A stretch of 64,000 bases of DNA from a virus. Positions 1 through 64,000 of this stretch are shown piece after piece (the stretch's first letter is position 1; every line of letters starts with the position of its first letter). The notes beneath the pieces are model-generated. The model had not been told where the DNA came from and did not search any database. It saw only the letters and a list, made by a program, of their open reading frames with translations. The stretch covers positions 16,843-80,842 of the IMG/VR virus record IMGVR_UViG_3300025870_000008; one strand, written 5' to 3'. The position numbers and the translations under genes were made by a program.

Positions 1-242
1 ACGTTTGCATTAAGCCAAGCGCTATTTATGTTGACGAGACAGCCCCTCAAGTGGACGGACTTGACGCGGGAACTTCAGTTTATACTAGCAAAGAGAAAGC
101 CGAGCAAGACGGACATTTTGTTTGCCCCGCAACTTATGTAAAGGGCGAGGACGGCAAGATTCTTGCAACTTGTCAAGCCCATAATTGCAATCTTTGTTTC
201 ATTAAGGGTTGCAAGAAAGGTATTGCATATTTAGCTCATTAA
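1..242 (+). CDS. Cys-rich C-terminal fragment, hypothetical protein (5' end cut by window)
   Basis: The reading frame is open from the first complete codon (base 3) to the TAA at 240-242, so the true start lies upstream of the window; a GTG at 51 is in frame but nothing supports it as a start. The visible 79 residues end in a cysteine cluster (VCPATYV, ATCQAHNCNLCFIKGCKKG) that could bind zinc. Family not recognised. The next gene starts 15 bp downstream with its own promoter. Confidence 0.6.
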   Translation, partial: VCIKPSAIYVDETAPQVDGLDAGTSVYTSKEKAEQDGHFVCPATYVKGEDGKILATCQAHNCNLCFIKGCKKGIAYLAH

Positions 243-251
243 ACTATACTT
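223..251 (+). promoter_or_regulatory. Early-type promoter for the gene at 258
   Basis: TTGCAT, 17 bp, ATACTT, then 6 bp to the ATG. It lies inside the 3' end of the preceding gene. The predicted mRNA starts at or next to the start codon, so it would be leaderless. Confidence 0.5.
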
Positions 252-257
252 AAAACC

Positions 258-467
258 ATGAAGACAGAAAATTACCAACTATTATTCGAGAGCGGGGATA
301 CTTATTACGATTCAGCCTATGGAGTTGATATTGACCAAGACCGAGCAATTCAGGAGTTGAAAGCTCACGGGGTTGATTTAGAAAAAGAATTGCAAAATTT
401 TTATGATGATTTAGGCGACAAAGAAGGGTACGCAGCGCAAGACGTCTTAGAGTGGTTAGGGTACTGA
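258..467 (+). CDS. Small acidic hypothetical protein (69 aa)
   Basis: An acidic 69-residue protein, probably helical, ending in DVLEWLGY; family not recognised. The ATG lies 6 bp after an xAxxxT box with a TTGCAT box 17 bp further up, and there is no Shine-Dalgarno sequence. The stop is followed within 3 bp by a palindromic GC-core element (470-542) that may end its transcript. It belongs to the small accessory early genes of this region. Confidence 0.7.
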   Translation: MKTENYQLLFESGDTYYDSAYGVDIDQDRAIQELKAHGVDLEKELQNFYDDLGDKEGYAAQDVLEWLGY

Positions 468-469
468 CA

Positions 470-542
470 TAAGTACCTAACCACCAAGCACTTAGAGAGC
501 GCGGCGGCGGCGGTGCCTAACTGCTTGATATTCAACGATTTA
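470..542. repeat. Palindromic GC-core element, copy 1
   Basis: About 73 bp. The arms are imperfect inverted repeats (inner left CAAGCACTTAG, right CCTAACTGCTTGATATTCAA) around a GC-rich core with GGCGGCGGCGG. It lies directly after the stop of the gene at 258-467 and before the promoter of the next gene. It belongs to a six-copy family confined to 0.4-4.9 kb. Confidence 0.7.
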
Positions 543-569
543 AAGAATTAAAATTAATTCACTTTTTTC

Positions 570-598
570 TTGTGTTTATTTGGTGTCGGGGTTATGTT
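570..598 (+). promoter_or_regulatory. Early-type promoter for the gene at 605
   Basis: TTGTGT, 17 bp, TATGTT, 6 bp, ATG. This spacing is what fixes the start of the next gene at 605 rather than at an upstream in-frame codon. Confidence 0.5.
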
Positions 599-604
599 GT
601 TAGT

Positions 605-811
605 ATGAATCATTCAGAAAGCGGAACACGAAAAGTATTAAAACAACTGCGCAAATGCGCAGAAATTACCGAGATCAAACAAACCGCCAAAGGGCACATG
701 GTTCTCGCTGATAACGGAGCGCAAATTCTTGTTCATTTAAGCGCTCGTGCTTTTCACCCATTACGTCGTTGGCTCAAAGCTAACACTTCACTAAAATCAT
801 TAAAATTCTAA
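605..811 (+). CDS. Small basic protein, HicA-like fold possible (68 aa)
   Basis: A basic protein of 68 residues. The order helix, strand with GHMVLADNG, strand with QILVHLS, helix recalls the dsRBD-like fold of HicA/YcfA proteins, in which a GxH strand is followed by an HxxxxxxxL helix; this is pattern resemblance only. The ATG at 605 is preferred to an in-frame start at 572 because it sits 6 bp after a promoter -10 box. It is followed 2 bp later by the next gene, which is probably cotranscribed. No partner antitoxin was recognised. Confidence 0.65.
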   Translation: MNHSESGTRKVLKQLRKCAEITEIKQTAKGHMVLADNGAQILVHLSARAFHPLRRWLKANTSLKSLKF

Positions 812-813
812 TT

Positions 814-996
814 ATGACAGCAAAAGAACTAATCGAACTTATCAATTCAACCCAGGACGGAGAGATTTGGCTCTACAGTAGTAAACTTAGAGACCATCTT
901 GCCACAGTCGAGCAAGCATTGGAGGAGGATTTAATCCACTTCATCCGCGCTGACGTAGGGAACAGCACCACAGAATTCATTCGTGTTTCTATTTGA
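814..996 (+). CDS. Small hypothetical protein (60 aa)
   Basis: A 60-residue acidic protein beginning MTAKELIELINS, with a predicted N-terminal helix and a C-terminal strand (FIRVSI). Family not recognised. It starts 2 bp after the previous stop and lacks a promoter of its own at the usual spacing, so it is the second gene of a two-gene unit. The TTGACA of the following gene's promoter overlaps its stop codon. Confidence 0.65.
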   Translation: MTAKELIELINSTQDGEIWLYSSKLRDHLATVEQALEEDLIHFIRADVGNSTTEFIRVSI

Positions 997-1021
997 CACA
1001 GAGCAAAAATTAAACTACTTT
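993..1021 (+). promoter_or_regulatory. Early-type promoter for the gene at 1028
   Basis: TTGACA, 17 bp, TACTTT, 6 bp, ATG. The -35 box overlaps the stop codon of the preceding gene. Confidence 0.6.
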
Positions 1022-1027
1022 ATACTT

Positions 1028-1267
1028 ATGACAATTAAAGACAACGGAAAAGAATTCTACTTCGAGCGCTTACCTAATGGCTTGCTCAGAACTTATGACT
1101 ATGAATCAAAGTGGGATATTACATTCCAACGAGTTGACGGAGTATGGGAAGGACACCATCGAGGCGACTATATCGGCTACAAAGGCTTACTCAACAAACT
1201 CAACTTATTACAACAACAAGTAGATGCAGAAAGAGCATTAGCAAAAGATTTAGCCGAAGTAGCTTGA
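1028..1267 (+). CDS. Small hypothetical protein (79 aa)
   Basis: The N-terminal half is beta-rich (FYFERLPNGLLRTYDYE, WDITFQRVDGVWEG) and is followed by a C-terminal amphipathic helix rich in Gln, Leu and Ala. An in-frame start at 983 would overlap the previous gene, so the ATG at 1028, 6 bp after the -10 box, is chosen. Family not recognised. The stop overlaps the -35 box of the next unit. Confidence 0.65.
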   Translation: MTIKDNGKEFYFERLPNGLLRTYDYESKWDITFQRVDGVWEGHHRGDYIGYKGLLNKLNLLQQQVDAERALAKDLAEVA

Positions 1268-1292
1268 CAAACAAAACAAACTAATTTAGTTT
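1264..1292 (+). promoter_or_regulatory. Early-type promoter for the gene at 1301
   Basis: TTGACA, 17 bp, TAGTTT, 8 bp, ATG. The -35 box overlaps the stop codon of the preceding gene. Confidence 0.6.
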
Positions 1293-1300
1293 ATTATTAT

Positions 1301-1687
1301 ATGAAAACATTCGATGATTTAAAATTCACACACCATAAAGATATTCAAAGATGGACTGCATCGCTTGAGCTTGACAACGGATATTTATTTTCTGTTATTG
1401 CGGGCGACAAAGAAGACGATTGGTCTTTACCTTATGGTACTTATCAGAATGAAACTTTTGAAGTTGCAGTATTTGGTACTCAATTTGACGACAACGGAGA
1501 CAGAAAGAAAGTTCCTCTTTCTTTACATGATGATGTGCTAGGATGGCAAAAGCCTATTGACATTTCTAAACTCATGAGGCAATTTCAACTTGACGGAAAA
1601 GCTCACGAAGATTTGCTTATAGCAATTCGAGTAGACTTCAATGAAAAACTTGTTTCGCATCACGATGACAAACCTTTAGTCATTTAA
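1301..1687 (+). CDS. Hypothetical early protein (128 aa)
   Basis: A 128-residue protein with alternating strands: LELDNGYLFSVIAGDK, then a DDWSLPYGTYQNETFEVAVF segment, then an IAIRVDFNEKLVS tail. The pattern suits a single alpha/beta domain, but no family was recognised. It is the largest plus-strand gene of the early region. It has its own promoter and no Shine-Dalgarno sequence, and a new promoter begins within 2 bp of its stop. Confidence 0.75.
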   Translation: MKTFDDLKFTHHKDIQRWTASLELDNGYLFSVIAGDKEDDWSLPYGTYQNETFEVAVFGTQFDDNGDRKKVPLSLHDDVLGWQKPIDISKLMRQFQLDGKAHEDLLIAIRVDFNEKLVSHHDDKPLVI

Positions 1688-1688
1688 T

Positions 1689-1717
1689 TTGACAAACCTT
1701 AAAAACTACATTACCTT
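1689..1717 (+). promoter_or_regulatory. Early-type promoter for the gene at 1724
   Basis: TTGACA, 17 bp, TACCTT, 6 bp, ATG. It immediately follows the stop of the preceding gene. Confidence 0.6.
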
Positions 1718-1723
1718 ATTATT

Positions 1724-1990
1724 ATGACATTAACACAAGAACAAAGAATATCGGTTATCAAACACGCGCACGAAAATTCTCGTAAAGTTTCTCCGACTCA
1801 ATCAGTCGAGGATTTTATTGCAGACATCAAGTCAGAGCAAGTTTTGGGCGAGCATGGTTTAGTAGATGCTCAAGTCCACGACGTGGAGGATGAGATGTCT
1901 TTATTCGCTTATAATCCTTGCGCTGAAGATATTGACGAGGAAGAAGATGGCTTTGGAATTAGCGATGAAATGAAAGGGCTTTACTCATGA
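1724..1990 (+). CDS. Acidic hypothetical early protein (88 aa)
   Basis: It has an N-terminal helix (TLTQEQRISVIKHAHENSRK) and a strongly acidic C-terminal half (EDIDEEEDGFG). Small acidic phage early proteins often bind host proteins or mimic DNA; nothing here shows which. Family not recognised. The ATG lies 6 bp after the -10 box. The stop overlaps the start of a tiny membrane protein gene (ATGA). Confidence 0.7.
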   Translation: MTLTQEQRISVIKHAHENSRKVSPTQSVEDFIADIKSEQVLGEHGLVDAQVHDVEDEMSLFAYNPCAEDIDEEEDGFGISDEMKGLYS

Positions 1991-2046
1991 GTTTATTTGC
2001 AATCGCTATACTTGCATTAGTTTTATACTTGACAATTCAAGATTAA
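1987..2046 (+). CDS. Tiny single-pass membrane protein (19 aa)
   Basis: The ATG overlaps the TGA of the upstream gene (ATGA), an arrangement typical of translational coupling. The peptide, MSLFAIAILALVLYLTIQD, is almost one hydrophobic segment, long enough to cross a membrane once. It could be a real micro-protein acting in the host inner membrane or a chance frame; the coupling and the clean hydrophobic segment favour a gene. Confidence 0.45.
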   Translation: MSLFAIAILALVLYLTIQD

Positions 2047-2129
2047 AACTATAAACAGCGAAATACCAAATACCCAAATATTTTGTTTGTCGAAGGTGTG
2101 ATATGCAGTAGTTACTAAAACCCCCGCCC

Positions 2130-2201
2130 TAAGTCTTTGATTATCAAGCACTTAGGCGGGCGGCTGCCGAAGCACCTAAGTGCTTCAGTATCAACGACTT
2201 A
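2130..2201. repeat. Palindromic GC-core element, copy 2
   Basis: 72 bp. The left arm TAAGTCTTTGATTATCAAGC and a right arm that reads back as TAAGTCGTTGATACTGAAGC flank a GC-rich core with GGCGGGCGGCTGCCG. Each arm is itself nearly palindromic around TTGATTATCAA. It sits between convergent genes, abutting the stop of the minus-strand gene at 2202. Confidence 0.8.
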
Positions 2202-2441
2202 TTAAAAGTCGTATTGGTCGTGATAGCCGTAGTCGATGTCCTCGTAATGGTCTTCCCATACGGGGGAATCTTCAGCCTCGTACATTTCAGCGAGAAGAGG
2301 TTGCTCCTCAAGGTAGCGCTCTTCCGCAAGGGCTTGGTTTGCTCGAGCAATATCTCTATTGATCTCCTGCATTTGGTGGGCTTGCTGGTTTGCAAGGGCG
2401 GCGTGATCGTTGCGGTCGAAGTGTGAGTATTTACTAATCAT
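2202..2441 (-). CDS. Acidic helical hypothetical protein (79 aa)
   Basis: An alanine- and glutamate-rich helical stretch (residues about 12-50) is followed by a very acidic, Tyr-rich tail ending in HDQYDF. Family not recognised. The ATG at 2441 is chosen over an upstream TTG because a TTGCTA/TATGTT promoter lies 8 bp before it. It converges on the plus-strand block to its left, with a palindromic element between them. Confidence 0.65.
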   Translation of the reverse strand: MISKYSHFDRNDHAALANQQAHQMQEINRDIARANQALAEERYLEEQPLLAEMYEAEDSPVWEDHYEDIDYGYHDQYDF

Positions 2442-2449
2442 ATATAAAC

Positions 2450-2478
2450 AACATAAAGGGAGTGGCAACGGATAGCAA
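2450..2478 (-). promoter_or_regulatory. Early-type promoter for the gene at 2441
   Basis: On the minus strand: TTGCTA, 17 bp, TATGTT, 8 bp, ATG. Confidence 0.45.
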
Positions 2479-2505
2479 GAAAAAAAGCGATTTATTTTTA
2501 TTTTT

Positions 2506-2577
2506 TAAATCCTTGGTTATCAAGCACTTAGAGCTCGCGGCGGCGGGCCGATATAACTCTTTGATTATCAACATTTT
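2506..2577. repeat. Palindromic GC-core element, copy 3 (degenerate)
   Basis: 72 bp. The left arm contains TTGGTTATCAAGCACTTAG, the right arm AACTCTTTGATTATCAA, and the core is GCGGCGGCGGGCC. Its arms pair less well than in the other copies, and it lies between divergent genes, so it is the one copy that is not at a gene 3' end. Confidence 0.65.
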
Positions 2578-2606
2578 ACACAAGATAAAAAAACTAAAGA
2601 TTTTTC

Positions 2607-2635
2607 TTGCTTTATTATACAGAACATGGCATATT
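2607..2635 (+). promoter_or_regulatory. Early-type promoter for the gene at 2641
   Basis: TTGCTT, 17 bp, CATATT, 5 bp, ATG. Confidence 0.45.
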
Positions 2636-2640
2636 AAAGT

Positions 2641-2745
2641 ATGAAAAGAAAAAAACTAAAAATTATTAAAATTAAACACGCTAAATCGTATAACAAATTT
2701 ATGATTGTTAAAATGCCTAAATTCTCACTTCTTAAATCTGCTTAA
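2641..2745 (+). CDS. Tiny basic protein (34 aa)
   Basis: A strongly basic peptide (begins MKRKKLKIIKIKHAK, ends FSLLKSA) that may bind nucleic acid. The ATG follows a TTGCTT/CATATT promoter by 5 bp, matching the neighbouring genes, and the next gene starts 2 bp after its stop. Family not recognised. It is too short to prove by coding statistics; the promoter placement is the main support. Confidence 0.5.
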   Translation: MKRKKLKIIKIKHAKSYNKFMIVKMPKFSLLKSA

Positions 2746-2747
2746 TT

Positions 2748-2972
2748 ATGAATTGCAAAAGAGTACCATACCCAGAACTAGACTGCTCCCTTAAAATGAG
2801 TAAAGTGGAGGGGCTGCTTCAATTCCTTAAAGGTCAGACTATGATGGGTTGGAGAGGAAGCGAGACAGAAAAAGAAGCAATTTGCGAAGCTCTTGACAAC
2901 TTACGAGAAGCTCAAGATGAATATCAAAAAGTCTTGACATTACTTAGAAAAACCAACAAAATAGAATTATGA
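2748..2972 (+). CDS. Helical hypothetical protein (74 aa)
   Basis: After a short N-terminus with two cysteines, residues about 20-74 are helical and charged, ending in a heptad-like run (LDNLREAQDEYQKVLTLLRK). Family not recognised. It is the second gene of the unit starting at 2641 and overlaps the next gene by ATGA. The next gene's promoter lies inside its 3' end. Confidence 0.65.
   Translation: MNCKRVPYPELDCSLKMSKVEGLLQFLKGQTMMGWRGSETEKEAICEALDNLREAQDEYQKVLTLLRKTNKIEL
2934..2962 (+). promoter_or_regulatory. Internal early-type promoter for the gene at 2969
   Basis: TTGACA, 17 bp, CAAAAT, 6 bp, ATG. It lies wholly inside the upstream coding sequence. Confidence 0.5.
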
Positions 2973-3199
2973 CGGATACAACATATAATGGATGGAAAAA
3001 CTGGGCAACCTGGAACGTAGCGCTATGGCTAGGTAATGATGAGGGTCTTTATAAGATAGCTCGAAGATGTGTGAGGTATGCTGACCTCGTGGATAGGTTA
3101 GAAGAAGCTGAAGCATTCAGGACTCCTGACGGGGCGAGCTACAATGACCCCGACCTTGATACCTACGCACTTGATGAGTTGTTAATGGACGAATTCTGA
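2969..3199 (+). CDS. Conserved phage protein with NGWxNWATW motif (76 aa)
   Basis: The N-terminus YNGWKNWATWNVALWLGNDE matches a motif I know from many small phage and plasmid proteins of unknown function (NGWxNxATWxVxLWxxND). The rest is acidic with a helical C-terminus. Role unknown. It has an internal promoter and an ATGA overlap with the upstream gene, so it may be expressed both ways. Its stop is followed 3 bp later by a palindromic element. Confidence 0.75.
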   Translation: MTDTTYNGWKNWATWNVALWLGNDEGLYKIARRCVRYADLVDRLEEAEAFRTPDGASYNDPDLDTYALDELLMDEF

Positions 3200-3202
3200 T
3201 AA

Positions 3203-3278
3203 CCTAACCCGCTGACTATCAAGCACTTACGAAGCGGGCTGCCGAGCCCTCTAAGTGCTTGATTATTAGTGACTTAGG
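3203..3278. repeat. Palindromic GC-core element, copy 4
   Basis: 76 bp, from CCTAA to TTAGG. The left arm CTGACTATCAAGCACTTAC and the right arm CTAAGTGCTTGATTATTAG are inverted copies. The core contains GGGCTGCCGAGCCC, itself a hairpin. It lies between convergent genes, 3 bp after one stop and 6 bp before the other. Confidence 0.8.
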
Positions 3279-3284
3279 AGGTTG

Positions 3285-3437
3285 TTATTTATTTTTGAAT
3301 TCGTTAATGATTTGGTTAAAAGTCCAAACGTTGTTTCCAACGTCCAAGAATAGTTCTGCGCCTTCGAGTGGTTCAAAGCCTAGGCGGTCAATGATGCCTA
3401 GCTCTTCCGTCATGAATTTTTCGAGTTCTTCTGTCAT
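3285..3437 (-). CDS. Small acidic protein (50 aa)
   Basis: Begins MTEELEKFMTEELGIIDRLG and ends IINEFKNK; acidic, with a helical start. Family not recognised. It has both a TTGACA/GAGAAT promoter with 6 bp to the ATG and an AGGAG sequence upstream; that AGGAG overlaps the -10 box. The -35 box overlaps the stop codon of the upstream minus-strand gene. A plus-strand frame over this stretch is its shadow. Confidence 0.65.
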   Translation of the reverse strand: MTEELEKFMTEELGIIDRLGFEPLEGAELFLDVGNNVWTFNQIINEFKNK

Positions 3438-3443
3438 GTTTTT

Positions 3444-3472
3444 ATTCTCCTAAATTAAAGGGTTTATGTCAA
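3444..3472 (-). promoter_or_regulatory. Early-type promoter for the gene at 3437
   Basis: On the minus strand: TTGACA, 17 bp, GAGAAT, 6 bp, ATG. The -35 box contains the TGA stop of the upstream gene. Confidence 0.5.
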
Positions 3473-3813
3473 ATTAAATCGTAATATTTTGGTGAACAAT
3501 TTACTGAATGAGAAACTGAATCAATTCCCTCATCCATGTTTTTTTTCAAATATGCTTTGATTTTGTTTGCAATTTCGAGGTCAATTTTTTCAAGCTTTTT
3601 TCCGTCTTCGTCAAATATGTCCATATTTTCCAAAGTGTCGAAATATGCTATCAGGTGAGTCTCTGAGACTTGGTCGCCATAGAGCGAGTCGATTTCGTCT
3701 GTCCATGTCGTGCCTTCAATTTCACAAGTTAAATTTTCAATTTCCACATAGGCAGAAAAAGTTTCTTCGTTAATTTCGTCAAAGTTTAATTCTAGTTTTT
3801 TATTTTCTGTCAT
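3469..3813 (-). CDS. Acidic beta-rich hypothetical protein (114 aa)
   Basis: Acidic throughout, with strands around AYVEIENLTCEIEGTTW and a helical C-terminal half (DLEIANKIKAYLKK). Its length, acidity and strand/helix order resemble the protein at 5281-5601, so the two may be distant paralogues (inference only). The ATG follows the shared GATAGT box by 5 bp. Family not recognised. Confidence 0.7.
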   Translation of the reverse strand: MTENKKLELNFDEINEETFSAYVEIENLTCEIEGTTWTDEIDSLYGDQVSETHLIAYFDTLENMDIFDEDGKKLEKIDLEIANKIKAYLKKNMDEGIDSVSHSVNCSPKYYDLI

Positions 3814-3818
3814 ACCTT

Positions 3819-3847
3819 ACTATCTTCTATTTTTTAACTAAAGTCAA
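3819..3847 (-). promoter_or_regulatory. Early-type promoter for the gene at 3813
   Basis: On the minus strand: TTGACT, 17 bp, GATAGT, 5 bp, ATG. It is one of four minus-strand promoters with an identical GATAGT -10 box. Confidence 0.65.
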
Positions 3848-3927
3848 ACATATAGCCGATTATTTTACATAAAGTTATTCACAATTATCTTGGCTAGAGT
3901 TGGCACGATTCCTGTACAAGGCTTTCA

Positions 3928-3998
3928 TAAGTCGTTGATTATCAAGCTGTTACGAGAGCCGCAGCGCGTTCCCTAAGTGCTTGACTATAAGGAACTTA
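3928..3998. repeat. Palindromic GC-core element, copy 5
   Basis: 71 bp. The left arm TAAGTCGTTGATTATCAAGC is itself palindromic; the right arm is CCTAAGTGCTTGACTATAAG. The core has GAGCCGCAGCGCG. It sits 5 bp beyond the stop of the minus-strand gene at 4004. Confidence 0.8.
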
Positions 3999-4003
3999 CA
4001 ACG

Positions 4004-4174
4004 CTATCTTTGAGTCATAGCCTCTAGCTCTCGGATCTTAAAGTCAAGCTGAATTTGCATGGCTTGCAAGCGATTGACTGATTCGGTTTTATTTAGACGT
4101 TTTGCTTTTATCCTTTGGATATTGATATCCATGATTTGCTTATTTAAGAATTTGATTTGTTCTACTATATTCAT
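4004..4174 (-). CDS. Helical hypothetical protein (56 aa)
   Basis: Almost entirely helical with coiled-coil-like spacing (begins MNIVEQIKFLNKQIMD; ends FKIRELEAMTQR). Family not recognised. Its ATG overlaps the TGA of the upstream tiny gene (ATGA), and it has no promoter of its own at the usual spacing, so it should be the second gene of that unit. A palindromic element follows its stop. Confidence 0.6.
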   Translation of the reverse strand: MNIVEQIKFLNKQIMDINIQRIKAKRLNKTESVNRLQAMQIQLDFKIRELEAMTQR

Positions 4175-4287
4175 TTTCTTGACACGTCTTGGAAAAGGTC
4201 GATTTGATCGCTAGTCATATCTCTATACATAAGATAGAAAACAACTAACCAATTTGAGAACATAAGTATTTCAAGTATTGTATTCAT
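4171..4287 (-). CDS. Tiny hydrophobic protein (38 aa)
   Basis: The N-terminal half (ILEILMFSNWLVVFYLMY) is hydrophobic enough to be a membrane segment; the C-terminus is polar (SDQIDLFQDVSRK). It shares FSNWL, and a 16 bp DNA match, with the gene at 4342-4509. It begins 6 bp after a TAATCT box with TTGTCT 17 bp further up, and is coupled by ATGA to the gene at 4174. Function unknown. Confidence 0.55.
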   Translation of the reverse strand: MNTILEILMFSNWLVVFYLMYRDMTSDQIDLFQDVSRK

Positions 4288-4293
4288 GATTAT

Positions 4294-4322
4294 AGATTAA
4301 GGAAGTAGTAAACAAAAGACAA
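4294..4322 (-). promoter_or_regulatory. Early-type promoter for the gene at 4287
   Basis: On the minus strand: TTGTCT, 17 bp, TAATCT, 6 bp, ATG. Confidence 0.45.
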
Positions 4323-4341
4323 GCATATTATTGTAAGCATA

Positions 4342-4509
4342 TTATTTTTCTTTTATTTGGTTTACGATTTGCAAGTGTGGATTCTCGCGTTTGATTGCCC
4401 TTGCTTTTTCTAAGGCTTTTGCTATATTCTTTTGATTGTCTACTAGCTCGCCCCAAAGACGAATATCTAACCAATTTGAGAAGTTTACGTTTTTTGTGAT
4501 TGTTATCAT
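4342..4509 (-). CDS. Small basic hypothetical protein (55 aa)
   Basis: Begins MITITKNVNFSNWLDIRLWG; the rest is a charged helix (NIAKALEKARAIKREN). Family not recognised. It starts 10 bp after the stop of the upstream gene and has a textbook Shine-Dalgarno AGGAGG 6 bp before the ATG. This fits an internal gene of an operon whose first gene (4714) is leaderless. It shares FSNWL with the gene at 4171-4287. Confidence 0.65.
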   Translation of the reverse strand: MITITKNVNFSNWLDIRLWGELVDNQKNIAKALEKARAIKRENPHLQIVNQIKEK

Positions 4510-4519
4510 TATTGCCTCC

Positions 4520-4714
4520 TTATCTTGTGAAGTATTCTTTTACTTGTCCATTGTTAGCTTTAACCAAGTCAGAGAGGTAAACCTCTTCTGATTCGTTGTG
4601 ATGCTTTACTAAAGCTAAGCGCATTCTGTTGCTCAGTTCAGTTACTCTTACGACTTTGCCTAATGACTTCGAGAAGTACAGGCTTCCGACTTTGTATCCT
4701 TTTTCAATCTTCAT
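4520..4714 (-). CDS. Small basic beta-rich protein (64 aa)
   Basis: A basic 64-residue protein with strand-like segments (YKVGSLYFSKSLGKVVRVTEL, EEVYLSDLV) that could form a small barrel. Family not recognised. It begins 6 bp after a GATAGT -10 box and is followed by the 55 aa gene in one unit. A palindromic element lies upstream of its promoter. Confidence 0.7.
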   Translation of the reverse strand: MKIEKGYKVGSLYFSKSLGKVVRVTELSNRMRLALVKHHNESEEVYLSDLVKANNGQVKEYFTR

Positions 4715-4720
4715 ACTATT

Positions 4721-4749
4721 ACTATCGTATATTTTAGCCTCTACGTCAA
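4721..4749 (-). promoter_or_regulatory. Early-type promoter for the gene at 4714
   Basis: On the minus strand: TTGACG, 17 bp, GATAGT, 6 bp, ATG. The 12 bases before the ATG (GATAGTAATAGT) are identical to those of the gene at 5601. Confidence 0.7.
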
Positions 4750-4786
4750 ACTTTTTAACGATTTATTTTAGCTGTTTTTGCTTTCT

Positions 4787-4857
4787 TAAGTCGTTGATTA
4801 TTAGGCACTTATGACGCGGGCGGCGCGACCCCTAAGTGCTTGAATATCAGGTGTTTA
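4787..4857. repeat. Palindromic GC-core element, copy 6
   Basis: 71 bp. The left arm TAAGTCGTTGATTATTAGGC and the right arm CCTAAGTGCTTGAATATCAG flank the core GCGGGCGGCGCG. The right end contains the stop codon of the minus-strand gene at 4855-5079. Confidence 0.8.
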
Positions 4858-5079
4858 GGAATGCCGAGCTTCTAACTTATCAAGGAACTTTTCAAACCTT
4901 TTGTGCTTGACTTTTAGTTCGGCAAGTCTCTTTTCTGCTCTCCTTAGCTCGGGCATGGCAAGCATTTCGATTGCCATTTCATCTGCCTTTGGATTTGTCG
5001 AGTTCTTACGGGTGTTATCTATTACGGATTTGATTTGCTTGATCCGTGCTTCGGTGTGGATTATATCTAATTCTGTCAT
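4855..5079 (-). CDS. Helical coiled-coil-like protein (74 aa)
   Basis: Charged and helical along its whole length (begins MTELDIIHTEARIKQIKSV; ends FEKFLDKLEARHS), probably a coiled coil. Family not recognised. It starts 6 bp after GATAGT with TTGCAA as the -35 box. Its stop codon lies inside palindromic element 6, the tightest gene-element junction in the set. Confidence 0.7.
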   Translation of the reverse strand: MTELDIIHTEARIKQIKSVIDNTRKNSTNPKADEMAIEMLAMPELRRAEKRLAELKVKHKRFEKFLDKLEARHS

Positions 5080-5085
5080 GCTATT

Positions 5086-5114
5086 ACTATCGTTTATTTT
5101 TTAATTAATTGCAA
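5086..5114 (-). promoter_or_regulatory. Early-type promoter for the gene at 5079
   Basis: On the minus strand: TTGCAA, 17 bp, GATAGT, 6 bp, ATG. Confidence 0.6.
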
Positions 5115-5117
5115 ACT

Positions 5118-5279
5118 TTATTTGATAAAGTTTACCCAAGATTCAACTCTTTGATTCCAAGTTAGTTGGGCTTTCGCTTCTGCATCCCATATATCTATTA
5201 GAGCGTCGAGTATCCAAACTTGACGCTTTTGCAAGCGCGCTTTTCTCATCACCTTTGTTATTCTTTCTAGTCTTGTCAT
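5118..5279 (-). CDS. Small basic Trp-rich helical protein (53 aa)
   Basis: Begins MTRLERITKVMRKARLQKRQ (basic helix) and continues with four tryptophans in an amphipathic helix (WILDALIDIWDAEA, WNQRVESWVNFIK). Family not recognised. The ATG follows the upstream stop by 1 bp, so it is coupled to the gene at 5281-5601 and needs no promoter. It could interact with DNA or a membrane; there is no direct evidence. Confidence 0.6.
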   Translation of the reverse strand: MTRLERITKVMRKARLQKRQVWILDALIDIWDAEAKAQLTWNQRVESWVNFIK

Positions 5280-5280
5280 A

Positions 5281-5601
5281 TTAGCTAAGTGCTTTGATTA
5301 ATTCGTTTTCGTTTGTGTTACTAACAAGCGAGCGGTTAAGTACATTGTACAGAAAGCTTTCGATTATGTTTTCCAATTCTTCAACATCATAAGTTAAGGA
5401 GATTTCCTTTTCGTCTTCATCTTCGATAGATTCGACCTCGATGGAATCGACAAGCACGTTGCCATCTTCTGTCTCTAAAGTAGCGTTTACACTCATGCCA
5501 CCCTCAAAGTAGTTTTTACCTGTGTTAAAGTTTAGGTATACGTTTACAACGTTGTCGTCGATGCAGTCGATGGTGTCTAGTTCTAGTTCTTTAATGTTCA
5601 T
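5281..5601 (-). CDS. Acidic beta-rich hypothetical protein (106 aa)
   Basis: Acidic, with alternating strands (NVYLNFNTGKNYFEGG, VNATLETEDGNVLVDSIEVE) and a helical C-terminus. It is similar in length and charge to the protein at 3469-3813. It is the first gene of the minus-strand early block, diverging from the late region at 5.8 kb. It starts 6 bp after GATAGT. Family not recognised. Confidence 0.7.
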   Translation of the reverse strand: MNIKELELDTIDCIDDNVVNVYLNFNTGKNYFEGGMSVNATLETEDGNVLVDSIEVESIEDEDEKEISLTYDVEELENIIESFLYNVLNRSLVSNTNENELIKALS

Positions 5602-5607
5602 ACTATT

Positions 5608-5636
5608 ACTATCGTCTATTTACAGGTTGAAGTCAA
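5608..5636 (-). promoter_or_regulatory. Early-type promoter for the gene at 5601
   Basis: On the minus strand: TTGACT, 17 bp, GATAGT, 6 bp, ATG. The remaining space to 5826 holds C- and G-tracts (CCCGCCCCC near 5678, seven G near 5727) separated by T-runs. Confidence 0.7.
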
Positions 5637-5826
5637 ATTTATTTACGATTATTATTCAACTAAGTTTTTGCACGATCCCGCCCCCATTTTTTGAATTTTT
5701 TTTACAGGGTATGGTTCATTTTTAGCGGGGGGGTGGTTTTTCTCAAAAAGTCAAGACGAATTTCTCTGTGCAATTACATATGTGAAAAAAAAACCGACAA
5801 ACCTTTTTTTTACTGTACTCATATGT

Positions 5827-8790
5827 ATGTCCCTAATAGATTCACTGGAAGAATTCCGCGAGCAATATTTCCCGAAAATTTCGCCGCAAGCAGAATACAA
5901 GATTATTAAAAAAAACGACTCTCCTCAAAATAATGGTATATTTAATGATGCGAGATTGCTCTCTCTAAAGGAGTCTACCCGCACTCGCACGGGAAAAGAG
6001 AAAACTTCTTTGTTCGATAAATACAACCCAAATCCTGACCAAAGCATAAGTTTAGAAGATTATGCGTTAGCGAAAGAATCGATGGGAGAGGAGCCGTTTG
6101 CGCAACTTTACAGACAGCACGTCTTAGAAATACTTAACCCTACTTCTTATGAGTCGCAAGCTAGTTTTAGATATAAGGCTACAGCTAGTGACGATACATC
6201 CTCATGTGATAGCATGAAACCACAGCAGGTTTCAAATGACACATGGGACTTCGTTAAGTCGATCTATGATGATATTTGCGACGATGGTGGTGGCTGTGAC
6301 GAGGGAGTCGTAACAGATTGCGAAGGAACTTGCGGGGGCGGAAAAACCTTCGATTGTCTTGGTGTTTGCGGCGGAACCGCCGCAACTGATTCTGTAGGAC
6401 AATGTTGTGAGCCTTCAGAAATGGGATGCGATGGCAAGTGCGCAGGTGAACTTGGGATATCTTTTCAGAGAACGGATGCGAAAGGTGCTAGCGAATGCTG
6501 TGAAACCACTAATGTAGAATGTGTAAAGTGTACCAGAGAATCTGGAGAATCCTATACGATGTGTCCAGAACATGAATCACCTGGAGGTAATGACGGTGGT
6601 GGTAGCGGTGGTGGTAGTAGCAACAACGCTTCTACGAAGATATGCGAATCGATGTATTTGCCACCCTCTAACATTTTCGAAAAAGAAGGAAAAGCTGTAA
6701 AAATAAATTTTGAGTCTGTGCCAGAATTAAGCGGGGTATATATTCCTAAAAGCAATCTAGCAGACTCTTGGATTCTAAATAGTAACGGGATTAATATAGC
6801 CAAAATTGAAACTTTGAAAAGTTTCGAAGGAACTTGTTTGATTCATTGGGAACTTTCTTTTAAAACTCAAAACGGAGAATTGGTAGATGTCGACAGCTCA
6901 GAAGAGGAGTGGGACCGCAAAATTTCAGTTTTATCAAAAAAATTCAGTGTATCTTACCCTAATAAGATTTTACAAAAATTTGTTTCTACAGCGGAATCTT
7001 TAATAAAAACCAACCCATCAGAGGTAGAAATACGCGCGGCTGTCAACGAATTAAGAGAATACTTTGATTTTTGGCCTGACAAAAAAAATATTTTAGATTT
7101 CACTACTTCAAATATAAGTGCACGTGATTCGCTTGCCAACGCTTTAGATTTTGTTACTAATACATTAAGTGGTGCATATGAAACCCAAGCATCAAAAATC
7201 CGAGCAGAGGTCATTGACTACGACTATAATGTGCCTAGTGATGATACAAGTTCAGAATTTTGTGCAACTTCTTTATCTGGAGGGAAAACGGCTTTCCACT
7301 GGAAAGCTCCATTAAGAACCAACCAAACTGGATGGAGAATTGCCATCAAGATTGTTGATGGCATTGTTGATATTAATCATGATGTAAGTGCAGACAGATG
7401 TGGTCACACAGTAACCAGAAATGATTCGTGGGAGCAAATTGAGCTCATGAGGCGTTATAGTAATGGCAATACTGATACTGCAAAAACTTTACTGGTGAAT
7501 CAAATGGATTCTTGCTTAGAGTCTACTATATGCCCTTCATCGGACACTAAGTTAATTCAGAAAAAACTATCTTTTCGATGGGGCTGTAATTCAGTTTTCA
7601 GTTCTGAAGTTGTTACGGTTGATTTCTCAATAGAAAAAGATGCTATAGAAAATTATATAGATGTAAAAGTTTTAAGCTCATCAACTGAGTATTGCGACGG
7701 AGCAGATAATATTTATTTTGATAATGTAAAAATATTAGACGATAATTCAAATATTGAGGTTGACTATACTAGTCAAGTAGAAAAATATAAATATATTAAA
7801 AATGACGAACAATCTTCTACTTTTGAAGTATGGCTACGTATCAAGCATCCAACTATCACAAATGGAGCATTTGAGGATTTCATAGTTATTCAGCCAGCTC
7901 CAACCCCAACCGAAACTCAAACTCAAACTCAAACTCAAACTAACTTTCAATCTTCCTCCTTAGGTAATTTTAAGTTTTACGCAATGAAAGAAGACTTGGG
8001 GTATTTAGAAACTTGTTCGGCTGGATATTTTGTTTTATCTCTGAAGAAGTATAATGAAAATAATTTCGTACAACAAGGAACAAATAAAGTTTTTTCCAGC
8101 GGCTCTTCGGGGTCAAATATGTACAATGTTCCATTTTTAACTCTTGGAGACGAAGGTTCAGAGATTGCAATTGACGCTGGAGACACTATTAAATTAAGGT
8201 ATAGAGCTATGCCTCTGTCAGGCAGTCCTTACCTGGGTACAGGATGTTATTCTTTTTATCAAAAACCCAATAAGATTTCTATTGAACATGGAAATGTTGA
8301 AGATACTGGTGCTACGTCCAATCCAGTTATTACTGGATGGTTAAAAAATGCTGAATTAGCTAATTCTAGCAGTGAGGCATTTACTGATTTTGAATATACA
8401 TTCTCGGAATCCGACGGGGACAAATTGACCTGGTGTGCAGTAATGAAAAGTGCCCCAATTACTGACTTTAAGGTTTCTGGAGGGGGCCTCGGGTCACCTT
8501 TCTATAATTTTATATTCCAGCATCCATATGGTAATGAAATTACCACATCTAGCTTACGGCTAGTCCCTGGGCTTACCTATACTTTCACTGCAGATGGAAT
8601 AAGTGCATCTCACCCGTTCTCGATTGGGCCTAGCTATGGTAATACTTCTCTAGGGTGGGTCAGCGGCTCTGCTTTAACAGGTAGTTCGGGGACTATAACG
8701 GTTGATGTTCCTTCTGATTACAGTGGTGATCTTTATTATTTTTGCAAACATCACACTAGCATGATGTCTGAAATACAAATTTTAAATTAA
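5827..8790 (+). CDS. Large Cys-rich virion-type protein with cupredoxin-like C-terminus (987 aa)
   Basis: After a polar N-terminal region come Cys-rich modules of the type DCxGxCGG (about residues 155-245), a Gly/Ser linker, a long beta-rich middle with scattered cysteines, a linker made of (ACTCAA)4 (TETQTQTQT, about residue 700), and a final domain of about 90 residues. That last domain has SHPF and, near the end, YYFCKHHTSMM: a His and a C-x2-H-x2-M set spaced as in type 1 copper sites of amicyanin-like cupredoxins. Role is inferred: a virion surface or adhesion protein. The ATG at 5827 is preferred, but a GTG at 5782 would add a short basic plus hydrophobic N-terminus resembling a signal peptide. 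Confidence 0.75.
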   Translation: MSLIDSLEEFREQYFPKISPQAEYKIIKKNDSPQNNGIFNDARLLSLKESTRTRTGKEKTSLFDKYNPNPDQSISLEDYALAKESMGEEPFAQLYRQHVLEILNPTSYESQASFRYKATASDDTSSCDSMKPQQVSNDTWDFVKSIYDDICDDGGGCDEGVVTDCEGTCGGGKTFDCLGVCGGTAATDSVGQCCEPSEMGCDGKCAGELGISFQRTDAKGASECCETTNVECVKCTRESGESYTMCPEHESPGGNDGGGSGGGSSNNASTKICESMYLPPSNIFEKEGKAVKINFESVPELSGVYIPKSNLADSWILNSNGINIAKIETLKSFEGTCLIHWELSFKTQNGELVDVDSSEEEWDRKISVLSKKFSVSYPNKILQKFVSTAESLIKTNPSEVEIRAAVNELREYFDFWPDKKNILDFTTSNISARDSLANALDFVTNTLSGAYETQASKIRAEVIDYDYNVPSDDTSSEFCATSLSGGKTAFHWKAPLRTNQTGWRIAIKIVDGIVDINHDVSADRCGHTVTRNDSWEQIELMRRYSNGNTDTAKTLLVNQMDSCLESTICPSSDTKLIQKKLSFRWGCNSVFSSEVVTVDFSIEKDAIENYIDVKVLSSSTEYCDGADNIYFDNVKILDDNSNIEVDYTSQVEKYKYIKNDEQSSTFEVWLRIKHPTITNGAFEDFIVIQPAPTPTETQTQTQTQTNFQSSSLGNFKFYAMKEDLGYLETCSAGYFVLSLKKYNENNFVQQGTNKVFSSGSSGSNMYNVPFLTLGDEGSEIAIDAGDTIKLRYRAMPLSGSPYLGTGCYSFYQKPNKISIEHGNVEDTGATSNPVITGWLKNAELANSSSEAFTDFEYTFSESDGDKLTWCAVMKSAPITDFKVSGGGLGSPFYNFIFQHPYGNEITTSSLRLVPGLTYTFTADGISASHPFSIGPSYGNTSLGWVSGSALTGSSGTITVDVPSDYSGDLYYFCKHHTSMMSEIQILN
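7915..7938 (+). repeat. (ACTCAA)4 microsatellite coding a TQ linker
   Basis: Four perfect 6 bp copies in frame inside the 987 aa protein gene, encoding alternating Thr-Gln. It continues the Pro/Thr/Glu linker before it and could vary in copy number by slippage without breaking the frame. Confidence 0.85.
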
Positions 8791-8815
8791 TAAAAATCAT
8801 TTGTATTGAAAAATA

Positions 8816-8820
8816 GTGTA
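8816..8820 (+). promoter_or_regulatory. Late-type GTGTA box upstream of phoH
   Basis: GTGTA preceded by an A/T run, 29 bp before the ATG at 8845; TATAATT lies between. One of twelve such boxes in front of plus-strand genes. Confidence 0.4.
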
Positions 8821-8844
8821 AATAGAATTATACTATAATTAAAT

Positions 8845-9573
8845 ATGCCAAGAAAGAAAAAACCTGAAATTGATAATGATCAGGATATAGATAGAATAGT
8901 TGGTTCAATCAGAAAAACAAAAATTAAAACACATAAATTTGAGTTTTCTGAAAAGCAAAGCGAGCTATTAAAAATTATTTTTGACAAAGATACAAAAGTA
9001 GTATTTATATCTGGCCCAGCGGGAACAAGTAAAACGTTTATGACGATTTATGCAGCGATTCACTTGTTTAACATGAACAATGATTACTCCATCGGATACG
9101 TGAGATCAATCATTGAGAGTGCTGACAGAGGAATGGGAGCACTTCCTGGAACTGTAGATGAAAAGTTTTGTCCATTCATGATGCCTTTAAACGATAAGCT
9201 GCATGAGCTCACAAGCTCTTCTGAAGCTAAAACGATGGTAGACAAAGGTATTGTATCCGCAATGCCAATAAACTACCTCAGGGGGGCTAGTTTTAAAGAT
9301 CAGATAATTATCGCCGACGAATCTCAAAACTTCACATCGAAAGAACTCATAACTCTATTAACAAGAATTGGAGAAAACACAAAAATGTTAATTTGCGGTG
9401 ATCCAATGCAAAGTGATATCAATGGAAAAAGCGGTTACCAGCCCATTATGAATATTTTTGATGATGAGCATAGTAAAAAACTAGGTATACATAATTTTCA
9501 TTTTGACCATAGAGATATTAAGCGTAGTGAAATATTAAAATTTATTGTTAAAAAGTTAGAAAAACTAAAATAA
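8845..9573 (+). CDS. phoH: PhoH-like P-loop ATPase
   Basis: 242 aa. Walker A GPAGTSKT lies at about residue 57, and Walker B with the PhoH-type IIIADESQNF at about 154. GDPMQSDI (about 190) and the RSEILKF tail also match the family. PhoH-like proteins are ATPases with RNA-binding or helicase-like activity; their job in phages is unsettled, though they are very common in marine phages. The N-terminal 40 residues are basic and charged. It stands alone between a structural gene and the protease gene, with a GTGTA box upstream. Confidence 0.9.
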   Translation: MPRKKKPEIDNDQDIDRIVGSIRKTKIKTHKFEFSEKQSELLKIIFDKDTKVVFISGPAGTSKTFMTIYAAIHLFNMNNDYSIGYVRSIIESADRGMGALPGTVDEKFCPFMMPLNDKLHELTSSSEAKTMVDKGIVSAMPINYLRGASFKDQIIIADESQNFTSKELITLLTRIGENTKMLICGDPMQSDINGKSGYQPIMNIFDDEHSKKLGIHNFHFDHRDIKRSEILKFIVKKLEKLK

Positions 9574-9694
9574 AGTTGTAATTTAATAATAAATTAACTT
9601 CTTTAAAAGGGTATTTTTATTGAAATAGAGGGTTTTAAGCTTCTGTGTGGACTATATTTTTTTACACAATGAAGGTTTATTTTTTGGTCTAAAA

Positions 9695-9703
9695 GTGTAT
9701 AAT
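9695..9703 (+). promoter_or_regulatory. Late-type GTGTATAAT box upstream of the subtilisin gene
   Basis: GTGTATAAT, preceded by an A-run, 20 bp before the ATG at 9715. It combines the GTGTA box with a TATAAT -10-like sequence. The rest of the gap from 9574 is AT-rich with no gene. Confidence 0.45.
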
Positions 9704-9714
9704 TTAATACTGGC

Positions 9715-10896
9715 ATGATTGACCAAATGCAAATTATAAAACATATAAAAACTAACTTACCTATAGTTTGTTTAGATCAAATAATAAAATACGAGGATAG
9801 CCAAATAGTGGACTGGGGCTTAGTACAAAATAAAATTCCAGAAACCTGGAAGGTTACAAAGGGCGAGGGCGTAAAAGTTATGGTGATTGATACTGGCCAC
9901 CCAGTCCACTCAGATATAGGCGGCAATGTGATTATAGGAGATAACTTTGTAGAAGATGAGCCTCATGAAGATCTTAATGGGCATCAAACTCATTGCACTG
10001 GAATTATATGCGCTAAAAACAATAAATTTGGCATGGTTGGGGTTGCTCCAGAGGTTCAATGTATATCAGTTAAAGCATTAAATAAAAACGGCTCTGGTAG
10101 CTTTAATGGTTTAGCTAAAGCTTTAGACTATGCGGTAAAAATAAAACCAGATATAGTTTCCATGAGTTTAGGGTCTCCAACTTACAGTGCATTAATCCAT
10201 AAAAAAATAAAAACTTTATATAATTTAAATATTCCTGTAGTATGTGCAGCGGGAAACTCTGGTAATGGCGGTGTTAATTATCCAGCGGCGTTTGAGGAAA
10301 CGATAGCGGTAGCTTCCTACAATAAGCGGGGTGGAATATCTTTTTTTTCATCAAAGGGCGAAGAGGTTGATTGGGCAGCTCCAGGGGAAAAAATATATAG
10401 TACATATTTAGGCAATAAGTATTCTGTGCTAAGCGGAACTTCTATGGCTTGCCCATTTTTGGTTGGAATTATAGCTTTAATGTTGTCGAAACACAGGTTG
10501 GAAGAGTCTCAGACTGGATACAATGACTGTAAAACAATTTCCCAAATCAAAGAGCATTTATTGAAGTATACACAAGATAAGGGGGCTAAGGGAAAAGATA
10601 ATCAATGGGGATATGGAGTAATAAATACAAAGGAAATGATCCTAGATAAAAATCCCGATGATGAATTTCCCGAGCCCCCTTTGGCACCCAAACCCAAGCC
10701 TGAACCTAAGCCTGAACCCGCCCCAAGCTTCTTAAAAAAGCATTTAGCATGGGTTGTACTCGGATTTTTCTTGTTAACAGTTGTGGCGTTTTATATTGCA
10801 TCGACTATTCAAGATGATAGCAATATAGATATTCCATACATTGATGAACAAGGAAATGTAGACTGGGACAAAAAATTTAAACTAGAAACACAATGA
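9715..10896 (+). CDS. Subtilisin-like serine protease with C-terminal membrane anchor
   Basis: 393 aa, peptidase family S8. The catalytic triad is visible: Asp in VMVIDTGH (about residue 58), His in NGHQTHCTG (about 90) and Ser in SGTSMACP (about 243), with the oxyanion Asn in AAGNSGNGG (about 180). After the catalytic domain comes a Pro/Lys/Glu-rich linker (about 315-338), a hydrophobic segment WVVLGFFLLTVVAFYIA (about 345-361) and a short acidic tail. There is no N-terminal signal peptide, so the catalytic domain probably stays cytoplasmic. It may mature virion proteins or attack host proteins at the membrane; neither is shown. It overlaps the next gene by 4 bp. Confidence 0.9.
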   Translation: MIDQMQIIKHIKTNLPIVCLDQIIKYEDSQIVDWGLVQNKIPETWKVTKGEGVKVMVIDTGHPVHSDIGGNVIIGDNFVEDEPHEDLNGHQTHCTGIICAKNNKFGMVGVAPEVQCISVKALNKNGSGSFNGLAKALDYAVKIKPDIVSMSLGSPTYSALIHKKIKTLYNLNIPVVCAAGNSGNGGVNYPAAFEETIAVASYNKRGGISFFSSKGEEVDWAAPGEKIYSTYLGNKYSVLSGTSMACPFLVGIIALMLSKHRLEESQTGYNDCKTISQIKEHLLKYTQDKGAKGKDNQWGYGVINTKEMILDKNPDDEFPEPPLAPKPKPEPKPEPAPSFLKKHLAWVVLGFFLLTVVAFYIASTIQDDSNIDIPYIDEQGNVDWDKKFKLETQ

Positions 10897-11084
10897 AAGA
10901 AGGTAAAACAATTCATTTTCATTATAATAACGAGGTTAAAACAGGGTTGATTTTAAAAATTTATACCCAAATAGGTGGGGAAAACCATCGGGAAGTAATG
11001 GTGGTAATTAGAATAAATGAGGAAAGCGGTCTTTTCGAGCAGGGTACGATAAATATAAAACATTCCGACTTACACTTAATTTAA
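10893..11084 (+). CDS. Small beta-rich hypothetical protein (63 aa)
   Basis: A 63-residue protein with strands TIHFHYNNEVKTGLILKIYT and EVMVVIRINE, likely a small barrel. The ATG overlaps the TGA of the protease gene (ATGA), so it is translationally coupled to it and may work with it. Family not recognised. Confidence 0.65.
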   Translation: MKEGKTIHFHYNNEVKTGLILKIYTQIGGENHREVMVVIRINEESGLFEQGTINIKHSDLHLI

Positions 11085-11113
11085 TTAAAATAGAAAAAAA
11101 CCAAAATTATCCG

Positions 11114-11119
11114 TATAAT
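11114..11119 (+). promoter_or_regulatory. TATAAT box upstream of 11127
   Basis: CCGTATAATATG: a TATAAT box 7 bp before the ATG at 11127, without a clear TTGACA. It may be a variant of the GTGTATAAT box at 9695. Confidence 0.35.
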
Positions 11120-11126
11120 ATGTTAT

Positions 11127-11369
11127 ATGGACATGGTAATATCTTCTTTAGTTGGCGCTGTTTCAGCTATTATTGTGGCATTTATACATTTAAAAAATGC
11201 TAAGAAACAAAAAGACAAAACTTGCGAAAAAATAATCAATAGTTTAAATGTTGATCGGGGTAATATAATTATTATTGATTCTGATAGCCGAAAGGGTTTT
11301 GATTTTAAAGGTAAAATCAAACATTTCTCAAAAGGGAGTGAAAGTAAGGTGTACATTCTAATAAGATGA
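11127..11369 (+). CDS. Small membrane protein (80 aa)
   Basis: An N-terminal membrane segment (VISSLVGAVSAIIVAFIHL, residues about 4-22) is followed by a basic stretch (KNAKKQKDK) and a short soluble beta-rich domain. The positive-inside rule puts the soluble part in the cytoplasm. It overlaps the zinc-ribbon gene by 4 bp and leads a unit with that gene and the sigma-like gene. Function unknown. Confidence 0.65.
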   Translation: MDMVISSLVGAVSAIIVAFIHLKNAKKQKDKTCEKIINSLNVDRGNIIIIDSDSRKGFDFKGKIKHFSKGSESKVYILIR

Positions 11370-11659
11370 GTGTTAAATATTGCCCCCACTGCGGAGAAAA
11401 AAATACTTTCGTTGGGAAAGCTCCTAATTTTTGTAACTATTGCGGTTCCAGCTTTAGCTCTAAAAGTATTAGTTTAAATAATCGATCTAACTCCACAACC
11501 AATACTGAACAAATTGAAACTTTTGATGCTGATTATACGGATGCAAATTACGTGCCTAATATAACTAAATTAAGTTATGAAACAGAAGGTTTTCAAAAGA
11601 AAACTTTTAAATTTGACGAGTTAATCAGTGAAGAACAACGAAAAACCCAAGAAACCTAG
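11366..11659 (+). CDS. Zinc-ribbon protein (97 aa)
   Basis: Residues 6-28 hold a four-cysteine zinc ribbon of the form CPHCGEKN...CNYCGSSF. The remaining 65 residues are Ser/Thr/Asn-rich and then acidic, probably disordered. Short zinc ribbons of this kind often contact nucleic acid or RNA polymerase. It starts by ATGA overlap with the upstream gene and its 3' end overlaps the sigma-like gene by 32 bp, so the two may act together in transcription (inference). Confidence 0.7.
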   Translation: MSVKYCPHCGEKNTFVGKAPNFCNYCGSSFSSKSISLNNRSNSTTNTEQIETFDADYTDANYVPNITKLSYETEGFQKKTFKFDELISEEQRKTQET

Positions 11660-12368
11660 AGGCAGGCCTAGGAAAAAAACTTTTGAGGATAATCAAGATT
11701 TTATATTTGAAAAAATAAATCTTAGAAAAAACTCTTGGTTTTTAAGTTCCGTAAGTTGGATATCGTGGGAGGATGTCAGCCAGATTGTTGCTCAACACAT
11801 TTATACAAAATGGCACCTTTGGGACCAAAAGAGACCTTTAACACCTTGGGTAAACAGAATTATAACCAATCAAATCAAAAATTTATTAAGAAATTACTAT
11901 GGTAATTTTTTAAGACCCTGTTCTCAGTGCCCTTTCAATAACACGGGGTCTATAGACTACTTAAACGAAAAAGAAAATGGGTGCTCTTGGACTAAATCTG
12001 GTAAGCAAGACTGCACATGCCCTTTGTTTAAAAAATGGAATAATACAAAAAAACATTCTTTTCATATAAATACTGCTAGTAGTATAGAAAGTTTAACCAC
12101 GGAGCAATCCTCTAGGGATAAAAATTTCAATATTGATCGTTCAACTGAAAAACTGCACGTTTATATGAAATCCCATTTAAACCCAAAGCAATACAAAATA
12201 TACAAAATGCTTTACATAGAACATAAAAGCCCTCAGGAGACAGCTCAATCTTTAGGCTACAAGAGTAGTGAAAAGGGTAGGCATGCTGGATATAAACAAA
12301 TTAAAAATTTTGAAAAACAGTTTAAAGAACAAGCTAAAAAAATAATTAAAAAATATGACATTATCTAA
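11628..12368 (+). CDS. Sigma-70-family-like transcription factor with AT-hook and Cys insert
   Basis: 246 aa. The N-terminus is AT-hook-like (KPRGRPRKK, residues about 8-16). A sigma region 2-like helical segment (DVSQIVAQHIYTKW...TPWVNRIITNQIKNLLRN, about 50-90) is followed by a cluster of five cysteines (CSQC...C...CTC, about 98-130). A region 4-like helix-turn-helix (LNPKQYKIYKMLYIEHK, ETAQSLGYKS, about 184-225) ends the protein. The overall layout resembles phage late sigma factors. The start is a GTG inside the zinc-ribbon gene; no in-frame ATG is available before region 2. Its likely role is to direct RNA polymerase to late promoters. Confidence 0.65.
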   Translation: MKNNEKPKKPRGRPRKKTFEDNQDFIFEKINLRKNSWFLSSVSWISWEDVSQIVAQHIYTKWHLWDQKRPLTPWVNRIITNQIKNLLRNYYGNFLRPCSQCPFNNTGSIDYLNEKENGCSWTKSGKQDCTCPLFKKWNNTKKHSFHINTASSIESLTTEQSSRDKNFNIDRSTEKLHVYMKSHLNPKQYKIYKMLYIEHKSPQETAQSLGYKSSEKGRHAGYKQIKNFEKQFKEQAKKIIKKYDII

Positions 12369-13404
12369 GGAGCAAAAACAATTTATTATTGATAATTTTA
12401 ATAAAACACCCGATTTGATTGAACTTACTAGGCAAGTATTTGATAACGAAGAGTTGGACGGTAGGACAAAAGAAGGTCGAGCGGTTCGTAAGTTTTTGGT
12501 TGAAAGAGGTTTGAAATTCAATACAACACAAAAACAAAAGAAAGAGGAGATTGAGTTCTCTCAGGAACAAAAAGAATTTATGATTCAGTATGCCAAAGAA
12601 GGTATGACGGCATATGAAATTTCAAAAATATTATTTCCTGAAGTTAATGTTACAAACTTAAGCAAGGAAGTTACAGAAGTTGCTAAGTTTATAGAAGATG
12701 TTGATTTTAGGCTTATGCATCCATCTGAAAACGCATTAAATGCTCAATATTTCCCTCCAAAATCAAATTCTAGAGTCATTAAAAAGATTAACGAATACTG
12801 CCAAGAAGAAATCGATGAAAAGCAGGTGAGTCGCGGGGAAATGGACAATATAGAGAGCACGATGAAGTTTTTGGCGGCACCTCGGTTTATTCAGGTTATT
12901 AACACTTATACATCTGTAGATGATAGAAAACTCTTTGAAGCTGAATATACAAGATCTGTATGGGATAAACCAGACTTAACAAGTGATGAATTAAATTTAT
13001 ATATCAATGTTTGTATGGATTATATACATTTAAAAAATATAAGTAAAGCTATTAATAAATTAAATAGAATGTTTGAAGATTGTGAAGATCAACAAGATAT
13101 GACTGTTAGATTAGCAGAACTATTAAAAACAAAGAGTGAAGAATATAATCAATGTGAAAAGAGACAAGAAACATTGATAGCTAGATTAAATGGAGATAGA
13201 AAAGAAAGAATAAAGAATAAACATAAAGATAATGCATCTATATTATCGTTAGTAAGATTGTTTCAAAATGAAGCTGATAGAAACAGGATGATAGACATGG
13301 CTGAGAAGCAAAAAATGCTAATCGCCCAAGAAGTTGATAATATAGAGAGGATGGATGTCTGGAAGGCTAGAGTACTCGGAATCGCTAAAGATGATGTTTT
13401 ATAG
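12355..13404 (+). CDS. Probable terminase small subunit or DNA-packaging protein
   Basis: 349 aa. The N-terminus carries two similar helix-turn-helix-like units: LSKEQKQFIIDNF...LIELTRQVF (about 3-26) and FSQEQKEFMIQYA...AYEISKILF (about 64-90). The rest is long charged helices (about 205-310) suggesting a coiled-coil oligomer. DNA-binding N-terminus, helical body and position two genes before TerL suit a small terminase, though the length is above the usual 150-200 residues. It overlaps the sigma-like gene by 14 bp. Confidence 0.55.
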   Translation: MTLSKEQKQFIIDNFNKTPDLIELTRQVFDNEELDGRTKEGRAVRKFLVERGLKFNTTQKQKKEEIEFSQEQKEFMIQYAKEGMTAYEISKILFPEVNVTNLSKEVTEVAKFIEDVDFRLMHPSENALNAQYFPPKSNSRVIKKINEYCQEEIDEKQVSRGEMDNIESTMKFLAAPRFIQVINTYTSVDDRKLFEAEYTRSVWDKPDLTSDELNLYINVCMDYIHLKNISKAINKLNRMFEDCEDQQDMTVRLAELLKTKSEEYNQCEKRQETLIARLNGDRKERIKNKHKDNASILSLVRLFQNEADRNRMIDMAEKQKMLIAQEVDNIERMDVWKARVLGIAKDDVL

Positions 13405-13489
13405 CCTAGACGGGGGTTTTCGCGGTACTTCTATCTCTTGTTGCCATTTAAGGCAATTGGAGAGAAAGGAACAATTTCTTTTTTAAAAA

Positions 13490-14419
13490 ATGAGCATACA
13501 ATGTAAAATATGTGATTCTACTTTTAAATCAGAAAGATCTTTGCATACCCATATCAAAGCTCATGGAATTTATTTATCAGATTATTATATAACATACTAT
13601 CCTAGATATAATTTATATACAAATGAATTAATTCCTTTTAAAAATAAAGGGCAATATTTTAATACGTTTTTTTCAAATAATGTTGAATTGGAAAAGTGGT
13701 TGGCGACAGCCGACTACGAACATGCACAACAAATTTTATTATTAATGCTTAAAAATAGAATAATTAGTAAAAATTTACAATATGCTCCTAATCATTTAGA
13801 ATTAAAACTGCTTGACTTACCAGAAATAAAAATATATAAAGAATTTTTTGGGTCATATAATGAAGCCTGTCGAAGGCTTCAGGTTGAGCCTTTATTCAAC
13901 CAAAGCATAAAAAGTAAATTTTTAGAAAAAAATAAAAATTTAAAAATTTTAGAGATATTAATTGATACTAGAGAGCAGCAACCTTTAAAATTCGAAAAAA
14001 GTCGTTCTATGAAATTAGATTTCGGGGACTATACTGTTGCAGGTCAAGATTACACAGCTACATACATAGACAGAAAATCAGAAACAGATTTTAAATCAAC
14101 AATGACTGTAGGATTCGAAAGATTCAATAGGGAAATGCAAAGATGTATGGATATTAATGCTTTTATGTATATAGTAATAGAAAGCTCTATAGATAAAATA
14201 AAAAGAAATAACAATTCTGGGATCCATAAATCAAATTTAAAATTTATATGGCACCAAATGAGAGTTATGTCTCATAATTATGCCAGGAGATGCCAATTTG
14301 TTTTTTCTGGAGGGAGAAAAAGATCTCAAAACTTAATTGAACTTCTCTTAAGAGGCGGGGAAGACTTATGGAATGTTGACTTGCAATACTATATCGACAA
14401 TAGAATATTAAAATTATGA
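13490..14419 (+). CDS. ERCC4-type nuclease with C2H2 zinc finger
   Basis: 309 aa. It begins with a C2H2 finger (CKICDSTF...LHTHIKAH, residues 5-25). Near residue 157 starts an ERCC4/XPF-type nuclease domain with LIDTREQQPL, then GDYTVAG, then YIDRKSETDF, in the canonical order D-x-REQ, GDY, (E/D)RK; the usual GDx(n)ERK glutamate is Asp here. It probably cuts branched DNA, and its position next to TerL suggests clearing structures before packaging. It overlaps TerL by 4 bp (ATGA). Confidence 0.8.
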   Translation: MSIQCKICDSTFKSERSLHTHIKAHGIYLSDYYITYYPRYNLYTNELIPFKNKGQYFNTFFSNNVELEKWLATADYEHAQQILLLMLKNRIISKNLQYAPNHLELKLLDLPEIKIYKEFFGSYNEACRRLQVEPLFNQSIKSKFLEKNKNLKILEILIDTREQQPLKFEKSRSMKLDFGDYTVAGQDYTATYIDRKSETDFKSTMTVGFERFNREMQRCMDINAFMYIVIESSIDKIKRNNNSGIHKSNLKFIWHQMRVMSHNYARRCQFVFSGGRKRSQNLIELLLRGGEDLWNVDLQYYIDNRILKL

Positions 14420-16275
14420 GCTGGGAAAAAGGCAATCAAAAAAGAAACGAAAAAATCGACATTAATTCTTTAATTAGGTCGAAAGAAGGGTTTTTACCTG
14501 AGAAGGAGGCTAAACTTCTTTTGTATCAATTCTTGCGAGAAAATGTCACATTTACCACTAACCTTTTAGCTGGAGTGGATTTATTTCCTTTTCAGCACAT
14601 GGCGGTTAAATCGATGTTTGAATCTGATTATTTCTTGGGCATATGGTCTAGAGGTATGTCCAAGTCTTGGACAACGGGGATTTTTGCATTTATGGATGCT
14701 ATTATGAATCAAGGTGTTGACATAGGAATATTATCAAAATCCTTTAGGCAAGCCAAAATGATTTTTAAAAAAATTGAAGATATAGCTGCAAAACCTGAAG
14801 CTAAATATTTATCCAACTGCATTACAAGAGTATCAAAACAAAACGATGAGTGGGTAATGGAAATTGGTGAAAGTTCAATACGGGCACTGCCCTTGGGGGA
14901 CGGATCGAAATTAAGAGGTTTTAGGTTTCACAGGATTATCATTGACGAAATGCTATTGATGCCAGAAAGAGTTTATAATGAAGTTATCGTACCGTTTCTG
15001 TCTGTAGTGCAAAACCCAAAAGAAAGAGAGGATATGCACAATTTAGAAACAAAACTTATCTCAGAAGGAAAAATGAAAGAAGAAGATAGGTATAAATGGC
15101 CGAACAATAAACTAATAATGCTATCTTCTGCCAGTTACAAGTTTGAATACCTCTACAAACTATACGAAAATTTTGAAAATCTTATCGTTAAAGAGGGGCA
15201 AACTGGAGGAGCGTCTCGATCTATAATGCACTTTTCATACGATTGTGCTCCCAAGCAGTTATACGATCAAAATCTAGTTGAACAAGCTAGATCCACAATG
15301 AGTCAGAGTCAATATGATAGAGAATTTGGTGCGGTATTCACAGATGACAGTTCTGGATATTTCAAGATATCGACGATGGAGAGGTGCACGGTAAAAGAGG
15401 GCGATAGCCCTCATGTAGAAGTAAAGGGTAGCGAAAATGATTCGTATATAATTTCTTTCGATCCAAGTTGGGCGGAATCAGAAAGCTCTGATGATTTTGC
15501 TATACAAGTGTTTAAAATACATAAAAAATCGAACCAAGCTACTTTGGTTCATGTATATGCAATGGCTGGAGAAAATTTAAAAAATCATATTAATTATTTT
15601 CATTATTTACTAACTAGTTTTAATGTGGTTGCTATGGTGGGAGATTACAATGGCGGTGTCCAATTTATCAATGCTGTAAAAGAAAGCTCTTTATTTAAAT
15701 CTTCAAATATAAAATTAAATATAATCGAGACAGAGTTTGATGATCTAGAAAATTATCAAAAATCTTTAATGTCCGCTAAGAGGGAATTTTCCAAAGATGG
15801 CATTCCGTGTTGCCTTAGGAAACCTACTTCCGAATGGATTAGAAGGGCAAACGAATTACTACAAGCTAATTTTGATCATCGAAGAGTATGGTTTGCATCG
15901 CAAGCGGTCGATGATAGTTTTCAATCTCAAAGAAGAAAGAAAGTACCGATCAAAAATTTGCGATTCATGAATTTTACAGATGTTGACGAGAATCAATCTG
16001 AAGGAGCTAGAATGATTGACTTCATAGAGCATCAACAAGAAATGATAATATATACAAAATCTCAATGCGCTCTAATAGAAGTTAGATCCTCACCCCAAGG
16101 AACACAAACTTTTGATTTACCTTTAACACTGAAAAAAACCACTGGGCCTAGTAAGGTAAGAAAAGACTGCTACTCGGCTCTGATTCTAGGATCTTGGATG
16201 GTTAAAATTTACAACGATATTAATAATTCAAAAGAAGAAGCTTTTAATAGCTTTGTTCCAATGTTTATAAAGTAA
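14416..16275 (+). CDS. terL: Terminase large subunit
   Basis: 619 aa, the motor that packages DNA into the prohead. ATPase motifs: adenine-binding FPFQ (about residue 57), a deviant Walker A SRGMSKSW (about 78-86), Walker B RIIIDEM (about 173-179). The C-terminal RNase H-fold nuclease shows acidic positions in SFDPSW (about 350), GDYNGG (about 409) and RKDCYSALI (about 582). The length is typical of T4-like terminases. It is directly upstream of the portal gene, separated by a GTGTA box. Confidence 0.92.
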   Translation: MSWEKGNQKRNEKIDINSLIRSKEGFLPEKEAKLLLYQFLRENVTFTTNLLAGVDLFPFQHMAVKSMFESDYFLGIWSRGMSKSWTTGIFAFMDAIMNQGVDIGILSKSFRQAKMIFKKIEDIAAKPEAKYLSNCITRVSKQNDEWVMEIGESSIRALPLGDGSKLRGFRFHRIIIDEMLLMPERVYNEVIVPFLSVVQNPKEREDMHNLETKLISEGKMKEEDRYKWPNNKLIMLSSASYKFEYLYKLYENFENLIVKEGQTGGASRSIMHFSYDCAPKQLYDQNLVEQARSTMSQSQYDREFGAVFTDDSSGYFKISTMERCTVKEGDSPHVEVKGSENDSYIISFDPSWAESESSDDFAIQVFKIHKKSNQATLVHVYAMAGENLKNHINYFHYLLTSFNVVAMVGDYNGGVQFINAVKESSLFKSSNIKLNIIETEFDDLENYQKSLMSAKREFSKDGIPCCLRKPTSEWIRRANELLQANFDHRRVWFASQAVDDSFQSQRRKKVPIKNLRFMNFTDVDENQSEGARMIDFIEHQQEMIIYTKSQCALIEVRSSPQGTQTFDLPLTLKKTTGPSKVRKDCYSALILGSWMVKIYNDINNSKEEAFNSFVPMFIK

Positions 16276-16301
16276 CTTTAATTTTACTTTTTAACTTTTA
16301 T

Positions 16302-16306
16302 GTGTA
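16302..16306 (+). promoter_or_regulatory. Late-type GTGTA box upstream of portal gene
   Basis: GTGTACTAT, 23 bp before the ATG at 16325. A matching TATACAC 9 bp downstream makes an inverted repeat of the box. Confidence 0.45.
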
Positions 16307-16324
16307 CTATTAATATACACAGCT

Positions 16325-18400
16325 ATGAGCGAAAAAACAAAACGAAAGTACATTAAGAAGTCCCAATACTGGAACAATATTAAAAAAGAAAACCCTCAAT
16401 CAGGCGGCGGGGGAAAACATATAGAGCCTGTTAGCTGCGGGGATAACTACTATATTAGTAATGCTAGTTATAGTAATAGTTTGAAGCCAGAATTTACTTC
16501 GACCACCTCCGCTAGCAATGTAGTCAGCGATGCTTTAAGAAATGTTGACTCTTCCACTACGAGAACTAGAGGCAGAGCTGGAATCAAGAATTTAGCTCAT
16601 AAATATAAAAATATTTCTGATGGAGTACTACCTTATAATGTAAGCTCTGACGGTGTAGATGTTCGGGAGAGTATTGAGTTATGCCAAAAAGCATATGCCA
16701 ATATACCTATATTTAGAAACGCTATAGATGTTATGTCTGAGTTTTCAAATTCTGAAATATATCTTGAAGGCGGCAGTGAAAGTGCTAGAAATTTTATATA
16801 CAAATGGTTTGAGAAAATAAACTTATGGAAATTAAAAGATCAGTATTTTAGAGAATATTATAGATCTGGAAATATATTTTTATATAGAATTGATGGGACT
16901 TTTAATAAAAATGATATTATTAATTTAAATAAAGTTTATGGAGCTGAATATAATAAATATCTAAACCCTGGTAAAATACCAGTAAGATATATACTACTCA
17001 ATCCTTACGATATATCTTCAAATAGAGCAACTTCGTTTGAATCAGGAGCGTATAAAAAAGTTTTATCAGAATACGAGTTAGAAAGGTTAAAAAACCCTAC
17101 AACTCAAGAAGACCAGGATATATTCGATTCGCTAGACGATAAAACAAAAAAATTGATAAAAAAAGGTGGGTTTCATAGAACTGGAGTGTTAATGCCTCTA
17201 GATCCAGAAAAGTTAATATACTCGTTTTACAAAAAACAAGATTACGAACCTTTTGCTGTACCATTTGGGTTTCCAGTTTTAGATGACTTGAATTGGAAAA
17301 TAGAGCTTAAAAAAATTGATCAAGCAATTAGCAGAACTATTGAAAATGTAGTACTATTAATTACTATGGGAGCTGAACCTGACAAAGGAGGGGTCAACCC
17401 GCATAGTTTAACTGCTATGCAATGTTTGTTTCAAAACGAAAGTGTTGGTAGGGTGTTAGTCAGCGACTATACAACAAAAGCAGACTTCGTAATGCCAGAT
17501 GTTAATAAAATTTTAGGCCCTCAAAAATACGAAATAGTCAATCAAGATATTCGAGAGGGCTTGCAAAATATTATAGTAGGTAAAGAAAATTATTCTAGCA
17601 CTCAAATAAAAGCTCAAATATTTTTAGAAAGATTAAAAGAAGCTAGAAATGCATTTATAAATGATTTCATCATGCCGCAGGTAAAAATATTATGCAAAAG
17701 CATGGGTTTTAGAAAATACCCAACGGTTAAATTTCAAGAAATAGATATCAAAGATGAAGTTCAATTCCAAAGAGTGATAACTAGATTGCTAGAGATTGGA
17801 ATTATTACACCTGAGCAGGGTATGAATGCAATTCGAACAGGGTTGTTTCCTCATGCAGACGATTTAGAACAAGCTCAAGAAAAATATATAGAAGATAGAG
17901 AAAAGGGGATGTATAATCCTTTAGTTGGCGGAGTACCTTTGGTTGAAGCTGCAGGGGCTGAAGAGGATCGGGGATTACAAAAACAACAAATAAAAGAATC
18001 AACCAAACAGCAGAAAATAAACCAAAACAAGCCAGAGCAACAAGCTGTGAAAAAAGAGCCTGGCAGACCTACGGGAGCTACAGCAAGTAAAAATTATTCA
18101 AGAAAAAATATTCAAAATATTATTTATGAAATAGAAAAATTACGATCATTAGCTTCTGATAAGATTAAAAAAACTCATAAAGTTAAAAGGCTAAACAAAG
18201 AACAAAATAAAATTATAGATACTCTTACGGAATCTATAGTTATATCAACTCAAAAAACAGAATGGGGTAAACAATTAGATAGTTGTATAAAAAAACCAGA
18301 AACCTTAGAAAAGCTAAACAGCTTAAGAGAGGTTGCAGAAGTTGGTAGCAAGCACGGCCTTCCCGAGTATCCAGCTGCAATATTATATCACAGCCAATAA
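16325..18400 (+). CDS. Portal protein
   Basis: 691 aa. The portal forms the dodecameric ring through which DNA enters and leaves the head. The call rests on position after TerL, on the length and on the portal-like core: long helices in the middle (SRTIENVVLLITMGAEP, about residues 337-353; IKAQIFLERLKEARNAFINDFI, about 428-449), a wing segment with beta strands before it, and a basic Gln/Lys-rich C-terminal tail (from about 560). The first 100 residues are low-complexity and may extend into the head. Confidence 0.85.
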   Translation: MSEKTKRKYIKKSQYWNNIKKENPQSGGGGKHIEPVSCGDNYYISNASYSNSLKPEFTSTTSASNVVSDALRNVDSSTTRTRGRAGIKNLAHKYKNISDGVLPYNVSSDGVDVRESIELCQKAYANIPIFRNAIDVMSEFSNSEIYLEGGSESARNFIYKWFEKINLWKLKDQYFREYYRSGNIFLYRIDGTFNKNDIINLNKVYGAEYNKYLNPGKIPVRYILLNPYDISSNRATSFESGAYKKVLSEYELERLKNPTTQEDQDIFDSLDDKTKKLIKKGGFHRTGVLMPLDPEKLIYSFYKKQDYEPFAVPFGFPVLDDLNWKIELKKIDQAISRTIENVVLLITMGAEPDKGGVNPHSLTAMQCLFQNESVGRVLVSDYTTKADFVMPDVNKILGPQKYEIVNQDIREGLQNIIVGKENYSSTQIKAQIFLERLKEARNAFINDFIMPQVKILCKSMGFRKYPTVKFQEIDIKDEVQFQRVITRLLEIGIITPEQGMNAIRTGLFPHADDLEQAQEKYIEDREKGMYNPLVGGVPLVEAAGAEEDRGLQKQQIKESTKQQKINQNKPEQQAVKKEPGRPTGATASKNYSRKNIQNIIYEIEKLRSLASDKIKKTHKVKRLNKEQNKIIDTLTESIVISTQKTEWGKQLDSCIKKPETLEKLNSLREVAEVGSKHGLPEYPAAILYHSQ

Positions 18401-18406
18401 TTTATT

Positions 18407-18411
18407 GTGTA
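18407..18411 (+). promoter_or_regulatory. Late-type GTGTA box
   Basis: GTGTACAAG, 16 bp before the ATG at 18423, preceded by an A/T run. Confidence 0.4.
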
Positions 18412-18422
18412 CAAGTTGAATA

Positions 18423-19007
18423 ATGAAGAATTTTATTACTATTGACTTATCAAACTTAATAAACGAAAAAGATTTATTCTGCAAAGACTGTGGAAACTCT
18501 GAAGAAATATCCATGGAGTCATGGGCAGAAGAAAAAAATAAAGGTAAAACATTAAACAAGCCCTTTAGAACCCCAAAGGGTCCAAAAAAGTTTTCAGTAT
18601 ATGTGAAAAACGAAAAGGGTAACATTGTTAAGGTTAACTTTGGAGATCCCAATATGTCAATAAAGCGAGATAGTCCAGAAAGAAGAAAGTCTTTCAGGGC
18701 TCGGCATAACTGCGCTAATCCTGGACCAAAAACAAAAGCTAGGTATTGGTCTTGCAGGCAGTGGAGAGCTGGCTCAAAAGTCGAAGGTTCGGATAAAAGT
18801 TTTTCAGAAGAAGATCTTGAGAAGCTATTATTAGAAGAGCTAGACGAGTCAGAAGCTAAAGACAGTAAACCAGGATTGTGGGAAAATATTAGAAAAAAGA
18901 AAAAAAGGGAGGGAAAAAATTACCAACCAGCAAAACCTGGAGATAAAGATAGGCCGTCAAAAGATGCTTACAAAAAAGCTCAAAAATCTAAAAAGGATAA
19001 AAAATAA
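18423..19007 (+). CDS. Basic virion-associated protein of conserved phage type (194 aa)
   Basis: It starts with a CxxC pair (FCKDCGNS). The central segment (KKFSVYVKN..NIVKVNFGDPNMSI, SPERRKSFRARHNC, KARYWSCRQW, about residues 57-116) matches a conserved phage protein type I recognise from large marine phages but cannot name. The C-terminus is highly basic (KKKKREGK, KKAQKSKKDKK) and probably disordered. Position between portal and protease genes suggests a component of the prohead interior or core. It abuts the gmd gene with no gap. Confidence 0.65.
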   Translation: MKNFITIDLSNLINEKDLFCKDCGNSEEISMESWAEEKNKGKTLNKPFRTPKGPKKFSVYVKNEKGNIVKVNFGDPNMSIKRDSPERRKSFRARHNCANPGPKTKARYWSCRQWRAGSKVEGSDKSFSEEDLEKLLLEELDESEAKDSKPGLWENIRKKKKREGKNYQPAKPGDKDRPSKDAYKKAQKSKKDKK

Positions 19008-20060
19008 ATGAGTGTTAAAAAAGTTTTCATAAGTGGAATTACTGGTCAAGATGGAAGTAATATGTGCGATTATTTATTGCAAAATCATGATTTAGAAATC
19101 TTTGGCGGTATACGAAGGATAAGTGTTAAAAACTATAAAAATATTAAACACTTAAAAGATAACCCCAAAATAGAACTTGTAAATTTTGATTTAAGTGATC
19201 CTTATAGTATTAGAAATGCTATAGAAAATATTAAACCAGATTACTTTATAAATTTTGCGGCTCAATCTTTCGTGCAGTCTAGTTGGGATTTCCCAATTCA
19301 AACTATGACTGATAATGCGGTCAGTATTACTCATATGTTAGAGTCGATAAGGTTGTTCGCTCCTAAGTGTAGATTTTATAATGCAGGATCTTCCGAAGAG
19401 TTTGGCGATGTAATTTCAGAGATGCAAGACGAAGAGCATCCATTAAGACCGCAATCTCCTTATGGAGCTTCTAAATGTGCCGCGAGGCATATTGTTAGAG
19501 TGTACAGAGAATCTTATGACCTTTATGCTATACAAGGTTGGCTATTCAACCACGAGGGAAGCCGAAGAGGAACAGAGTTTGTAACAAGAAAAATCAGTAA
19601 AAATATAGCTAAATTTGTTTTTGACTTAGAGAATGGAGAAGATCCCAAACACCTAGAACTAGGCAATCTTGACGCGTTAAGAGATTGGACTGATTCTATT
19701 GACTTCATGTCGGGAGTATGGTTAATGCTAAACCAGAAAGCAGACCCTAAGGAGTATGTCCTAGCAAGTGGAAAAACATATTCCATAAGAACTTTTCTAG
19801 AAGAAACTTTAAAACATGCAAAAATAAACTTTAAAACAGAAGGGGAAGGTTTAGAAGAAAAATATTACACTTCAGACGGAAAATTAATTGTATCTATTAA
19901 TCCAGTATTTTATAGACATGCTGAAGTTAAACTTTTATGCGGAAACCCTAAAAAGGCTGAAAAAGAATTGGGTTGGAGAAGAAAAATTAAATTTAAACAG
20001 TTAGTTCGAAAGATGTTTGATAGTGATTATAACTTTTTTAAAAATAGGTGTATATATTAA
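19008..20060 (+). CDS. gmd: GDP-mannose 4,6-dehydratase
   Basis: 350 aa extended short-chain dehydrogenase. The NAD(P) motif GITGQDGS is at 10-17, the active-site Ser/Glu region in GSSEEFG (about 126), the catalytic YGASK (about 151-155), and the family signature NHEGSRRGTEFVTRK at about 181. It turns GDP-mannose into GDP-4-keto-6-deoxymannose, the first step to GDP-L-fucose. It is unusual in lying inside the head-gene operon, flush with its neighbours on both sides. The partner enzyme Fcl is at 61902-62834. Confidence 0.9.
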   Translation: MSVKKVFISGITGQDGSNMCDYLLQNHDLEIFGGIRRISVKNYKNIKHLKDNPKIELVNFDLSDPYSIRNAIENIKPDYFINFAAQSFVQSSWDFPIQTMTDNAVSITHMLESIRLFAPKCRFYNAGSSEEFGDVISEMQDEEHPLRPQSPYGASKCAARHIVRVYRESYDLYAIQGWLFNHEGSRRGTEFVTRKISKNIAKFVFDLENGEDPKHLELGNLDALRDWTDSIDFMSGVWLMLNQKADPKEYVLASGKTYSIRTFLEETLKHAKINFKTEGEGLEEKYYTSDGKLIVSINPVFYRHAEVKLLCGNPKKAEKELGWRRKIKFKQLVRKMFDSDYNFFKNRCIY

Positions 20061-20063
20061 TAT

Positions 20064-21629
20064 ATGAATTTTAAATACAAAACATCATTTTCCGATCATT
20101 TAAAAATAAATAATTTTTTTTCGTCAAACTCTTCTTTTACAAGTCAAGCTTCTATTGATAATCTACAATCTTTGATTCCTGAAGAGATAGATTTTGAAAA
20201 AAATATAGATTTAATTGGAACTGCATTTAACGCTGCAGTTATAAATTCTTTTAATAAAAATGGAGATGGTATCAATACTTCCACAGCAAAACAAATAAAA
20301 GATTTTTTTATTCATAAGCCTACTAATATAGAACACAATAAAAGAAAAGTAGTTGGACATATTATTTCTAGTGGGTATTCAGAATATAACTCCGACAAGA
20401 TACTGGAAGATGTTCCAGATGATTTTTCTGAAAAATTTAACATTGCATTAGGAGCATTGGTTTATTCAAATTCTTTTCCTGAGTTCGCCGATCTTTTACT
20501 TAAATCTAATGATCAAGCTAATACATTATATCACAGTATTTCTGCGAGTTGGGAGCTTGGTTTTAATGAATATCATATTGCTGTTGGCAGTCAAGATTTA
20601 AAAGATGCAGAAATTGTAACCGATTCAAAACAGATTGAAGAGCTAAGTGAATACCTATCGTCTTTTGATGGCGATGGAACTTTAGAAGATGGAACCCCTG
20701 TATTTAGGTTAGTAGTTGGTGAGGTTTATCCTCTTGGAATTGGGTTTACTTCTAATCCCGCTGCAGATGTAAAAGGTTTAATTATTAAAAAAAATAACTC
20801 TGAAAATACAGAGGAGATAGAAGCTGAAAATGAAACTTATAAAAAAAAAGAAATAAAAAAAATTTCCCAAAACGAAAAAATTGATGTAAATAACAATATT
20901 AACCAAATTTCAAATATGCAAAATCAAGAACTCATTGAACAATTTAAGTCTCTCTTAGAGGAAAAAATGCCAGAGCATAATTTCTCTCAAGAGGCAGTTG
21001 CTAATATCGGACGCGTGATTGGAGATGCTATCAAATCCAAAAGCGAACAGTACGAAAAAGAACTTTCCGATATCAACTCCCAAAAAGAGGAGCTTGCTGC
21101 TGTTGAGGCAAAAATGAAAGAAGACATCGAGTCTTTAAAAAGTCAGCTGACAGCTTCCGAAGAAAAAGTGCAAGAGTTAGCCCAACAAATCGAAGCGAAA
21201 CAAAAAGAAGAAGCTTTTAATTCAAGAATGGAACTTATTGAATCAATATACGAATTATCTGCGGATGACAAAACAATGTTAGCTAAAGAAGTTCAAGGTC
21301 TTTCTACTGAAGGTTCTGGTTTTGACGAATATCAAGACAAATTAAAGGTCATGTGGGCTCATAAGAATAAAGAGCATATCACTGAACAAGAAAAACTTTT
21401 CAATGAAAAAGTTGAAGCTGAAATCGCAAAACGCGCTCAAGAAAAAACAAGCTCTAAGGAAGAGGTTGTTGAGAACACTTCGGTAGTTGAAGAAGCTCTT
21501 GCTAATACCGAAGAAGAGCAAAGCGAAGTTTCAACAAACAACAATTTAGAATCTGCAGTTGAAGAACTATCCTTTAGGGAAAAGTTTGCAAACGCATTTG
21601 CTAAAGAAACTGTAACAATTAAATTTTAA
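20064..21629 (+). CDS. Prohead protease-scaffold fusion protein
   Basis: 521 aa. Residues about 30-240 look like a head maturation protease: IEHNKRKVVGHIISSGY with the candidate His (about 94), ALVYSNSFPEF, and HSISASWELGF with the candidate Ser, in the H...S order of the herpesvirus-type prohead proteases. Residues about 240-500 are a charged coiled coil (QYEKELSDINSQKEELAA and following) typical of scaffolds. Fusion of protease and scaffold in one frame would let the scaffold carry its own protease into the prohead. It follows gmd by 3 bp. The catalytic assignment is by pattern only. Confidence 0.65.
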   Translation: MNFKYKTSFSDHLKINNFFSSNSSFTSQASIDNLQSLIPEEIDFEKNIDLIGTAFNAAVINSFNKNGDGINTSTAKQIKDFFIHKPTNIEHNKRKVVGHIISSGYSEYNSDKILEDVPDDFSEKFNIALGALVYSNSFPEFADLLLKSNDQANTLYHSISASWELGFNEYHIAVGSQDLKDAEIVTDSKQIEELSEYLSSFDGDGTLEDGTPVFRLVVGEVYPLGIGFTSNPAADVKGLIIKKNNSENTEEIEAENETYKKKEIKKISQNEKIDVNNNINQISNMQNQELIEQFKSLLEEKMPEHNFSQEAVANIGRVIGDAIKSKSEQYEKELSDINSQKEELAAVEAKMKEDIESLKSQLTASEEKVQELAQQIEAKQKEEAFNSRMELIESIYELSADDKTMLAKEVQGLSTEGSGFDEYQDKLKVMWAHKNKEHITEQEKLFNEKVEAEIAKRAQEKTSSKEEVVENTSVVEEALANTEEEQSEVSTNNNLESAVEELSFREKFANAFAKETVTIKF

Positions 21630-21641
21630 CAAAAACGAAAA

Positions 21642-22316
21642 ATGCATAAACTATTACCATTTAGACAATATGATGAAAAAGATGTTATTAATCTTTTCTC
21701 CCTTGAGATTACTAGTGCCGAGAAAGCACTTAAGTATATAAACCTAGTTCCTGGCGGGGAAACCTATTCAACTGGAGCTAACTGGTCTGGTACTGCTGTA
21801 TCAGTTAGATCAACCGACATTGGAAAATTCGGAGGTGACCAACCAGGTAGAGTAAACGATCCTTATTTAGGAGCCATTGGTTCAGGAAACCAAGGCGATT
21901 ATGCATTACAGCAAGGAAGTTTTTACCCAGAAACCCAAGGTAAAATAGCTCTAGCAGCTGACAACGCAGCAGCTCTAGGTATCACTATCAGGCCAACTCT
22001 CGCATGGGACGAAAATGCAACCAAGTTGTTGGATTACCCAGTAAAGAAAGACGAGCTTCAATGTGTGCTTCCTGGAGAAGCAGTGCCTGTAGCCACTAAA
22101 GGATTCTTTACACTTACAGTGGGAACAGCAGCAACTGATTCTGTTGGTATTTGGCATGGTTCAGGAATTGCAGCTGGAGGAATTGTTCCAGGCTCTAAAT
22201 TAAAAGTCTCAAGCAATGGAAAGCTTACTTTGGATGATAGCAAGGTTGTTGTAGCAACAGTTGTTGCCACAGGAAAAAATGCTGGCAAAGATGTTGCCTT
22301 AGTACAAATTGGATAA
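21642..22316 (+). CDS. Head decoration or stabilisation protein
   Basis: 224 aa, rich in Gly, Ala, Thr and Val. It begins MHKLLPFRQYDEKDVINLFS, a start I associate with capsid-associated proteins encoded just upstream of the major capsid gene in large marine phages. The C-terminal half is beta-rich (FFTLTVGTAATDSVGIWHG, LTLDDSKVVVATVVATG), like an exposed decoration domain. Position between scaffold and capsid genes supports the call. Confidence 0.6.
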   Translation: MHKLLPFRQYDEKDVINLFSLEITSAEKALKYINLVPGGETYSTGANWSGTAVSVRSTDIGKFGGDQPGRVNDPYLGAIGSGNQGDYALQQGSFYPETQGKIALAADNAAALGITIRPTLAWDENATKLLDYPVKKDELQCVLPGEAVPVATKGFFTLTVGTAATDSVGIWHGSGIAAGGIVPGSKLKVSSNGKLTLDDSKVVVATVVATGKNAGKDVALVQIG

Positions 22317-22333
22317 GAAAGGAATTTAAAATT

Positions 22334-23533
22334 ATGAACATTACCTTAAAACGAACACAAGAACAAGTCGAGCTCATTAAGGCTATGGCTTCGAAGAATC
22401 GCAATGTTGCGCATGAAGCCCAAGCTGCCGCCGCAGAGTTTATTGCTCCAGTACTCGCTGAAGTAATAAATAATGCTCCCACGCTGAGCAATATGTTCAC
22501 AAGCTTTACTTTTAATGAAGATGATAACCCTTCTATTCCATTAGATCTTTATCATGATATCACTGATGAAGACTACTTGAATGTATATGTGCAAAATGTA
22601 GCAGGAGGTCTTCCTTCCAACACTGTGATTCCAACGCATAGTGAACTTAAGTTTACTACTTACCGACTGGAAACAGCTCTGGATTTTGATCGTCGATATG
22701 CTGCTCGCTCACGACTTGATGTTGTGAGTAAAACATTCTCCAGGTTAGCTCAAGAGCTCATGCTTAAACAAGAGACAACTTCTGCTAATCTTTTACTCGG
22801 AGTACTTGCAGCTGCACAGACTAATGGTAAGGACCATGTTATTAAATCTGGTGTTGAGAATCGATTTCTTATTGATGATGTTAATCGCTTGATTACACAT
22901 GCTAAGCGTATTAATACAGCTTGGAACAGAGGAACTCCTGTTACCGCTAACCGTGGTGTGACCGACCTCTTGATCTCTCCTGAAATCATGGGTGAAATTC
23001 GCGCAATGGCTTACAACCCAATCAATACTCGTGGTATCGCTGGAAACAATCTTACTGGTACGATTGACGGAACTAGTGCAGCGGCAGGTGATGCAACTAA
23101 AGGCGATCCTGTTACTGTAAGTAACGATTCTGCTGGAGGTGTTATCCCCGCAACCGAGCAAATGCGTAATGCATTGTATCAAAACGCAGGAGCCTCCGAG
23201 CTTTATGGAATCAATTTCACTGAGATTCATGAACTTGGTAAGGGTCAGAGATTCAATGATGTATTCGAATCTTACGATAGCTCAAGTAAGTTTGGACACA
23301 ACGGAAAGTTTAGTAACCATGAGACTACTGGAGACGAGATCATTATTGGTATCGACAGGTCCAGAGAGTCTCTAATGAGAGCTGTATCGACAGACTCAGA
23401 GACAGGAGCAGAATTAAGATTGGCGGCTGATGATCAATATACAGTTCGTCAACAAAAGATTGGTTATTATGGCTCGATTGAAGAAGGAAGAATGGTTCTT
23501 GATTCGCGTGCTATCACTGGTATTGTGGTGTAA
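22334..23533 (+). CDS. Major capsid protein, HK97 fold
   Basis: 399 aa. The N-terminal helical arm (EQVELIKAMASKNRNVAHEA) is followed by an E-loop/P-domain-like part (LYHDITDEDYLNVYVQN, AARSRLDVVSKTFSRLAQELML) and a beta-rich A-domain with a Gly/Ala/Thr-rich surface insert (about 235-270). The C-terminal strands include QKIGYYGSIEEGRMVLD. There is an AAGGA sequence upstream. It stands alone between the decoration gene and a strong terminator, as expected of the most highly expressed virion gene. Confidence 0.85.
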   Translation: MNITLKRTQEQVELIKAMASKNRNVAHEAQAAAAEFIAPVLAEVINNAPTLSNMFTSFTFNEDDNPSIPLDLYHDITDEDYLNVYVQNVAGGLPSNTVIPTHSELKFTTYRLETALDFDRRYAARSRLDVVSKTFSRLAQELMLKQETTSANLLLGVLAAAQTNGKDHVIKSGVENRFLIDDVNRLITHAKRINTAWNRGTPVTANRGVTDLLISPEIMGEIRAMAYNPINTRGIAGNNLTGTIDGTSAAAGDATKGDPVTVSNDSAGGVIPATEQMRNALYQNAGASELYGINFTEIHELGKGQRFNDVFESYDSSSKFGHNGKFSNHETTGDEIIIGIDRSRESLMRAVSTDSETGAELRLAADDQYTVRQQKIGYYGSIEEGRMVLDSRAITGIVV

Positions 23534-23563
23534 TAATTTTACAAAACAAACCGTAACCAAATT

Positions 23564-23593
23564 AAAAAATCCACCTACTCGGTGGATTTTTTT
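23564..23593 (+). terminator. Rho-independent terminator after the capsid gene
   Basis: Stem AAAAAATCCACC, loop TACT, stem GGTGGATTTTTTT: a 12 bp stem running into a T-tract, 30 bp after the capsid stop. The A-run makes it bidirectional in principle. Confidence 0.9.
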
Positions 23594-23614
23594 GTTCCCA
23601 GAATTAATATAAAA

Positions 23615-23619
23615 GTGTA
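23615..23619 (+). promoter_or_regulatory. Late-type GTGTA box
   Basis: GTGTAACCATACAAT, 21 bp before the ATG at 23636 and 22 bp after the terminator, where a new transcript must begin. Confidence 0.5.
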
Positions 23620-23635
23620 ACCATACAATATATCT

Positions 23636-24019
23636 ATGAGCCCAAAAACAAAAAAGAAAACAACAAAAAAAATTGAAAATTTCGCAGATGGTAAAATTCA
23701 AGAAAGAAATCATATCGAAAAAGTAAGAGACCTAGAAGATCTTATGAGGGGATCTTTACATAGTCCATTTAAAATCAAAACCCAGGAAGAATTTGAAAGA
23801 ACAATGGCTTCCATGAATCTTATAGACATGCAAGGCATGGCGGTGGCCGCAGGCATCTTCCCCTCTGGAAACAAAACTACATTAAGAAAAAAATTAAAAA
23901 AAGAATTTGAAAGATACCAAAAGGGTGGTAAGGGTCGAGTGTTTTCGACTACCCAACCAATTGTTGATTACGATAGTTTAAGCGAAGATCAAAAAAAACT
24001 TTTTAATATAAACGGTTAA
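23636..24019 (+). CDS. SAP-like domain protein, head-tail region (127 aa)
   Basis: The N-terminus is a lysine-rich tail (SPKTKKKTTKK). Residues about 60-90 (MNLIDMQGMAVAAGIFPSGNKTTLRKKLKKEF) follow the SAP pattern of two helices with a Gly turn and basic residues, which binds DNA in other proteins. It may link packaged DNA to the neck. It starts a transcript after the capsid terminator. Confidence 0.65.
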   Translation: MSPKTKKKTTKKIENFADGKIQERNHIEKVRDLEDLMRGSLHSPFKIKTQEEFERTMASMNLIDMQGMAVAAGIFPSGNKTTLRKKLKKEFERYQKGGKGRVFSTTQPIVDYDSLSEDQKKLFNING

Positions 24020-24045
24020 ATCTGACTATACCATGCGGATAAGAT

Positions 24046-25932
24046 ATGTCAGGGTGCAATAATAGTCAAATACCCGTAATTGCAAAAAAAATATTTGATT
24101 CTGAATTTTACGATCAATTTGACGAAACAGATAGCAATTACGAAAAATCCGTAGCCAATTTTCTGTTAAGAATTGAAGCTTGGTTAGAAACGAATATTGG
24201 ACAGCTTAATATACTTATTCATTCTGGATATAGAGTAACTCATAGCGAGCATATTTGCCCACAGATAAACCCAGAAGAGATAGCTATTTTCATACAGCTA
24301 TACTTAAAGGAGTACTATAAGAGACAAGCCCACAATTCTTTAAAGAATGTGAGCTCAAGTTCTACGAAAACTACATCTGGAGAATCTACTGTCTTTATGA
24401 CGGATTGGGTGGAATTACGCGAAGGAGATTCTTCAATAAAAAGACAATCTTTAATATCTACGCCGCAGCAAAAAATACAAGCTGCTCAAGCATTTAAAGG
24501 TATTTCTCAAGATGCTAACATAAAGCTTCAGGAGATGGTTCAGTATTATAATTTGCATAAAGCTTTACCCAGGCAAGTTGTTGCTAGGTATACAGGAGAT
24601 TCTGATTGTAGTCAAAAACCAAACGGTTGTGATGAGCAAATAAACTCGTGCCCCCCAGAGGTAACCCCGACGATAACTTATACAATCATATCAACGCCTA
24701 CAACAACTAAAACCGCTACAGTTACCGAAACGGCTACAATCACACCAACTGATACAGTCACAAAAACGGCTACGATCACTAAAACTGCTACAATTACCCC
24801 AACAACTACAGCTACCGAAACGGCTACAGTTACCGAAACAGCTACGGCTACCGAAACAGCTACGGCTACCGAAACAGCTACGGCTACCGAAACAGCTACG
24901 GCTACCGAAACAGCTACGGCTACCGAAACAGCTACAGCTACTGAAACCATTACAGCAACGGAGACAACTACGACTACCGAAACCATTACAGCAACGGAGA
25001 CAACTACGACTACCGAAACCATTACAGCAACGGAGACAACTACGACTACCGAAACAGCTACAGCGACCGAAACGGCTACGATCACACCAACTGCTACAGT
25101 CACGCCGACACTTACAATAACTAAAACAACAACCCATACTTCAACTTTTGATGAATGCTGTGGTGAGGTAAACAATTTAATAGACATCGTTAACACTAGT
25201 GATATAGTAGAAAGCGATAGAAGAACTGGAGAAGAAATATTAATTCAAGATATATCAAATCTAATGCGAGATTCCTCTGTTTGTATTGGTAGAGTATCAG
25301 AATCAGTAGACCTTAAAACGGTAAATATTAAAGTAGGAAATGTAGATCCAACAAAAGAATTTTCCTTGGCTACAGTAAAATTCGAAGGAGATCTTAATAA
25401 TCAAACAATTTTTATTAAAAAGAGGTATGGAGATGTAAACTCTGGCGTAGACCCAGTAGATCAATTTTTTAGTACAGAGTCCACCCCTACAGAAACCAAT
25501 AATCCATGTGGCTATGGATATTGTGTAGAGTATACCCCTTGTCAAGAAGGAGATGTTGACCCGTCAAAATGTATTGACAGATTAGTTTGTAGTAGAGCTC
25601 TAGACATTGCAAATGTGCATATTGCTTTCAGACCTGGGCAAATCCCTCCTGAAGTTTTCGTAGATGTGGGAAGATGTTATCGCAAAGTAGGAGAGTCTCA
25701 AGCTAAAGATTGTAGTTTCTTTATTGATGACAATACAGACTGCGGAGGAACTGGAGATAAATTTTTAAATGAAACAGAATTTAATAAAAATTTTGTTAAA
25801 AAACTAAATGATACCGTAGCTATCGCAGATGATTGCAATCAATGTTGTGCGTGCTCTCAGGATACGACATGTTTTAGTTGCGATATACAGTGGTCTGGAA
25901 ACTCTGGAGATTGTGACGTCTCGAACTCTTGA
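24046..25932 (+). CDS. Neck or virion-surface protein with Thr-rich repeat linker and Cys-rich C-terminus (628 aa)
   Basis: Three parts are visible. Residues 1-200 are a helical domain (NYEKSVANFLLRIEAWLETN...). Residues about 208-365 are almost pure Thr/Ala/Glu/Pro repeats (TETATATETATAT). Residues about 366-628 are a cysteine-rich domain with more than twenty cysteines, ending CCACSQDTTCFSCDIQW. The position after the capsid and before connector genes suggests a head or neck component; the long linker would hold the Cys-rich module away from the particle. No signal peptide. The repeat DNA is nearly perfect in places, so length may vary. Confidence 0.65.
   Translation: MSGCNNSQIPVIAKKIFDSEFYDQFDETDSNYEKSVANFLLRIEAWLETNIGQLNILIHSGYRVTHSEHICPQINPEEIAIFIQLYLKEYYKRQAHNSLKNVSSSSTKTTSGESTVFMTDWVELREGDSSIKRQSLISTPQQKIQAAQAFKGISQDANIKLQEMVQYYNLHKALPRQVVARYTGDSDCSQKPNGCDEQINSCPPEVTPTITYTIISTPTTTKTATVTETATITPTDTVTKTATITKTATITPTTTATETATVTETATATETATATETATATETATATETATATETATATETITATETTTTTETITATETTTTTETITATETTTTTETATATETATITPTATVTPTLTITKTTTHTSTFDECCGEVNNLIDIVNTSDIVESDRRTGEEILIQDISNLMRDSSVCIGRVSESVDLKTVNIKVGNVDPTKEFSLATVKFEGDLNNQTIFIKKRYGDVNSGVDPVDQFFSTESTPTETNNPCGYGYCVEYTPCQEGDVDPSKCIDRLVCSRALDIANVHIAFRPGQIPPEVFVDVGRCYRKVGESQAKDCSFFIDDNTDCGGTGDKFLNETEFNKNFVKKLNDTVAIADDCNQCCACSQDTTCFSCDIQWSGNSGDCDVSNS
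24700..25131 (+). repeat. Thr/Glu-coding tandem repeats (18 bp and 36 bp units)
   Basis: Five exact copies of an 18 bp unit (GCTACGGCTACCGAAACA) run from 24841 to 24930. They are followed by three 36 bp units from 24949 to 25056 that differ only at the last base, flanked by degenerate versions. All units are multiples of 3, so the frame is kept. The same codon vocabulary recurs at 43890-44010 and 63300-64000. Confidence 0.9.
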
Positions 25933-25938
25933 TAGAAA

Positions 25939-26385
25939 ATGTCAGATTTAATACCCAGCAATGATAAAATTAAATATGATAAAATATTTGATGATATCCA
26001 TGATACTTTTGCTAGAGAGATAACCATTTTCAAAAAAGAGAAAAAAATTTTTATAGCAACTGACTCTACATATAACGCCTTATACTCAAGGATAAAAAAT
26101 CAGGCGGGGTCAGATAAAGTAGTAGAAGTAATCAAGATGAAAGCTAGAGTAGCATATGCAGGAAATTTCGAATTCTTGAGGCAAAATACAGAAAATGAAA
26201 TATTAGGAATAGATATACCTTCAGATCATATAAGGATAAAATTAAACGAAGAGGGATATAATATTATTAGGCAAGCTAGTGATATAGAAGTTGATGGAGA
26301 ATTATTTAATGTTAATTCCGATGCTGCTAAATCTGGAATGTTTAGTGTGAAATACTATAATTTATTACTAAAAAGAAGAGGGTAA
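25939..26385 (+). CDS. Head-tail connector-type protein (148 aa)
   Basis: An alpha/beta protein with a helical N-terminus (DKIFDDIHDTFAREI) and a beta-rich C-terminal half (IRIKLNEEGYNIIRQA...FSVKYYNLLL). No family was recognised with certainty. The place between the capsid genes and the major tail gene, with 1-6 bp gaps, suits a head-completion or stopper protein. Confidence 0.5.
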   Translation: MSDLIPSNDKIKYDKIFDDIHDTFAREITIFKKEKKIFIATDSTYNALYSRIKNQAGSDKVVEVIKMKARVAYAGNFEFLRQNTENEILGIDIPSDHIRIKLNEEGYNIIRQASDIEVDGELFNVNSDAAKSGMFSVKYYNLLLKRRG

Positions 26386-26386
26386 A

Positions 26387-26983
26387 ATGAATGTAAAAAT
26401 TAACAATAACGCTTTGAATAAGATTACTAATCAACAAGTCGGACCTATAGTTGGAAAAAAAATTGAGAAATCTTTAATTCAAAATGTTCAAAAAGCCCAA
26501 AGAGAAATGATACAGGAGCTTGAAAGCCATCCTGTGACCAAAGAAATAGAATCAGGGCCAAATGGAACAAACCAAAGTGGAACATTGGGTGGTTATGGTA
26601 ATTTGTTTTCTTTTATAGGTTTTGAACGTGGAATGAGCCCAATCAACCCAATTAGAAAAATAATTAAAAAAACCCTAGCGATTAGATCTGTACCAGCAAG
26701 CCAGAAATCTTTAACGCTAAAGTTTGAAGTTGAGGTCCCAGATAAAGAGGAGTTGTTTCAAAATTCTCCCATGCCATGGCAAGAAGGTCGAAGCTGGGCA
26801 GAAGGAATTGAAAGAGGTATTTCTGGTTTAGGTAATTATATAAACAAATCAAGCTCTAGCAGTAGATCTTCACAAGGCGTGCAAGTTAAAAATCGAATAA
26901 GAGGTGGGCAATTTAGAAATACAAAGTATTTATCATCAATAATAAACAACTTTAAGAAAAATGTTTTAAATTTTATAAAATGA
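26387..26983 (+). CDS. Neck or tail-completion protein, gp10-like (198 aa)
   Basis: Begins with a helical stretch (VGKKIEKSLIQNVQKAQREMIQEL) and continues with GLGNYINKSSSSS and a basic C-terminus. The layout recalls HK97 gp10-like neck proteins, which join head and tail, but similarity is not decisive. It overlaps the next gene by 4 bp. Confidence 0.5.
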   Translation: MNVKINNNALNKITNQQVGPIVGKKIEKSLIQNVQKAQREMIQELESHPVTKEIESGPNGTNQSGTLGGYGNLFSFIGFERGMSPINPIRKIIKKTLAIRSVPASQKSLTLKFEVEVPDKEELFQNSPMPWQEGRSWAEGIERGISGLGNYINKSSSSSRSSQGVQVKNRIRGGQFRNTKYLSSIINNFKKNVLNFIK

Positions 26984-27861
26984 AAACTTCTTTTGATCAT
27001 GAATTATTGTCTAGTTTTTATCTTTGGTGTGAAGATAGATTGGTTTATTTTGCAGAAGCTTATGAACCTGCCGTAAATCATACATTTGAATATATAGACT
27101 CACTAGATGTCCCTGCTGATTACAATGGTTATTACAGTCCTTATAGACAATTTGTTTCTTCTTCCGATAAGTTTAATGTCAATGATTTTATTAATGTGGA
27201 AGGAACGAATATCAACGATAAAGATGGGATATATATTGACTATAACAGCGGTAGGGTTCTGGTAGACACCAACGATGTAAGGTTCGGAACTAGTACTGCA
27301 TTGAATATTACAGGTGAATTTGCATATAAAACAGTAAATTTATATATAACAGACGAAACTGAAGAAAGCGTGATTTTAAATAGCGATTTTATTATCAGCC
27401 CTACAAATCAAACATATCTACAAACGAACGGAGGTTTTTCTGAAAAGATTTATACCGTACCAGCTATGTTTATAACATTAGAGAATTCAGAAAATGTACC
27501 TTTTGCTATGGGAGGCATGGATTGTACGAAATTTTACATGAGGGCGGTTGTTGTGGCTGATTCAAATTATACGTTAGATGGTGTACTCTCTATATTTAGA
27601 GACTCTGCGAGAACTAGTTTTCCTTTAATTGATTATGAAGATTTTCCTTATGGAGAGTTTTCTCATATAAAACTTCACCCCTATAAATATATGGATTTGG
27701 CAAGCGCTAGCTCAAAGTCTATATTTATAGATGATTCGAAGTCTTCAAAGTTAACAGATAGATCTAGGGAGAAAATCACCTCGTCAAAAGACTATAAAAT
27801 CGGGTTTTTAGACTTTACATTATCAATACCAAGAATTCCAAGGGCTATTTTCAGTAGGTAA
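26980..27861 (+). CDS. Tail-terminator or connector-region structural protein (293 aa)
   Basis: Beta-rich throughout (VNDFINVEGTNINDKDGIYI, RVLVDTNDVRFG, VNLYITDETEES). It contains a C-terminal part with FSHIKLHPYKYMDLA. No family was recognised. Its position directly before the major tail protein suits a tail-terminator or neck role. It is coupled to the previous gene by ATGA. Confidence 0.5.
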   Translation: MKTSFDHELLSSFYLWCEDRLVYFAEAYEPAVNHTFEYIDSLDVPADYNGYYSPYRQFVSSSDKFNVNDFINVEGTNINDKDGIYIDYNSGRVLVDTNDVRFGTSTALNITGEFAYKTVNLYITDETEESVILNSDFIISPTNQTYLQTNGGFSEKIYTVPAMFITLENSENVPFAMGGMDCTKFYMRAVVVADSNYTLDGVLSIFRDSARTSFPLIDYEDFPYGEFSHIKLHPYKYMDLASASSKSIFIDDSKSSKLTDRSREKITSSKDYKIGFLDFTLSIPRIPRAIFSR

Positions 27862-27923
27862 AAATAATTTCACATTCATTGGTTTTTACTGTATATAGGT
27901 TTATAACTTAAATTTTATAAATT

Positions 27924-29201
27924 ATGGCAACAGACAGAGTATTATATCAAAGTGAATCGTTATACGTCAGTAAACTAGAAGGAACAGGCCCTGTTAGCGG
28001 GAATGGCAAACTTATTGACTCAGACGACATAGAAGAAATTAACAGAGTGCAAGATATGAGTTACAATTTAGAAGTAACTCGTACCGATGTAAATGAATTT
28101 GGACAGCTAGCTGCATTATCTAGAGAAGTTACAGAGCCGCCCACGGTTTCTTTAGATTTTTCTTACTATTTAACAGATGGCACTCAAGAGGGGCAGTTAG
28201 GTTTTAACCGTAACGAGGCTGGGCAATTTACTCTGTCCAACGCCACACCAATGACTAAAGACTTATTGACTGGGGACGATAACAAGGACGAATTAAATTA
28301 CTACATTGTTACCGTGCCAGAAGGAGAAGATGTACATGGACAAAAATCAGCGTTACCTGGTGGGGGAGAAACAGTAGCAAAATCAACTAATGGGGTAATT
28401 GCAGTTGGCAATGGTTTTATGACGAGTTATGGAATTTCAGCCGCTGTTGGAGAATTAGCTACAGCAAGTGTCTCTGTAGAGGCATCTAACATTGTTTTCA
28501 AGAATGACCTCAGTGGCAAGTTTACAAACCCCTCCATTGACGTAGAGTCAGCTACAGGAGGTAGGCTAGACAATCAAGTTGATTTTGCAAGTGTGGGTTC
28601 TTCAGATGGAGATATTAAGGTTGACGGAAACGAAGTTTTTGCTATCAGGCCTGGAGATATTTCTATAGATTTTGACGCTAAAGGATATTTAGACTCCACC
28701 GAAGCAGGAAAACTACAGACTGGAGGAGCCATACTTCCAGGTGTGAATGACACAAGCTTAAAAACCTCTATTCACGTACAAAATATTTCCTTGGATATAC
28801 CAGTGTCTCGAAGCCCATTAAATAGACTTGGTAGTTTGTATCCATTTTCGAGAAAGGTTGATTTTCCTTTGAATATGACCTTGAGTGTTTCCGCATTGAT
28901 GACCGAGTTTTCAGACGGAAGTTTGGATGAATTGTTATGTGGTGAAGAAAAAGGTAGAGATATTGCAATCGTACTCAACACAAGATGTGGAGCAGCTAAC
29001 GCAATGGTATTCATTATGAGAAATGCTATTCTTGACACCCAGGCTTTTTCAGCATCTATTGGGGACAATAAAACTGTAGATCTTACTTTCTCCTCTCAAG
29101 TTGGAGGAGCTAACGATAGTGACAACGGAATTTTCTTAATTACAGAAGCTAAGAATAAAGTTGGCTCTAACGACGGAGCTCCTACAACTCCAACCCCTTA
29201 A
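27924..29201 (+). CDS. Major tail (tube) protein
   Basis: 425 aa, beta-rich, with a Ser/Thr-rich surface. Features such as RVQDMSYNLEVTRTDVNEFGQLA and EPPTVSLDFSYYLTDGTQEG resemble tail-tube proteins with a two-sheet fold, and a C-terminal Pro/Thr tail (APTTPTP) ends it. It stands alone between a 62 bp leader and a strong terminator, as expected for a protein made in hundreds of copies. The call rests on this context and fold pattern. Confidence 0.65.
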   Translation: MATDRVLYQSESLYVSKLEGTGPVSGNGKLIDSDDIEEINRVQDMSYNLEVTRTDVNEFGQLAALSREVTEPPTVSLDFSYYLTDGTQEGQLGFNRNEAGQFTLSNATPMTKDLLTGDDNKDELNYYIVTVPEGEDVHGQKSALPGGGETVAKSTNGVIAVGNGFMTSYGISAAVGELATASVSVEASNIVFKNDLSGKFTNPSIDVESATGGRLDNQVDFASVGSSDGDIKVDGNEVFAIRPGDISIDFDAKGYLDSTEAGKLQTGGAILPGVNDTSLKTSIHVQNISLDIPVSRSPLNRLGSLYPFSRKVDFPLNMTLSVSALMTEFSDGSLDELLCGEEKGRDIAIVLNTRCGAANAMVFIMRNAILDTQAFSASIGDNKTVDLTFSSQVGGANDSDNGIFLITEAKNKVGSNDGAPTTPTP

Positions 29202-29221
29202 TATAAAAATTATATTAAAAC

Positions 29222-29254
29222 AAAAACCTCAGGTTTCACACCTGGGGTTTTTTT
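29222..29254 (+). terminator. Rho-independent terminator after the major tail gene
   Basis: Stem AAAAACCTCAGG, loop TTTCACA, stem CCTGGGGTTTTTTT; a long stem with one G-T pair, then a T-tract, 20 bp after the stop. Confidence 0.9.
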
Positions 29255-29266
29255 GTGTAAATACAC
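29255..29266 (+). promoter_or_regulatory. Late-type palindromic GTGTAAATACAC box
   Basis: GTGTA, AA, TACAC: a perfect inverted pair of the box fused to the end of the terminator, 35 bp before the ATG at 29290. A second TACAC lies right before that ATG, and AGGTAAAAGG provides a possible ribosome-binding site. Confidence 0.4.
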
Positions 29267-29289
29267 GAAAAGGTAAAAGGTAAATACAC

Positions 29290-29574
29290 ATGAATAAAGA
29301 TAAAGAACTCTTAGAGTTTCAAGTGGTCAGATCAATAACGATGGTTTATAAGAATTGTTTAAATCTTATAGAGGGTTTACAACAAGAACATGACATACAA
29401 TTCGGCAAACTTAAAAAGTCTATGCCAGAAAAAAAAGAACTATTAAGTCAAGCAGAATACTTAGATCGCGCTCAATTTAACTTCTTGAGAAAAAAGATAT
29501 TAGATTCTGGTAACGATGTAAAAAGAGAGTTAATTTCCTATATGGAAAATTTTGATATAAAAACGAAAGAATAA
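29290..29574 (+). CDS. Small helical protein, tail module (94 aa)
   Basis: Charged and mostly helical (begins MNKDKELLEFQVVRSITMVY). Family not recognised. It opens the tail-assembly transcript after the major tail terminator. Its stop codon is the first part of a 17 bp palindrome that ends at the next start codon. Confidence 0.6.
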   Translation: MNKDKELLEFQVVRSITMVYKNCLNLIEGLQQEHDIQFGKLKKSMPEKKELLSQAEYLDRAQFNFLRKKILDSGNDVKRELISYMENFDIKTKE

Positions 29575-29589
29575 CTTTATAATAAAGTT
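29573..29589. promoter_or_regulatory. 17 bp perfect palindrome abutting the sulfotransferase start
   Basis: AACTTTAT A ATAAAGTT ends exactly at the base before the ATG at 29590 and includes the upstream stop TAA. As RNA it would fold into a hairpin over the initiation region; as DNA it could be an operator. Confidence 0.4.
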
Positions 29590-30312
29590 ATGGCTAAAAT
29601 TTGTTTTAAAAGTAAATCAATTTTTTTTCATGTTCCTAAAAATGCGGGAACATCACTGACTGTATTTTTCGGTCGGTGTGGGTGGAATACATTTCGGTAT
29701 TCTCCGATAGATGGACCTTCTGACACAATAAGTCCTGATTATAAATACTCGAAAGGTTGCTGTATTAGAGTTCGGGAAAACATGAAACAAATTGCAGCTC
29801 ATAATGATTTAGAGAGAGAGCAGGGTAAAACTATCCCATACTTTGTAAAAAATATGAATTCATCAGAACTTCAAATGGTAAAAAAAATCGACCATAATAC
29901 TTGGGGTGATTTTTATAAATTTGCTTTTGTAAGAAACCCTTGGGATAGATTAATTTCGGCTTGGAAAAATAGAGTAACAAGCATACCCACTTTTGAAAAG
30001 TTTCTTGACTGTTTACCATTTGATAAAAGATTAACAGATATTTATTGGCATACTATGCCCCAGTATGATCATTTGTACGACGAACAAGGAAAACGATTGG
30101 TGCAAGATATATTTAAGTATGAAGAACTTGATGTGTATATGGACCACATTAAGTTAAAATTAGCATTGCCAGATTTTTCTATTGATAAAAAATGGAATTC
30201 AAGCGGAGCAAGAAAGCGTTACTCAGAATATTATACTAAAACTGAACAAATTGAAAAAGTAGCAAAAATTTACGAAAAGGATATAAATCAATTTAATTAT
30301 AAATACAGGTAA
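29590..30312 (+). CDS. Carbohydrate sulfotransferase-like protein
   Basis: 240 aa. The PAPS 5'-phosphosulfate loop is FFHVPKNAGTS (residues 12-22) and the 3'-phosphate motif is FAFVRNPWDRLISAW (about 115-129), in the order and spacing of the sulfotransferase-2 family of glycan sulfotransferases. It would move sulfate from PAPS to a sugar. It sits within the tail-gene operon, between a small tail gene and the chaperone-like genes, so a virion or host-surface glycan is a plausible target. A second sulfotransferase domain lies at 57966-59765. Confidence 0.85.
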   Translation: MAKICFKSKSIFFHVPKNAGTSLTVFFGRCGWNTFRYSPIDGPSDTISPDYKYSKGCCIRVRENMKQIAAHNDLEREQGKTIPYFVKNMNSSELQMVKKIDHNTWGDFYKFAFVRNPWDRLISAWKNRVTSIPTFEKFLDCLPFDKRLTDIYWHTMPQYDHLYDEQGKRLVQDIFKYEELDVYMDHIKLKLALPDFSIDKKWNSSGARKRYSEYYTKTEQIEKVAKIYEKDINQFNYKYR

Positions 30313-30318
30313 AAGGTT

Positions 30319-31179
30319 ATGAAAATAAATGAAAAAAATATACTCTACTCGTTCTCTTTAAACTTAAATAAAGAAGTTGAAGAAGAAGTAGAAAAGAAAA
30401 CTAAACGAAAAAATAAAGAAACTGGAAAAATGGAAGTGGTAACTTCTATCGAGAAGGTTAAAGTGGATAAGGAAATTCCTTATAGAATGGTAATCAAGAA
30501 GCCAAATAGAACGGAACTTGAAGAAGGGGATATGTTTTATAGTTTGGAGCTGAATAAGTTTATTAAAATGGGATTGCTTACGAAAGCGATGCTAGCTAAA
30601 CAATACGGAAATCAAGGAGGAATATGGTCTGAAAAGGAGCAAAAGATATATGCTGAATTATTATACAAAATGCATCAAAAGCAGTTAGAAGTTCAACAGT
30701 TTTCCATACTTGGAGAAAATAATAGTTTATCTAATAGACAAAAAGAAAAATTAAACGAGTCAATAAGAGATTTATCTTTCTTGAAAAGAGAGTTAACTGA
30801 ATACGAAATGCTTCAAAACTCTTTGTTTGATCATACTGCGGATGTAAAAGCCAGAAACCGAGCTATAATGTGGTATGTTTTAAATTTAAGTTACTTCCAA
30901 GAAGGCGAAGGCAAGGATAGGCCTTTTGAAAAAATGTTTGATGGGGATAATTTTGAATCAAAATATGAATCCTATCAAGACAAGGAAGACTCAGAAAACG
31001 AATTGTACCAAAAGAGTATTGATAAAATTTCATCTATAGTTACAATATGGTATGTTAGTGGAAACCAAGATGCTGAAAGTATAGAGGCGATATTTGAAGA
31101 AATGAAAAACAACCTCAAGGAAGACGAATCTTCAGAGGAAAATTTAGAAGAGAATTTGGAAGAAGAAGCAAGTGGATAA
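30319..31179 (+). CDS. Putative tail assembly chaperone (286 aa)
   Basis: A charged, largely helical protein with a C-terminal Glu-rich tail (ENLEENLEEEASG). No motif identifies it. Its position, as the first of two overlapping genes immediately before the tape-measure gene, matches the tail-assembly-chaperone pair of long-tailed phages. An AGGTAAAAGG sequence precedes the ATG. The next gene begins in the +1 frame 8 bp before its stop. Confidence 0.5.
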   Translation: MKINEKNILYSFSLNLNKEVEEEVEKKTKRKNKETGKMEVVTSIEKVKVDKEIPYRMVIKKPNRTELEEGDMFYSLELNKFIKMGLLTKAMLAKQYGNQGGIWSEKEQKIYAELLYKMHQKQLEVQQFSILGENNSLSNRQKEKLNESIRDLSFLKRELTEYEMLQNSLFDHTADVKARNRAIMWYVLNLSYFQEGEGKDRPFEKMFDGDNFESKYESYQDKEDSENELYQKSIDKISSIVTIWYVSGNQDAESIEAIFEEMKNNLKEDESSEENLEENLEEEASG

Positions 31180-32161
31180 TAGAGAAGCATCTTTGTTGTT
31201 TCAAGAAATATGCGAAGGCTTCTCTGTTTCAAAAATAAATTCGAAAAAAATTTATGTAAAACATTTAACATTAAAAGAATTTAATATTGTTAACAGTATT
31301 TATGAAGATTATTATTCTAATGCTATAAAAAAAAACATTCCTAATAGTAAAGATTTGTTTGAAAGCTTAAAGGAAACAGGTCAATGGACAGAAAAAGACG
31401 AAGAGAATTTATCTAACCAAGAGTTGGAGATAAAAAATCTAAAGCAGACTTTAAAAAAAGTATTCAGAGGGTTTGAAAAAGAGTCTATATCAAAAAGATT
31501 AAAAGAACTTGAACCTGAATTTAAAGAATCTTTAAAGTTAAAGAAATCTTTTTTACGCGTTACGGCTGAACACTACGCTGAAAAAAAAAGCAACGAAGAG
31601 GTGTTAAGACTGTGCACATTTAAAGATGCAAAATTAGAAGAAAAATTATGGACAGAAGAAGAGTTTCAAGATTTAGATTATTTTGAATTAAATAGTTTTT
31701 TTAATTTGTACTCGCAAGCTATAGAAAAGTTTTCGGACAAAAATATAATGCAAACTTCTCTTTTTAGTTCTTTTAAAAATTTAACATCCATTTTTGATAA
31801 AGATTTGTCTAGTTTTTTTAATAAACCAGTATTGCAACTAAGTTTTTACCAAACTAATTTACTGAATTACTCTAAAATGTTTCAGGCTATTTTTGAGAAT
31901 AGAGAAATCCCTAAAGATATACAAGGAGATGCGGAAAAAATCATTAATTTCATAGAGGAAGCGGATGCCAAAAAAGATAAAGCCGAAAAGATAATTAAAA
32001 AATCTCAAGAATCAGATGGGTTTTCATTTGCAAAATTGTCAAACGAAGAGATGAAGGAACTTGGTGTTGAAAAACCTAAAGGTAAAGATATTCACAAGTT
32101 AGCCCAAGAAAAAGGGGGGGAGTTAACCATGGAGGACTTCATGAAAATGCATAAAAAATAG
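31172..32161 (+). CDS. Putative second tail assembly chaperone (329 aa)
   Basis: Helical and charged (begins MDNREASLLFQEICEGF), with a long central coiled-coil-like segment and a Lys/Glu-rich C-terminus. No family was recognised. The GTG start overlaps the previous gene by 8 bp, and its frame stays open upstream for a further 8 codons before a TAG, so expression by reinitiation or by +1/-2 frameshift are both possible. It is followed 27 bp later by the tape-measure gene. Confidence 0.5.
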   Translation: MDNREASLLFQEICEGFSVSKINSKKIYVKHLTLKEFNIVNSIYEDYYSNAIKKNIPNSKDLFESLKETGQWTEKDEENLSNQELEIKNLKQTLKKVFRGFEKESISKRLKELEPEFKESLKLKKSFLRVTAEHYAEKKSNEEVLRLCTFKDAKLEEKLWTEEEFQDLDYFELNSFFNLYSQAIEKFSDKNIMQTSLFSSFKNLTSIFDKDLSSFFNKPVLQLSFYQTNLLNYSKMFQAIFENREIPKDIQGDAEKIINFIEEADAKKDKAEKIIKKSQESDGFSFAKLSNEEMKELGVEKPKGKDIHKLAQEKGGELTMEDFMKMHKK

Positions 32162-32165
32162 TGTA
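32161..32165 (+). promoter_or_regulatory. Late-type GTGTA box upstream of the tape-measure gene
   Basis: GTGTACTTAAAG, 28 bp before the ATG at 32189; it overlaps the upstream stop. AAGGTAAAAGGA just before the ATG is a possible ribosome-binding site. Confidence 0.4.
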
Positions 32166-32188
32166 CTTAAAGTTAAGGTAAAAGGAAA

Positions 32189-35100
32189 ATGAGCGTCATA
32201 CAAATACCAACCAGTTCGACTGGGTTTAAAGAAAGCATTGTTAGAGATGCTAGAGCGGCTCAAGCTGCTGTAAATAGGATGCAAATGACACCTCAGTTGA
32301 ACCCTAAAGGAATGGTTCAACCATTAGGTAAAATAACAAATGCTGCAAGCGAGTTTCAGAAATCAATGGATGCATCTGCAGCTCGTGTTTTTGCTTTCGG
32401 AGCGGCTGTTGGAGTAATTAATGGAATATCTGATGCTTTCAAGGGTATGGTGTTGGCTACCGCTCAAGTTGAAAAATCCCTAAAGGATATTCAAGTTGTA
32501 ATGGAAGTTTCTGACCAAGCAATGAGAAAGTTTGGAGACGGATTGTTTGATGTAGCTAGAAACACAGCAACATCTTTAAAAGATGTTGCGGAGTCGGCCA
32601 CAGAATTAGCTAGGCAAGGTTTAAGTGCTGAAGAAACTTTAGCAAGGGTAAACTCAGCGTTAGTGTTAAGTAGGTTGTCGGGATTAGACGCCGTAAAGTC
32701 AACAGAAACTTTAACAGCAGCAATAAACTCGTTTAACAAAGAGGGTATCACTCACGAGCAAATTGTTAATAGAATGGCAAATGTTGATGCTGCTTTTGCT
32801 GTGTCATCAGCTGATTTAGCTGAGGCAATATCTAGAGCAGGAGCCGTTGCTCAGTCATCTGGGGTTTCATTTAATGAATTGTCAGCGGTAATAACCGCTG
32901 TTCAACAAAGAACAGCTAGAGGAGGATCCGTAATAGGAAATGGATTCAAGAGTATATTTACTAGGATTAAAAGGAGCGGTGTTAGAGAATCTTTAGAAGA
33001 AATTGGGGTAGCAACAAAAAATTTAGACGGGTCTTTTCGTAGTGGAATGGATGTAATATTAGATTATGCAGATGTATACAAGACTTTGTCAGATAGTCAG
33101 AAAGCTTATACATCTGAGCAATTAGCGGGAGTTTACCAAATTCAAAATCTACAAGCATTGTTGCAAGATTTAAACAGTGGGTTCTCTATATATAATAAAG
33201 CTCTTGGAGTTGCGAATAATACAACAAATGAGGCCGTGCAAAGAAACGAACAATTAAATACAACTTTAGACGCTTTATTTAAACAAACGACTTTAAGCTC
33301 TCAAGAGCTAGCAGCCTCAATTGGGGACTTAGCCCTATCTGGAAACTTTAAAGAAATTCTAAAATTCCTAGACAGTTTAGCTCAAAAACTAAATTCTCTT
33401 TTTTCAGACGAAGGAGGGTCTGATATAGCTAAAAATCTCATCAGGGGCATTGGTAGCTTTTTAACTGGGCCAGGAATGGTTATTTTAGGAGCTGCTTTTA
33501 TAAAAATATTCGGGCTAGTAACAAAGTTCGCAAAAGAAGCCTTTGCGGATATACTAGGGTTAAATTCGGAAACTAAAAGACAACAATCTTTACAAGCCGC
33601 AATTGGGCAAATATTAAGTTCAAACGCTGGGATCTATCAAAAAATACTTGCGGCGGGAAGTAATACAGCGAAACAAGAGCAGATAATTTTAAACATTATA
33701 AAACAAGAAACAGCGGAACGTTTAAAACAAGAAGCTTTAATTAAGAGAATTTCGGCTGGATCAAGGCTAGCGGGGATTGGAGCTTCTGATGCTGGTTTTG
33801 TGCCTATGGGAAAAAGACCCTCTAGGAATCAAGGGAAGCGAGCACTAGGAATGGCTAGCGGTTTCTTGCCAGCTTTCGCTAGAGAATCCAGAGATATATA
33901 CAAGGGAGTAGGGGGAGCTAGGAAAACCGACTCGCCAGTTTCAACAAAAATAAAAACGACCCCTGGGAAGACCGAAGATGTTGTGGTAAATACTGGAGAA
34001 TGGATAGTTAGAAACTATGAAGGGTCGGGGGCTGATGCTGTTTTTAATCGAAATATGGCAAAAGCATATGGGTTGCCAAATGGCTCTCAAAAAGTAAATG
34101 CAGCCTCTGGAATAATACCAAACTTTTCAAAAGGGGGATTTGGGTCTGGTAAAACAATTAGCTATACCGCCAGACAACTTGGGGGGAGTGGCAATATGGG
34201 TGCAATATCAAAAATAAGTAAATACGCAGACTTAAGCGATAAGTTTACTGGAAAAGTAAAAATAGAAAGAATGCCGCAAAATAATTCGTATTTTGAAAAA
34301 AAGGCGGCCTTACTAAAAGATAAATTAATTCAGAGAGACTCAGGTCAAAAAGATGGAAGAGTAAAATATGCGGTCAATCAAGATTATAAAAAATTTTTAG
34401 AGCGAAGGTATAAAGGTTTGATAGACAACGGGGTTTACCGAGGAATTTTTACAAGTGCGGAAAATATAGCTAAACAGCCAGCGTATTCTGGTAAGCAGCC
34501 AGCGAAAACGAGGAACCTGTTTGCAAGTTTAGTGGCTAAATCAAAAGGGCTAGTCGGAGAAAGTAAGGGTAGGTTCTATTTAGCTGGTAAACCTGGTAGT
34601 CAGAAAGCGTCATACATAAAAGGAAACGATCCTTTTGATATAACTGTTGAGTCTATGACATCAAAGGGTCAAAGAAGATTTAAAAAATACGAGCAAAAAA
34701 CTAAAAACGAACAAAATATTACCGCAGTCCTTAAAAAGGGAGCTTCGTCGTTTTTAGATAATTTAATAAATCGTCAACAAAAGTCTGGACGTCAAGCGAT
34801 TGGGATAAAAGATGGTAATTTTCAGAATATTAACTTAACCCAAGGTTCGGCAGCTATGTTTAGAGGTGGGCTAAACATGCTAGTACCAAAAGATACAAAA
34901 ATTAAGAATTCTCCATTAAAAAAAGACAAAGGATACACCATTCAAAAAAATCAAGACCCTGGGCAAGGGCAATTTGGTTTCTTGAATGCTTCGAGTGGTT
35001 ATGTTCCTAATTTTGTTGACCGCAGAAATAAATATCAAAAAATAAAAGATGTTTTAGCTGACCCAGCTAATAAAAATATTAAATTTAATTCGCCAACTTT

Positions 35101-38100
35101 TAAAAAATTAAGCATTGAAACGGTTAAAAAAGGCATGGGTGGAGAATTTCAGAAGATGTGGTTGGAAAACTATTTCAAAAAAGGTCTATCGGGGGATTAT
35201 AAAATGCTAATGAGAATGGGTTATGATCAAGACCAGCTTTTAAAACTAAGGAAGCATTACACAAGAGGTGGAAAAATAAATATAAAAACTTTGTCCAAAG
35301 GTTTTATTCCAAACTTTGGTAAGACATTGGCAACAAGTCGTGGTGCTATAACCGCCCAGCAAATAAATAGATTAAAAGAGGGAAAGCTTATTAATAATAA
35401 AAAAACTGGAGAAAAACTTTATTTAAATCAATTTACTCCAGATGAGCAAACCGCAATTAAAACGTTTAAAGCTGCTAATAGTAAAGAAGCAATAGCTCAA
35501 AAAGAACAACGAGCAAAAAAGGCAAAAAATCAATTGAAAACGATTGACGCTTCAAGGCAAGCAACAATGCTTGTTGCTACAAAAAATTTCAGACAAAAAG
35601 TAGATACAACAACTCAGTCTGGAGAAAATAAAGTCCGACTAAAATATAGAGTAGAAGGAATCAAGGGTCAGAAAATAGGCGATCAAGAAACTGCATTAAG
35701 GAATAAAGCTGAAAAGTTTATGTTGAACCAAGCTCATTTAACCGCAATGAAAATGGCTGGAACTGGACAATTTGCGGCAAACACACCTATGCCTACTAAG
35801 GTTGCGAATGCTGGCAGTATAGGCTCTGCAGCTGGATCAATTTTTGAAACAGCTGTGCAATCAATTGGTAAGAACTCACTGTTTACTAAAAATAATGCAA
35901 CATTTGACATTCAGGGATTTCCAGATAATTCATTAAAGAATTTATTTGGATATTATAGTCCTTTTGCGGACGCAAAAATCGGACTAACCCCAGGAACTAA
36001 AGCTGATTTTAATAAAAAACTGCTAAGTTTACCAGAGATTAAACAGAAAATCACAGGAAAACAAAGGAGAGAGCAGGGAGGAGTGGCTTTAAAATCTAGG
36101 AAGAATTTATCGAAAGGGTACATACCTAACTTTTCAAAATTTGCAGACTTCAGAGGTACGAGCGGACTAGTGGGAGGTACGGCTTTAGCTGGTTTGTTTG
36201 CCGCAAACACCTATGAAGGAATGGGGGACGACCCTGGAACAGCAGCGTTAATGTCCTCGCTTATGTTTGGGGCGGGATCTTTTGGAGGTATTAAATCTGG
36301 AGATAAATTAAAAAGCATGTACGAAAATGATTATAAAAGATACAGCTCAACAATAGGCAATGTAACATATGATTTTTATAAAAAAGATCATTTAGAATAC
36401 AATAAATTATCAAAAGATGTTAATCAGAGAATTAGAGCGGCAAACGAAAACTTGATATCTGTTTTATCTGGAAGAACAGAAGGGGGAAATCTAGATGTAT
36501 CAAATATAGAAAAAGAAATACAAGAGCTTAAAAAAGAAAAACAGGCTATAGATAAGAAATATATTAAAAAAAGCGCTGGAGTTAAATCCGCTAGATTTAA
36601 CCCAAGAATGATGTCGTTAATGAAAAAAAATGGAAGTAGGGGAAGACGTGGAAATATGTCTAAGGGTTATTTGCCAAACTATTCAAGTAAACCTTGGATG
36701 AGCAGCAAGCAGTTTGCGAGATTCAGCGGAAGTGTCGGTGGTTTTAACAAGCATGTAGTTCAATCAAAAGTGGGGTCTATAACAAGCTCACCATTGAGAT
36801 CTCCTGGTAGAGATAAATTGTTTTCATTTTCTAGAAGAAGACAAAAAGAATCACTAGGAAATATAAAACAATATATAAACTCAGATTTTTTTAGATCTTT
36901 AGACCCAGATATACAATCAAGAGTTGTGAAGTTTTACAACAAAAGAATGTCTAGTTTTAAGACAAATCAGCAGCCTGAATACTTAAAGGACAATGCTAGA
37001 TCTAATGCTAGAACAATGAACTTTGGAAGGGGGTATGTACCAAATTATGCAAACCCTTTAATGGATGCTCTATCTAGGGAAAAAGGAGCTTTAAGCGCTA
37101 GAGGTATTTCTTCTAGTGCTATTAGGGTAGAGCAGAGCTCTAAACTAAAAAGCTCGATGAATCCAGAAGGTTTGGCTGTCACAAATAAAATAGATGAACC
37201 CTTGGGTGTTGACCAAGGCATATCAAGAGCGAAGAGAATAGGGGTAGACCCTAAAACTCATGGGGTGACACCAAATTTCGCCGTTTTCCCCGCGCTTATC
37301 CCGCTTTTAAAGCCGTTGGTAAGCGGTTTAAGTACTGCAGTTATGCTTGGAGTTGGGCCGCTACTAAAAGCTCTTAAAGGTACAGGTAAATTTGTTAAAA
37401 ACCAAGGATCAAAAACTATAGGGGGGATGGGCGAAATGGGTGCAATGGAAATGGGTTTAATGTTTGGGGGTCCGATGATGGCGGAAATGTTGAAGAATGG
37501 TAGGGGTGAAGGACAATTGCCTGGATCTACAGGTGTAGCAACAGATACTCTAGAATATGCATCAATGGGAGCCTTACTGGGCAAACGAGGAATGATTGCG
37601 GGTGCTGCTGGTGGTGCATTAGCAGGACTATCAAGAATGTCAGAAAGAGATCTTCAAGTAGAAGCATTTGAAAAAATAATAAAACAAAAAGAAAAATTAG
37701 ATAAATCATTGCAAAATTCTCAAGCTATTCAAAATTATGCAACTGGAGTAGTTGGGTTAAACGAAGCTTTGAAAAAAGGAGATTTCGAGGGAGTTGCCAA
37801 GGCTCAAAATATGATTTATGAGGCTATGAGTAATGCAAGTGATCCAGAATTAATAAAGAAGTTTGGGGATTTACAAAATTCGTCAAAAACTGCTGAAGAA
37901 AAATTACAAGCTCTAAGTAAAGAAATGGATAATCTAGGAAAAAGAGCGAACAACTTAAAGGGTCTAATCGGAATTACTGAAGATTTGCCAACACAAAAAA
38001 GTTCTGGAGATGATTTAAGCCTAGGGGATAGAGCTCAGGAAGTCGCAACTCAGGTTGGAGCTAGGCTTTGGTCCGCGACTAAAGATGTAGTTGATTTAGA

Positions 38101-40585
38101 ATTTGGTGGTATATTTGATAGAGCAAATAAAGCGGGAAATGAGGTCGCGGCGAGTAATACCGATAGGGACGCTTTCGTCGGAGAGGGTGGGGAAGAGAAG
38201 CGCACAAGTATTACAAATAAATTATTAGATTCCTTAAAAAATAGAATTAAAACAGAAGAAGGAGAAAGAACCGCATCTAGATTGAGTGGAAAGAATACCA
38301 CCAGTAAATTAACAAGCGATTTAGGCACTACAGAAAAGCTTAGAAATTTGCTACTCAAAAGAGTTGAAAATGAGTCGAAAGGAGTTAGCGACCCAGATTC
38401 CTTAAAGAGAGAAATAAGGAACATGCAAGATTCAGATTTTGAATTTGGTGCTATTGGGGATAAAATTAAAGATATCGCAGATTGGGATATAGATGTTACT
38501 GATAAAGTAAATTTATTAAACCAAGAAATTAAACATTTAAGTGACACGATAAAGGTTACAAGCGGATTAATTGGAAAGTCTCAAAAAGAGATTAAAGATG
38601 GGATGAGCACGGACATGGCAGTTAAAGCAGCTTCAGAAGTTGTAAAAAACTTAAATATAGCCGAAGAGACCAGAAAAGAGATTGAACATCTAACAAGTGG
38701 AAAAATTTCAGATCCGACAGCAGAATTTAAAAACCAAGAAGATGTAAGATCGATTCAAAGATCTAAGACTATAAAAGAGTTAGGTAAAGAAGACAAAAAA
38801 AGTGCGAACAATTTAATGAACGAACTAGCTAACTCAAAAACATTACGAGCGCTCTTCAAAAAACGAGGTGGAGAAGAATCTGATAGAGCTAATACGCTTG
38901 CTCAAACTTCACTTTCATCTGTAGGTCAACAATCAGAGCTTGAAAAAAAATCTAATAATGCATACGAAAAAGTAAAGTCTCAATTTGAACAAATGAAGAG
39001 TTCTCAAAGGCTTTTCGATGAAATGCAAGCTAACTATAAACAAGGGTCTTCGTTAAGAGATTTTGAAAACGATACAAGAAATCAAGCGAAAGTAAGCGCG
39101 AACGATTTTATGACTTCAAGAGGTTATCTTTCTGAGCGTAAATATGTAGATAGATCAAGTAAAATTCAAAAAGATTCAGTACTTCAAAACCAATCGAACA
39201 AACTAAACGATCAGCTATTAAATTTGGCATCTTCATTTACAAATATGTCATCATTGTTTGACCCCTCAAACTCACAAAGAACAGAGTTAGGGCTAGGGAA
39301 GGAACCTGGTAGAAAAGGTCTTGGTAAATTTGAAGACGAAGAGCAAAAAAGACTCAAAGGTGAAAGCCAGGAAATAGCAGTAATTATGCGGCAATTTGCT
39401 CAAGATAATCAAGATGGGAATATAACTTTATCAGAAACCAAAGGGGTAATTGAAAAATTAAAAATGATCGGAGAAAAAGGAAACTTGATAGCTCAAACAT
39501 CCTATAATCTAGAAAAAGCAAATGGAAGAGAAACGATAGCTCAATTAAATAGAATTGCGTTGGAATCTTTAGTGGCTCAGGCTAGAGCAGCTAGCAGTAG
39601 ATTAGAACGTCAAGGCGGCGAAATACTTGGACCACAAGCTCGAAAAGCGAACACTGAATTCAGTATGAAAGGAACTAAGAATATGCCAGAGATGGAAGCG
39701 ACTGCTAGGTCTATAACATGGGATGTAAGAAATAATCAACGTCCATCTATGAATAATGATGTATTTGATAATAAAGACCCTGGTGCAGAAACTACAGGGT
39801 CGATGGGGGCAGAGGCTATTAATGCATTTAGAAAATTAGCGGCTACACTTGGCGTGAACGAAACAATGTTCACAGGGATGAATGAAGATATGGCTAATTA
39901 TATAATATCCTTAGAAAATGCAAATAATTGGTTTAGTGACTTGCAGAAATTTGACCCAGAGTCAGCTGAAAAATTAAGACCAATATTTGAAAAACTAAAA
40001 CAAAATTTAGATGAAGATTTGAAAACCACACAAAATTTTGCTGCAAATTTAAAAGAAATAGCTGATAAAACAGGTAATATAAACCCTGAAGACTTGAAAG
40101 ACCCAATGGACAAATTAGGTCAAACGATATCAAATAAATTAGACGCTGGTATTAATATAGTGAATATGGAGGCCAATATAACAACCCCTTTGACCTCAAT
40201 AAAAGAAGCGATAATAACTCAAACAGAAGAGATTATTAAACTGCAAGAAGGAAAGAGTAAAGGTGATGAAGGTGGTGAAGGTGGTGAAGGTGGTGAAGGG
40301 GTAGATTTTAAAGCGCTAGCCGCATCAGTAACTACTTTTTCTGAATCCATAAATCAATTATCGGATTTCCCAAAAACATTAGTGGACACATTAAGTGGGT
40401 TGGCAATCAAACACGAGGTGACTGGTGGTATAAAATTTGATTTTAATTCTGATGTGGTAAGAGGGCAGTTAACTCCAGTAATGATGGAAACATTAAAAAA
40501 TCTACTTCAAGATGGAGTAATTTTAGATTACTTGGCAAACGCCTTAGCCCCAAGAATACAATTAAGAACTCAAGTCGAACCTTAA
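32189..40585 (+). CDS. Tape measure protein with GxxPNF-bounded inserted domains
   Basis: 2,798 aa. Residues about 60-280 match the phage-tail tape-measure domain (VEKSLKDIQVVMEVSD, ESATELARQGLSAEETL, RTARGGSVIGNGFKSIF). A hydrophobic stretch near 415-440 follows. From about 554 to 1690 there are eight copies of a GxxP(N/A)F/Y motif (GFLPAF, GIIPNF, GYVPNF, GFIPNF, GYIPNF, GYLPNY, GYVPNY, GVTPNF) that mark off inserted modules. Two of these modules look like PD-(D/E)xK nucleases (see findings). The remainder is coiled coil with a Gly/Glu repeat near 2695. At about 0.15 nm per residue, the known relation for tape measures, the tail would be near 400 nm if the whole chain counts. Confidence 0.92.
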   Translation: MSVIQIPTSSTGFKESIVRDARAAQAAVNRMQMTPQLNPKGMVQPLGKITNAASEFQKSMDASAARVFAFGAAVGVINGISDAFKGMVLATAQVEKSLKDIQVVMEVSDQAMRKFGDGLFDVARNTATSLKDVAESATELARQGLSAEETLARVNSALVLSRLSGLDAVKSTETLTAAINSFNKEGITHEQIVNRMANVDAAFAVSSADLAEAISRAGAVAQSSGVSFNELSAVITAVQQRTARGGSVIGNGFKSIFTRIKRSGVRESLEEIGVATKNLDGSFRSGMDVILDYADVYKTLSDSQKAYTSEQLAGVYQIQNLQALLQDLNSGFSIYNKALGVANNTTNEAVQRNEQLNTTLDALFKQTTLSSQELAASIGDLALSGNFKEILKFLDSLAQKLNSLFSDEGGSDIAKNLIRGIGSFLTGPGMVILGAAFIKIFGLVTKFAKEAFADILGLNSETKRQQSLQAAIGQILSSNAGIYQKILAAGSNTAKQEQIILNIIKQETAERLKQEALIKRISAGSRLAGIGASDAGFVPMGKRPSRNQGKRALGMASGFLPAFARESRDIYKGVGGARKTDSPVSTKIKTTPGKTEDVVVNTGEWIVRNYEGSGADAVFNRNMAKAYGLPNGSQKVNAASGIIPNFSKGGFGSGKTISYTARQLGGSGNMGAISKISKYADLSDKFTGKVKIERMPQNNSYFEKKAALLKDKLIQRDSGQKDGRVKYAVNQDYKKFLERRYKGLIDNGVYRGIFTSAENIAKQPAYSGKQPAKTRNLFASLVAKSKGLVGESKGRFYLAGKPGSQKASYIKGNDPFDITVESMTSKGQRRFKKYEQKTKNEQNITAVLKKGASSFLDNLINRQQKSGRQAIGIKDGNFQNINLTQGSAAMFRGGLNMLVPKDTKIKNSPLKKDKGYTIQKNQDPGQGQFGFLNASSGYVPNFVDRRNKYQKIKDVLADPANKNIKFNSPTFKKLSIETVKKGMGGEFQKMWLENYFKKGLSGDYKMLMRMGYDQDQLLKLRKHYTRGGKINIKTLSKGFIPNFGKTLATSRGAITAQQINRLKEGKLINNKKTGEKLYLNQFTPDEQTAIKTFKAANSKEAIAQKEQRAKKAKNQLKTIDASRQATMLVATKNFRQKVDTTTQSGENKVRLKYRVEGIKGQKIGDQETALRNKAEKFMLNQAHLTAMKMAGTGQFAANTPMPTKVANAGSIGSAAGSIFETAVQSIGKNSLFTKNNATFDIQGFPDNSLKNLFGYYSPFADAKIGLTPGTKADFNKKLLSLPEIKQKITGKQRREQGGVALKSRKNLSKGYIPNFSKFADFRGTSGLVGGTALAGLFAANTYEGMGDDPGTAALMSSLMFGAGSFGGIKSGDKLKSMYENDYKRYSSTIGNVTYDFYKKDHLEYNKLSKDVNQRIRAANENLISVLSGRTEGGNLDVSNIEKEIQELKKEKQAIDKKYIKKSAGVKSARFNPRMMSLMKKNGSRGRRGNMSKGYLPNYSSKPWMSSKQFARFSGSVGGFNKHVVQSKVGSITSSPLRSPGRDKLFSFSRRRQKESLGNIKQYINSDFFRSLDPDIQSRVVKFYNKRMSSFKTNQQPEYLKDNARSNARTMNFGRGYVPNYANPLMDALSREKGALSARGISSSAIRVEQSSKLKSSMNPEGLAVTNKIDEPLGVDQGISRAKRIGVDPKTHGVTPNFAVFPALIPLLKPLVSGLSTAVMLGVGPLLKALKGTGKFVKNQGSKTIGGMGEMGAMEMGLMFGGPMMAEMLKNGRGEGQLPGSTGVATDTLEYASMGALLGKRGMIAGAAGGALAGLSRMSERDLQVEAFEKIIKQKEKLDKSLQNSQAIQNYATGVVGLNEALKKGDFEGVAKAQNMIYEAMSNASDPELIKKFGDLQNSSKTAEEKLQALSKEMDNLGKRANNLKGLIGITEDLPTQKSSGDDLSLGDRAQEVATQVGARLWSATKDVVDLEFGGIFDRANKAGNEVAASNTDRDAFVGEGGEEKRTSITNKLLDSLKNRIKTEEGERTASRLSGKNTTSKLTSDLGTTEKLRNLLLKRVENESKGVSDPDSLKREIRNMQDSDFEFGAIGDKIKDIADWDIDVTDKVNLLNQEIKHLSDTIKVTSGLIGKSQKEIKDGMSTDMAVKAASEVVKNLNIAEETRKEIEHLTSGKISDPTAEFKNQEDVRSIQRSKTIKELGKEDKKSANNLMNELANSKTLRALFKKRGGEESDRANTLAQTSLSSVGQQSELEKKSNNAYEKVKSQFEQMKSSQRLFDEMQANYKQGSSLRDFENDTRNQAKVSANDFMTSRGYLSERKYVDRSSKIQKDSVLQNQSNKLNDQLLNLASSFTNMSSLFDPSNSQRTELGLGKEPGRKGLGKFEDEEQKRLKGESQEIAVIMRQFAQDNQDGNITLSETKGVIEKLKMIGEKGNLIAQTSYNLEKANGRETIAQLNRIALESLVAQARAASSRLERQGGEILGPQARKANTEFSMKGTKNMPEMEATARSITWDVRNNQRPSMNNDVFDNKDPGAETTGSMGAEAINAFRKLAATLGVNETMFTGMNEDMANYIISLENANNWFSDLQKFDPESAEKLRPIFEKLKQNLDEDLKTTQNFAANLKEIADKTGNINPEDLKDPMDKLGQTISNKLDAGINIVNMEANITTPLTSIKEAIITQTEEIIKLQEGKSKGDEGGEGGEGGEGVDFKALAASVTTFSESINQLSDFPKTLVDTLSGLAIKHEVTGGIKFDFNSDVVRGQLTPVMMETLKNLLQDGVILDYLANALAPRIQLRTQVEP

Positions 40586-40597
40586 TAATAAATTCAT

Positions 40598-43500
40598 ATG
40601 AATTTTAATAATGTAAATATACTAGGAATATCATATCAAAAAATTGATTTCGATTCTAATTATGTATTTCAAAAAAAGAAAGCTATTACTTTAAGTGGAA
40701 ATTTTTTAGATTTAGGAAACGATAGTGGAGTAAAAAATATTATTGAAGCTTATAGCGATTTAATCGAAATTGAAAACGCCTTAAATTTAACAGACTCATC
40801 CATAACCCATAACCTTCAGGAAATTTTTATTAATAGTGTTTCTTATGGAGAAGGTACTGTAGAAAGCATTGCTATATCTGGGGAACACATACAAACAGCG
40901 GAGTTTCAAGCAAGTTTGATTTTTGTTGAAGAGGGAGATTTAAGTAAAATATTAATATCTAAAAATTCTTCTAGTAGTGAAAGTTTTAACTCGTCAGGTT
41001 TAACAAACGAGGATTTGAAATATTTAGATTCTTTTGATGAAAATTTTAGTTTTGGAATTTCTGGATCTCAACGATCCGTAGGTCATGAAATAAGCTGCTC
41101 GTTTAAAAAAAGAAAATCTTTAATACCTTATAGAAAAAACGTATGGAGCAACTCTTCAATACAAAACTCTAAGTTAAAAAATTTAAATAATAAAGGCAAG
41201 GGTTCCATTAAGGTTTTAAACGGAGAAACCGCTAGTCATCAAATTTTTCTGGAATCTGGGGATTACATATTGGAGCTAGAATACCTTGGGCAGGATTCAG
41301 ACGTATGGGGCCAAGCAAGTGTGCAATGCGAAAGTAAGACAGAAAATTTACCAGATATATACTCTCATAGAGAAATACAATTTAATGTAGATGTAGACAA
41401 GAATGTAAATATAAATTTAATCGCGAATACTACTAGCGATACTTTTTTTGATAATATTAAACTATTCAAAAAAAGCGAAATGCCTTTAGAAAAGGCGAGG
41501 CAATTTGTAAATTTTATTTTCTCAGAATCTCCAGAATACCCAATAATAAGTGATCAATTTGGAGAAAACTATTCAGATGTAAGTTTATACGAAAGGTTAA
41601 ATTCAGAGGAGTCGTTTGATAGTATAAATAACTCGTACTCTGTTGCTAAAAGCCTGCAGTATAACGAAACAGACTCTACAAAACAATACTCAAGGAGACT
41701 TTCTTCTTCTATTAATTTTGAAGGCAATGGTGTTGCTACTATTAAGGAATCTATAGAAATTAAAATCTTAAAAGAGAAAACCGACACAAAATTAAAAAAT
41801 TTTTTACAGCTAGAATTATCTGGTTCCAGGGCAAGAGGTCAAGCTTTACTCGATGAATACGGGCAGTTAAATGTGGTAACATGCCCAACTCCAACAATCA
41901 CTGAGTTAATAGAAGGTCTGTTTGGTTTTTCGGAATCTTTGAGCGTACAATACGATTTTGATTCAGGTTTAGCAAGTGCAGAAATTTCTTATTCTAATAA
42001 TCAAGAAAATGAAATCTACTCAGGCTCAGCATTTAAGGTTACACAATCTAGGATGATTGAGTTTAATGGAGGGTTTGAGATTGTTAGGTTGTCTGGTAAT
42101 ATTGTTGGTAAAGGCGACGATATTATAACTAGAAATAACCACGCTAAGAAAGGATTACAGTTTATTGTAGAGGGCACCAACTCGACACTGAGAGAGATAG
42201 AAGGTAGATATAAATTAGACTATTATTCAACCCCAACGAAAACTTCCACGGAAATACAAACCAAGTTGTTGGAGACAAATAAAACTCTATCATTTGATGA
42301 CGTAAGTGGGGTCATATCTTATTCTTACTCTTTTAGTAATGAGAGGGGTGTTGTTGATTTACCTGAAGACCAAAAAGACAGAGTAAAAAAATATGAAATT
42401 AAAATAAGTCATCAAAATAGAATTAATTTATTTAACGAGTTTTCAATAAATTGCTTGAGGATAGCTCAGGTTATGGGAGACTTGTTTTCTCCAAAAGTTA
42501 CAACGGTAGAAATATTAGTAAATGGTAGGGCTGGCACCACGTTACAAATGCTAAAACAAAGCGCTGTAAGTATATTGGGGCACAAGAATTTGTTGTTTGG
42601 AGAAATATCAAAAGGCGTAAAAGATGATGTTATAAATAGTAATGAAAATAAATTTTTAGTAGACGAAAGTTATTCTTATGACCCGACAGAAAATAGATTA
42701 AGTTACAGCAGATCGATATTAGATGTATCAGATTGCCCAACTTCAAACATAGGTGATGGATACCCGTGGACATACGAAGCAGATTTCGAAGAACCGACGG
42801 AGCCAACCAGAACCAGCTTTGAATATCAGCCTATAGAATATAATTTTAAAGAAACTCCGAGTGAAAGCGGGTTTGTGTTAGATCCAGATGACTACGAAAT
42901 AGAATATCCAGAACCAACTTTGACGGATTTCTACTCTGAAGAAGTGCCACCGCCTACATTTTTAACATCTCCAGCTGTTACTCGAACTAGTTTCCCTGAA
43001 ACCACGCAAACACCAACAATCAGCGAAAGTCCAGAAGCTAACGATTCAGAAGATAGGTTGGTTGAAGTTTTTGTGCCAGAAGATTGGAATAAGACTATTA
43101 GTGAACTAGTTCCAGGGGGCACAATAATATCAGGAAGAAGATGTTTTGACGAAAGCGGAGGGCCGAATAATTTAATTCAAAATATTATTTCCACCTCTTA
43201 TGCTTTTTCAACGGTAGTTAGAGATTGCATAAGAGGTGGAAGTGGTCAACCTTGGTACAGTTTTACATTTTCTATACCAAGAGATCAAGGTTTCACTCCG
43301 CCGTACAGTGATAACTGTCAGTTTTTTAATGTGACAGTTCCAGATTTTTATGATGAAAATTTAAACTGTTTATTAAAGGAGAATGGTGTTTGTATAGGAG
43401 ATAGTAGTAACTTAATTGGATATCACATCGCTCCTGGAACTTTTATATATAGTGATTTATATACTAGTGAAACATTTATTATAGCCGCTCAAACATATAA

Positions 43501-44227
43501 TAATAACCACCCTTATTTTAATAAAGGGGAGGTTGTTAATGGAGAGGTAAGTTTTCAAATATGTAAAGATGATAAAAGTGGAATAGTTAAAACCGAACAG
43601 GTTATACAAACAGTTTCGATACCATTTAACTCTGGTAAGACAGTAGTTCAAGAAATTATAGATGGAGTACAGGGTTGGCAGGCGGGTAAGTGTTACGAAA
43701 TGATAGGTTTAAAAGATTGCAGTTCAGGAGTGAGATTTAATTTAAACGACAGAAGGTACTATAAGGGAGATGTTTTAGATAGATGCGGAGAGTTATCTTT
43801 TAATGATTTAGTTACAGATGTTTATGTTAGAGAATTTTCATGCTCTTCAACAGTGTTAGATGAAAGTGTAATATATGATTACGAATCTCCAGTTACACCA
43901 ACGAGCACAGTCACTGAAACAGCTACGGTTACACCAACAGTCACTATAACTACAACAGCAACCCCAACAGTTACAATAACCACAACGATTACAGAAACAG
44001 AAACAATAGATTGTAGTGGTTGCTTTGCTTATTATGATTCTGATTGGGAAGATTATAGTAATACCAATTGCTTTGATGGAGTTCCAACTTGTTCAGACCC
44101 ATGTGCGTGTTCAGTTGTGTTAAATGATAATGGTAACCCAGACGGATTTTTTGGGGGTGGAACAGGGCCTACTTTATCATGTTGTGACGACGAGGTGAGA
44201 GGAGATAATGATTGCAACACATGTTAG
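40598..44227 (+). CDS. Large tail-tip or baseplate protein with Thr-rich linker and Cys-rich C-terminus (1,209 aa)
   Basis: Beta-rich, with repeating modules that recur in the next gene product (for example SYSYSFSNERGVVDLP here and ISFNYVFTNKEKEDF there). Around residues 725-820 it is Pro/Glu/Thr-rich, and near 1100-1137 there is a Thr repeat (TVTETATVTPTVTITTTATP). It ends in a Cys-rich module of about 70 residues (CSGCFAYY...CSDPCACS...CC). The position right after the tape measure suits a distal-tail or hub protein. No enzyme motif seen. Confidence 0.6.
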   Translation: MNFNNVNILGISYQKIDFDSNYVFQKKKAITLSGNFLDLGNDSGVKNIIEAYSDLIEIENALNLTDSSITHNLQEIFINSVSYGEGTVESIAISGEHIQTAEFQASLIFVEEGDLSKILISKNSSSSESFNSSGLTNEDLKYLDSFDENFSFGISGSQRSVGHEISCSFKKRKSLIPYRKNVWSNSSIQNSKLKNLNNKGKGSIKVLNGETASHQIFLESGDYILELEYLGQDSDVWGQASVQCESKTENLPDIYSHREIQFNVDVDKNVNINLIANTTSDTFFDNIKLFKKSEMPLEKARQFVNFIFSESPEYPIISDQFGENYSDVSLYERLNSEESFDSINNSYSVAKSLQYNETDSTKQYSRRLSSSINFEGNGVATIKESIEIKILKEKTDTKLKNFLQLELSGSRARGQALLDEYGQLNVVTCPTPTITELIEGLFGFSESLSVQYDFDSGLASAEISYSNNQENEIYSGSAFKVTQSRMIEFNGGFEIVRLSGNIVGKGDDIITRNNHAKKGLQFIVEGTNSTLREIEGRYKLDYYSTPTKTSTEIQTKLLETNKTLSFDDVSGVISYSYSFSNERGVVDLPEDQKDRVKKYEIKISHQNRINLFNEFSINCLRIAQVMGDLFSPKVTTVEILVNGRAGTTLQMLKQSAVSILGHKNLLFGEISKGVKDDVINSNENKFLVDESYSYDPTENRLSYSRSILDVSDCPTSNIGDGYPWTYEADFEEPTEPTRTSFEYQPIEYNFKETPSESGFVLDPDDYEIEYPEPTLTDFYSEEVPPPTFLTSPAVTRTSFPETTQTPTISESPEANDSEDRLVEVFVPEDWNKTISELVPGGTIISGRRCFDESGGPNNLIQNIISTSYAFSTVVRDCIRGGSGQPWYSFTFSIPRDQGFTPPYSDNCQFFNVTVPDFYDENLNCLLKENGVCIGDSSNLIGYHIAPGTFIYSDLYTSETFIIAAQTYNNNHPYFNKGEVVNGEVSFQICKDDKSGIVKTEQVIQTVSIPFNSGKTVVQEIIDGVQGWQAGKCYEMIGLKDCSSGVRFNLNDRRYYKGDVLDRCGELSFNDLVTDVYVREFSCSSTVLDESVIYDYESPVTPTSTVTETATVTPTVTITTTATPTVTITTTITETETIDCSGCFAYYDSDWEDYSNTNCFDGVPTCSDPCACSVVLNDNGNPDGFFGGGTGPTLSCCDDEVRGDNDCNTC
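43890..44010 (+). repeat. Thr-coding repeat tract in the 1,209 aa gene
   Basis: About 120 bp of degenerate ACA/ACG/ACT codons with GTT, GCT, CCA and GAA, the same vocabulary as the longer tracts at 24.7 and 63.3 kb, here less regular. Confidence 0.75.
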
Positions 44228-44236
44228 AATAAAAAA

Positions 44237-45898
44237 ATGAGTGCCGTTAAAATAGAATATAATAATACTGATGTATTTACCCAGCAAAACATTGGCTCCC
44301 CTAATGTTTCTAGAAGTACCCAACCTATTATAATGGGAGATATCAAGGGTGTAAAGGAGGTTGTTGACCTAGAAGGTATTATACATGTAGAGGGGGATAT
44401 TGCTGGTTGTGATTATTTGGGAGTTTTAAAAGATAAGCAACAGGCAATAATTAATGGGTTCTCCGAGGATTACAAAAAACTAACAATAAAAGAAGATGGT
44501 TTAGATATATTAGAAAGAGATTTTTGCAAAGTATTAAACATTGATTTTCCAGATCAGAATTATAATAAAATTTTATATTATAAAATAACTTTAGAGTGCT
44601 ACGACGAGCTACTTCATAATGAATTTTACGGAATATCATCCCCTGTATACAATACAACTATTGTAAAAAACGAAGATGAGACATATTCTATAACTAGAAG
44701 TATATCAGCTAAGGGAGAGAACACACAAGACGGAAACGCTGAGGGGAAAAACTCTAACTCGTTAAGTAATTCGTTGGATAATGCCATTAGCTTTGTTAAT
44801 TCAATAAAAATTAAAAATGTAATTATACCAGAAGGTCTAGATGATTCAAATTTAATATTGATAGAAAGTTCTGAACAAATTGATAGGTTTAAAAATAATT
44901 TTTCAATAAATGAAACGTATATAATAGATTCAAAAAATAGAGCAAATCAAGATGCGATATATAGGTATACAATGTCTAGAAATAAAAGTTTTGGAGGGAT
45001 ATCTAGGGTAGATTTTTCAGGAACAATAAAGTATGGAAAAAATTCGAACATAACAAATGTAAGAAATATAATAAATAAACAAGAGGCTTTCGAGAAAATA
45101 AAAGAAGCATTTGGCGAGTCAAATTATAATAGCCACCCGAAGGCAATGGTTATAAATGAAGACCAAAATGAAAGGGCGATTTCTTTTACATTTAATTTTG
45201 ATAACGATGATTCTTATGACGAATGTGGGGTGGGGGAAATAATAAAAACATCTATAGAGGAGGGTGAGAATAGTATAGTTACAGTTTCTGTAGAAGGGAC
45301 AATAACTAAACTTGGACACTCGACTCAAAAATGGGAAGATGTTGAAAGCTATTTCTTGAATAAAGATTATGATAATTCAAGTTATAGTAGCTGGATACAA
45401 GAAATTGCACAAGAAAAAGTTAATAATATTTTTATTGGAATAACATTAGCATCAGAACCAGACACAAAAAATATAACAGAAAATAAAAAAGAGGGGGAGA
45501 TTTCTTTTAACTATGTTTTTACAAATAAAGAAAAAGAAGATTTTAAAAATTTAAAGAAAAATGTTTCAATAAAAGATAGAGCTCCAAAATATGAAATTGG
45601 AATGAATTATGGAGGAACAATGGATGGGTATATAGTTACCAGGTCTGGGTTCCAAAAGGGGGTTGTTTCAGTGTCATTAGAGGGGGAGTATGTAAAATCG
45701 TCAAACAATGAAGAGTTGGATAGGTCTAACGCTCTTAACGCGCTAGGAAGCGAAGCTGATTCAATTTTCACAGAGGTAGAGGGTCTGTTTTTTGGGGGAC
45801 TAAGCGTTATAACAACCGAAAATTCAGAAAGATATAATATACATAATAATGTTACATCTATATCAATCACCAGAGAATATTTTGATGATATTGTGTAA
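44237..45898 (+). CDS. Tail-tip structural protein, relative of the upstream gene product (553 aa)
   Basis: Beta-rich with repeated units (YSITRSISAKGEN, YRYTMSRNKSFGG, ISFTFNFDNDDSY, ISFNYVFTNKE). The unit style and order resemble parts of the 1,209 aa protein, so the two probably arose by duplication. It lacks that protein's Thr-rich and Cys-rich ends. It lies between two tail-tip genes with short gaps. No enzymatic motif seen. Confidence 0.55.
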   Translation: MSAVKIEYNNTDVFTQQNIGSPNVSRSTQPIIMGDIKGVKEVVDLEGIIHVEGDIAGCDYLGVLKDKQQAIINGFSEDYKKLTIKEDGLDILERDFCKVLNIDFPDQNYNKILYYKITLECYDELLHNEFYGISSPVYNTTIVKNEDETYSITRSISAKGENTQDGNAEGKNSNSLSNSLDNAISFVNSIKIKNVIIPEGLDDSNLILIESSEQIDRFKNNFSINETYIIDSKNRANQDAIYRYTMSRNKSFGGISRVDFSGTIKYGKNSNITNVRNIINKQEAFEKIKEAFGESNYNSHPKAMVINEDQNERAISFTFNFDNDDSYDECGVGEIIKTSIEEGENSIVTVSVEGTITKLGHSTQKWEDVESYFLNKDYDNSSYSSWIQEIAQEKVNNIFIGITLASEPDTKNITENKKEGEISFNYVFTNKEKEDFKNLKKNVSIKDRAPKYEIGMNYGGTMDGYIVTRSGFQKGVVSVSLEGEYVKSSNNEELDRSNALNALGSEADSIFTEVEGLFFGGLSVITTENSERYNIHNNVTSISITREYFDDIV

Positions 45899-45909
45899 TA
45901 TTGTATAAT
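45893..45909 (+). promoter_or_regulatory. Late-type GTGTA and GTATAAT boxes
   Basis: GTGTAATATTGTATAAT; the GTGTA is 24 bp before the ATG at 45917 and overlaps the upstream stop. GTATAAT lies 14 bp before it. Confidence 0.35.
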
Positions 45910-45916
45910 ATAAAGT

Positions 45917-48268
45917 ATGAGCTGCACTTCAAAATACATAGAACGTTTCTGCACAAAATATCTAGGTTTAGGTTTAGATTTTTCTGGTGGATCATCTCCA
46001 ACTATAGAGGTTACCTTAATAGGTCATCAGAATCCAACAGCAGCACAAATTGCGTATGATCTGAAAAAAATACATCTTCCAATTACTAGGGTTACAGATT
46101 GGGATATAGCTTCAATTGAGCATAGTAAGTCTTCATCAGGAGCTATAACCAAAGTTAAATTAATTGATGCTATTTGGGTTGGTTATAATTCTATTTATGT
46201 TTCAGCTGGACAATTTAATGGATATGGAGACCACGGTTATATTTTAGGTAAAGAATTTTTCAATGTAACTGGGATTGCAATAGGAAAATATGATAACACA
46301 CAAAGGAGTGTGATGATGGCTGCAAATGATTTAAGAAAACATTATCATAATCTAAACAGCGGAACATGGTATATTAATGCAGATGGACATATAGTGAAAA
46401 GACCAGCAAATATGTCTGTTGATGATTTTATTACAAATCATGCTCCAGGACTACCAAACCCTTTTGTTGAATTTGGAGAGTGGAATTATTATAGCAATGA
46501 GCTTTTCGGGTTATTCCCAGTGAAAAACAGCTATGGAATAACTGGAATTCATAATGATAGCGGAACCGCTTTTGATGTTCTTTCTTCTATAGGGTCTAAA
46601 TTTGGTAAAATTTTTCATGCTAATAGTATATGGGGAGTTGGTTATGAAGATAATTTTAGTGACTATGGCAAACTTAGTGTTTTATCATCGGCTGGTATTG
46701 CTGTGCCAGATATAGCTGTTCAGTCATCTACAGCTAAAGACTATGCGGCTGGTTATTCAGCATCATTTATGAATGTAACGAAAGCTCCAGGGAGATATGT
46801 TAGAGACCTTAATAAAGCTGATACAACCATCGTTAATAATAATATTAATAATAATTACTCAGCTGAGCCTAAAGGTCAATATGAAAATGGCAAGGTAATG
46901 TTAGGGAACAAATTAAATCTATCAGGATTTTACGAAGAAGATGCTTTAGCGTGGACTTTAGTTAAAGATCATCCTATAATGGAAGCATACGGAACAGCAG
47001 AATTAATCGCAGCTAATGCAACAAAGATAAAGGGCGATATATCAGATTTATATGGAGGAATAGGCGCGGGAAGAGTTTGGTATCAAGGGGTGGAGGACGT
47101 CATAAGAACTGGAGATTCAATAGCAGCCGCGAAATCACAACTGGATATATCAGATAGTAATTATAGTTTTGACGATCAAGTGACAGCCTGGCAAAACGAT
47201 GGAAGGTTTTGGTACGCTACAAGAGCTACGGATGAAAATGGATCAACTAGGCAGGTTACTGCAAATGGAGAAAGTGCAGATACTTTATATGGAGGATCTT
47301 TTGGATTTGAGAATTTTGGAACAGCAGCAAGACCGCTAGGTTCGAAATCATGGAATTTAGAAACAGCTGGTTCAGTATTTTATGTCCCGAGCAATGCTCA
47401 ATCTGTAGAGTTTGGATTTCCAACTAGTCAAGAAAGCACTATAGGGTCAATAACTGGAGGAAATTGTATAATGATGGATTATGGATCTGTTTCATTTCCA
47501 GGGTCAGTTGGTTATGATACATCAACAGCTGGTCTTGAAAATTTTATAGATTTTACATCGAGTGTTTTAGATTCAAATAAGACTCAATTTGGAGGTGTAG
47601 CTGCGATTGATCTGGCGGGGTTGAAACAAGAATCTTTAAATTTACTAACATCCGTTAAAAATTCAATAAGAGCGCAGGGCGCTAGGAGAGGTAGTAAAGG
47701 AGCTTACGCTTATTGGTCTGGAATAAAAGACCCAGAACTTTGGTATACAGGTGGAAGAAAATCTATCGATGATGAAGGTAGATCAAAATCGTCTTCATCT
47801 TTAAGTTCGGAGGAAAAAAAAGAAACCATCAATCAAAATATAGCTGTTCATAGAAAATACGGTGGGAGTAGATGCTCTTTTGCTCCTAGCGGAGGCGCTG
47901 TAAGATTAAATAGGCATATTTTTCATAATGTATCATCAATGTCTTGGTACGGGGGAAGTTTAGCGTATGATGTTGATATAGACCATGTGAAGATAATAGA
48001 CGGGGGGAGAACATTTATGTATCCATATAAAGCTATCGAGGACTGCACTAGTAATATTTATGTACCTTACATCGAATCAATATCTTTCACTCTAGAAAAT
48101 GCTTTTTACCCTATATCTAGCTCCGCATATAAATATTTAGAAAGTTTAAATATTAGTGTAATAGATGGTAAGGTTACGAACCAATATAAATTTTCACAAA
48201 GATCATCCATACCAGACTTGAAAAATTTAAGGTCTGTAGGGTTAAACCTTAAAAAATTAATGAAATGA
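45917..48268 (+). CDS. Tail-tip or baseplate structural protein (783 aa)
   Basis: Mixed alpha/beta, rich in Gly, Ser, Tyr and Asn. The N-terminal 100 residues (IAYDLKKIHLPITRVTDWDI, KVKLIDAIWVGYNSIYVSAG) differ from the aromatic Gly-rich centre. The C-terminal 130 residues (GSRCSFAPSGGAVRL, YIESISFTLENAFYP) resemble virion attachment modules. Its place late in the tail operon suggests a tip or fibre-holding protein. It overlaps the next gene by 4 bp. Confidence 0.55.
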   Translation: MSCTSKYIERFCTKYLGLGLDFSGGSSPTIEVTLIGHQNPTAAQIAYDLKKIHLPITRVTDWDIASIEHSKSSSGAITKVKLIDAIWVGYNSIYVSAGQFNGYGDHGYILGKEFFNVTGIAIGKYDNTQRSVMMAANDLRKHYHNLNSGTWYINADGHIVKRPANMSVDDFITNHAPGLPNPFVEFGEWNYYSNELFGLFPVKNSYGITGIHNDSGTAFDVLSSIGSKFGKIFHANSIWGVGYEDNFSDYGKLSVLSSAGIAVPDIAVQSSTAKDYAAGYSASFMNVTKAPGRYVRDLNKADTTIVNNNINNNYSAEPKGQYENGKVMLGNKLNLSGFYEEDALAWTLVKDHPIMEAYGTAELIAANATKIKGDISDLYGGIGAGRVWYQGVEDVIRTGDSIAAAKSQLDISDSNYSFDDQVTAWQNDGRFWYATRATDENGSTRQVTANGESADTLYGGSFGFENFGTAARPLGSKSWNLETAGSVFYVPSNAQSVEFGFPTSQESTIGSITGGNCIMMDYGSVSFPGSVGYDTSTAGLENFIDFTSSVLDSNKTQFGGVAAIDLAGLKQESLNLLTSVKNSIRAQGARRGSKGAYAYWSGIKDPELWYTGGRKSIDDEGRSKSSSSLSSEEKKETINQNIAVHRKYGGSRCSFAPSGGAVRLNRHIFHNVSSMSWYGGSLAYDVDIDHVKIIDGGRTFMYPYKAIEDCTSNIYVPYIESISFTLENAFYPISSSAYKYLESLNISVIDGKVTNQYKFSQRSSIPDLKNLRSVGLNLKKLMK

Positions 48269-48522
48269 CAATAAATATATCTGCATCACCAGCAAAATTT
48301 TACAAAACAAGCGAAGGGGGAGTTGAAATAAATATGTCGTCTGCGGGCGCTGTAATAAATATGGAGCTTGATACTGCGGGTGTAGTAAGTCAGGAATTTA
48401 TTGATGCTCGACCCGAAAAACCAACATTAAAATTAAGAAGTGTAGAGTGGTGCGACCCTGAAGATGGAACATTATATCACGGTGTAATTCTAGCCACGGA
48501 GTTCTGGAAAGCAACTGGGTAA
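48265..48522 (+). CDS. Small beta-rich tail-region protein (85 aa)
   Basis: An 85-residue protein of strands and turns (GVEINMSSAGAVINMELDTA, TLKLRSVEWCDPEDGTLYHG). Family not recognised. Its ATG overlaps the upstream stop (ATGA), so it is made together with the 783 aa protein, possibly as its partner at the tail tip. Confidence 0.6.
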   Translation: MTINISASPAKFYKTSEGGVEINMSSAGAVINMELDTAGVVSQEFIDARPEKPTLKLRSVEWCDPEDGTLYHGVILATEFWKATG

Positions 48523-48548
48523 TCTTATTAATATTTAGTTAAATTTTA

Positions 48549-50093
48549 ATGTCTGGATGTTGTAAACAATCTTCATTATGCAAAAAGGTAGCTGGTAAAA
48601 ATATTAGCTATGTGGGTGCATCTGCTCTTTCTCAGCATCCAGAATATGCCACTAACGAATACTTGGCATCAAGGATGGAAACTGATATAGAACCTGGTGG
48701 TGGTAGCGCTGAAGGAGTACCTATAGTTTATGATGTAGCAGCTATTAATATTGAAGGATCTAGTGGGTTTCTTGCTGCATGCGGGCTAGGTGGAGTTGGA
48801 GGTAAATATAGTATAACTAGACTAAATTCCGACGGTTCGATAAAATACTCAAGTGCGGGGGGAGGCCCCTTGGGTGGAATACCAGCATCAAGAACCAAGG
48901 GCGGTGGTTTTGATAGTAGTTATAGATATGGATGGGATGGTTATACGGGAGCTTATGGAGTTTGTGTTTATAGAGACAAAGGGTACTTTACAGCTTGGGG
49001 ATTGGGAGCTTCTTGGACGAGTTTTAATGGGGGGAATGAAACGCCAATTGTATCAATTAGAGGAGAAATAGTTTTTAAAGTCGCTACGTTCAGCAATTAT
49101 TTAATGATTGGAACATGCGGGTATTTGCCTGCACCAGGGAATGTAGTTGAAGAGCTTTGGACTTATTCAGCGGCTAGGGGTAGAGCCGCACGTTATGCTG
49201 GAACAAGCGGGTCGGTTTATATTTATAATATAAACAGCCTGATAAATTCAGATGGGCGACCTGTAAATGGCAATCCGAGTCCGATTAAAGTAATAAATAA
49301 TGTTAATCATGTAACATGCATGGCAGGTGGAGAAAATTATGGATTTTATGGAACTAGATCTGGGGTAACAAAAGTTTCGGTTGAATACAACTCAGAGACT
49401 AAAAATTATACAGTAGATACCACTGGTGTTGCTGGGGGATTATGTACAGGAATAGATGCCTTAGGTGATGACGTATATAGTACTCATGCTAATGGGTCTA
49501 TTAATAAAAACGGAAGCGGTTTTCAATCAAACTCTGCATCTAACGCAAAAATATGTTACGATAGTTTTTTAACTGAAAATTGTTTCGACTTTTTTACTCA
49601 AACACAAGGTCAGGGGTATTATTCTTTTATACCATTCAGTTACTCTAATCCAACATCAAGTACTGAGCGTGATGTTTTTCCTGTTTGTACTTATTCTGAA
49701 GTTAATAATAACACAGCTGAACAAGTGGGGAGTTTCCCGAGTGGTATTGGGGTTGGTTCAGATGGAACAGTGATAGTTAGTTTTTTTCAGCAAGGTTTTA
49801 CTATTGATGGTAAGCATTATTCTGGGCTGATTGGTCAGCCGACAAACTGTTCTGGGTTTAATAGGTCGAAAGCTTCTGACCCGCCTAGAAACATTAATAG
49901 TGAGTATACTTTATCTTGTGGAGCAGTAGCTGTTGGATGTGGAGAAGCATATATTGCTGATTCTGTTCAATTTACTTTAGGTGGGTGTGGTCCAGGTTGG
50001 TATAATCCTGTTCAGGATATAACAAATAAAGATGAAATTATAAGATTAACTAAACTATGGGGTTACTCGGGTGGAGTATTAAAAATAAAATAA
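48549..50093 (+). CDS. Putative receptor-binding or tail-fibre protein (514 aa)
   Basis: Begins with a Cys-rich head (MSGCCKQSSLCKKV). The rest is rich in Gly, Ser, Tyr and Asn with repeated strand-turn units (FLAACGLGGVGGKYSITRLN, GVCVYRDKGYFTAWGLGAS, GYLPAPGNVVEELWTYS) that suit a beta-propeller-like fold. As the last large gene of the tail operon it is a good candidate for host recognition. There is no direct evidence of a receptor. Confidence 0.5.
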   Translation: MSGCCKQSSLCKKVAGKNISYVGASALSQHPEYATNEYLASRMETDIEPGGGSAEGVPIVYDVAAINIEGSSGFLAACGLGGVGGKYSITRLNSDGSIKYSSAGGGPLGGIPASRTKGGGFDSSYRYGWDGYTGAYGVCVYRDKGYFTAWGLGASWTSFNGGNETPIVSIRGEIVFKVATFSNYLMIGTCGYLPAPGNVVEELWTYSAARGRAARYAGTSGSVYIYNINSLINSDGRPVNGNPSPIKVINNVNHVTCMAGGENYGFYGTRSGVTKVSVEYNSETKNYTVDTTGVAGGLCTGIDALGDDVYSTHANGSINKNGSGFQSNSASNAKICYDSFLTENCFDFFTQTQGQGYYSFIPFSYSNPTSSTERDVFPVCTYSEVNNNTAEQVGSFPSGIGVGSDGTVIVSFFQQGFTIDGKHYSGLIGQPTNCSGFNRSKASDPPRNINSEYTLSCGAVAVGCGEAYIADSVQFTLGGCGPGWYNPVQDITNKDEIIRLTKLWGYSGGVLKIK

Positions 50094-50097
50094 TTTT

Positions 50098-50126
50098 TTG
50101 AAAAAAAATATTTATATATTATTATA
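50098..50126 (+). promoter_or_regulatory. Possible early-type promoter for 50133
   Basis: TTGAAA, 17 bp, ATTATA, 6 bp, ATG. The spacing matches the early set, but the sequence is so AT-rich that a match is easy. Confidence 0.3.
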
Positions 50127-50132
50127 TATATA

Positions 50133-50483
50133 ATGACGTTGAAAATTTTAGAAATATATGTATTAGGATTTATGTGTGCATTAAATTGGATATTCATATG
50201 GCAGACAACAACATTAAAATGCAAATTTGCAAAACTATGGCTTTTCTTAAGAAGAAAAAAAGCTATGATGTACACCCCTACAGACTTTGAAGAATACGCT
50301 TATAAAAATTGGGGTTTATTGGGAGAGCTTTTAACATGCCCGATCTGTTACTCTCATTGGGTTAGTGGAATTTTTTCTTCAATTATATGTTTTTATCTTG
50401 GTGGTGATTTTGCTATAGTACTTTTTGCTTTTTTTACACAACCAGTTTTAATATATTTTATATTAAGAAAATATATAGGATAG
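50133..50483 (+). CDS. Small membrane protein with CPxC motif, DUF1360-like (116 aa)
   Basis: Three hydrophobic segments (about residues 5-24, 68-90, 92-110) and a motif LLTCPICYSHWVSG at the start of the second one. DUF1360-type membrane proteins have a comparable C-x2-C followed by W-x-G, hence the tentative name. Function unknown. It converges on the minus-strand cluster, with only 2 bp between the stops. Confidence 0.6.
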   Translation: MTLKILEIYVLGFMCALNWIFIWQTTTLKCKFAKLWLFLRRKKAMMYTPTDFEEYAYKNWGLLGELLTCPICYSHWVSGIFSSIICFYLGGDFAIVLFAFFTQPVLIYFILRKYIG

Positions 50484-50485
50484 AA

Positions 50486-51253
50486 TCAATTATTCTTAAT
50501 AATATTCAAAAGTATCCTAGCTTCTTTTGATGGAATGTCGTCAAAGGAATTCCAGGAAGGAGCTTCAGGGTTAACATAAGAATTAGAATTTTTCAACATT
50601 AATAAATAGTCTTTGAAGCATTCAAAATTTTGGCAGTTTATATTTTCTCTGCAAAATTTCTCTAAGGTTGAATGTATAGAAAACGAGCTATTACTTACGT
50701 TATCTTGAGATTTGTTTTGATTGTCGGATGTGTCCATTTCGTCCATACCAACAATATGCACATTTAAAAAATTTCTTACACATCTAACAAAAGCCCTATT
50801 ACAAGCAATTGTTTCCAAAAACTTTTTAGCGAAACTACTGGTGTTATGAATAGTTGCGTTAGCCATGTCTTCAAACATAATAGGGTTGTTACCTGTTTCA
50901 TAATTAGCTATAAACTGGATAGAACAACTAACAGCCACATGATCGTGCTCGCATTTTACCGTTTCGTAAGAACAGCTTGAGAAGCCTCTAAGGCGCGCAA
51001 GCTCCTTAATTCCGCTAAGTTTAATTAGTAATTGGTGATCCTTTAAGCCTTCTATTGCCTTAGGTAAAGGCTTGTTGAATCTTTCAAACCAAAGTTTATT
51101 GGGGAATAAATGCTCTTCTTTAACCATAGCTCTCCAGTCAACAGAGCCGTCTTCATTAAATATATAATCAACATTAGAAAGTAATCCAAAATCATTTCTA
51201 GTATATATTTCAGGCCCTGAAGTTTTGGAGGAGGGTGTTTGTTTTTTTGTCAT
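50486..51253 (-). CDS. Possible recombination or ssDNA-annealing protein (255 aa)
   Basis: It has the pattern of phage recombination mediators: an N-terminal segment (DYIFNEDGSVDWRAMV), a central beta part (KELARLRGFSSCSYETV, VAVSCSIQFIANYETG) and a helix FLETIACNRAFVRCVRNFLN near residue 145 that recalls the conserved ET..AxxRA helix of Rad52-like annealing proteins. The resemblance is weak and the name is an inference. It lies at the end of the cluster with SSB, sigma factor and dNMP kinase. Confidence 0.45.
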   Translation of the reverse strand: MTKKQTPSSKTSGPEIYTRNDFGLLSNVDYIFNEDGSVDWRAMVKEEHLFPNKLWFERFNKPLPKAIEGLKDHQLLIKLSGIKELARLRGFSSCSYETVKCEHDHVAVSCSIQFIANYETGNNPIMFEDMANATIHNTSSFAKKFLETIACNRAFVRCVRNFLNVHIVGMDEMDTSDNQNKSQDNVSNSSFSIHSTLEKFCRENINCQNFECFKDYLLMLKNSNSYVNPEAPSWNSFDDIPSKEARILLNIIKNN

Positions 51254-51260
51254 GAAAATG

Positions 51261-51290
51261 ATATTAACATAAATCTAATAAAGATGTCAA
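51261..51290 (-). promoter_or_regulatory. Early-type promoter for the gene at 51253
   Basis: On the minus strand: TTGACA, 18 bp, TAATAT, 7 bp, ATG. Confidence 0.5.
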
Positions 51291-51823
51291 TCATTATTTT
51301 GAGATTTAATTTGTATGGATATCCTGTGAACTAAAATCTTTTCTATAATTTTACTTAAAAGATTTTTTACAACTTCTATTTCGCCAGGTTCAATTGGGAT
51401 TTTGAAGGTGTCCGAACCATTACGTGTTATGGAAATACCAAAAGCTGGTAAAACTTGCATTTTCTGCTCAAATTTTTTAGTGTTTTTGTTTAACTGGCTA
51501 ACTTTAATTTCCTTATCCCAGGGGGACAACTTTATTGTTGTTTTATTTTCTCCGTATGTGTGAAAAGTGTTGTATTCATATCTATTAGTAAAAGAGGATA
51601 GCATTGACCCACATTCAAATTCATTAAATTTTAATGTTATGTTTTTTTCTGGGTCGCTTCTATTTTGAGAAAAACTGCCAGTTTTTGATTCTCCGTTCCA
51701 GTTGTACTGTTTAATTGCGTTGATGAACAAGCAGGGTTCCTGATTTTTTTGTTGAACTCCGTACCTAAAGCTAAATGCACAGCCAGTATTTTTCGAATTT
51801 GGTTTATATATTGATATACTCAT
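51287..51823 (-). CDS. Hypothetical protein, possible nucleic-acid-binding fold (178 aa)
   Basis: A beta-rich N-terminal part (ISIYKPNSKNTGCAFSFRYG, PCLFINAIKQYNWNGE, NITLKFNEFECGSML) and a C-terminal helix (EVVKNLLSKIIEKILVHR). The strand set followed by a long helix is reminiscent of PC4/Whirly-type ssDNA binders, but I cannot confirm it. It starts 2 bp after the upstream stop, so it is cotranscribed with the gene at 52212. Confidence 0.55.
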   Translation of the reverse strand: MSISIYKPNSKNTGCAFSFRYGVQQKNQEPCLFINAIKQYNWNGESKTGSFSQNRSDPEKNITLKFNEFECGSMLSSFTNRYEYNTFHTYGENKTTIKLSPWDKEIKVSQLNKNTKKFEQKMQVLPAFGISITRNGSDTFKIPIEPGEIEVVKNLLSKIIEKILVHRISIQIKSQNND

Positions 51824-51825
51824 GA

Positions 51826-52212
51826 TTAAAAATCCACAGAGAATTTGTTATTTTGTTTTAATTTTTGTTTTATTTCTTCTGAATGCTTCGCTCCTTTTCT
51901 TTGTTTAGAATATTCTTTGAAATATTTTTGTTGCACTGGGTCTACCCCACCATTCATTGATTTTCTTTTATCAGAAAGCTCTTTTGAGTAGTCGAGCATA
52001 TCTCCATAGGAGCCTTTCATGCCGCCTGTTTTGTTGACAAAATGAGTGTTATCAAATGGATTTATGTTTGAATCTGTATTAAGTTGAGGGTTGCTCCATA
52101 CTCTTGCCCACTTTAATCCAGAATCATCGATATAAACATGTTCTTCATTCATGGACTGAACTAATTCTATGAATTCTTCTTTAGCGGGGTGTTTGTATAC
52201 ATAAACAGGCAT
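51826..52212 (-). CDS. FmdB-like conserved phage protein (128 aa)
   Basis: The start MPVYVYKHPAKEEFIELVQSM, followed by YIDDSGLKWARVW and KTGGMKGSYGDMLDYSKELS, matches a conserved phage protein related to FmdB regulatory proteins, in which a short N-terminal beta unit precedes a charged helical tail. The zinc-ribbon cysteines of cellular FmdB are absent. Role unknown. It begins the minus-strand unit and shares its promoter region with the divergent gene at 52271. Confidence 0.65.
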   Translation of the reverse strand: MPVYVYKHPAKEEFIELVQSMNEEHVYIDDSGLKWARVWSNPQLNTDSNINPFDNTHFVNKTGGMKGSYGDMLDYSKELSDKRKSMNGGVDPVQQKYFKEYSKQRKGAKHSEEIKQKLKQNNKFSVDF

Positions 52213-52220
52213 TACTGTAT

Positions 52221-52249
52221 ATAATATATTAAATACAACAAGAAGTCAA
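52221..52249 (-). promoter_or_regulatory. Early-type promoter for the gene at 52212
   Basis: On the minus strand: TTGACT, 17 bp, TATTAT, 8 bp, ATG. A plus-strand GTGTA box starts 7 bp beyond it, so the 58 bp gap serves both strands. Confidence 0.6.
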
Positions 52250-52256
52250 ATAAAAA

Positions 52257-52261
52257 GTGTA
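52257..52261 (+). promoter_or_regulatory. Late-type GTGTA box
   Basis: GTGTAAACATATATATG, 14 bp before the ATG at 52271; the shortest spacing of the set. Confidence 0.4.
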
Positions 52262-52270
52262 AACATATAT

Positions 52271-53398
52271 ATGTTTTTATTTTTAATAACTTTTTTATCA
52301 GCTATTTCAATATCATTGATAGGGGGATATTTTAGTATTATAGGTTTGTCCACTATTTTTCCAGGCTCTAAAACGTCTGTAATTGTTATGGGAGCGGCTT
52401 TAGAAATCGCTAAAGTTATAGCTGTTTTGTGGCTACATGAAAATTGGGATAAACCTAAAATAATTATTAAATTATATTTAATATTTTCTATTTTAATACT
52501 AATGGGTATCACGAGCTTAGGAGTTTTTGGATACTTAAGTAAAGCGCATGTAGAGCATCAGAATTTAGCAAATGCGGAAATAATACAAATAGAAACTATA
52601 AACGAGAGAATAAAAAAAGAGGAATTATTTATTAAGCAGTATGAGGGAGCCGTTAATACTATAAAAAAAGAAGAAGGAGAACAAAGAAGAACCAACGAAG
52701 TTGAATTAGATAGATCCGAGAGATTAATTAATTCAATAAATCTAAAAATGGAAAAAAGTATTGAAATTGAAAATGGGTCCATTAAATCCTTGAATGACAG
52801 GATGAAAATTTTAAACTTAGAGGTTGATAATGTAGAGAAAAGAAACTCGGGTTTATTTAGTAATAAGAAAGAGGCTTTAAAAAAAATACAAGAACAGCAA
52901 AAGGAGGAAAGGGTATCAATACAGGAAGATATTAAATATCATAAAAATAACATAAAGATAATTAAAGAGAAACACGATAAAGAATACGAGGAAATAAAAT
53001 CTTTAATGAATTCTTTTAGGGTAAAAGAAAACATAGGTAGTAAAAATTTAGATGAAATTAATAATCTAAACAGTTTGATAAAAAAATCTTTATTGGAAAT
53101 TGAAGGTTTAAGGTTAGAGAAAAATAAACTAGGTTCTGTGGTGATGAATTTAGAATCTGAGATTGGACCTCTGAAATATTTCGTGGGACTGGTTAAAGAT
53201 TTAGGAATAGCCCAAATAGGTCCAGATCAAGCTGTTAGAATTATTATATTAATAATAGTTTGTGTTTTTGATCCTTTGGCTGTAGTACTGTTAATCGCAG
53301 CTCAACTTTCTTTTGGATCTACAACCTGTAAAGAAAGCCCCGCTTACAAAAAAATGAAGCATAGGGTTTTGTTTTCTCCTTTTAAAAGGAGAAATTAA
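52271..53398 (+). CDS. Membrane protein with long coiled coil (375 aa)
   Basis: Three N-terminal membrane segments (about residues 2-28, 35-55, 65-88) are followed by about 200 residues of charged coiled coil (ERIKKEELFIKQYEGAVN and on). A C-terminal membrane segment (IIILIIVCVFDPLAVVLLIAA, about 327-347) carries the DPLAV motif, and a basic tail ends it. The layout resembles DUF4407-type proteins found in phages and bacteria. It could span the inner membrane during infection. Its 3' end overlaps the convergent SSB gene by 4 bp. Confidence 0.7.
   Translation: MFLFLITFLSAISISLIGGYFSIIGLSTIFPGSKTSVIVMGAALEIAKVIAVLWLHENWDKPKIIIKLYLIFSILILMGITSLGVFGYLSKAHVEHQNLANAEIIQIETINERIKKEELFIKQYEGAVNTIKKEEGEQRRTNEVELDRSERLINSINLKMEKSIEIENGSIKSLNDRMKILNLEVDNVEKRNSGLFSNKKEALKKIQEQQKEERVSIQEDIKYHKNNIKIIKEKHDKEYEEIKSLMNSFRVKENIGSKNLDEINNLNSLIKKSLLEIEGLRLEKNKLGSVVMNLESEIGPLKYFVGLVKDLGIAQIGPDQAVRIIILIIVCVFDPLAVVLLIAAQLSFGSTTCKESPAYKKMKHRVLFSPFKRRN
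53373..53394. terminator. 22 bp perfect palindrome at convergent gene ends
   Basis: TTTCTCCTTTTAAAAGGAGAAA lies just before the overlapping stops (TTAA) of the membrane-protein gene and the SSB gene. As RNA it gives a 9 bp stem with a 4 nt loop in both directions. There is no strong T-tract, so terminator function is uncertain. Confidence 0.5.
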
Positions 53399-53847
53399 AA
53401 TTCAAACTCCTGTTCAAATTGATCCATAGCTTCATTAGAATCTATATCTTTATTTTCTTCTGGAGATGATTTTTTACTTTTCGAGAGTTTGGGTTTGCTT
53501 TTAGTTTCATTTTCTAGTTTTTGACCAAACTGAACTTTCCCAGAATAACCATCTACATTAACAGTGAAGGTCGTGCAGTTTATTTCTTCGCCGCTGCCAG
53601 TGTTCTTGGTGTATTGCTTCGGAATAATAGAAGCGTTTGTGATAAAAACCTGAGCTCCTTTTTTAAGCATCATGCATTTTTCTCCTTCTTTGCCCCATAC
53701 GTCTACATAAAAATATAACGCAGATTCGTTGTGAGGATTATTAACTGCAATTCTGAATTTTGCAACTTTAGTTTTTCCCGCCTGTTTGATTTCTGGATCA
53801 GCAACTAAATTGCCAATACAGTGAAATTGATTTAAGTAAAAAGCCAT
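53395..53847 (-). CDS. ssb: Single-stranded DNA-binding protein
   Basis: 150 aa. The OB-fold part (residues 1-105) shows the SSB signatures CIGNLVADPEIK, KVAKFRIAVNN and YFYVDVWGKEGE. It is followed by a Lys/Ser-rich linker and an acidic, aromatic tail (MDQFEQEFEF), the usual docking tip for replication proteins, though with F instead of the common DDDIPF. The start codon overlaps the stop of the sigma gene (TAATG), so the two are coupled. An AAGGA sequence precedes it. Confidence 0.9.
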   Translation of the reverse strand: MAFYLNQFHCIGNLVADPEIKQAGKTKVAKFRIAVNNPHNESALYFYVDVWGKEGEKCMMLKKGAQVFITNASIIPKQYTKNTGSGEEINCTTFTVNVDGYSGKVQFGQKLENETKSKPKLSKSKKSSPEENKDIDSNEAMDQFEQEFEF

Positions 53848-54434
53848 TATATTTTTTCCTTTCTTATTTTTTCTATATATTTATTATGTACATTTATGCA
53901 GCCTTGAACGCTGAGATTTATTTTAGGGGATTGGGCTACAACACTCCAAGGCATCACAGTGTTGTTTTCGCCATCTAAATATCTAAGTTTAAATATCTCA
54001 TAAAGTCGCAAGTCTTTATTATTCTTTAATTTTTTTAAAAACTCTTCTAGGGCGTCTTTTTTTTCTAGAGAAATTATTGAAGTGTCAGAGTATTGGATAT
54101 TGTTTAGATCTTCTTGTTTTATAGCAACTTTCTTAGTGTTGGATTCTTTATTTTTGTTATAGAGATTCAAGCAGAACCACTTTATTCTACTAGCTAAATA
54201 AGTGCTGAATTTAGCTCCTTTATCAGGATCATAGTCTAATATACATTCATATATAAAACTTTCTCTATTTGGTAAGAAGTCGTTTTTATAAAAATCAAAA
54301 TTGCCATACATATATTTAGAGCACATTTTAAAAAAAATACCACTATGAGCTTCCAAGATTTCGCGAAAGTTTTTGGTTGTATTTTTTCCAGATTTGATCT
54401 CGTTTATTATTTCATTTTCGTTTAATTTTTTCAT
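53847..54434 (-). CDS. Sigma-70-family RNA polymerase sigma factor
   Basis: 195 aa. Region 2 is clear: HSGIFFKMCSKYMYGN, then ESFIYECILDYDPDKGAKFSTYLASRIKWFC, matching the sigma-70 region 2.2-2.4 pattern (FDPxKGxxFSTYxxxxI). A region 4-like HTH follows (LYEIFKLRYLDGE, MPWSVVAQSPKINLS, CINVHNKYIEKIRKE). It would bind host core polymerase and recognise phage promoters. It is embedded between the dNMP kinase (23 bp overlap) and SSB. Distinct from the sigma-like protein at 11628, so the phage has two. Confidence 0.85.
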   Translation of the reverse strand: MKKLNENEIINEIKSGKNTTKNFREILEAHSGIFFKMCSKYMYGNFDFYKNDFLPNRESFIYECILDYDPDKGAKFSTYLASRIKWFCLNLYNKNKESNTKKVAIKQEDLNNIQYSDTSIISLEKKDALEEFLKKLKNNKDLRLYEIFKLRYLDGENNTVMPWSVVAQSPKINLSVQGCINVHNKYIEKIRKEKI

Positions 54435-54969
54435 TTATAAATTCTTGTATGAATGGTAAGCCCTTGGAATGATCCCCTTCAAATGAACTCCAGTTTATTA
54501 CATAATCCGAATTTCTCTCTAGAGACGGAGTGTAGGCTTCTTCTTCTGAGTTTATAGGCTTGAATCCATGTCTACTTACATGAACACAACAAGAGTCTTT
54601 GAATTTATTTTTTAAAAATTCTTGTTCATTAGGGTACCTAGTATCTGTTATGACAGATATAATTCCTTTAGATTCATTTTTTTGAAGCTGAGGCTCTATA
54701 ACTTTAATCCAGAAATTCTTATCCATCTTTCTGCCGAGATCAGTTCCATATGCAACCAATAATGGTCTAACTAGTTCTTTCTCAATTGCTGTTGGATTAA
54801 GTATATCTATATTAAATTTACGTTTAACTAAGGGTCTTAAGTCTTTTTTTATTTGATCGGCAAAGGCTAGTCTTTTAATTTTTAATTGGTAATTCTTGGA
54901 TTGAGACTTCAATAAAGAGAAAAATGTGTCTTTACCTGAACGAGCTACTCCTGATACTGCTATAATCAT
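54412..54969 (-). CDS. Deoxynucleoside monophosphate kinase
   Basis: 185 aa. The P-loop is GVARSGKDT at residues 6-14. Further matches to the T4 gp1 family are LAFADQIKKDLRPL (about 34-47), LLVAYGTDLGRKMD (about 70-83) and VITDTRYPNEQEF (about 105-117). It phosphorylates dNMPs to dNDPs, supplying precursors together with NrdA. It starts 1 bp after the upstream stop and overlaps the sigma gene at its 3' end. Confidence 0.88.
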   Translation of the reverse strand: MIIAVSGVARSGKDTFFSLLKSQSKNYQLKIKRLAFADQIKKDLRPLVKRKFNIDILNPTAIEKELVRPLLVAYGTDLGRKMDKNFWIKVIEPQLQKNESKGIISVITDTRYPNEQEFLKNKFKDSCCVHVSRHGFKPINSEEEAYTPSLERNSDYVINWSSFEGDHSKGLPFIQEFINEKIKRK

Positions 54970-54970
54970 A

Positions 54971-55282
54971 TTAAGATGGGATTATTTTTTTGAATTTTTT
55001 TGATAGGTCATGTCTACCTATATTGGATAATATATAAGGTGTTGATAATATTTTGCTATGATCTTGATTAAAGTTTATACAAAACTTAGAGCAGTTTAAT
55101 GAAATTATTGCTGGACTTAGCTTTAAGTTGGCACCTTCATTATCTAGCATTAGCTCTAATGCCTTAGATGCAGCCTCTTCATGATTTGAGGCCACAACTG
55201 ACACTTCCCAGTTCGCTGATGTTATGAAATATAAATTTTCAAAATCATTGGTGATCAATCTTGATATATTTTCTTTAGGCAT
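54971..55282 (-). CDS. Hypothetical early protein, first gene of the replication cluster (103 aa)
   Basis: An alpha/beta protein with a strand-helix core (LYFITSANWEVSVVASNHEEAASKALELM) like small ACT- or ferredoxin-like folds; no family recognised. It starts 6 bp after a TATCTT -10 box, so its mRNA should be leaderless. The following kinase, sigma and SSB genes are packed head to tail and probably share this transcript. Confidence 0.65.
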   Translation of the reverse strand: MPKENISRLITNDFENLYFITSANWEVSVVASNHEEAASKALELMLDNEGANLKLSPAIISLNCSKFCINFNQDHSKILSTPYILSNIGRHDLSKKFKKIIPS

Positions 55283-55288
55283 TGATAT

Positions 55289-55316
55289 AAGATATCAGTT
55301 TTTAACAAAAAGTCAA
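55289..55316 (-). promoter_or_regulatory. Early-type promoter for the dNMP kinase-sigma-ssb unit
   Basis: On the minus strand: TTGACT, 16 bp, TATCTT, 6 bp, ATG. The -35 box overlaps a small inverted repeat (CAAGTTT ... AAACTTG, 55314-55333). Confidence 0.55.
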
Positions 55317-55514
55317 GTTTTTTTACAAACTTGTATGTATTTATTTATAATATTAACTTTTGAGTCTTTATATATCCTAATATATATATTAATATATTAT
55401 ATATATCTTGTTTTGTTGATAACATCATAAAATATTTTACTTGTAAAAACTTTAAGTTTTTGATATATTAATTTTAGCTATCAAAAGTTTGTGTATGATA
55501 GTTGATTAATAAAT
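55317..55514. other. AT-rich divergent intergenic region
   Basis: No gene seen. It holds runs of alternating TA (about 55378-55408), an inverted repeat with TTTTTGATA at 55457-55465 and TATCAAAAGTTT at 55479-55490, a GTGTA box at 55491 and GATAGT at 55497. It separates the minus-strand replication unit from nrdA and could hold an origin or regulatory site. Confidence 0.5.
55491..55495 (+). promoter_or_regulatory. Late-type GTGTA box upstream of nrdA
   Basis: GTGTATGATAGT, 24 bp before the ATG at 55515. It contains GATAGT, the early -10 sequence, but without a clear -35 at 17 bp. Confidence 0.4.
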
Positions 55515-57923
55515 ATGAAAATTAAGAAACGAAACGGCAGGTTAGAAGATTTTAATGTAGAAAAGATAAATGCTAGTGCTGAAAGAGCTTGCGTTGGAAT
55601 AGAAGATGTATCAGCTAGCGAGATTGTGCTAGATGCTCAATTACAACTATTCGACAAGATAACGACTAGAGAAATAGATCAAGCTCTAATATTTTCTGCC
55701 CGCGAAAAGATTGAAAAAGAACCTAATTACTCCTTTGCTGCCGCACAGCTATTGCTCAACACTTTATACAAAGAAGTTTTTAAAGAGGGTGTGGACTCCG
55801 ATACGTTTAAACTCCAATATAGGAAAAGCTTCATTCAAAACACAAAAAAATTAGTTAAGGAAAATAGACTAGATGAGCGTTTACTGGACTTTGATCTCGC
55901 TTTCTTGTCTGAAAATATAAAAATCAGAAGAGATAAAAACTTAAAATATCTCGGAGTTCAAATTCTTTACGATAGATATTTTCTTAGAATAGACGATAAG
56001 ATTATGGAAACTCCGCAATCTTTTTTTATGCGTGTTGCTATGGGGCTTTCTATCGACGAGGATAATAAAAACGAAAGAGCTGTTGAATTTTATAATTTAA
56101 TTAGCCAGCAGCTTTATACCCCATCTACCCCAACTCTTTTTAACAGTGGAACCACTCATTCGCAGCTTAGCTCTTGCTACCTTAACACTTTTGATGATAG
56201 CATTGATGGTATCTTTGATGGTGCCTGGCAAGAAGCCAGAAAATCAAAATATGCTGGCGGTCTCGGTCTTGATGTTACTCCTTTTCGCTCCACGGGTTCT
56301 CATATTCAAGGAACTAACGGTATTTCTAGCGGGCTAGTTCCATGGCTTAAAATATACAATGATTTATTAGTTGCGGTAAATCAGGGCGGAAAACGTCCAG
56401 GTGCTGGCTGTGCTTATCTGGAACCCTGGCACTTAGATTATGAAGACTTTTTAAATCTTCGCAGAAACACTGGGGACGACAGGCTTCGATGTCACGACAT
56501 GAATACCGCCTCCTGGATTCCCGATGAGTTTATGCGTAGGGTTAAAAATGAAGAAATTTGGTATTTCTTTGACCCTAAATATGCAGACCTTCATGATCGA
56601 TTTGGAGAAGATTTCGATGTAAGATATAACGAATTATGCAATCAAGCTGATGAAGGCTTAATAAAAAACTACAGAACAACCCCAGCTAAAGAACTATGGA
56701 AAAAGATGCTTAAAGTACTATTTGAGACATCTCATCCCTGGAACACATTTAAAGATCCGTGTAACATTCGATACACCAATCAACATGCTGGAGCCGTACG
56801 TAGCTCTAATCTTTGCACGGAGATCACCCTTCACACAAAACCGTCTGAATACAAACGAGGCGAAAAAACTAAAATCGGAGAAACCGCTGTTTGTAATTTA
56901 GGTTCTATTAATGTACTGAATCACTTATTGGAAGACGGTGATATAGATTTTGATAAACTCAAACAATCTATTCACACTGCTGTTAGAATGCTGGATAACG
57001 TAATTGATATTAACTTCTACCCAACCAAAGAGTCCAGTAACTCTAATCTTAAAAATCGCCCAGTAGGATTAGGAGTCATGGGCATACACGATGTACTTCA
57101 TGTAAAAAATATACCTATCGATAGCGAAGAAGCTATACATTGGAATGATTATTTCTTTGAGTTTTATAGTAGGGAGGCTATTCTTGCTAGCTCAAACTTA
57201 GCAAAGGAAAGGGGTCCTTACGAAACTTTTGAAGGTTCTTTGTGGCACCAAAACATTCTACCAATAGATAGTTTTGGTATTTTAAATAAATATAGAAAAT
57301 CAAAATTTAATAAAAAAGAGTCTTTAAACTGGTCGGAAGTGCGAGATTCAATAAAATCCCACGGAATGCGCAATAGTAATGTTATGGCAATTGCCCCAAC
57401 GGCCACAATTGGCTACATCAATGGTGTGGAACAAAGCATTGAACCTAATTTTTCCGTTTTATTTGTTTACGAAAATAAAAGCGGTAATTTTTATATCACC
57501 AATCCTCATTTTGTTAAAGACATGAAAGACAGAGGTTTATGGAATTCAGAAATTTCAAATTTAGTAAAAAATTGCGATGGAGATTTGTCTCTAATAGATG
57601 ATTCTATACCAGATATCTTAAAAGAAAAATACAAAACGGCTTTCGATAGAGATATGTTCAAACTAATAGACTGCAACTCAGTTCGACAAAAATGGATAGA
57701 TCAGGCTGTTAGCTTCAACCTCTACAATAAAACAACTTCATTAAAATACTTAAACGATATATACTTTCATGCTTGGGAGAAATGCTTAAAAACAACTTAT
57801 TATTTAAGAAATCGTGCTGCTAGTAAAATCGAGAAGTCTTCTCAATCAGAAACCGAGCCAAAAAATAAGTCTTGCAGCCTAGAAGCTAAAGATCGTGGCG
57901 AAAGTTGCGAAAGTTGTCAATAA
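55515..57923 (+). CDS. nrdA: Ribonucleoside-diphosphate reductase, class I alpha subunit
   Basis: 802 aa. An ATP-cone is at residues 1-90 (KKRNGRLEDFNVEKI). The catalytic cysteines are visible in LSSCYLN (about 222), NLCTEI (about 434) and VCNLGSINV (about 458), and the C-terminal redox pair is CESC just before the end. PTATIGYINGVEQSIEP (about 630) is the usual substrate loop. It reduces NDPs to dNDPs. The small subunit NrdB, needed for the tyrosyl radical, is not in this window. It runs without interruption by intron or intein. Confidence 0.95.
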   Translation: MKIKKRNGRLEDFNVEKINASAERACVGIEDVSASEIVLDAQLQLFDKITTREIDQALIFSAREKIEKEPNYSFAAAQLLLNTLYKEVFKEGVDSDTFKLQYRKSFIQNTKKLVKENRLDERLLDFDLAFLSENIKIRRDKNLKYLGVQILYDRYFLRIDDKIMETPQSFFMRVAMGLSIDEDNKNERAVEFYNLISQQLYTPSTPTLFNSGTTHSQLSSCYLNTFDDSIDGIFDGAWQEARKSKYAGGLGLDVTPFRSTGSHIQGTNGISSGLVPWLKIYNDLLVAVNQGGKRPGAGCAYLEPWHLDYEDFLNLRRNTGDDRLRCHDMNTASWIPDEFMRRVKNEEIWYFFDPKYADLHDRFGEDFDVRYNELCNQADEGLIKNYRTTPAKELWKKMLKVLFETSHPWNTFKDPCNIRYTNQHAGAVRSSNLCTEITLHTKPSEYKRGEKTKIGETAVCNLGSINVLNHLLEDGDIDFDKLKQSIHTAVRMLDNVIDINFYPTKESSNSNLKNRPVGLGVMGIHDVLHVKNIPIDSEEAIHWNDYFFEFYSREAILASSNLAKERGPYETFEGSLWHQNILPIDSFGILNKYRKSKFNKKESLNWSEVRDSIKSHGMRNSNVMAIAPTATIGYINGVEQSIEPNFSVLFVYENKSGNFYITNPHFVKDMKDRGLWNSEISNLVKNCDGDLSLIDDSIPDILKEKYKTAFDRDMFKLIDCNSVRQKWIDQAVSFNLYNKTTSLKYLNDIYFHAWEKCLKTTYYLRNRAASKIEKSSQSETEPKNKSCSLEAKDRGESCESCQ

Positions 57924-57927
57924 TTAT

Positions 57928-57953
57928 GTGTAATACATGTGTATTTGTGTGTA
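57928..57953 (+). promoter_or_regulatory. Three GTGTA boxes at helical spacing
   Basis: GTGTA at 57928, 57939 and 57949, i.e. 11 and 10 bp apart, on the same face of the helix; the last is 17 bp before the ATG at 57966. It sits between nrdA and the glycan cassette. Confidence 0.5.
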
Positions 57954-57965
57954 CCTACATAAAGC

Positions 57966-59765
57966 ATGGCAAAATCTTTAAAAAAACAAAATAAAATATG
58001 CGTTTTCTACCCCTGCACTCAAAAAGAGTTAGAATCTGGCGGTTTATATCAATCTATTGTAAAAATAATCTCAAAAACACCGTCTGAAAAATATTCTTTT
58101 GATTTATTTTTAATATTTGATAATTTACCTGAATCCAATTCTAATTTAACTAAAATACTTGATTTAGGAAACACCTTTTATCTAAATAAGATTTACACCC
58201 ATAGTCTAAACCTTAGTGGCTCTGACAATTTATATATAAAGCATTGGGATAGTAGATCTAGTCTACCAGAAATTATACCCCCTCACGGCTTAAGCTCTGG
58301 TCCCAACAACTCTTTCTACCAAAGTTTATACTATCTTCTGTCTCACCCAAATCGCTACCAATACACCCTCTTACTAGAAACAGATATTCAGATTTTAAAA
58401 GCAAAATGGCTAGACTATATCTTAAATTTCTGTAACTCTAATGAGTTTTCTATAGCTGGCTCTAAGTATAAAGGTATTCAAAAATGGCACAGAGTATTAG
58501 ATTACAAAGATCATTTAAACGGAATAGCTATATATAATTTAAATCAAGATTTATATAAAATATTAAAATCCAGCGAAGAACATTTAATTAAATCGGTAAA
58601 AAGTGGTGTTCCATTTATTAATTTCGATATAGCTATAGATGAATGGCGAAGATCAGAAGAAGGATCTCGCTTTTTTAATAACTCGAATAAGCTTATAGAT
58701 ACAAAATTTATAACTAATGCTAGCGACCCAGAAGACGCAGGTCTAAGCATGTTTAAGGTTTTAACGCATTACCCAGATACAATAATTCTTCATCATAAAA
58801 CTAATTCTGACAACTTCTCTTTCACATCTAAAGCTAGCTTAGACACTATCGATTACTTAGATCCTAAAATAGAATTAATCAAAAAATACTCAAAACCCTC
58901 ACTCAGCAAGCTTAATATTCCTATATTTTTCCACATACCAAAAAACGCAGGTACCTTCATTGAAAGTTTAATTCTTAATTTGTTAAGACGCTATAATAGG
59001 CTTTACTTCCAGTCGGAATACCCACGCGAATTAAGAATTACCATCAAGGGGTTAGAATGTTTTAATGTATTTTTTATAGATTCAGAAAATATATTAGGTT
59101 TAGATAAAAATATTGAGCATGTAGAGTCAATTACTTATAAATGCGAAATTTCAGATGTTCCGATTGATTTATTTAATTTCATTTCGCCCTTCTCCATCAC
59201 AGTCAATAGTAATGGATTTAGGCATTTTAACACTCTTTTTAATTTCTTTGATTCGGAATTTTATTCTCTTAGACCTTTCTTGGCCTTAAGAGATCCTCTT
59301 GATAGAGCTCTATCTTTATATGAATATAACAATTCCTTTGCTTCTTCTCACGACGAAAAGCACGGCTCCATTTCTTACGACACCTTCATGGACTACACCG
59401 CCAGTATGCAGTTTGAAGATGCTTGGGTTATTAGGAACCTCCTGGATGTTAAAGACGAGCATGAAATATCCGAAGCTATTTATGAAAAATTTTTAAAATT
59501 TATATCTTATTTTAATATTGTTTTTACGGAGGACTCTGATTTTCCCAGTAAAATAGGGTCTATTTATGAAAATATATATGACGGTTTATCTCCGCACCTA
59601 ACTCCAGAATCTTGGTTTAAAGATACTCCGCTTACTAAAAACGAAAATAAAAATAAAAAATTCTCGAAAGAATCTCTACCTGAAGAGTATCTGGAAGTTT
59701 TTAATGAAAAAACTAAATTTGATTATAAATTGTATAATAGTTTAAAATCCAAGTTTTTAGATTAA
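57966..59765 (+). CDS. Glycosyltransferase-sulfotransferase fusion protein
   Basis: 599 aa. Residues about 10-250 look like a GT-A glycosyltransferase: FDLFLIFDNLP, YTLLLETDIQILKAKWLDYI with the acidic ExD, then SKYKGIQKW and a DIAIDEW acidic motif. Residues about 316-599 form a sulfotransferase domain with IFFHIPKNAGTFIESL (5'-PSB) and RPFLALRDPLDRALSLYEY (3'-PB, about 437-455). A single chain could add a sugar and sulfate it. It is the first gene of a plus-strand glycan cassette. The GT assignment is weaker than the sulfotransferase one. Confidence 0.75.
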   Translation: MAKSLKKQNKICVFYPCTQKELESGGLYQSIVKIISKTPSEKYSFDLFLIFDNLPESNSNLTKILDLGNTFYLNKIYTHSLNLSGSDNLYIKHWDSRSSLPEIIPPHGLSSGPNNSFYQSLYYLLSHPNRYQYTLLLETDIQILKAKWLDYILNFCNSNEFSIAGSKYKGIQKWHRVLDYKDHLNGIAIYNLNQDLYKILKSSEEHLIKSVKSGVPFINFDIAIDEWRRSEEGSRFFNNSNKLIDTKFITNASDPEDAGLSMFKVLTHYPDTIILHHKTNSDNFSFTSKASLDTIDYLDPKIELIKKYSKPSLSKLNIPIFFHIPKNAGTFIESLILNLLRRYNRLYFQSEYPRELRITIKGLECFNVFFIDSENILGLDKNIEHVESITYKCEISDVPIDLFNFISPFSITVNSNGFRHFNTLFNFFDSEFYSLRPFLALRDPLDRALSLYEYNNSFASSHDEKHGSISYDTFMDYTASMQFEDAWVIRNLLDVKDEHEISEAIYEKFLKFISYFNIVFTEDSDFPSKIGSIYENIYDGLSPHLTPESWFKDTPLTKNENKNKKFSKESLPEEYLEVFNEKTKFDYKLYNSLKSKFLD

Positions 59766-59777
59766 TATAATTATATT

Positions 59778-60134
59778 GTGCTTCCAGATTTTTTTTCCAA
59801 CAAGAGCTTAATTTATATACACTGCCCCTCTTTAAAGTTTTCTGACTTTAACATCTTAATGTCTCAAATTGGCAAAGTTTCATTTGAGCTTAAAAATTGT
59901 GAGTTTTTCGTGTCTCCACTAGATAAAAAAATAACTAAAAAACTATCCGAAATAAATTTTACCTTCTACAAAACAGAAGACTACAATCTCCACGATTATA
60001 ACTTTGATTACTTTATCACAACACCTCGTGATTCCAAAAATCTAAACCATAAAAATCCTAAAAAATTTTTTTTTATAAATGAATCTTCTTTTTCTTTTAA
60101 AATTTCTCCCACCTTAATTAATAGTTTTTTATGA
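59778..60134 (+). CDS. Hypothetical protein of the glycan cassette (118 aa)
   Basis: Short strands and helices rich in Phe, Asn and Lys (LIYIHCPSLKFSDFNILM, YFITTPRDSKN). It resembles the N-terminal half of a glycosyltransferase-like fold but no motif decides it. The start is a GTG; there is no ATG near. The stop overlaps the next ATG (ATGA). It may be a remnant or an accessory subunit. Confidence 0.5.
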   Translation: MLPDFFSNKSLIYIHCPSLKFSDFNILMSQIGKVSFELKNCEFFVSPLDKKITKKLSEINFTFYKTEDYNLHDYNFDYFITTPRDSKNLNHKNPKKFFFINESSFSFKISPTLINSFL

Positions 60135-60964
60135 GTCAAAAAAGTTTAAGCATAATACTTTGCTCCAAGAACGACAATTATTGCGGCAAATCAATTAAAA
60201 AATTAGAATTAATACTTAAATACATCCGTAGGTTTTCTAAACTTCTAAACTCCAAAATTCTTTTCGACGTCATCCTGGTTGACTGGGGATCTTCATTACC
60301 CTTATGCAAAAGTCCTATTTTAAATAAAGCGGATTTTAATTTCGTTAAGTTTTTGCATTTTGGTAAAGATTATTGCGACCCATTAAACGGCGACTCTGAA
60401 TACTCTCAACCCCACGCTCTAAATGAAGCAATTAATCATAGCTCCAGTAACTTTTTTTTAAAAATCGACCATGACACAATTATAGGCCCTTCTTTTTTTC
60501 ATTGGTTTGATCAAAAATTAAATTTACCTAATTTAGCTTTTTCTTGCTCAAGAAATATTAATTACAATCAACTAGAATCCATTGATAAAATTCTACTCAG
60601 TGATAATTTTCAAGATTTTAACTTAACAGAAACCCAACATTGCTTTAATAAAAAATCCAACGAAAAGTTCTTTCCGTTTTTTGGTTGTCAACGTGGTGTT
60701 TTATTTTTTTCCAAAAATGCGGCTCATATCAATAATGGTTTTAATCAAGACTTAGTTTTTCAAAATTATCAATCTATAGATTTTATAAATAGATTATTAC
60801 ACAAGTACAACATTTATAATTTAGGCTTGAAATTAAACTTTGACTTTTACCATGTAGAACATCAACATAAAGATGGATTACATAGAATATCAAATTCTTT
60901 TCTATATAAAAATAATATTTTTTCACCTCAAAATAAAAATAGAAAATTAAAAAATAAATTATAA
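60131..60964 (+). CDS. GT-A family glycosyltransferase
   Basis: 277 aa. The N-terminal strand LSIILCSKNDNY, then FDVILVDWGSSLPL, then HALNEAINHSSSNFFLKIDHDTIIGP with the DHD metal-binding motif (about residue 117) and GCQRGVLFFSK (about 193) follow the GT2-type order. It would use an NDP-sugar, possibly GDP-fucose made by the neighbouring enzymes. It is coupled to the upstream gene by ATGA and followed 12 bp later by the epimerase gene. Confidence 0.8.
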   Translation: MSQKSLSIILCSKNDNYCGKSIKKLELILKYIRRFSKLLNSKILFDVILVDWGSSLPLCKSPILNKADFNFVKFLHFGKDYCDPLNGDSEYSQPHALNEAINHSSSNFFLKIDHDTIIGPSFFHWFDQKLNLPNLAFSCSRNINYNQLESIDKILLSDNFQDFNLTETQHCFNKKSNEKFFPFFGCQRGVLFFSKNAAHINNGFNQDLVFQNYQSIDFINRLLHKYNIYNLGLKLNFDFYHVEHQHKDGLHRISNSFLYKNNIFSPQNKNRKLKNKL

Positions 60965-60976
60965 TATATATAATAT

Positions 60977-61909
60977 ATGAAAGTTTTAGTTACAGGTGGA
61001 GCTGGTTATGTAGGGTCTGTTTTAGTTGAAAAACTATTAAAAAAAGGTTTTAAAGTTTGTGTCGTTGACAATTTAATGTACGACAATGGGTTCACATTGA
61101 TCCCTCATTTTAATAATGCTAAATTTCAATTCATAAAAGGCGATGTTAGAGATAAATCTCTAATGAAAAATTTAGTTCATAATTTTGAATTTGTTATACA
61201 TCTTGCTGCTATTGTAGGTTTTCCAGCTTGCCGCAAAAACCCTCAATTAGCTAGAGAAGTAAATGTTCACTCCACCAAACATATCTCTTCTTTACTTTCC
61301 TCAGATCAGGGTGTTGTTTATGCTTCAACAGGCTCTAATTATGGAATTATAGAAAACCAAATCTGCACAGAAGAAACTCCCTTAAATCCAATTAGTTTAT
61401 ACGGCAAAACAAAGACGAAAGCTGAAGAAATTTTCCTCAACGAAAATGGAGCGGTTGCTTATCGTTTTGCTACCGCTTTTGGCCTTTCCCCTAGGATGCG
61501 TTTAGATTTATTAATTAACGACTTTGTTTACCAAGCCATCAATAACAAAACCCTTGTTATGTTTGAAAAATCATTTAAGAGAACTTTCATTCATGTTAAC
61601 GACATGGCAGATAGTATTATTTATGCTATAGAAAATTACGACAATATGAAGAACGACACTTATAACATTGGCGGGGATTTCAACAATTTCAATAAAGAAG
61701 AAATAGCATTAATGATTAAAGAAAGAGTGGATTATTACTTACACTTTGCTGAAATAGGAGAAGACGAAGATAAAAGAAATTACGAAGTTTCTTATGAAAA
61801 AATAAACAACAAAGGCTTTAAAATCAAAACATCTGTCAAGGATGGTATAAATGAATTAATTAAAGCTGTTCCAGCTTTAGATAGCAGAAGTAAATATAAA
61901 AATGTATAA
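60977..61909 (+). CDS. NAD-dependent sugar epimerase or dehydratase
   Basis: 310 aa extended short-chain dehydrogenase. NAD motif GGAGYVG at 7-13, then HLAAIVGFPACRKNP (about 75-89), STGSNYG (about 115) and the catalytic YGKTK (about 142). It changes a nucleotide sugar, but the exact substrate cannot be read from the sequence; UDP-glucose 4-epimerase-like enzymes and related dehydratases share these features. It overlaps fcl by 8 bp. Confidence 0.85.
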   Translation: MKVLVTGGAGYVGSVLVEKLLKKGFKVCVVDNLMYDNGFTLIPHFNNAKFQFIKGDVRDKSLMKNLVHNFEFVIHLAAIVGFPACRKNPQLAREVNVHSTKHISSLLSSDQGVVYASTGSNYGIIENQICTEETPLNPISLYGKTKTKAEEIFLNENGAVAYRFATAFGLSPRMRLDLLINDFVYQAINNKTLVMFEKSFKRTFIHVNDMADSIIYAIENYDNMKNDTYNIGGDFNNFNKEEIALMIKERVDYYLHFAEIGEDEDKRNYEVSYEKINNKGFKIKTSVKDGINELIKAVPALDSRSKYKNV

Positions 61910-62834
61910 AAAAATATTAATAACAGGAGGCTCGGGATTCCTTGGTCGACAAATAGTTAACGAATGTAGTCAAGAATTCGAAGTTCTTGCTCCAAGAAGC
62001 TCTGAATTCAATCTTTATGATTATGAATCTACTTCTAATTTTATTAAAGAGCATAAACCAGAAGTGGTAGTTCACTCGGCTGCTTACTACGGGGGCTTAA
62101 ATATCAATATCGAAGAACCCGCTAATCTTTTTAGAAATAACACCATAATGACAGCAAACATTTACGAAGCCGCTGCTAAAAATGGTGTTAAAAAAGTTGT
62201 GGCTGTAGGTTCTGCATGTGCTTACCCAGGGGAAGTTATCGGAGACATGAAAGAAGAAGATTTCTGGAGTGGCCCTATGCACGATTCTGTTATTGGATAT
62301 GGTTCTTCTAAAAAAATCCAACTCATTGCTCAAAAATCTTACTTCCAGCAATACGGCTTACTCGGTAACCACCTTTCTCTAACCAATTTATACGGAGAGC
62401 ACGATGTTTTTCAAATTTACAGAGCTCATGTAGTCGCCGCCTTAATTAAAAGATTTTCCGACGAAATTAATAATTCTTCTATAACAAACTGGGGTGATGG
62501 AAGTCCAGTTAGAGAATTTTTATATGTAAAAGACGCTGCAAAAGCGATCAAAATTTCTATCAATGCGGAGTCTGACCTTGAACCTATCAATATAGGAACT
62601 GGAGTAGGAACATCAATTAAAGAGCTTGCTGATCTTACAGCTAAATATATGAATTACCAAGGAGAACTAAAATGGGACACTTCTAAGCCTAACGGAGTCA
62701 TGAGAAAAGTTCTCGATGTAACCAAAATGAAGTCTAAGTTTCCTGATTTTATGCCTATTTCTTTTGAAGAAGGTTTGCGGCAAACAATTTCCTGGTATTT
62801 AAAAAACAAACAATCCGCAGATTCTAGATCATAA
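61902..62834 (+). CDS. fcl: GDP-L-fucose synthase
   Basis: 310 aa. NADP motif GGSGFLG at 9-15, HSAAYYGGLNINIE (about 57), the family-typical VAVGSACAYPG (about 101-111) and the catalytic YGSSK (about 133-137). GNHLSLTNLYGEHD (about 155) matches the substrate region. It converts GDP-4-keto-6-deoxymannose, the Gmd product, to GDP-L-fucose by epimerisation and reduction. Its partner Gmd is 42 kb away at 19008-20060. Confidence 0.85.
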   Translation: MYKKILITGGSGFLGRQIVNECSQEFEVLAPRSSEFNLYDYESTSNFIKEHKPEVVVHSAAYYGGLNINIEEPANLFRNNTIMTANIYEAAAKNGVKKVVAVGSACAYPGEVIGDMKEEDFWSGPMHDSVIGYGSSKKIQLIAQKSYFQQYGLLGNHLSLTNLYGEHDVFQIYRAHVVAALIKRFSDEINNSSITNWGDGSPVREFLYVKDAAKAIKISINAESDLEPINIGTGVGTSIKELADLTAKYMNYQGELKWDTSKPNGVMRKVLDVTKMKSKFPDFMPISFEEGLRQTISWYLKNKQSADSRS

Positions 62835-62859
62835 AAAATTTCTTTTTCATGGAGGTTTT

Positions 62860-62864
62860 GTGTA
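62860..62864 (+). promoter_or_regulatory. Late-type GTGTA box
   Basis: GTGTAAAAG, 24 bp before the ATG at 62884, preceded by TTTT. Confidence 0.4.
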
Positions 62865-62883
62865 AAAGTTTTTTACAGTCTCC

Positions 62884-64000
62884 ATGTCTAATATAAATAT
62901 ATTTTCTAGCGAACCCACAACTTTCTCTGGGAGTTTGTCTGGTTCATCTGGAACCTCTCAAACTTTAAGTTCTGAGGGGTTTTTTATTGGTAAAAACCTA
63001 ACACATTCATATACTTTTTTTGTAGAAAATTCTGGTATCTCAGATGCAGTAGTCAGAGTTTGCGTTTCTAACTTAAAAGATTTCTCTGTTTGGACTTGTA
63101 TTTACACCGAAAAAATCGACTCGGGATCCTCCAAGAGTTTTTACTTTAATGATGTTTTTAACTTTGAATACACAAAGATTGAATTTACATCCTCCTCTGG
63201 AGAATTAATTTTTAATTCGGTTCATAATCCTGTATATAAACCTAAATCGTCTGGAGATTTTCCTGTTAATTTTTATACTCCTACAGAAACTTTTAGTAGT
63301 ACCCCAACCCTTACCCCTAGCACTCCACCAACCACAACGGTTACGGAAACAACTACGATTACATCAACAGTAACCGAAACGGCTACGATCACACCAACAG
63401 TAACCGAAACGGCTACAGTTACTGAAACGGCTACAATCACACCAACAGCTACAGTTACTGAAACGGCTACAATCACACCAACAGTAACCGAAACGGCTAC
63501 GATCACACCAACAGTAACCGAAACGGCTACAGTTACTGAAACGGCTACGATCACACCAACAGCTACAGTTACTAAAACGGCTACAATCACACCAACAGTA
63601 ACCGAAACGACTACGATCACACCAACAGTAACCGAAACAGCTACTATCACACCAACTACAACGGTTACTGAAACTATTACAGCGACAGAAACTACTACAG
63701 CGACAGAAACTACTACAGCTACGGAAACTACCACGGTTACACCAACAGCTACAGTTACAGAAACAGCTACGATCACACCTACCACAACAGTTACGGTCAC
63801 CCCAACCATAACAGTTACCGAAACAGCTACGATCACACCAACAGCAACCGAAACGGCTACAGTTACTGAAACGGCTACGATCACACCAACAGCAACCGAA
63901 ACGGCTACAGTTACTGAAACGGCTACAATCACACCAACAGCAACCGAAACGGTTACGATCACACCAACAGCAACCGAAACGGCTACAGTTACTGAAACGG
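62884..64000 (+). CDS. Thr-rich repeat protein, 3' end beyond the window
   Basis: The frame is open from the ATG at 62884 to the window end, at least 372 residues. The first 135 residues form a small beta-rich domain (THSYTFFVENSG, VVRVCVSNLKDF). From about residue 138 on, it is Thr-rich repeats of the type TETATITPTVTETATVTET. Thr-rich linkers of this type are usually extended and may be O-glycosylated; it lies right after the sugar genes, so it may be their substrate (inference). Its C-terminus is unknown. A Val-rich minus-strand frame over the repeats is its shadow. Confidence 0.75.
   Translation, partial: MSNINIFSSEPTTFSGSLSGSSGTSQTLSSEGFFIGKNLTHSYTFFVENSGISDAVVRVCVSNLKDFSVWTCIYTEKIDSGSSKSFYFNDVFNFEYTKIEFTSSSGELIFNSVHNPVYKPKSSGDFPVNFYTPTETFSSTPTLTPSTPPTTTVTETTTITSTVTETATITPTVTETATVTETATITPTATVTETATITPTVTETATITPTVTETATVTETATITPTATVTKTATITPTVTETTTITPTVTETATITPTTTVTETITATETTTATETTTATETTTVTPTATVTETATITPTTTVTVTPTITVTETATITPTATETATVTETATITPTATETATVTETATITPTATETVTITPTATETATVTET
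63300..64000 (+). repeat. Thr/Pro/Glu-coding repeat tract running off the window
   Basis: About 700 bp built from blocks such as ACGGCTACGATCACACCAAC and ACAGTTACTGAAACGGCT in changing order, all in frame. It is the longest of four such tracts in the window and reaches the last base, so its full length is unknown. Confidence 0.9.

Follow-up and report, generated by a model that had tools for sequence, protein, structure and literature searches.

The window analysed here is a 64,000-nt stretch of DNA corresponding to positions 16843-80842 of an 80,842-bp virus record (IMG/VR IMGVR_UViG_3300025870_000008); the left remainder of that record is referred to as L007. The left end of the window carries a series of short palindromic elements. 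The first-pass annotation had listed six copies, and all six are present, but a two-arm scan of the whole record found 11, at record positions 10491-21699, with five lying left of the window (beginning at record 10491, 11431, 12999, 14464 and 15999; span 10491-16071); the count of six is a window effect. The rest of the record contains no copy, which bears out the earlier remark that none is seen after the first 5 kb of the window, and the reversed sequence of the 80,842-bp record gave 0 copies in the same type of scan, which puts the family well beyond what chance would give. Two sets of coordinates had to be adjusted: the fourth copy, at 3205-3276, is two bases shorter at each end, and the array-wide scan placed the third at 2506-2578. 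Copies are spaced 0.4-1.7 kb apart, and the block that they form has a rIIA-like gene region on one side and structural genes on the other. Genes were predicted with a home-made caller and clustered by blastp. The features in the window are:

470..542, + strand: copy 6 of 11, 73 bp, core 23 bp; begins 3 bp past the stop of ORF 258-467
543..2129, + strand: cassette flanked by copies 6 and 7; every gene is on the + strand, and the gene pair of clusters 34 and 35 is among them
2130..2201, + strand: copy 7, 72 bp, core 22 bp; convergent junction, weak polarity
2506..2578, - strand: copy 8, 73 bp, core 23 bp; divergent junction
2579..3204, + strand: cassette between copies 8 and 9, with a DUF7249 gene (2969-3199; cluster 10)
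3205..3276, - strand: copy 9, 72 bp, core 22 bp; convergent junction, begins 6 bp past the stop of ORF 2969-3199
3900..3915, + strand: sigma-54-promoter-like motif TTGGCACGATTCCTGT, beside copy 10
3928..3998, - strand: copy 10, 71 bp, core 21 bp; adjoins the stop of ORF 4004-4174 (-)
4787..4857, - strand: copy 11, 71 bp, core 21 bp; overlaps ORF 4855-5079 (-), whose stop codon forms the final three bases of the element

As annotated, the cores are GC-rich (21-23 bp, in a 35% GC genome) and differ from copy to copy. The ORF ends confirmed that five of the six copies touch the 3' end of a gene and that two, at 2130-2201 and 3205-3276, lie between convergent genes; the end of copy 7 adjoins the stop of ORF 2202-2468 (-). 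Copy 8 sits at a divergent junction and is flanked on each side by an outward-pointing promoter leader of the TTTTTTCTTG type. A promoter-like sequence, TTGTGT-N17-TATGTT, is found 3' of copy 6 at about 570-598, and the cassette that follows contains inner TTGACA promoter-like sites at 993, 1264 and 1689, all without an element. The gene pair of clusters 34 and 35 in this cassette is found together in most relatives. The array, whose first element starts at 10491, is directly preceded by a manA cis-regulatory RNA (L007 9475-9677, +; Rfam RF01745, 77.8 bits), which likewise lies left of the window. The Rfam search returned no family at the elements themselves, and the titles and abstract openings listed for the inner box sequence point to unrelated work.

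The first-pass annotation had made its reading depend on conservation of the arms in related phages, and the arms are conserved. In IMG/VR, 106 stretches matched a strict inner-box pattern, about 40 of which, by inspection, shared the full architecture. Thirty-eight records, picked by inspection mostly from these stretches, were scanned whole, and the arm pattern was far above control in most of them. We read 24 records in detail, this record and near-duplicates included; in each, 7-21 elements with a spacing of about 1 kb form a single array that occupies a block of roughly 5-20 kb. Beyond the present record, arrays are carried by more than 20 uncultured viral contigs, several being 200-230 kb long, and element length across the virus family is 71-78 bp. 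The array of G020 encodes within it an HNH endonuclease with a possible helix-turn-helix (L170 14476-15030, -). Among 84,980 prokaryotic genomes, a single contig matched a stringent pattern, in a metagenome-assembled genome labelled Borreliella; this contig (L114, DYOB01000091.1) carries elements and is probably phage DNA put in the wrong bin. The phages fall into two clades. In that of the present phage the cores measure 21-23 bp; in the second, which is larger, 203 of 205 elements have a core of exactly 28 bp. The two share structural and replication genes, in diverged form, and likewise the DUF7249 gene cluster, which occurs in cassettes of both clades. No close isolate relative was found, the best terminase matches among those listed being 22-25% identical. 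One phage record encodes a DUF1501 protein (L197 7154-8263, +; E 2e-97), an unusual phage cargo that hints at a planctomycete-type host.

Each element is composed of four 9-bp boxes (TAAGTNNTT) that make up two 9-7-9 palindromes around a GC-rich core. An arm reads TAAGTNNTT-N7-AANNACTTA, and the conserved part is the 9-7-9; in the second clade, flanks lengthen the arm by CG before it and CGNCAA after it. The arms had been described as palindromic around TTGATTATCAA; they are indeed near-palindromic, but that centre is typical of this clade only. Orientation by expectation-maximisation revealed a clear polarity, with a median score of 17.6 bits versus 3.8-4.8 in null sets. This polarity follows transcription: nearly every element of most arrays has the direction of the genes, and in this clade 25 forward and 11 reverse elements were found between + genes versus 1 forward and 10 reverse between - genes. 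The elements are almost always intergenic and usually lie directly 5' of a promoter.

In the second clade, a strong sigma-70-like promoter was found within 150 bp after 177 of 201 elements, versus 14 of 201 in shuffled sequences, most often at a distance of 20, 30-31 or 41 bp. These distances are only suggestive of helical phasing between element and promoter; a periodicity test on the clusters near 20, 30 and 41 bp singled out no helical repeat. In this clade, the standard promoter model did not exceed the control. By eye, most elements with a forward gene next in line are followed by a conserved promoter-type leader, CTTTTTTCTTGYGT and then a TANTRT-like box immediately 5' of the start codon. 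Promoter-like sites without an element also occur within cassettes, thus what an element marks is a cassette and not each promoter. No promoter adjoins the elements at convergent junctions; since there are in addition a copy at a divergent junction and element-free inner promoters, no single simple role in transcription fits all copies. The sigma-54-promoter-like motif TTGGCAY-N5-TTGC was counted 53 times in 304 kb of array DNA, in both clades, versus once in 703 kb outside, mostly 10-17 bp beyond an element and directed towards it; the search for a sigma-54 activator gene in 18 records returned just two generic AAA+ matches. In second-clade arrays, a short conserved stem, CCTTACGANATNGTAAGG, lies between element and promoter, 3' of several elements, and several phages have a leader ending in TGATATCAAAGWAGCCACGGTTAAATG that is conserved at the DNA level. 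A weak match to sigma-70 region 2 (E 3e-4, below the Pfam cut-off) came from a protein family present in both clades (window 11628-12368 and relatives).

Gene order was compared among records that are partly fragments, using a caller that misses small genes; G000/G008 and G003/G013 are near-duplicates, and G008, G003 and G013 were excluded from the adjacency counts. The genomes are related, so the pairwise counts are not independent. In this clade, gene adjacency was kept in 96% of cases outside arrays and in 95% within segments between elements, versus 41% across elements. The corresponding values in the second clade were 89%, 84% and 81%; because 81% across is close to 84% within, shuffling at the elements is a finding for this clade only. 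Several gene sets, namely [6 6 30], [31 32], [33 43 52], [34 35] and [42 51], recur as units in varying order. DNA similarity ended inside elements in 37 of 160 cases in this clade (11 expected) and in 97 of 973 in the second clade (70 expected). Certain elements have a chimeric look, the two parts meeting in the core. In the element at G021:36459, the left half is identical (35/35) to that of the element that follows the same upstream gene in G023, the right half is 83% identical to the element that lies ahead of the same downstream gene in G032, and the switch falls in the core. Averaged by gene family, half-element tests gave weak signals (p 0.46 and 0.03 in this clade; 0.04 and 0.27 in the second), as did the crossover-position signal in the second clade, thus the junction position rests on examples. 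Homology-dependent recombination through matching 7-bp arm centres was rejected, as the centres of neighbouring elements show no match. Eight of 12 records have a RecA-family gene, and the simplest account is homologous recombination at the repeated regulatory modules.

We then weighed what kind of site the elements are. The first-pass annotation had suggested that each could fold as one long hairpin or two small ones, and such folds are predicted for most copies, but neither is backed by covariation. Inverted comparisons of the boxes in the second clade fell below expectation (A-D z -5.6, C-D -5.1, A-B -3.4, B-C -2.5), direct comparisons (A-C, B-D) gave z near zero, and pairing identity of boxes and spacers was at or below shuffled values. 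Seed elements were found via the inner boxes, which biases those boxes and not the unscored positions; the pairing deficit is also present at positions 6-7, outside the scoring of the element scan, and is therefore not merely a product of the score threshold. Native second-clade elements are slightly less stable than elements with swapped halves (-21.2 versus -23.2 kcal/mol), and in this clade the two do not differ in energy. A hairpin or cruciform function was rejected on covariation and fold energy. For an element acting at the RNA level, as a bidirectional terminator or a hairpin processed by RNase III at the end of every gene group, one can cite the frequent position at gene 3' ends, convergent ones included, and predicted hairpins of up to about -38 kcal/mol. 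This reading is nonetheless improbable, given that pairing lacks covariation and is mildly avoided, that one copy sits at a divergent junction, and that a true T-tract terminator directly precedes the element at L007:14464. The terminator option of the annotation found no support: the elements have no T-tract, and terminator-like structures are formed by just 3 of 53 elements in one set and 2 of 198 in the other, almost none, and intrinsic termination was rejected. The RNase III option is likewise not supported, given the same lack of conserved box pairing. It is mainly because this pairing is not conserved, and mildly avoided, that we read the palindromes as protein sites.

Protein sites could serve purposes other than gene control. 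If a recombinase of unrecognised type bound the 9-7-9 arms and exchanged strands there, the elements would be dedicated site-specific recombination sites, a phage counterpart of integrons; the array layout, the common polarity, cassettes with their genes on one strand and chimeric elements joined within the core would follow, and the arms are shaped like tyrosine-recombinase core sites. We consider this unlikely. Tyrosine and serine recombinases (PF00589, PF00239) gave no match in 20 records, several of which are only fragments and several 200-230 kb long, and Y1 transposases (PF01797) gave none in 12; in addition, the 7-bp arm centres of neighbouring elements differ, and gene order in the second clade is well kept. 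A phage-specific cassette system, in which dedicated machinery at the double palindromes would excise and insert early-gene cassettes, is likewise distinctly unlikely; if true, it would be an integron-like device in giant phages without an integron integrase. Many similar protein-type sites in one genome block would also suit DNA organisation, segregation, replication or packaging, to which we assign a low probability, as the elements are nearly always intergenic, promoter-associated and polar with transcription. The annotated option of a binding site thus stands in kind, with conserved boxes, near-fixed spacing and polarity, but not in the replication or partition role proposed, since where the elements lie speaks for transcription units and the borders of cassettes instead. 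A transposing miniature element of the MITE or REPIN type, also among the earlier options, would explain repeated palindromes with terminal symmetry; it is highly improbable, because the copies are diverged and restricted to a single block, where they occupy cassette boundaries, prokaryotic genomes have virtually none, no Y1 transposase was found in 12 records, and it is the cassettes between copies that move.

We therefore hold, with moderate confidence and on sequence comparison, that the element is an operator-like cassette-boundary module, probably bound as duplex DNA by a putative protein, which also acts as a recombination joint for early-gene cassettes. The elements would be polar bipartite binding modules at the boundaries of separately promoted gene cassettes, in a small-gene region of a lineage of uncultured tailed phages of about 200-230 kb. 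The two 9-7-9 palindromes may accommodate one protein dimer each, with 46-53 bp between the two across the core. Once bound, the protein would keep the outgoing transcription unit apart from the incoming one, blocking read-through and/or regulating the promoter that usually lies about 20-41 bp downstream. Because the same site recurs at every boundary, the elements would also be a place of recombination, with cassettes exchanged within the core or close to it; homologous recombination would be the simplest route.

Early regions of phages undergo rapid gene turnover, and how genes arrive already equipped with regulation is poorly understood. The arrays provide a clear case: cassette edges carry a single conserved module that comes with a promoter and a likely binding site, and in one clade gene order breaks at these edges. 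The motif can be used to find and delimit early-gene cassettes in uncultured giant phages, and the element family offers a concrete search target, the protein that reads the motif.

Integron attC sites are palindromic, end each cassette with a common polarity and have two-box arms; they are recognised as folded single strands by a tyrosine recombinase integrase encoded with the array. The present elements resemble them as palindromic, two-box-armed cassette-end sites of common polarity, but 0 of 20 records, several of them fragments, match PF00589, and box pairing is at or below shuffled values. REP/REPIN elements are set apart by their Y1 (RAYT-type) transposase, since 0 of 12 records match PF01797. 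The nearest known kinds are T4 PeSLs, ESAS repeats and stoperators, none of which is a full match. PeSLs are promoter/stem-loop cassettes of T4-like phages, reportedly described by Arbiol in 2010 and Comeau in 2014 (both cited in PMC4503421). They are reported to be composite intergenic modules with an early promoter, dense where genes shuffle. The present elements share the promoter beside the element in the second clade (177 of 201; a by-eye leader in this clade) and the gene-shuffling boundary in this clade (41% versus 95%), not in the second. PeSLs carry a stem-loop, whereas here pairing is not conserved, intrinsic terminators are nearly absent and the anatomy is that of a four-box protein site.

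The ESAS repeats of Cluster K mycobacteriophages are paired imperfect inverted repeats before some non-structural genes, mostly in one orientation and with little support for mRNA hairpins (PMC3203893), all of which recalls the present elements in pairing, orientation and scant hairpin support. They consist of 17-bp repeats with spacers of mostly 4-13 bp, tied to a 13-bp start-site motif (PMC3203893), whereas here the arms are 25 bp, the cores 21-28 bp, no motif of that kind was noticed from element to start codon, and cassettes shuffle. Stoperators of Cluster A mycobacteriophages (PMC4351075) are likewise dispersed polar protein sites oriented with transcription, but they are short, asymmetric prophage-repressor sites, and here no integrase was found (PF00589, 20 records). 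The 17-bp palindromic repeats of Cluster O mycobacteriophages differ in being unoriented, in lying within genes in about a third of cases and in forming one simple 7-3-7 dyad; they are likewise phage-specific dispersed dyads, and recombination between their copies has been proposed (PMC4351075).
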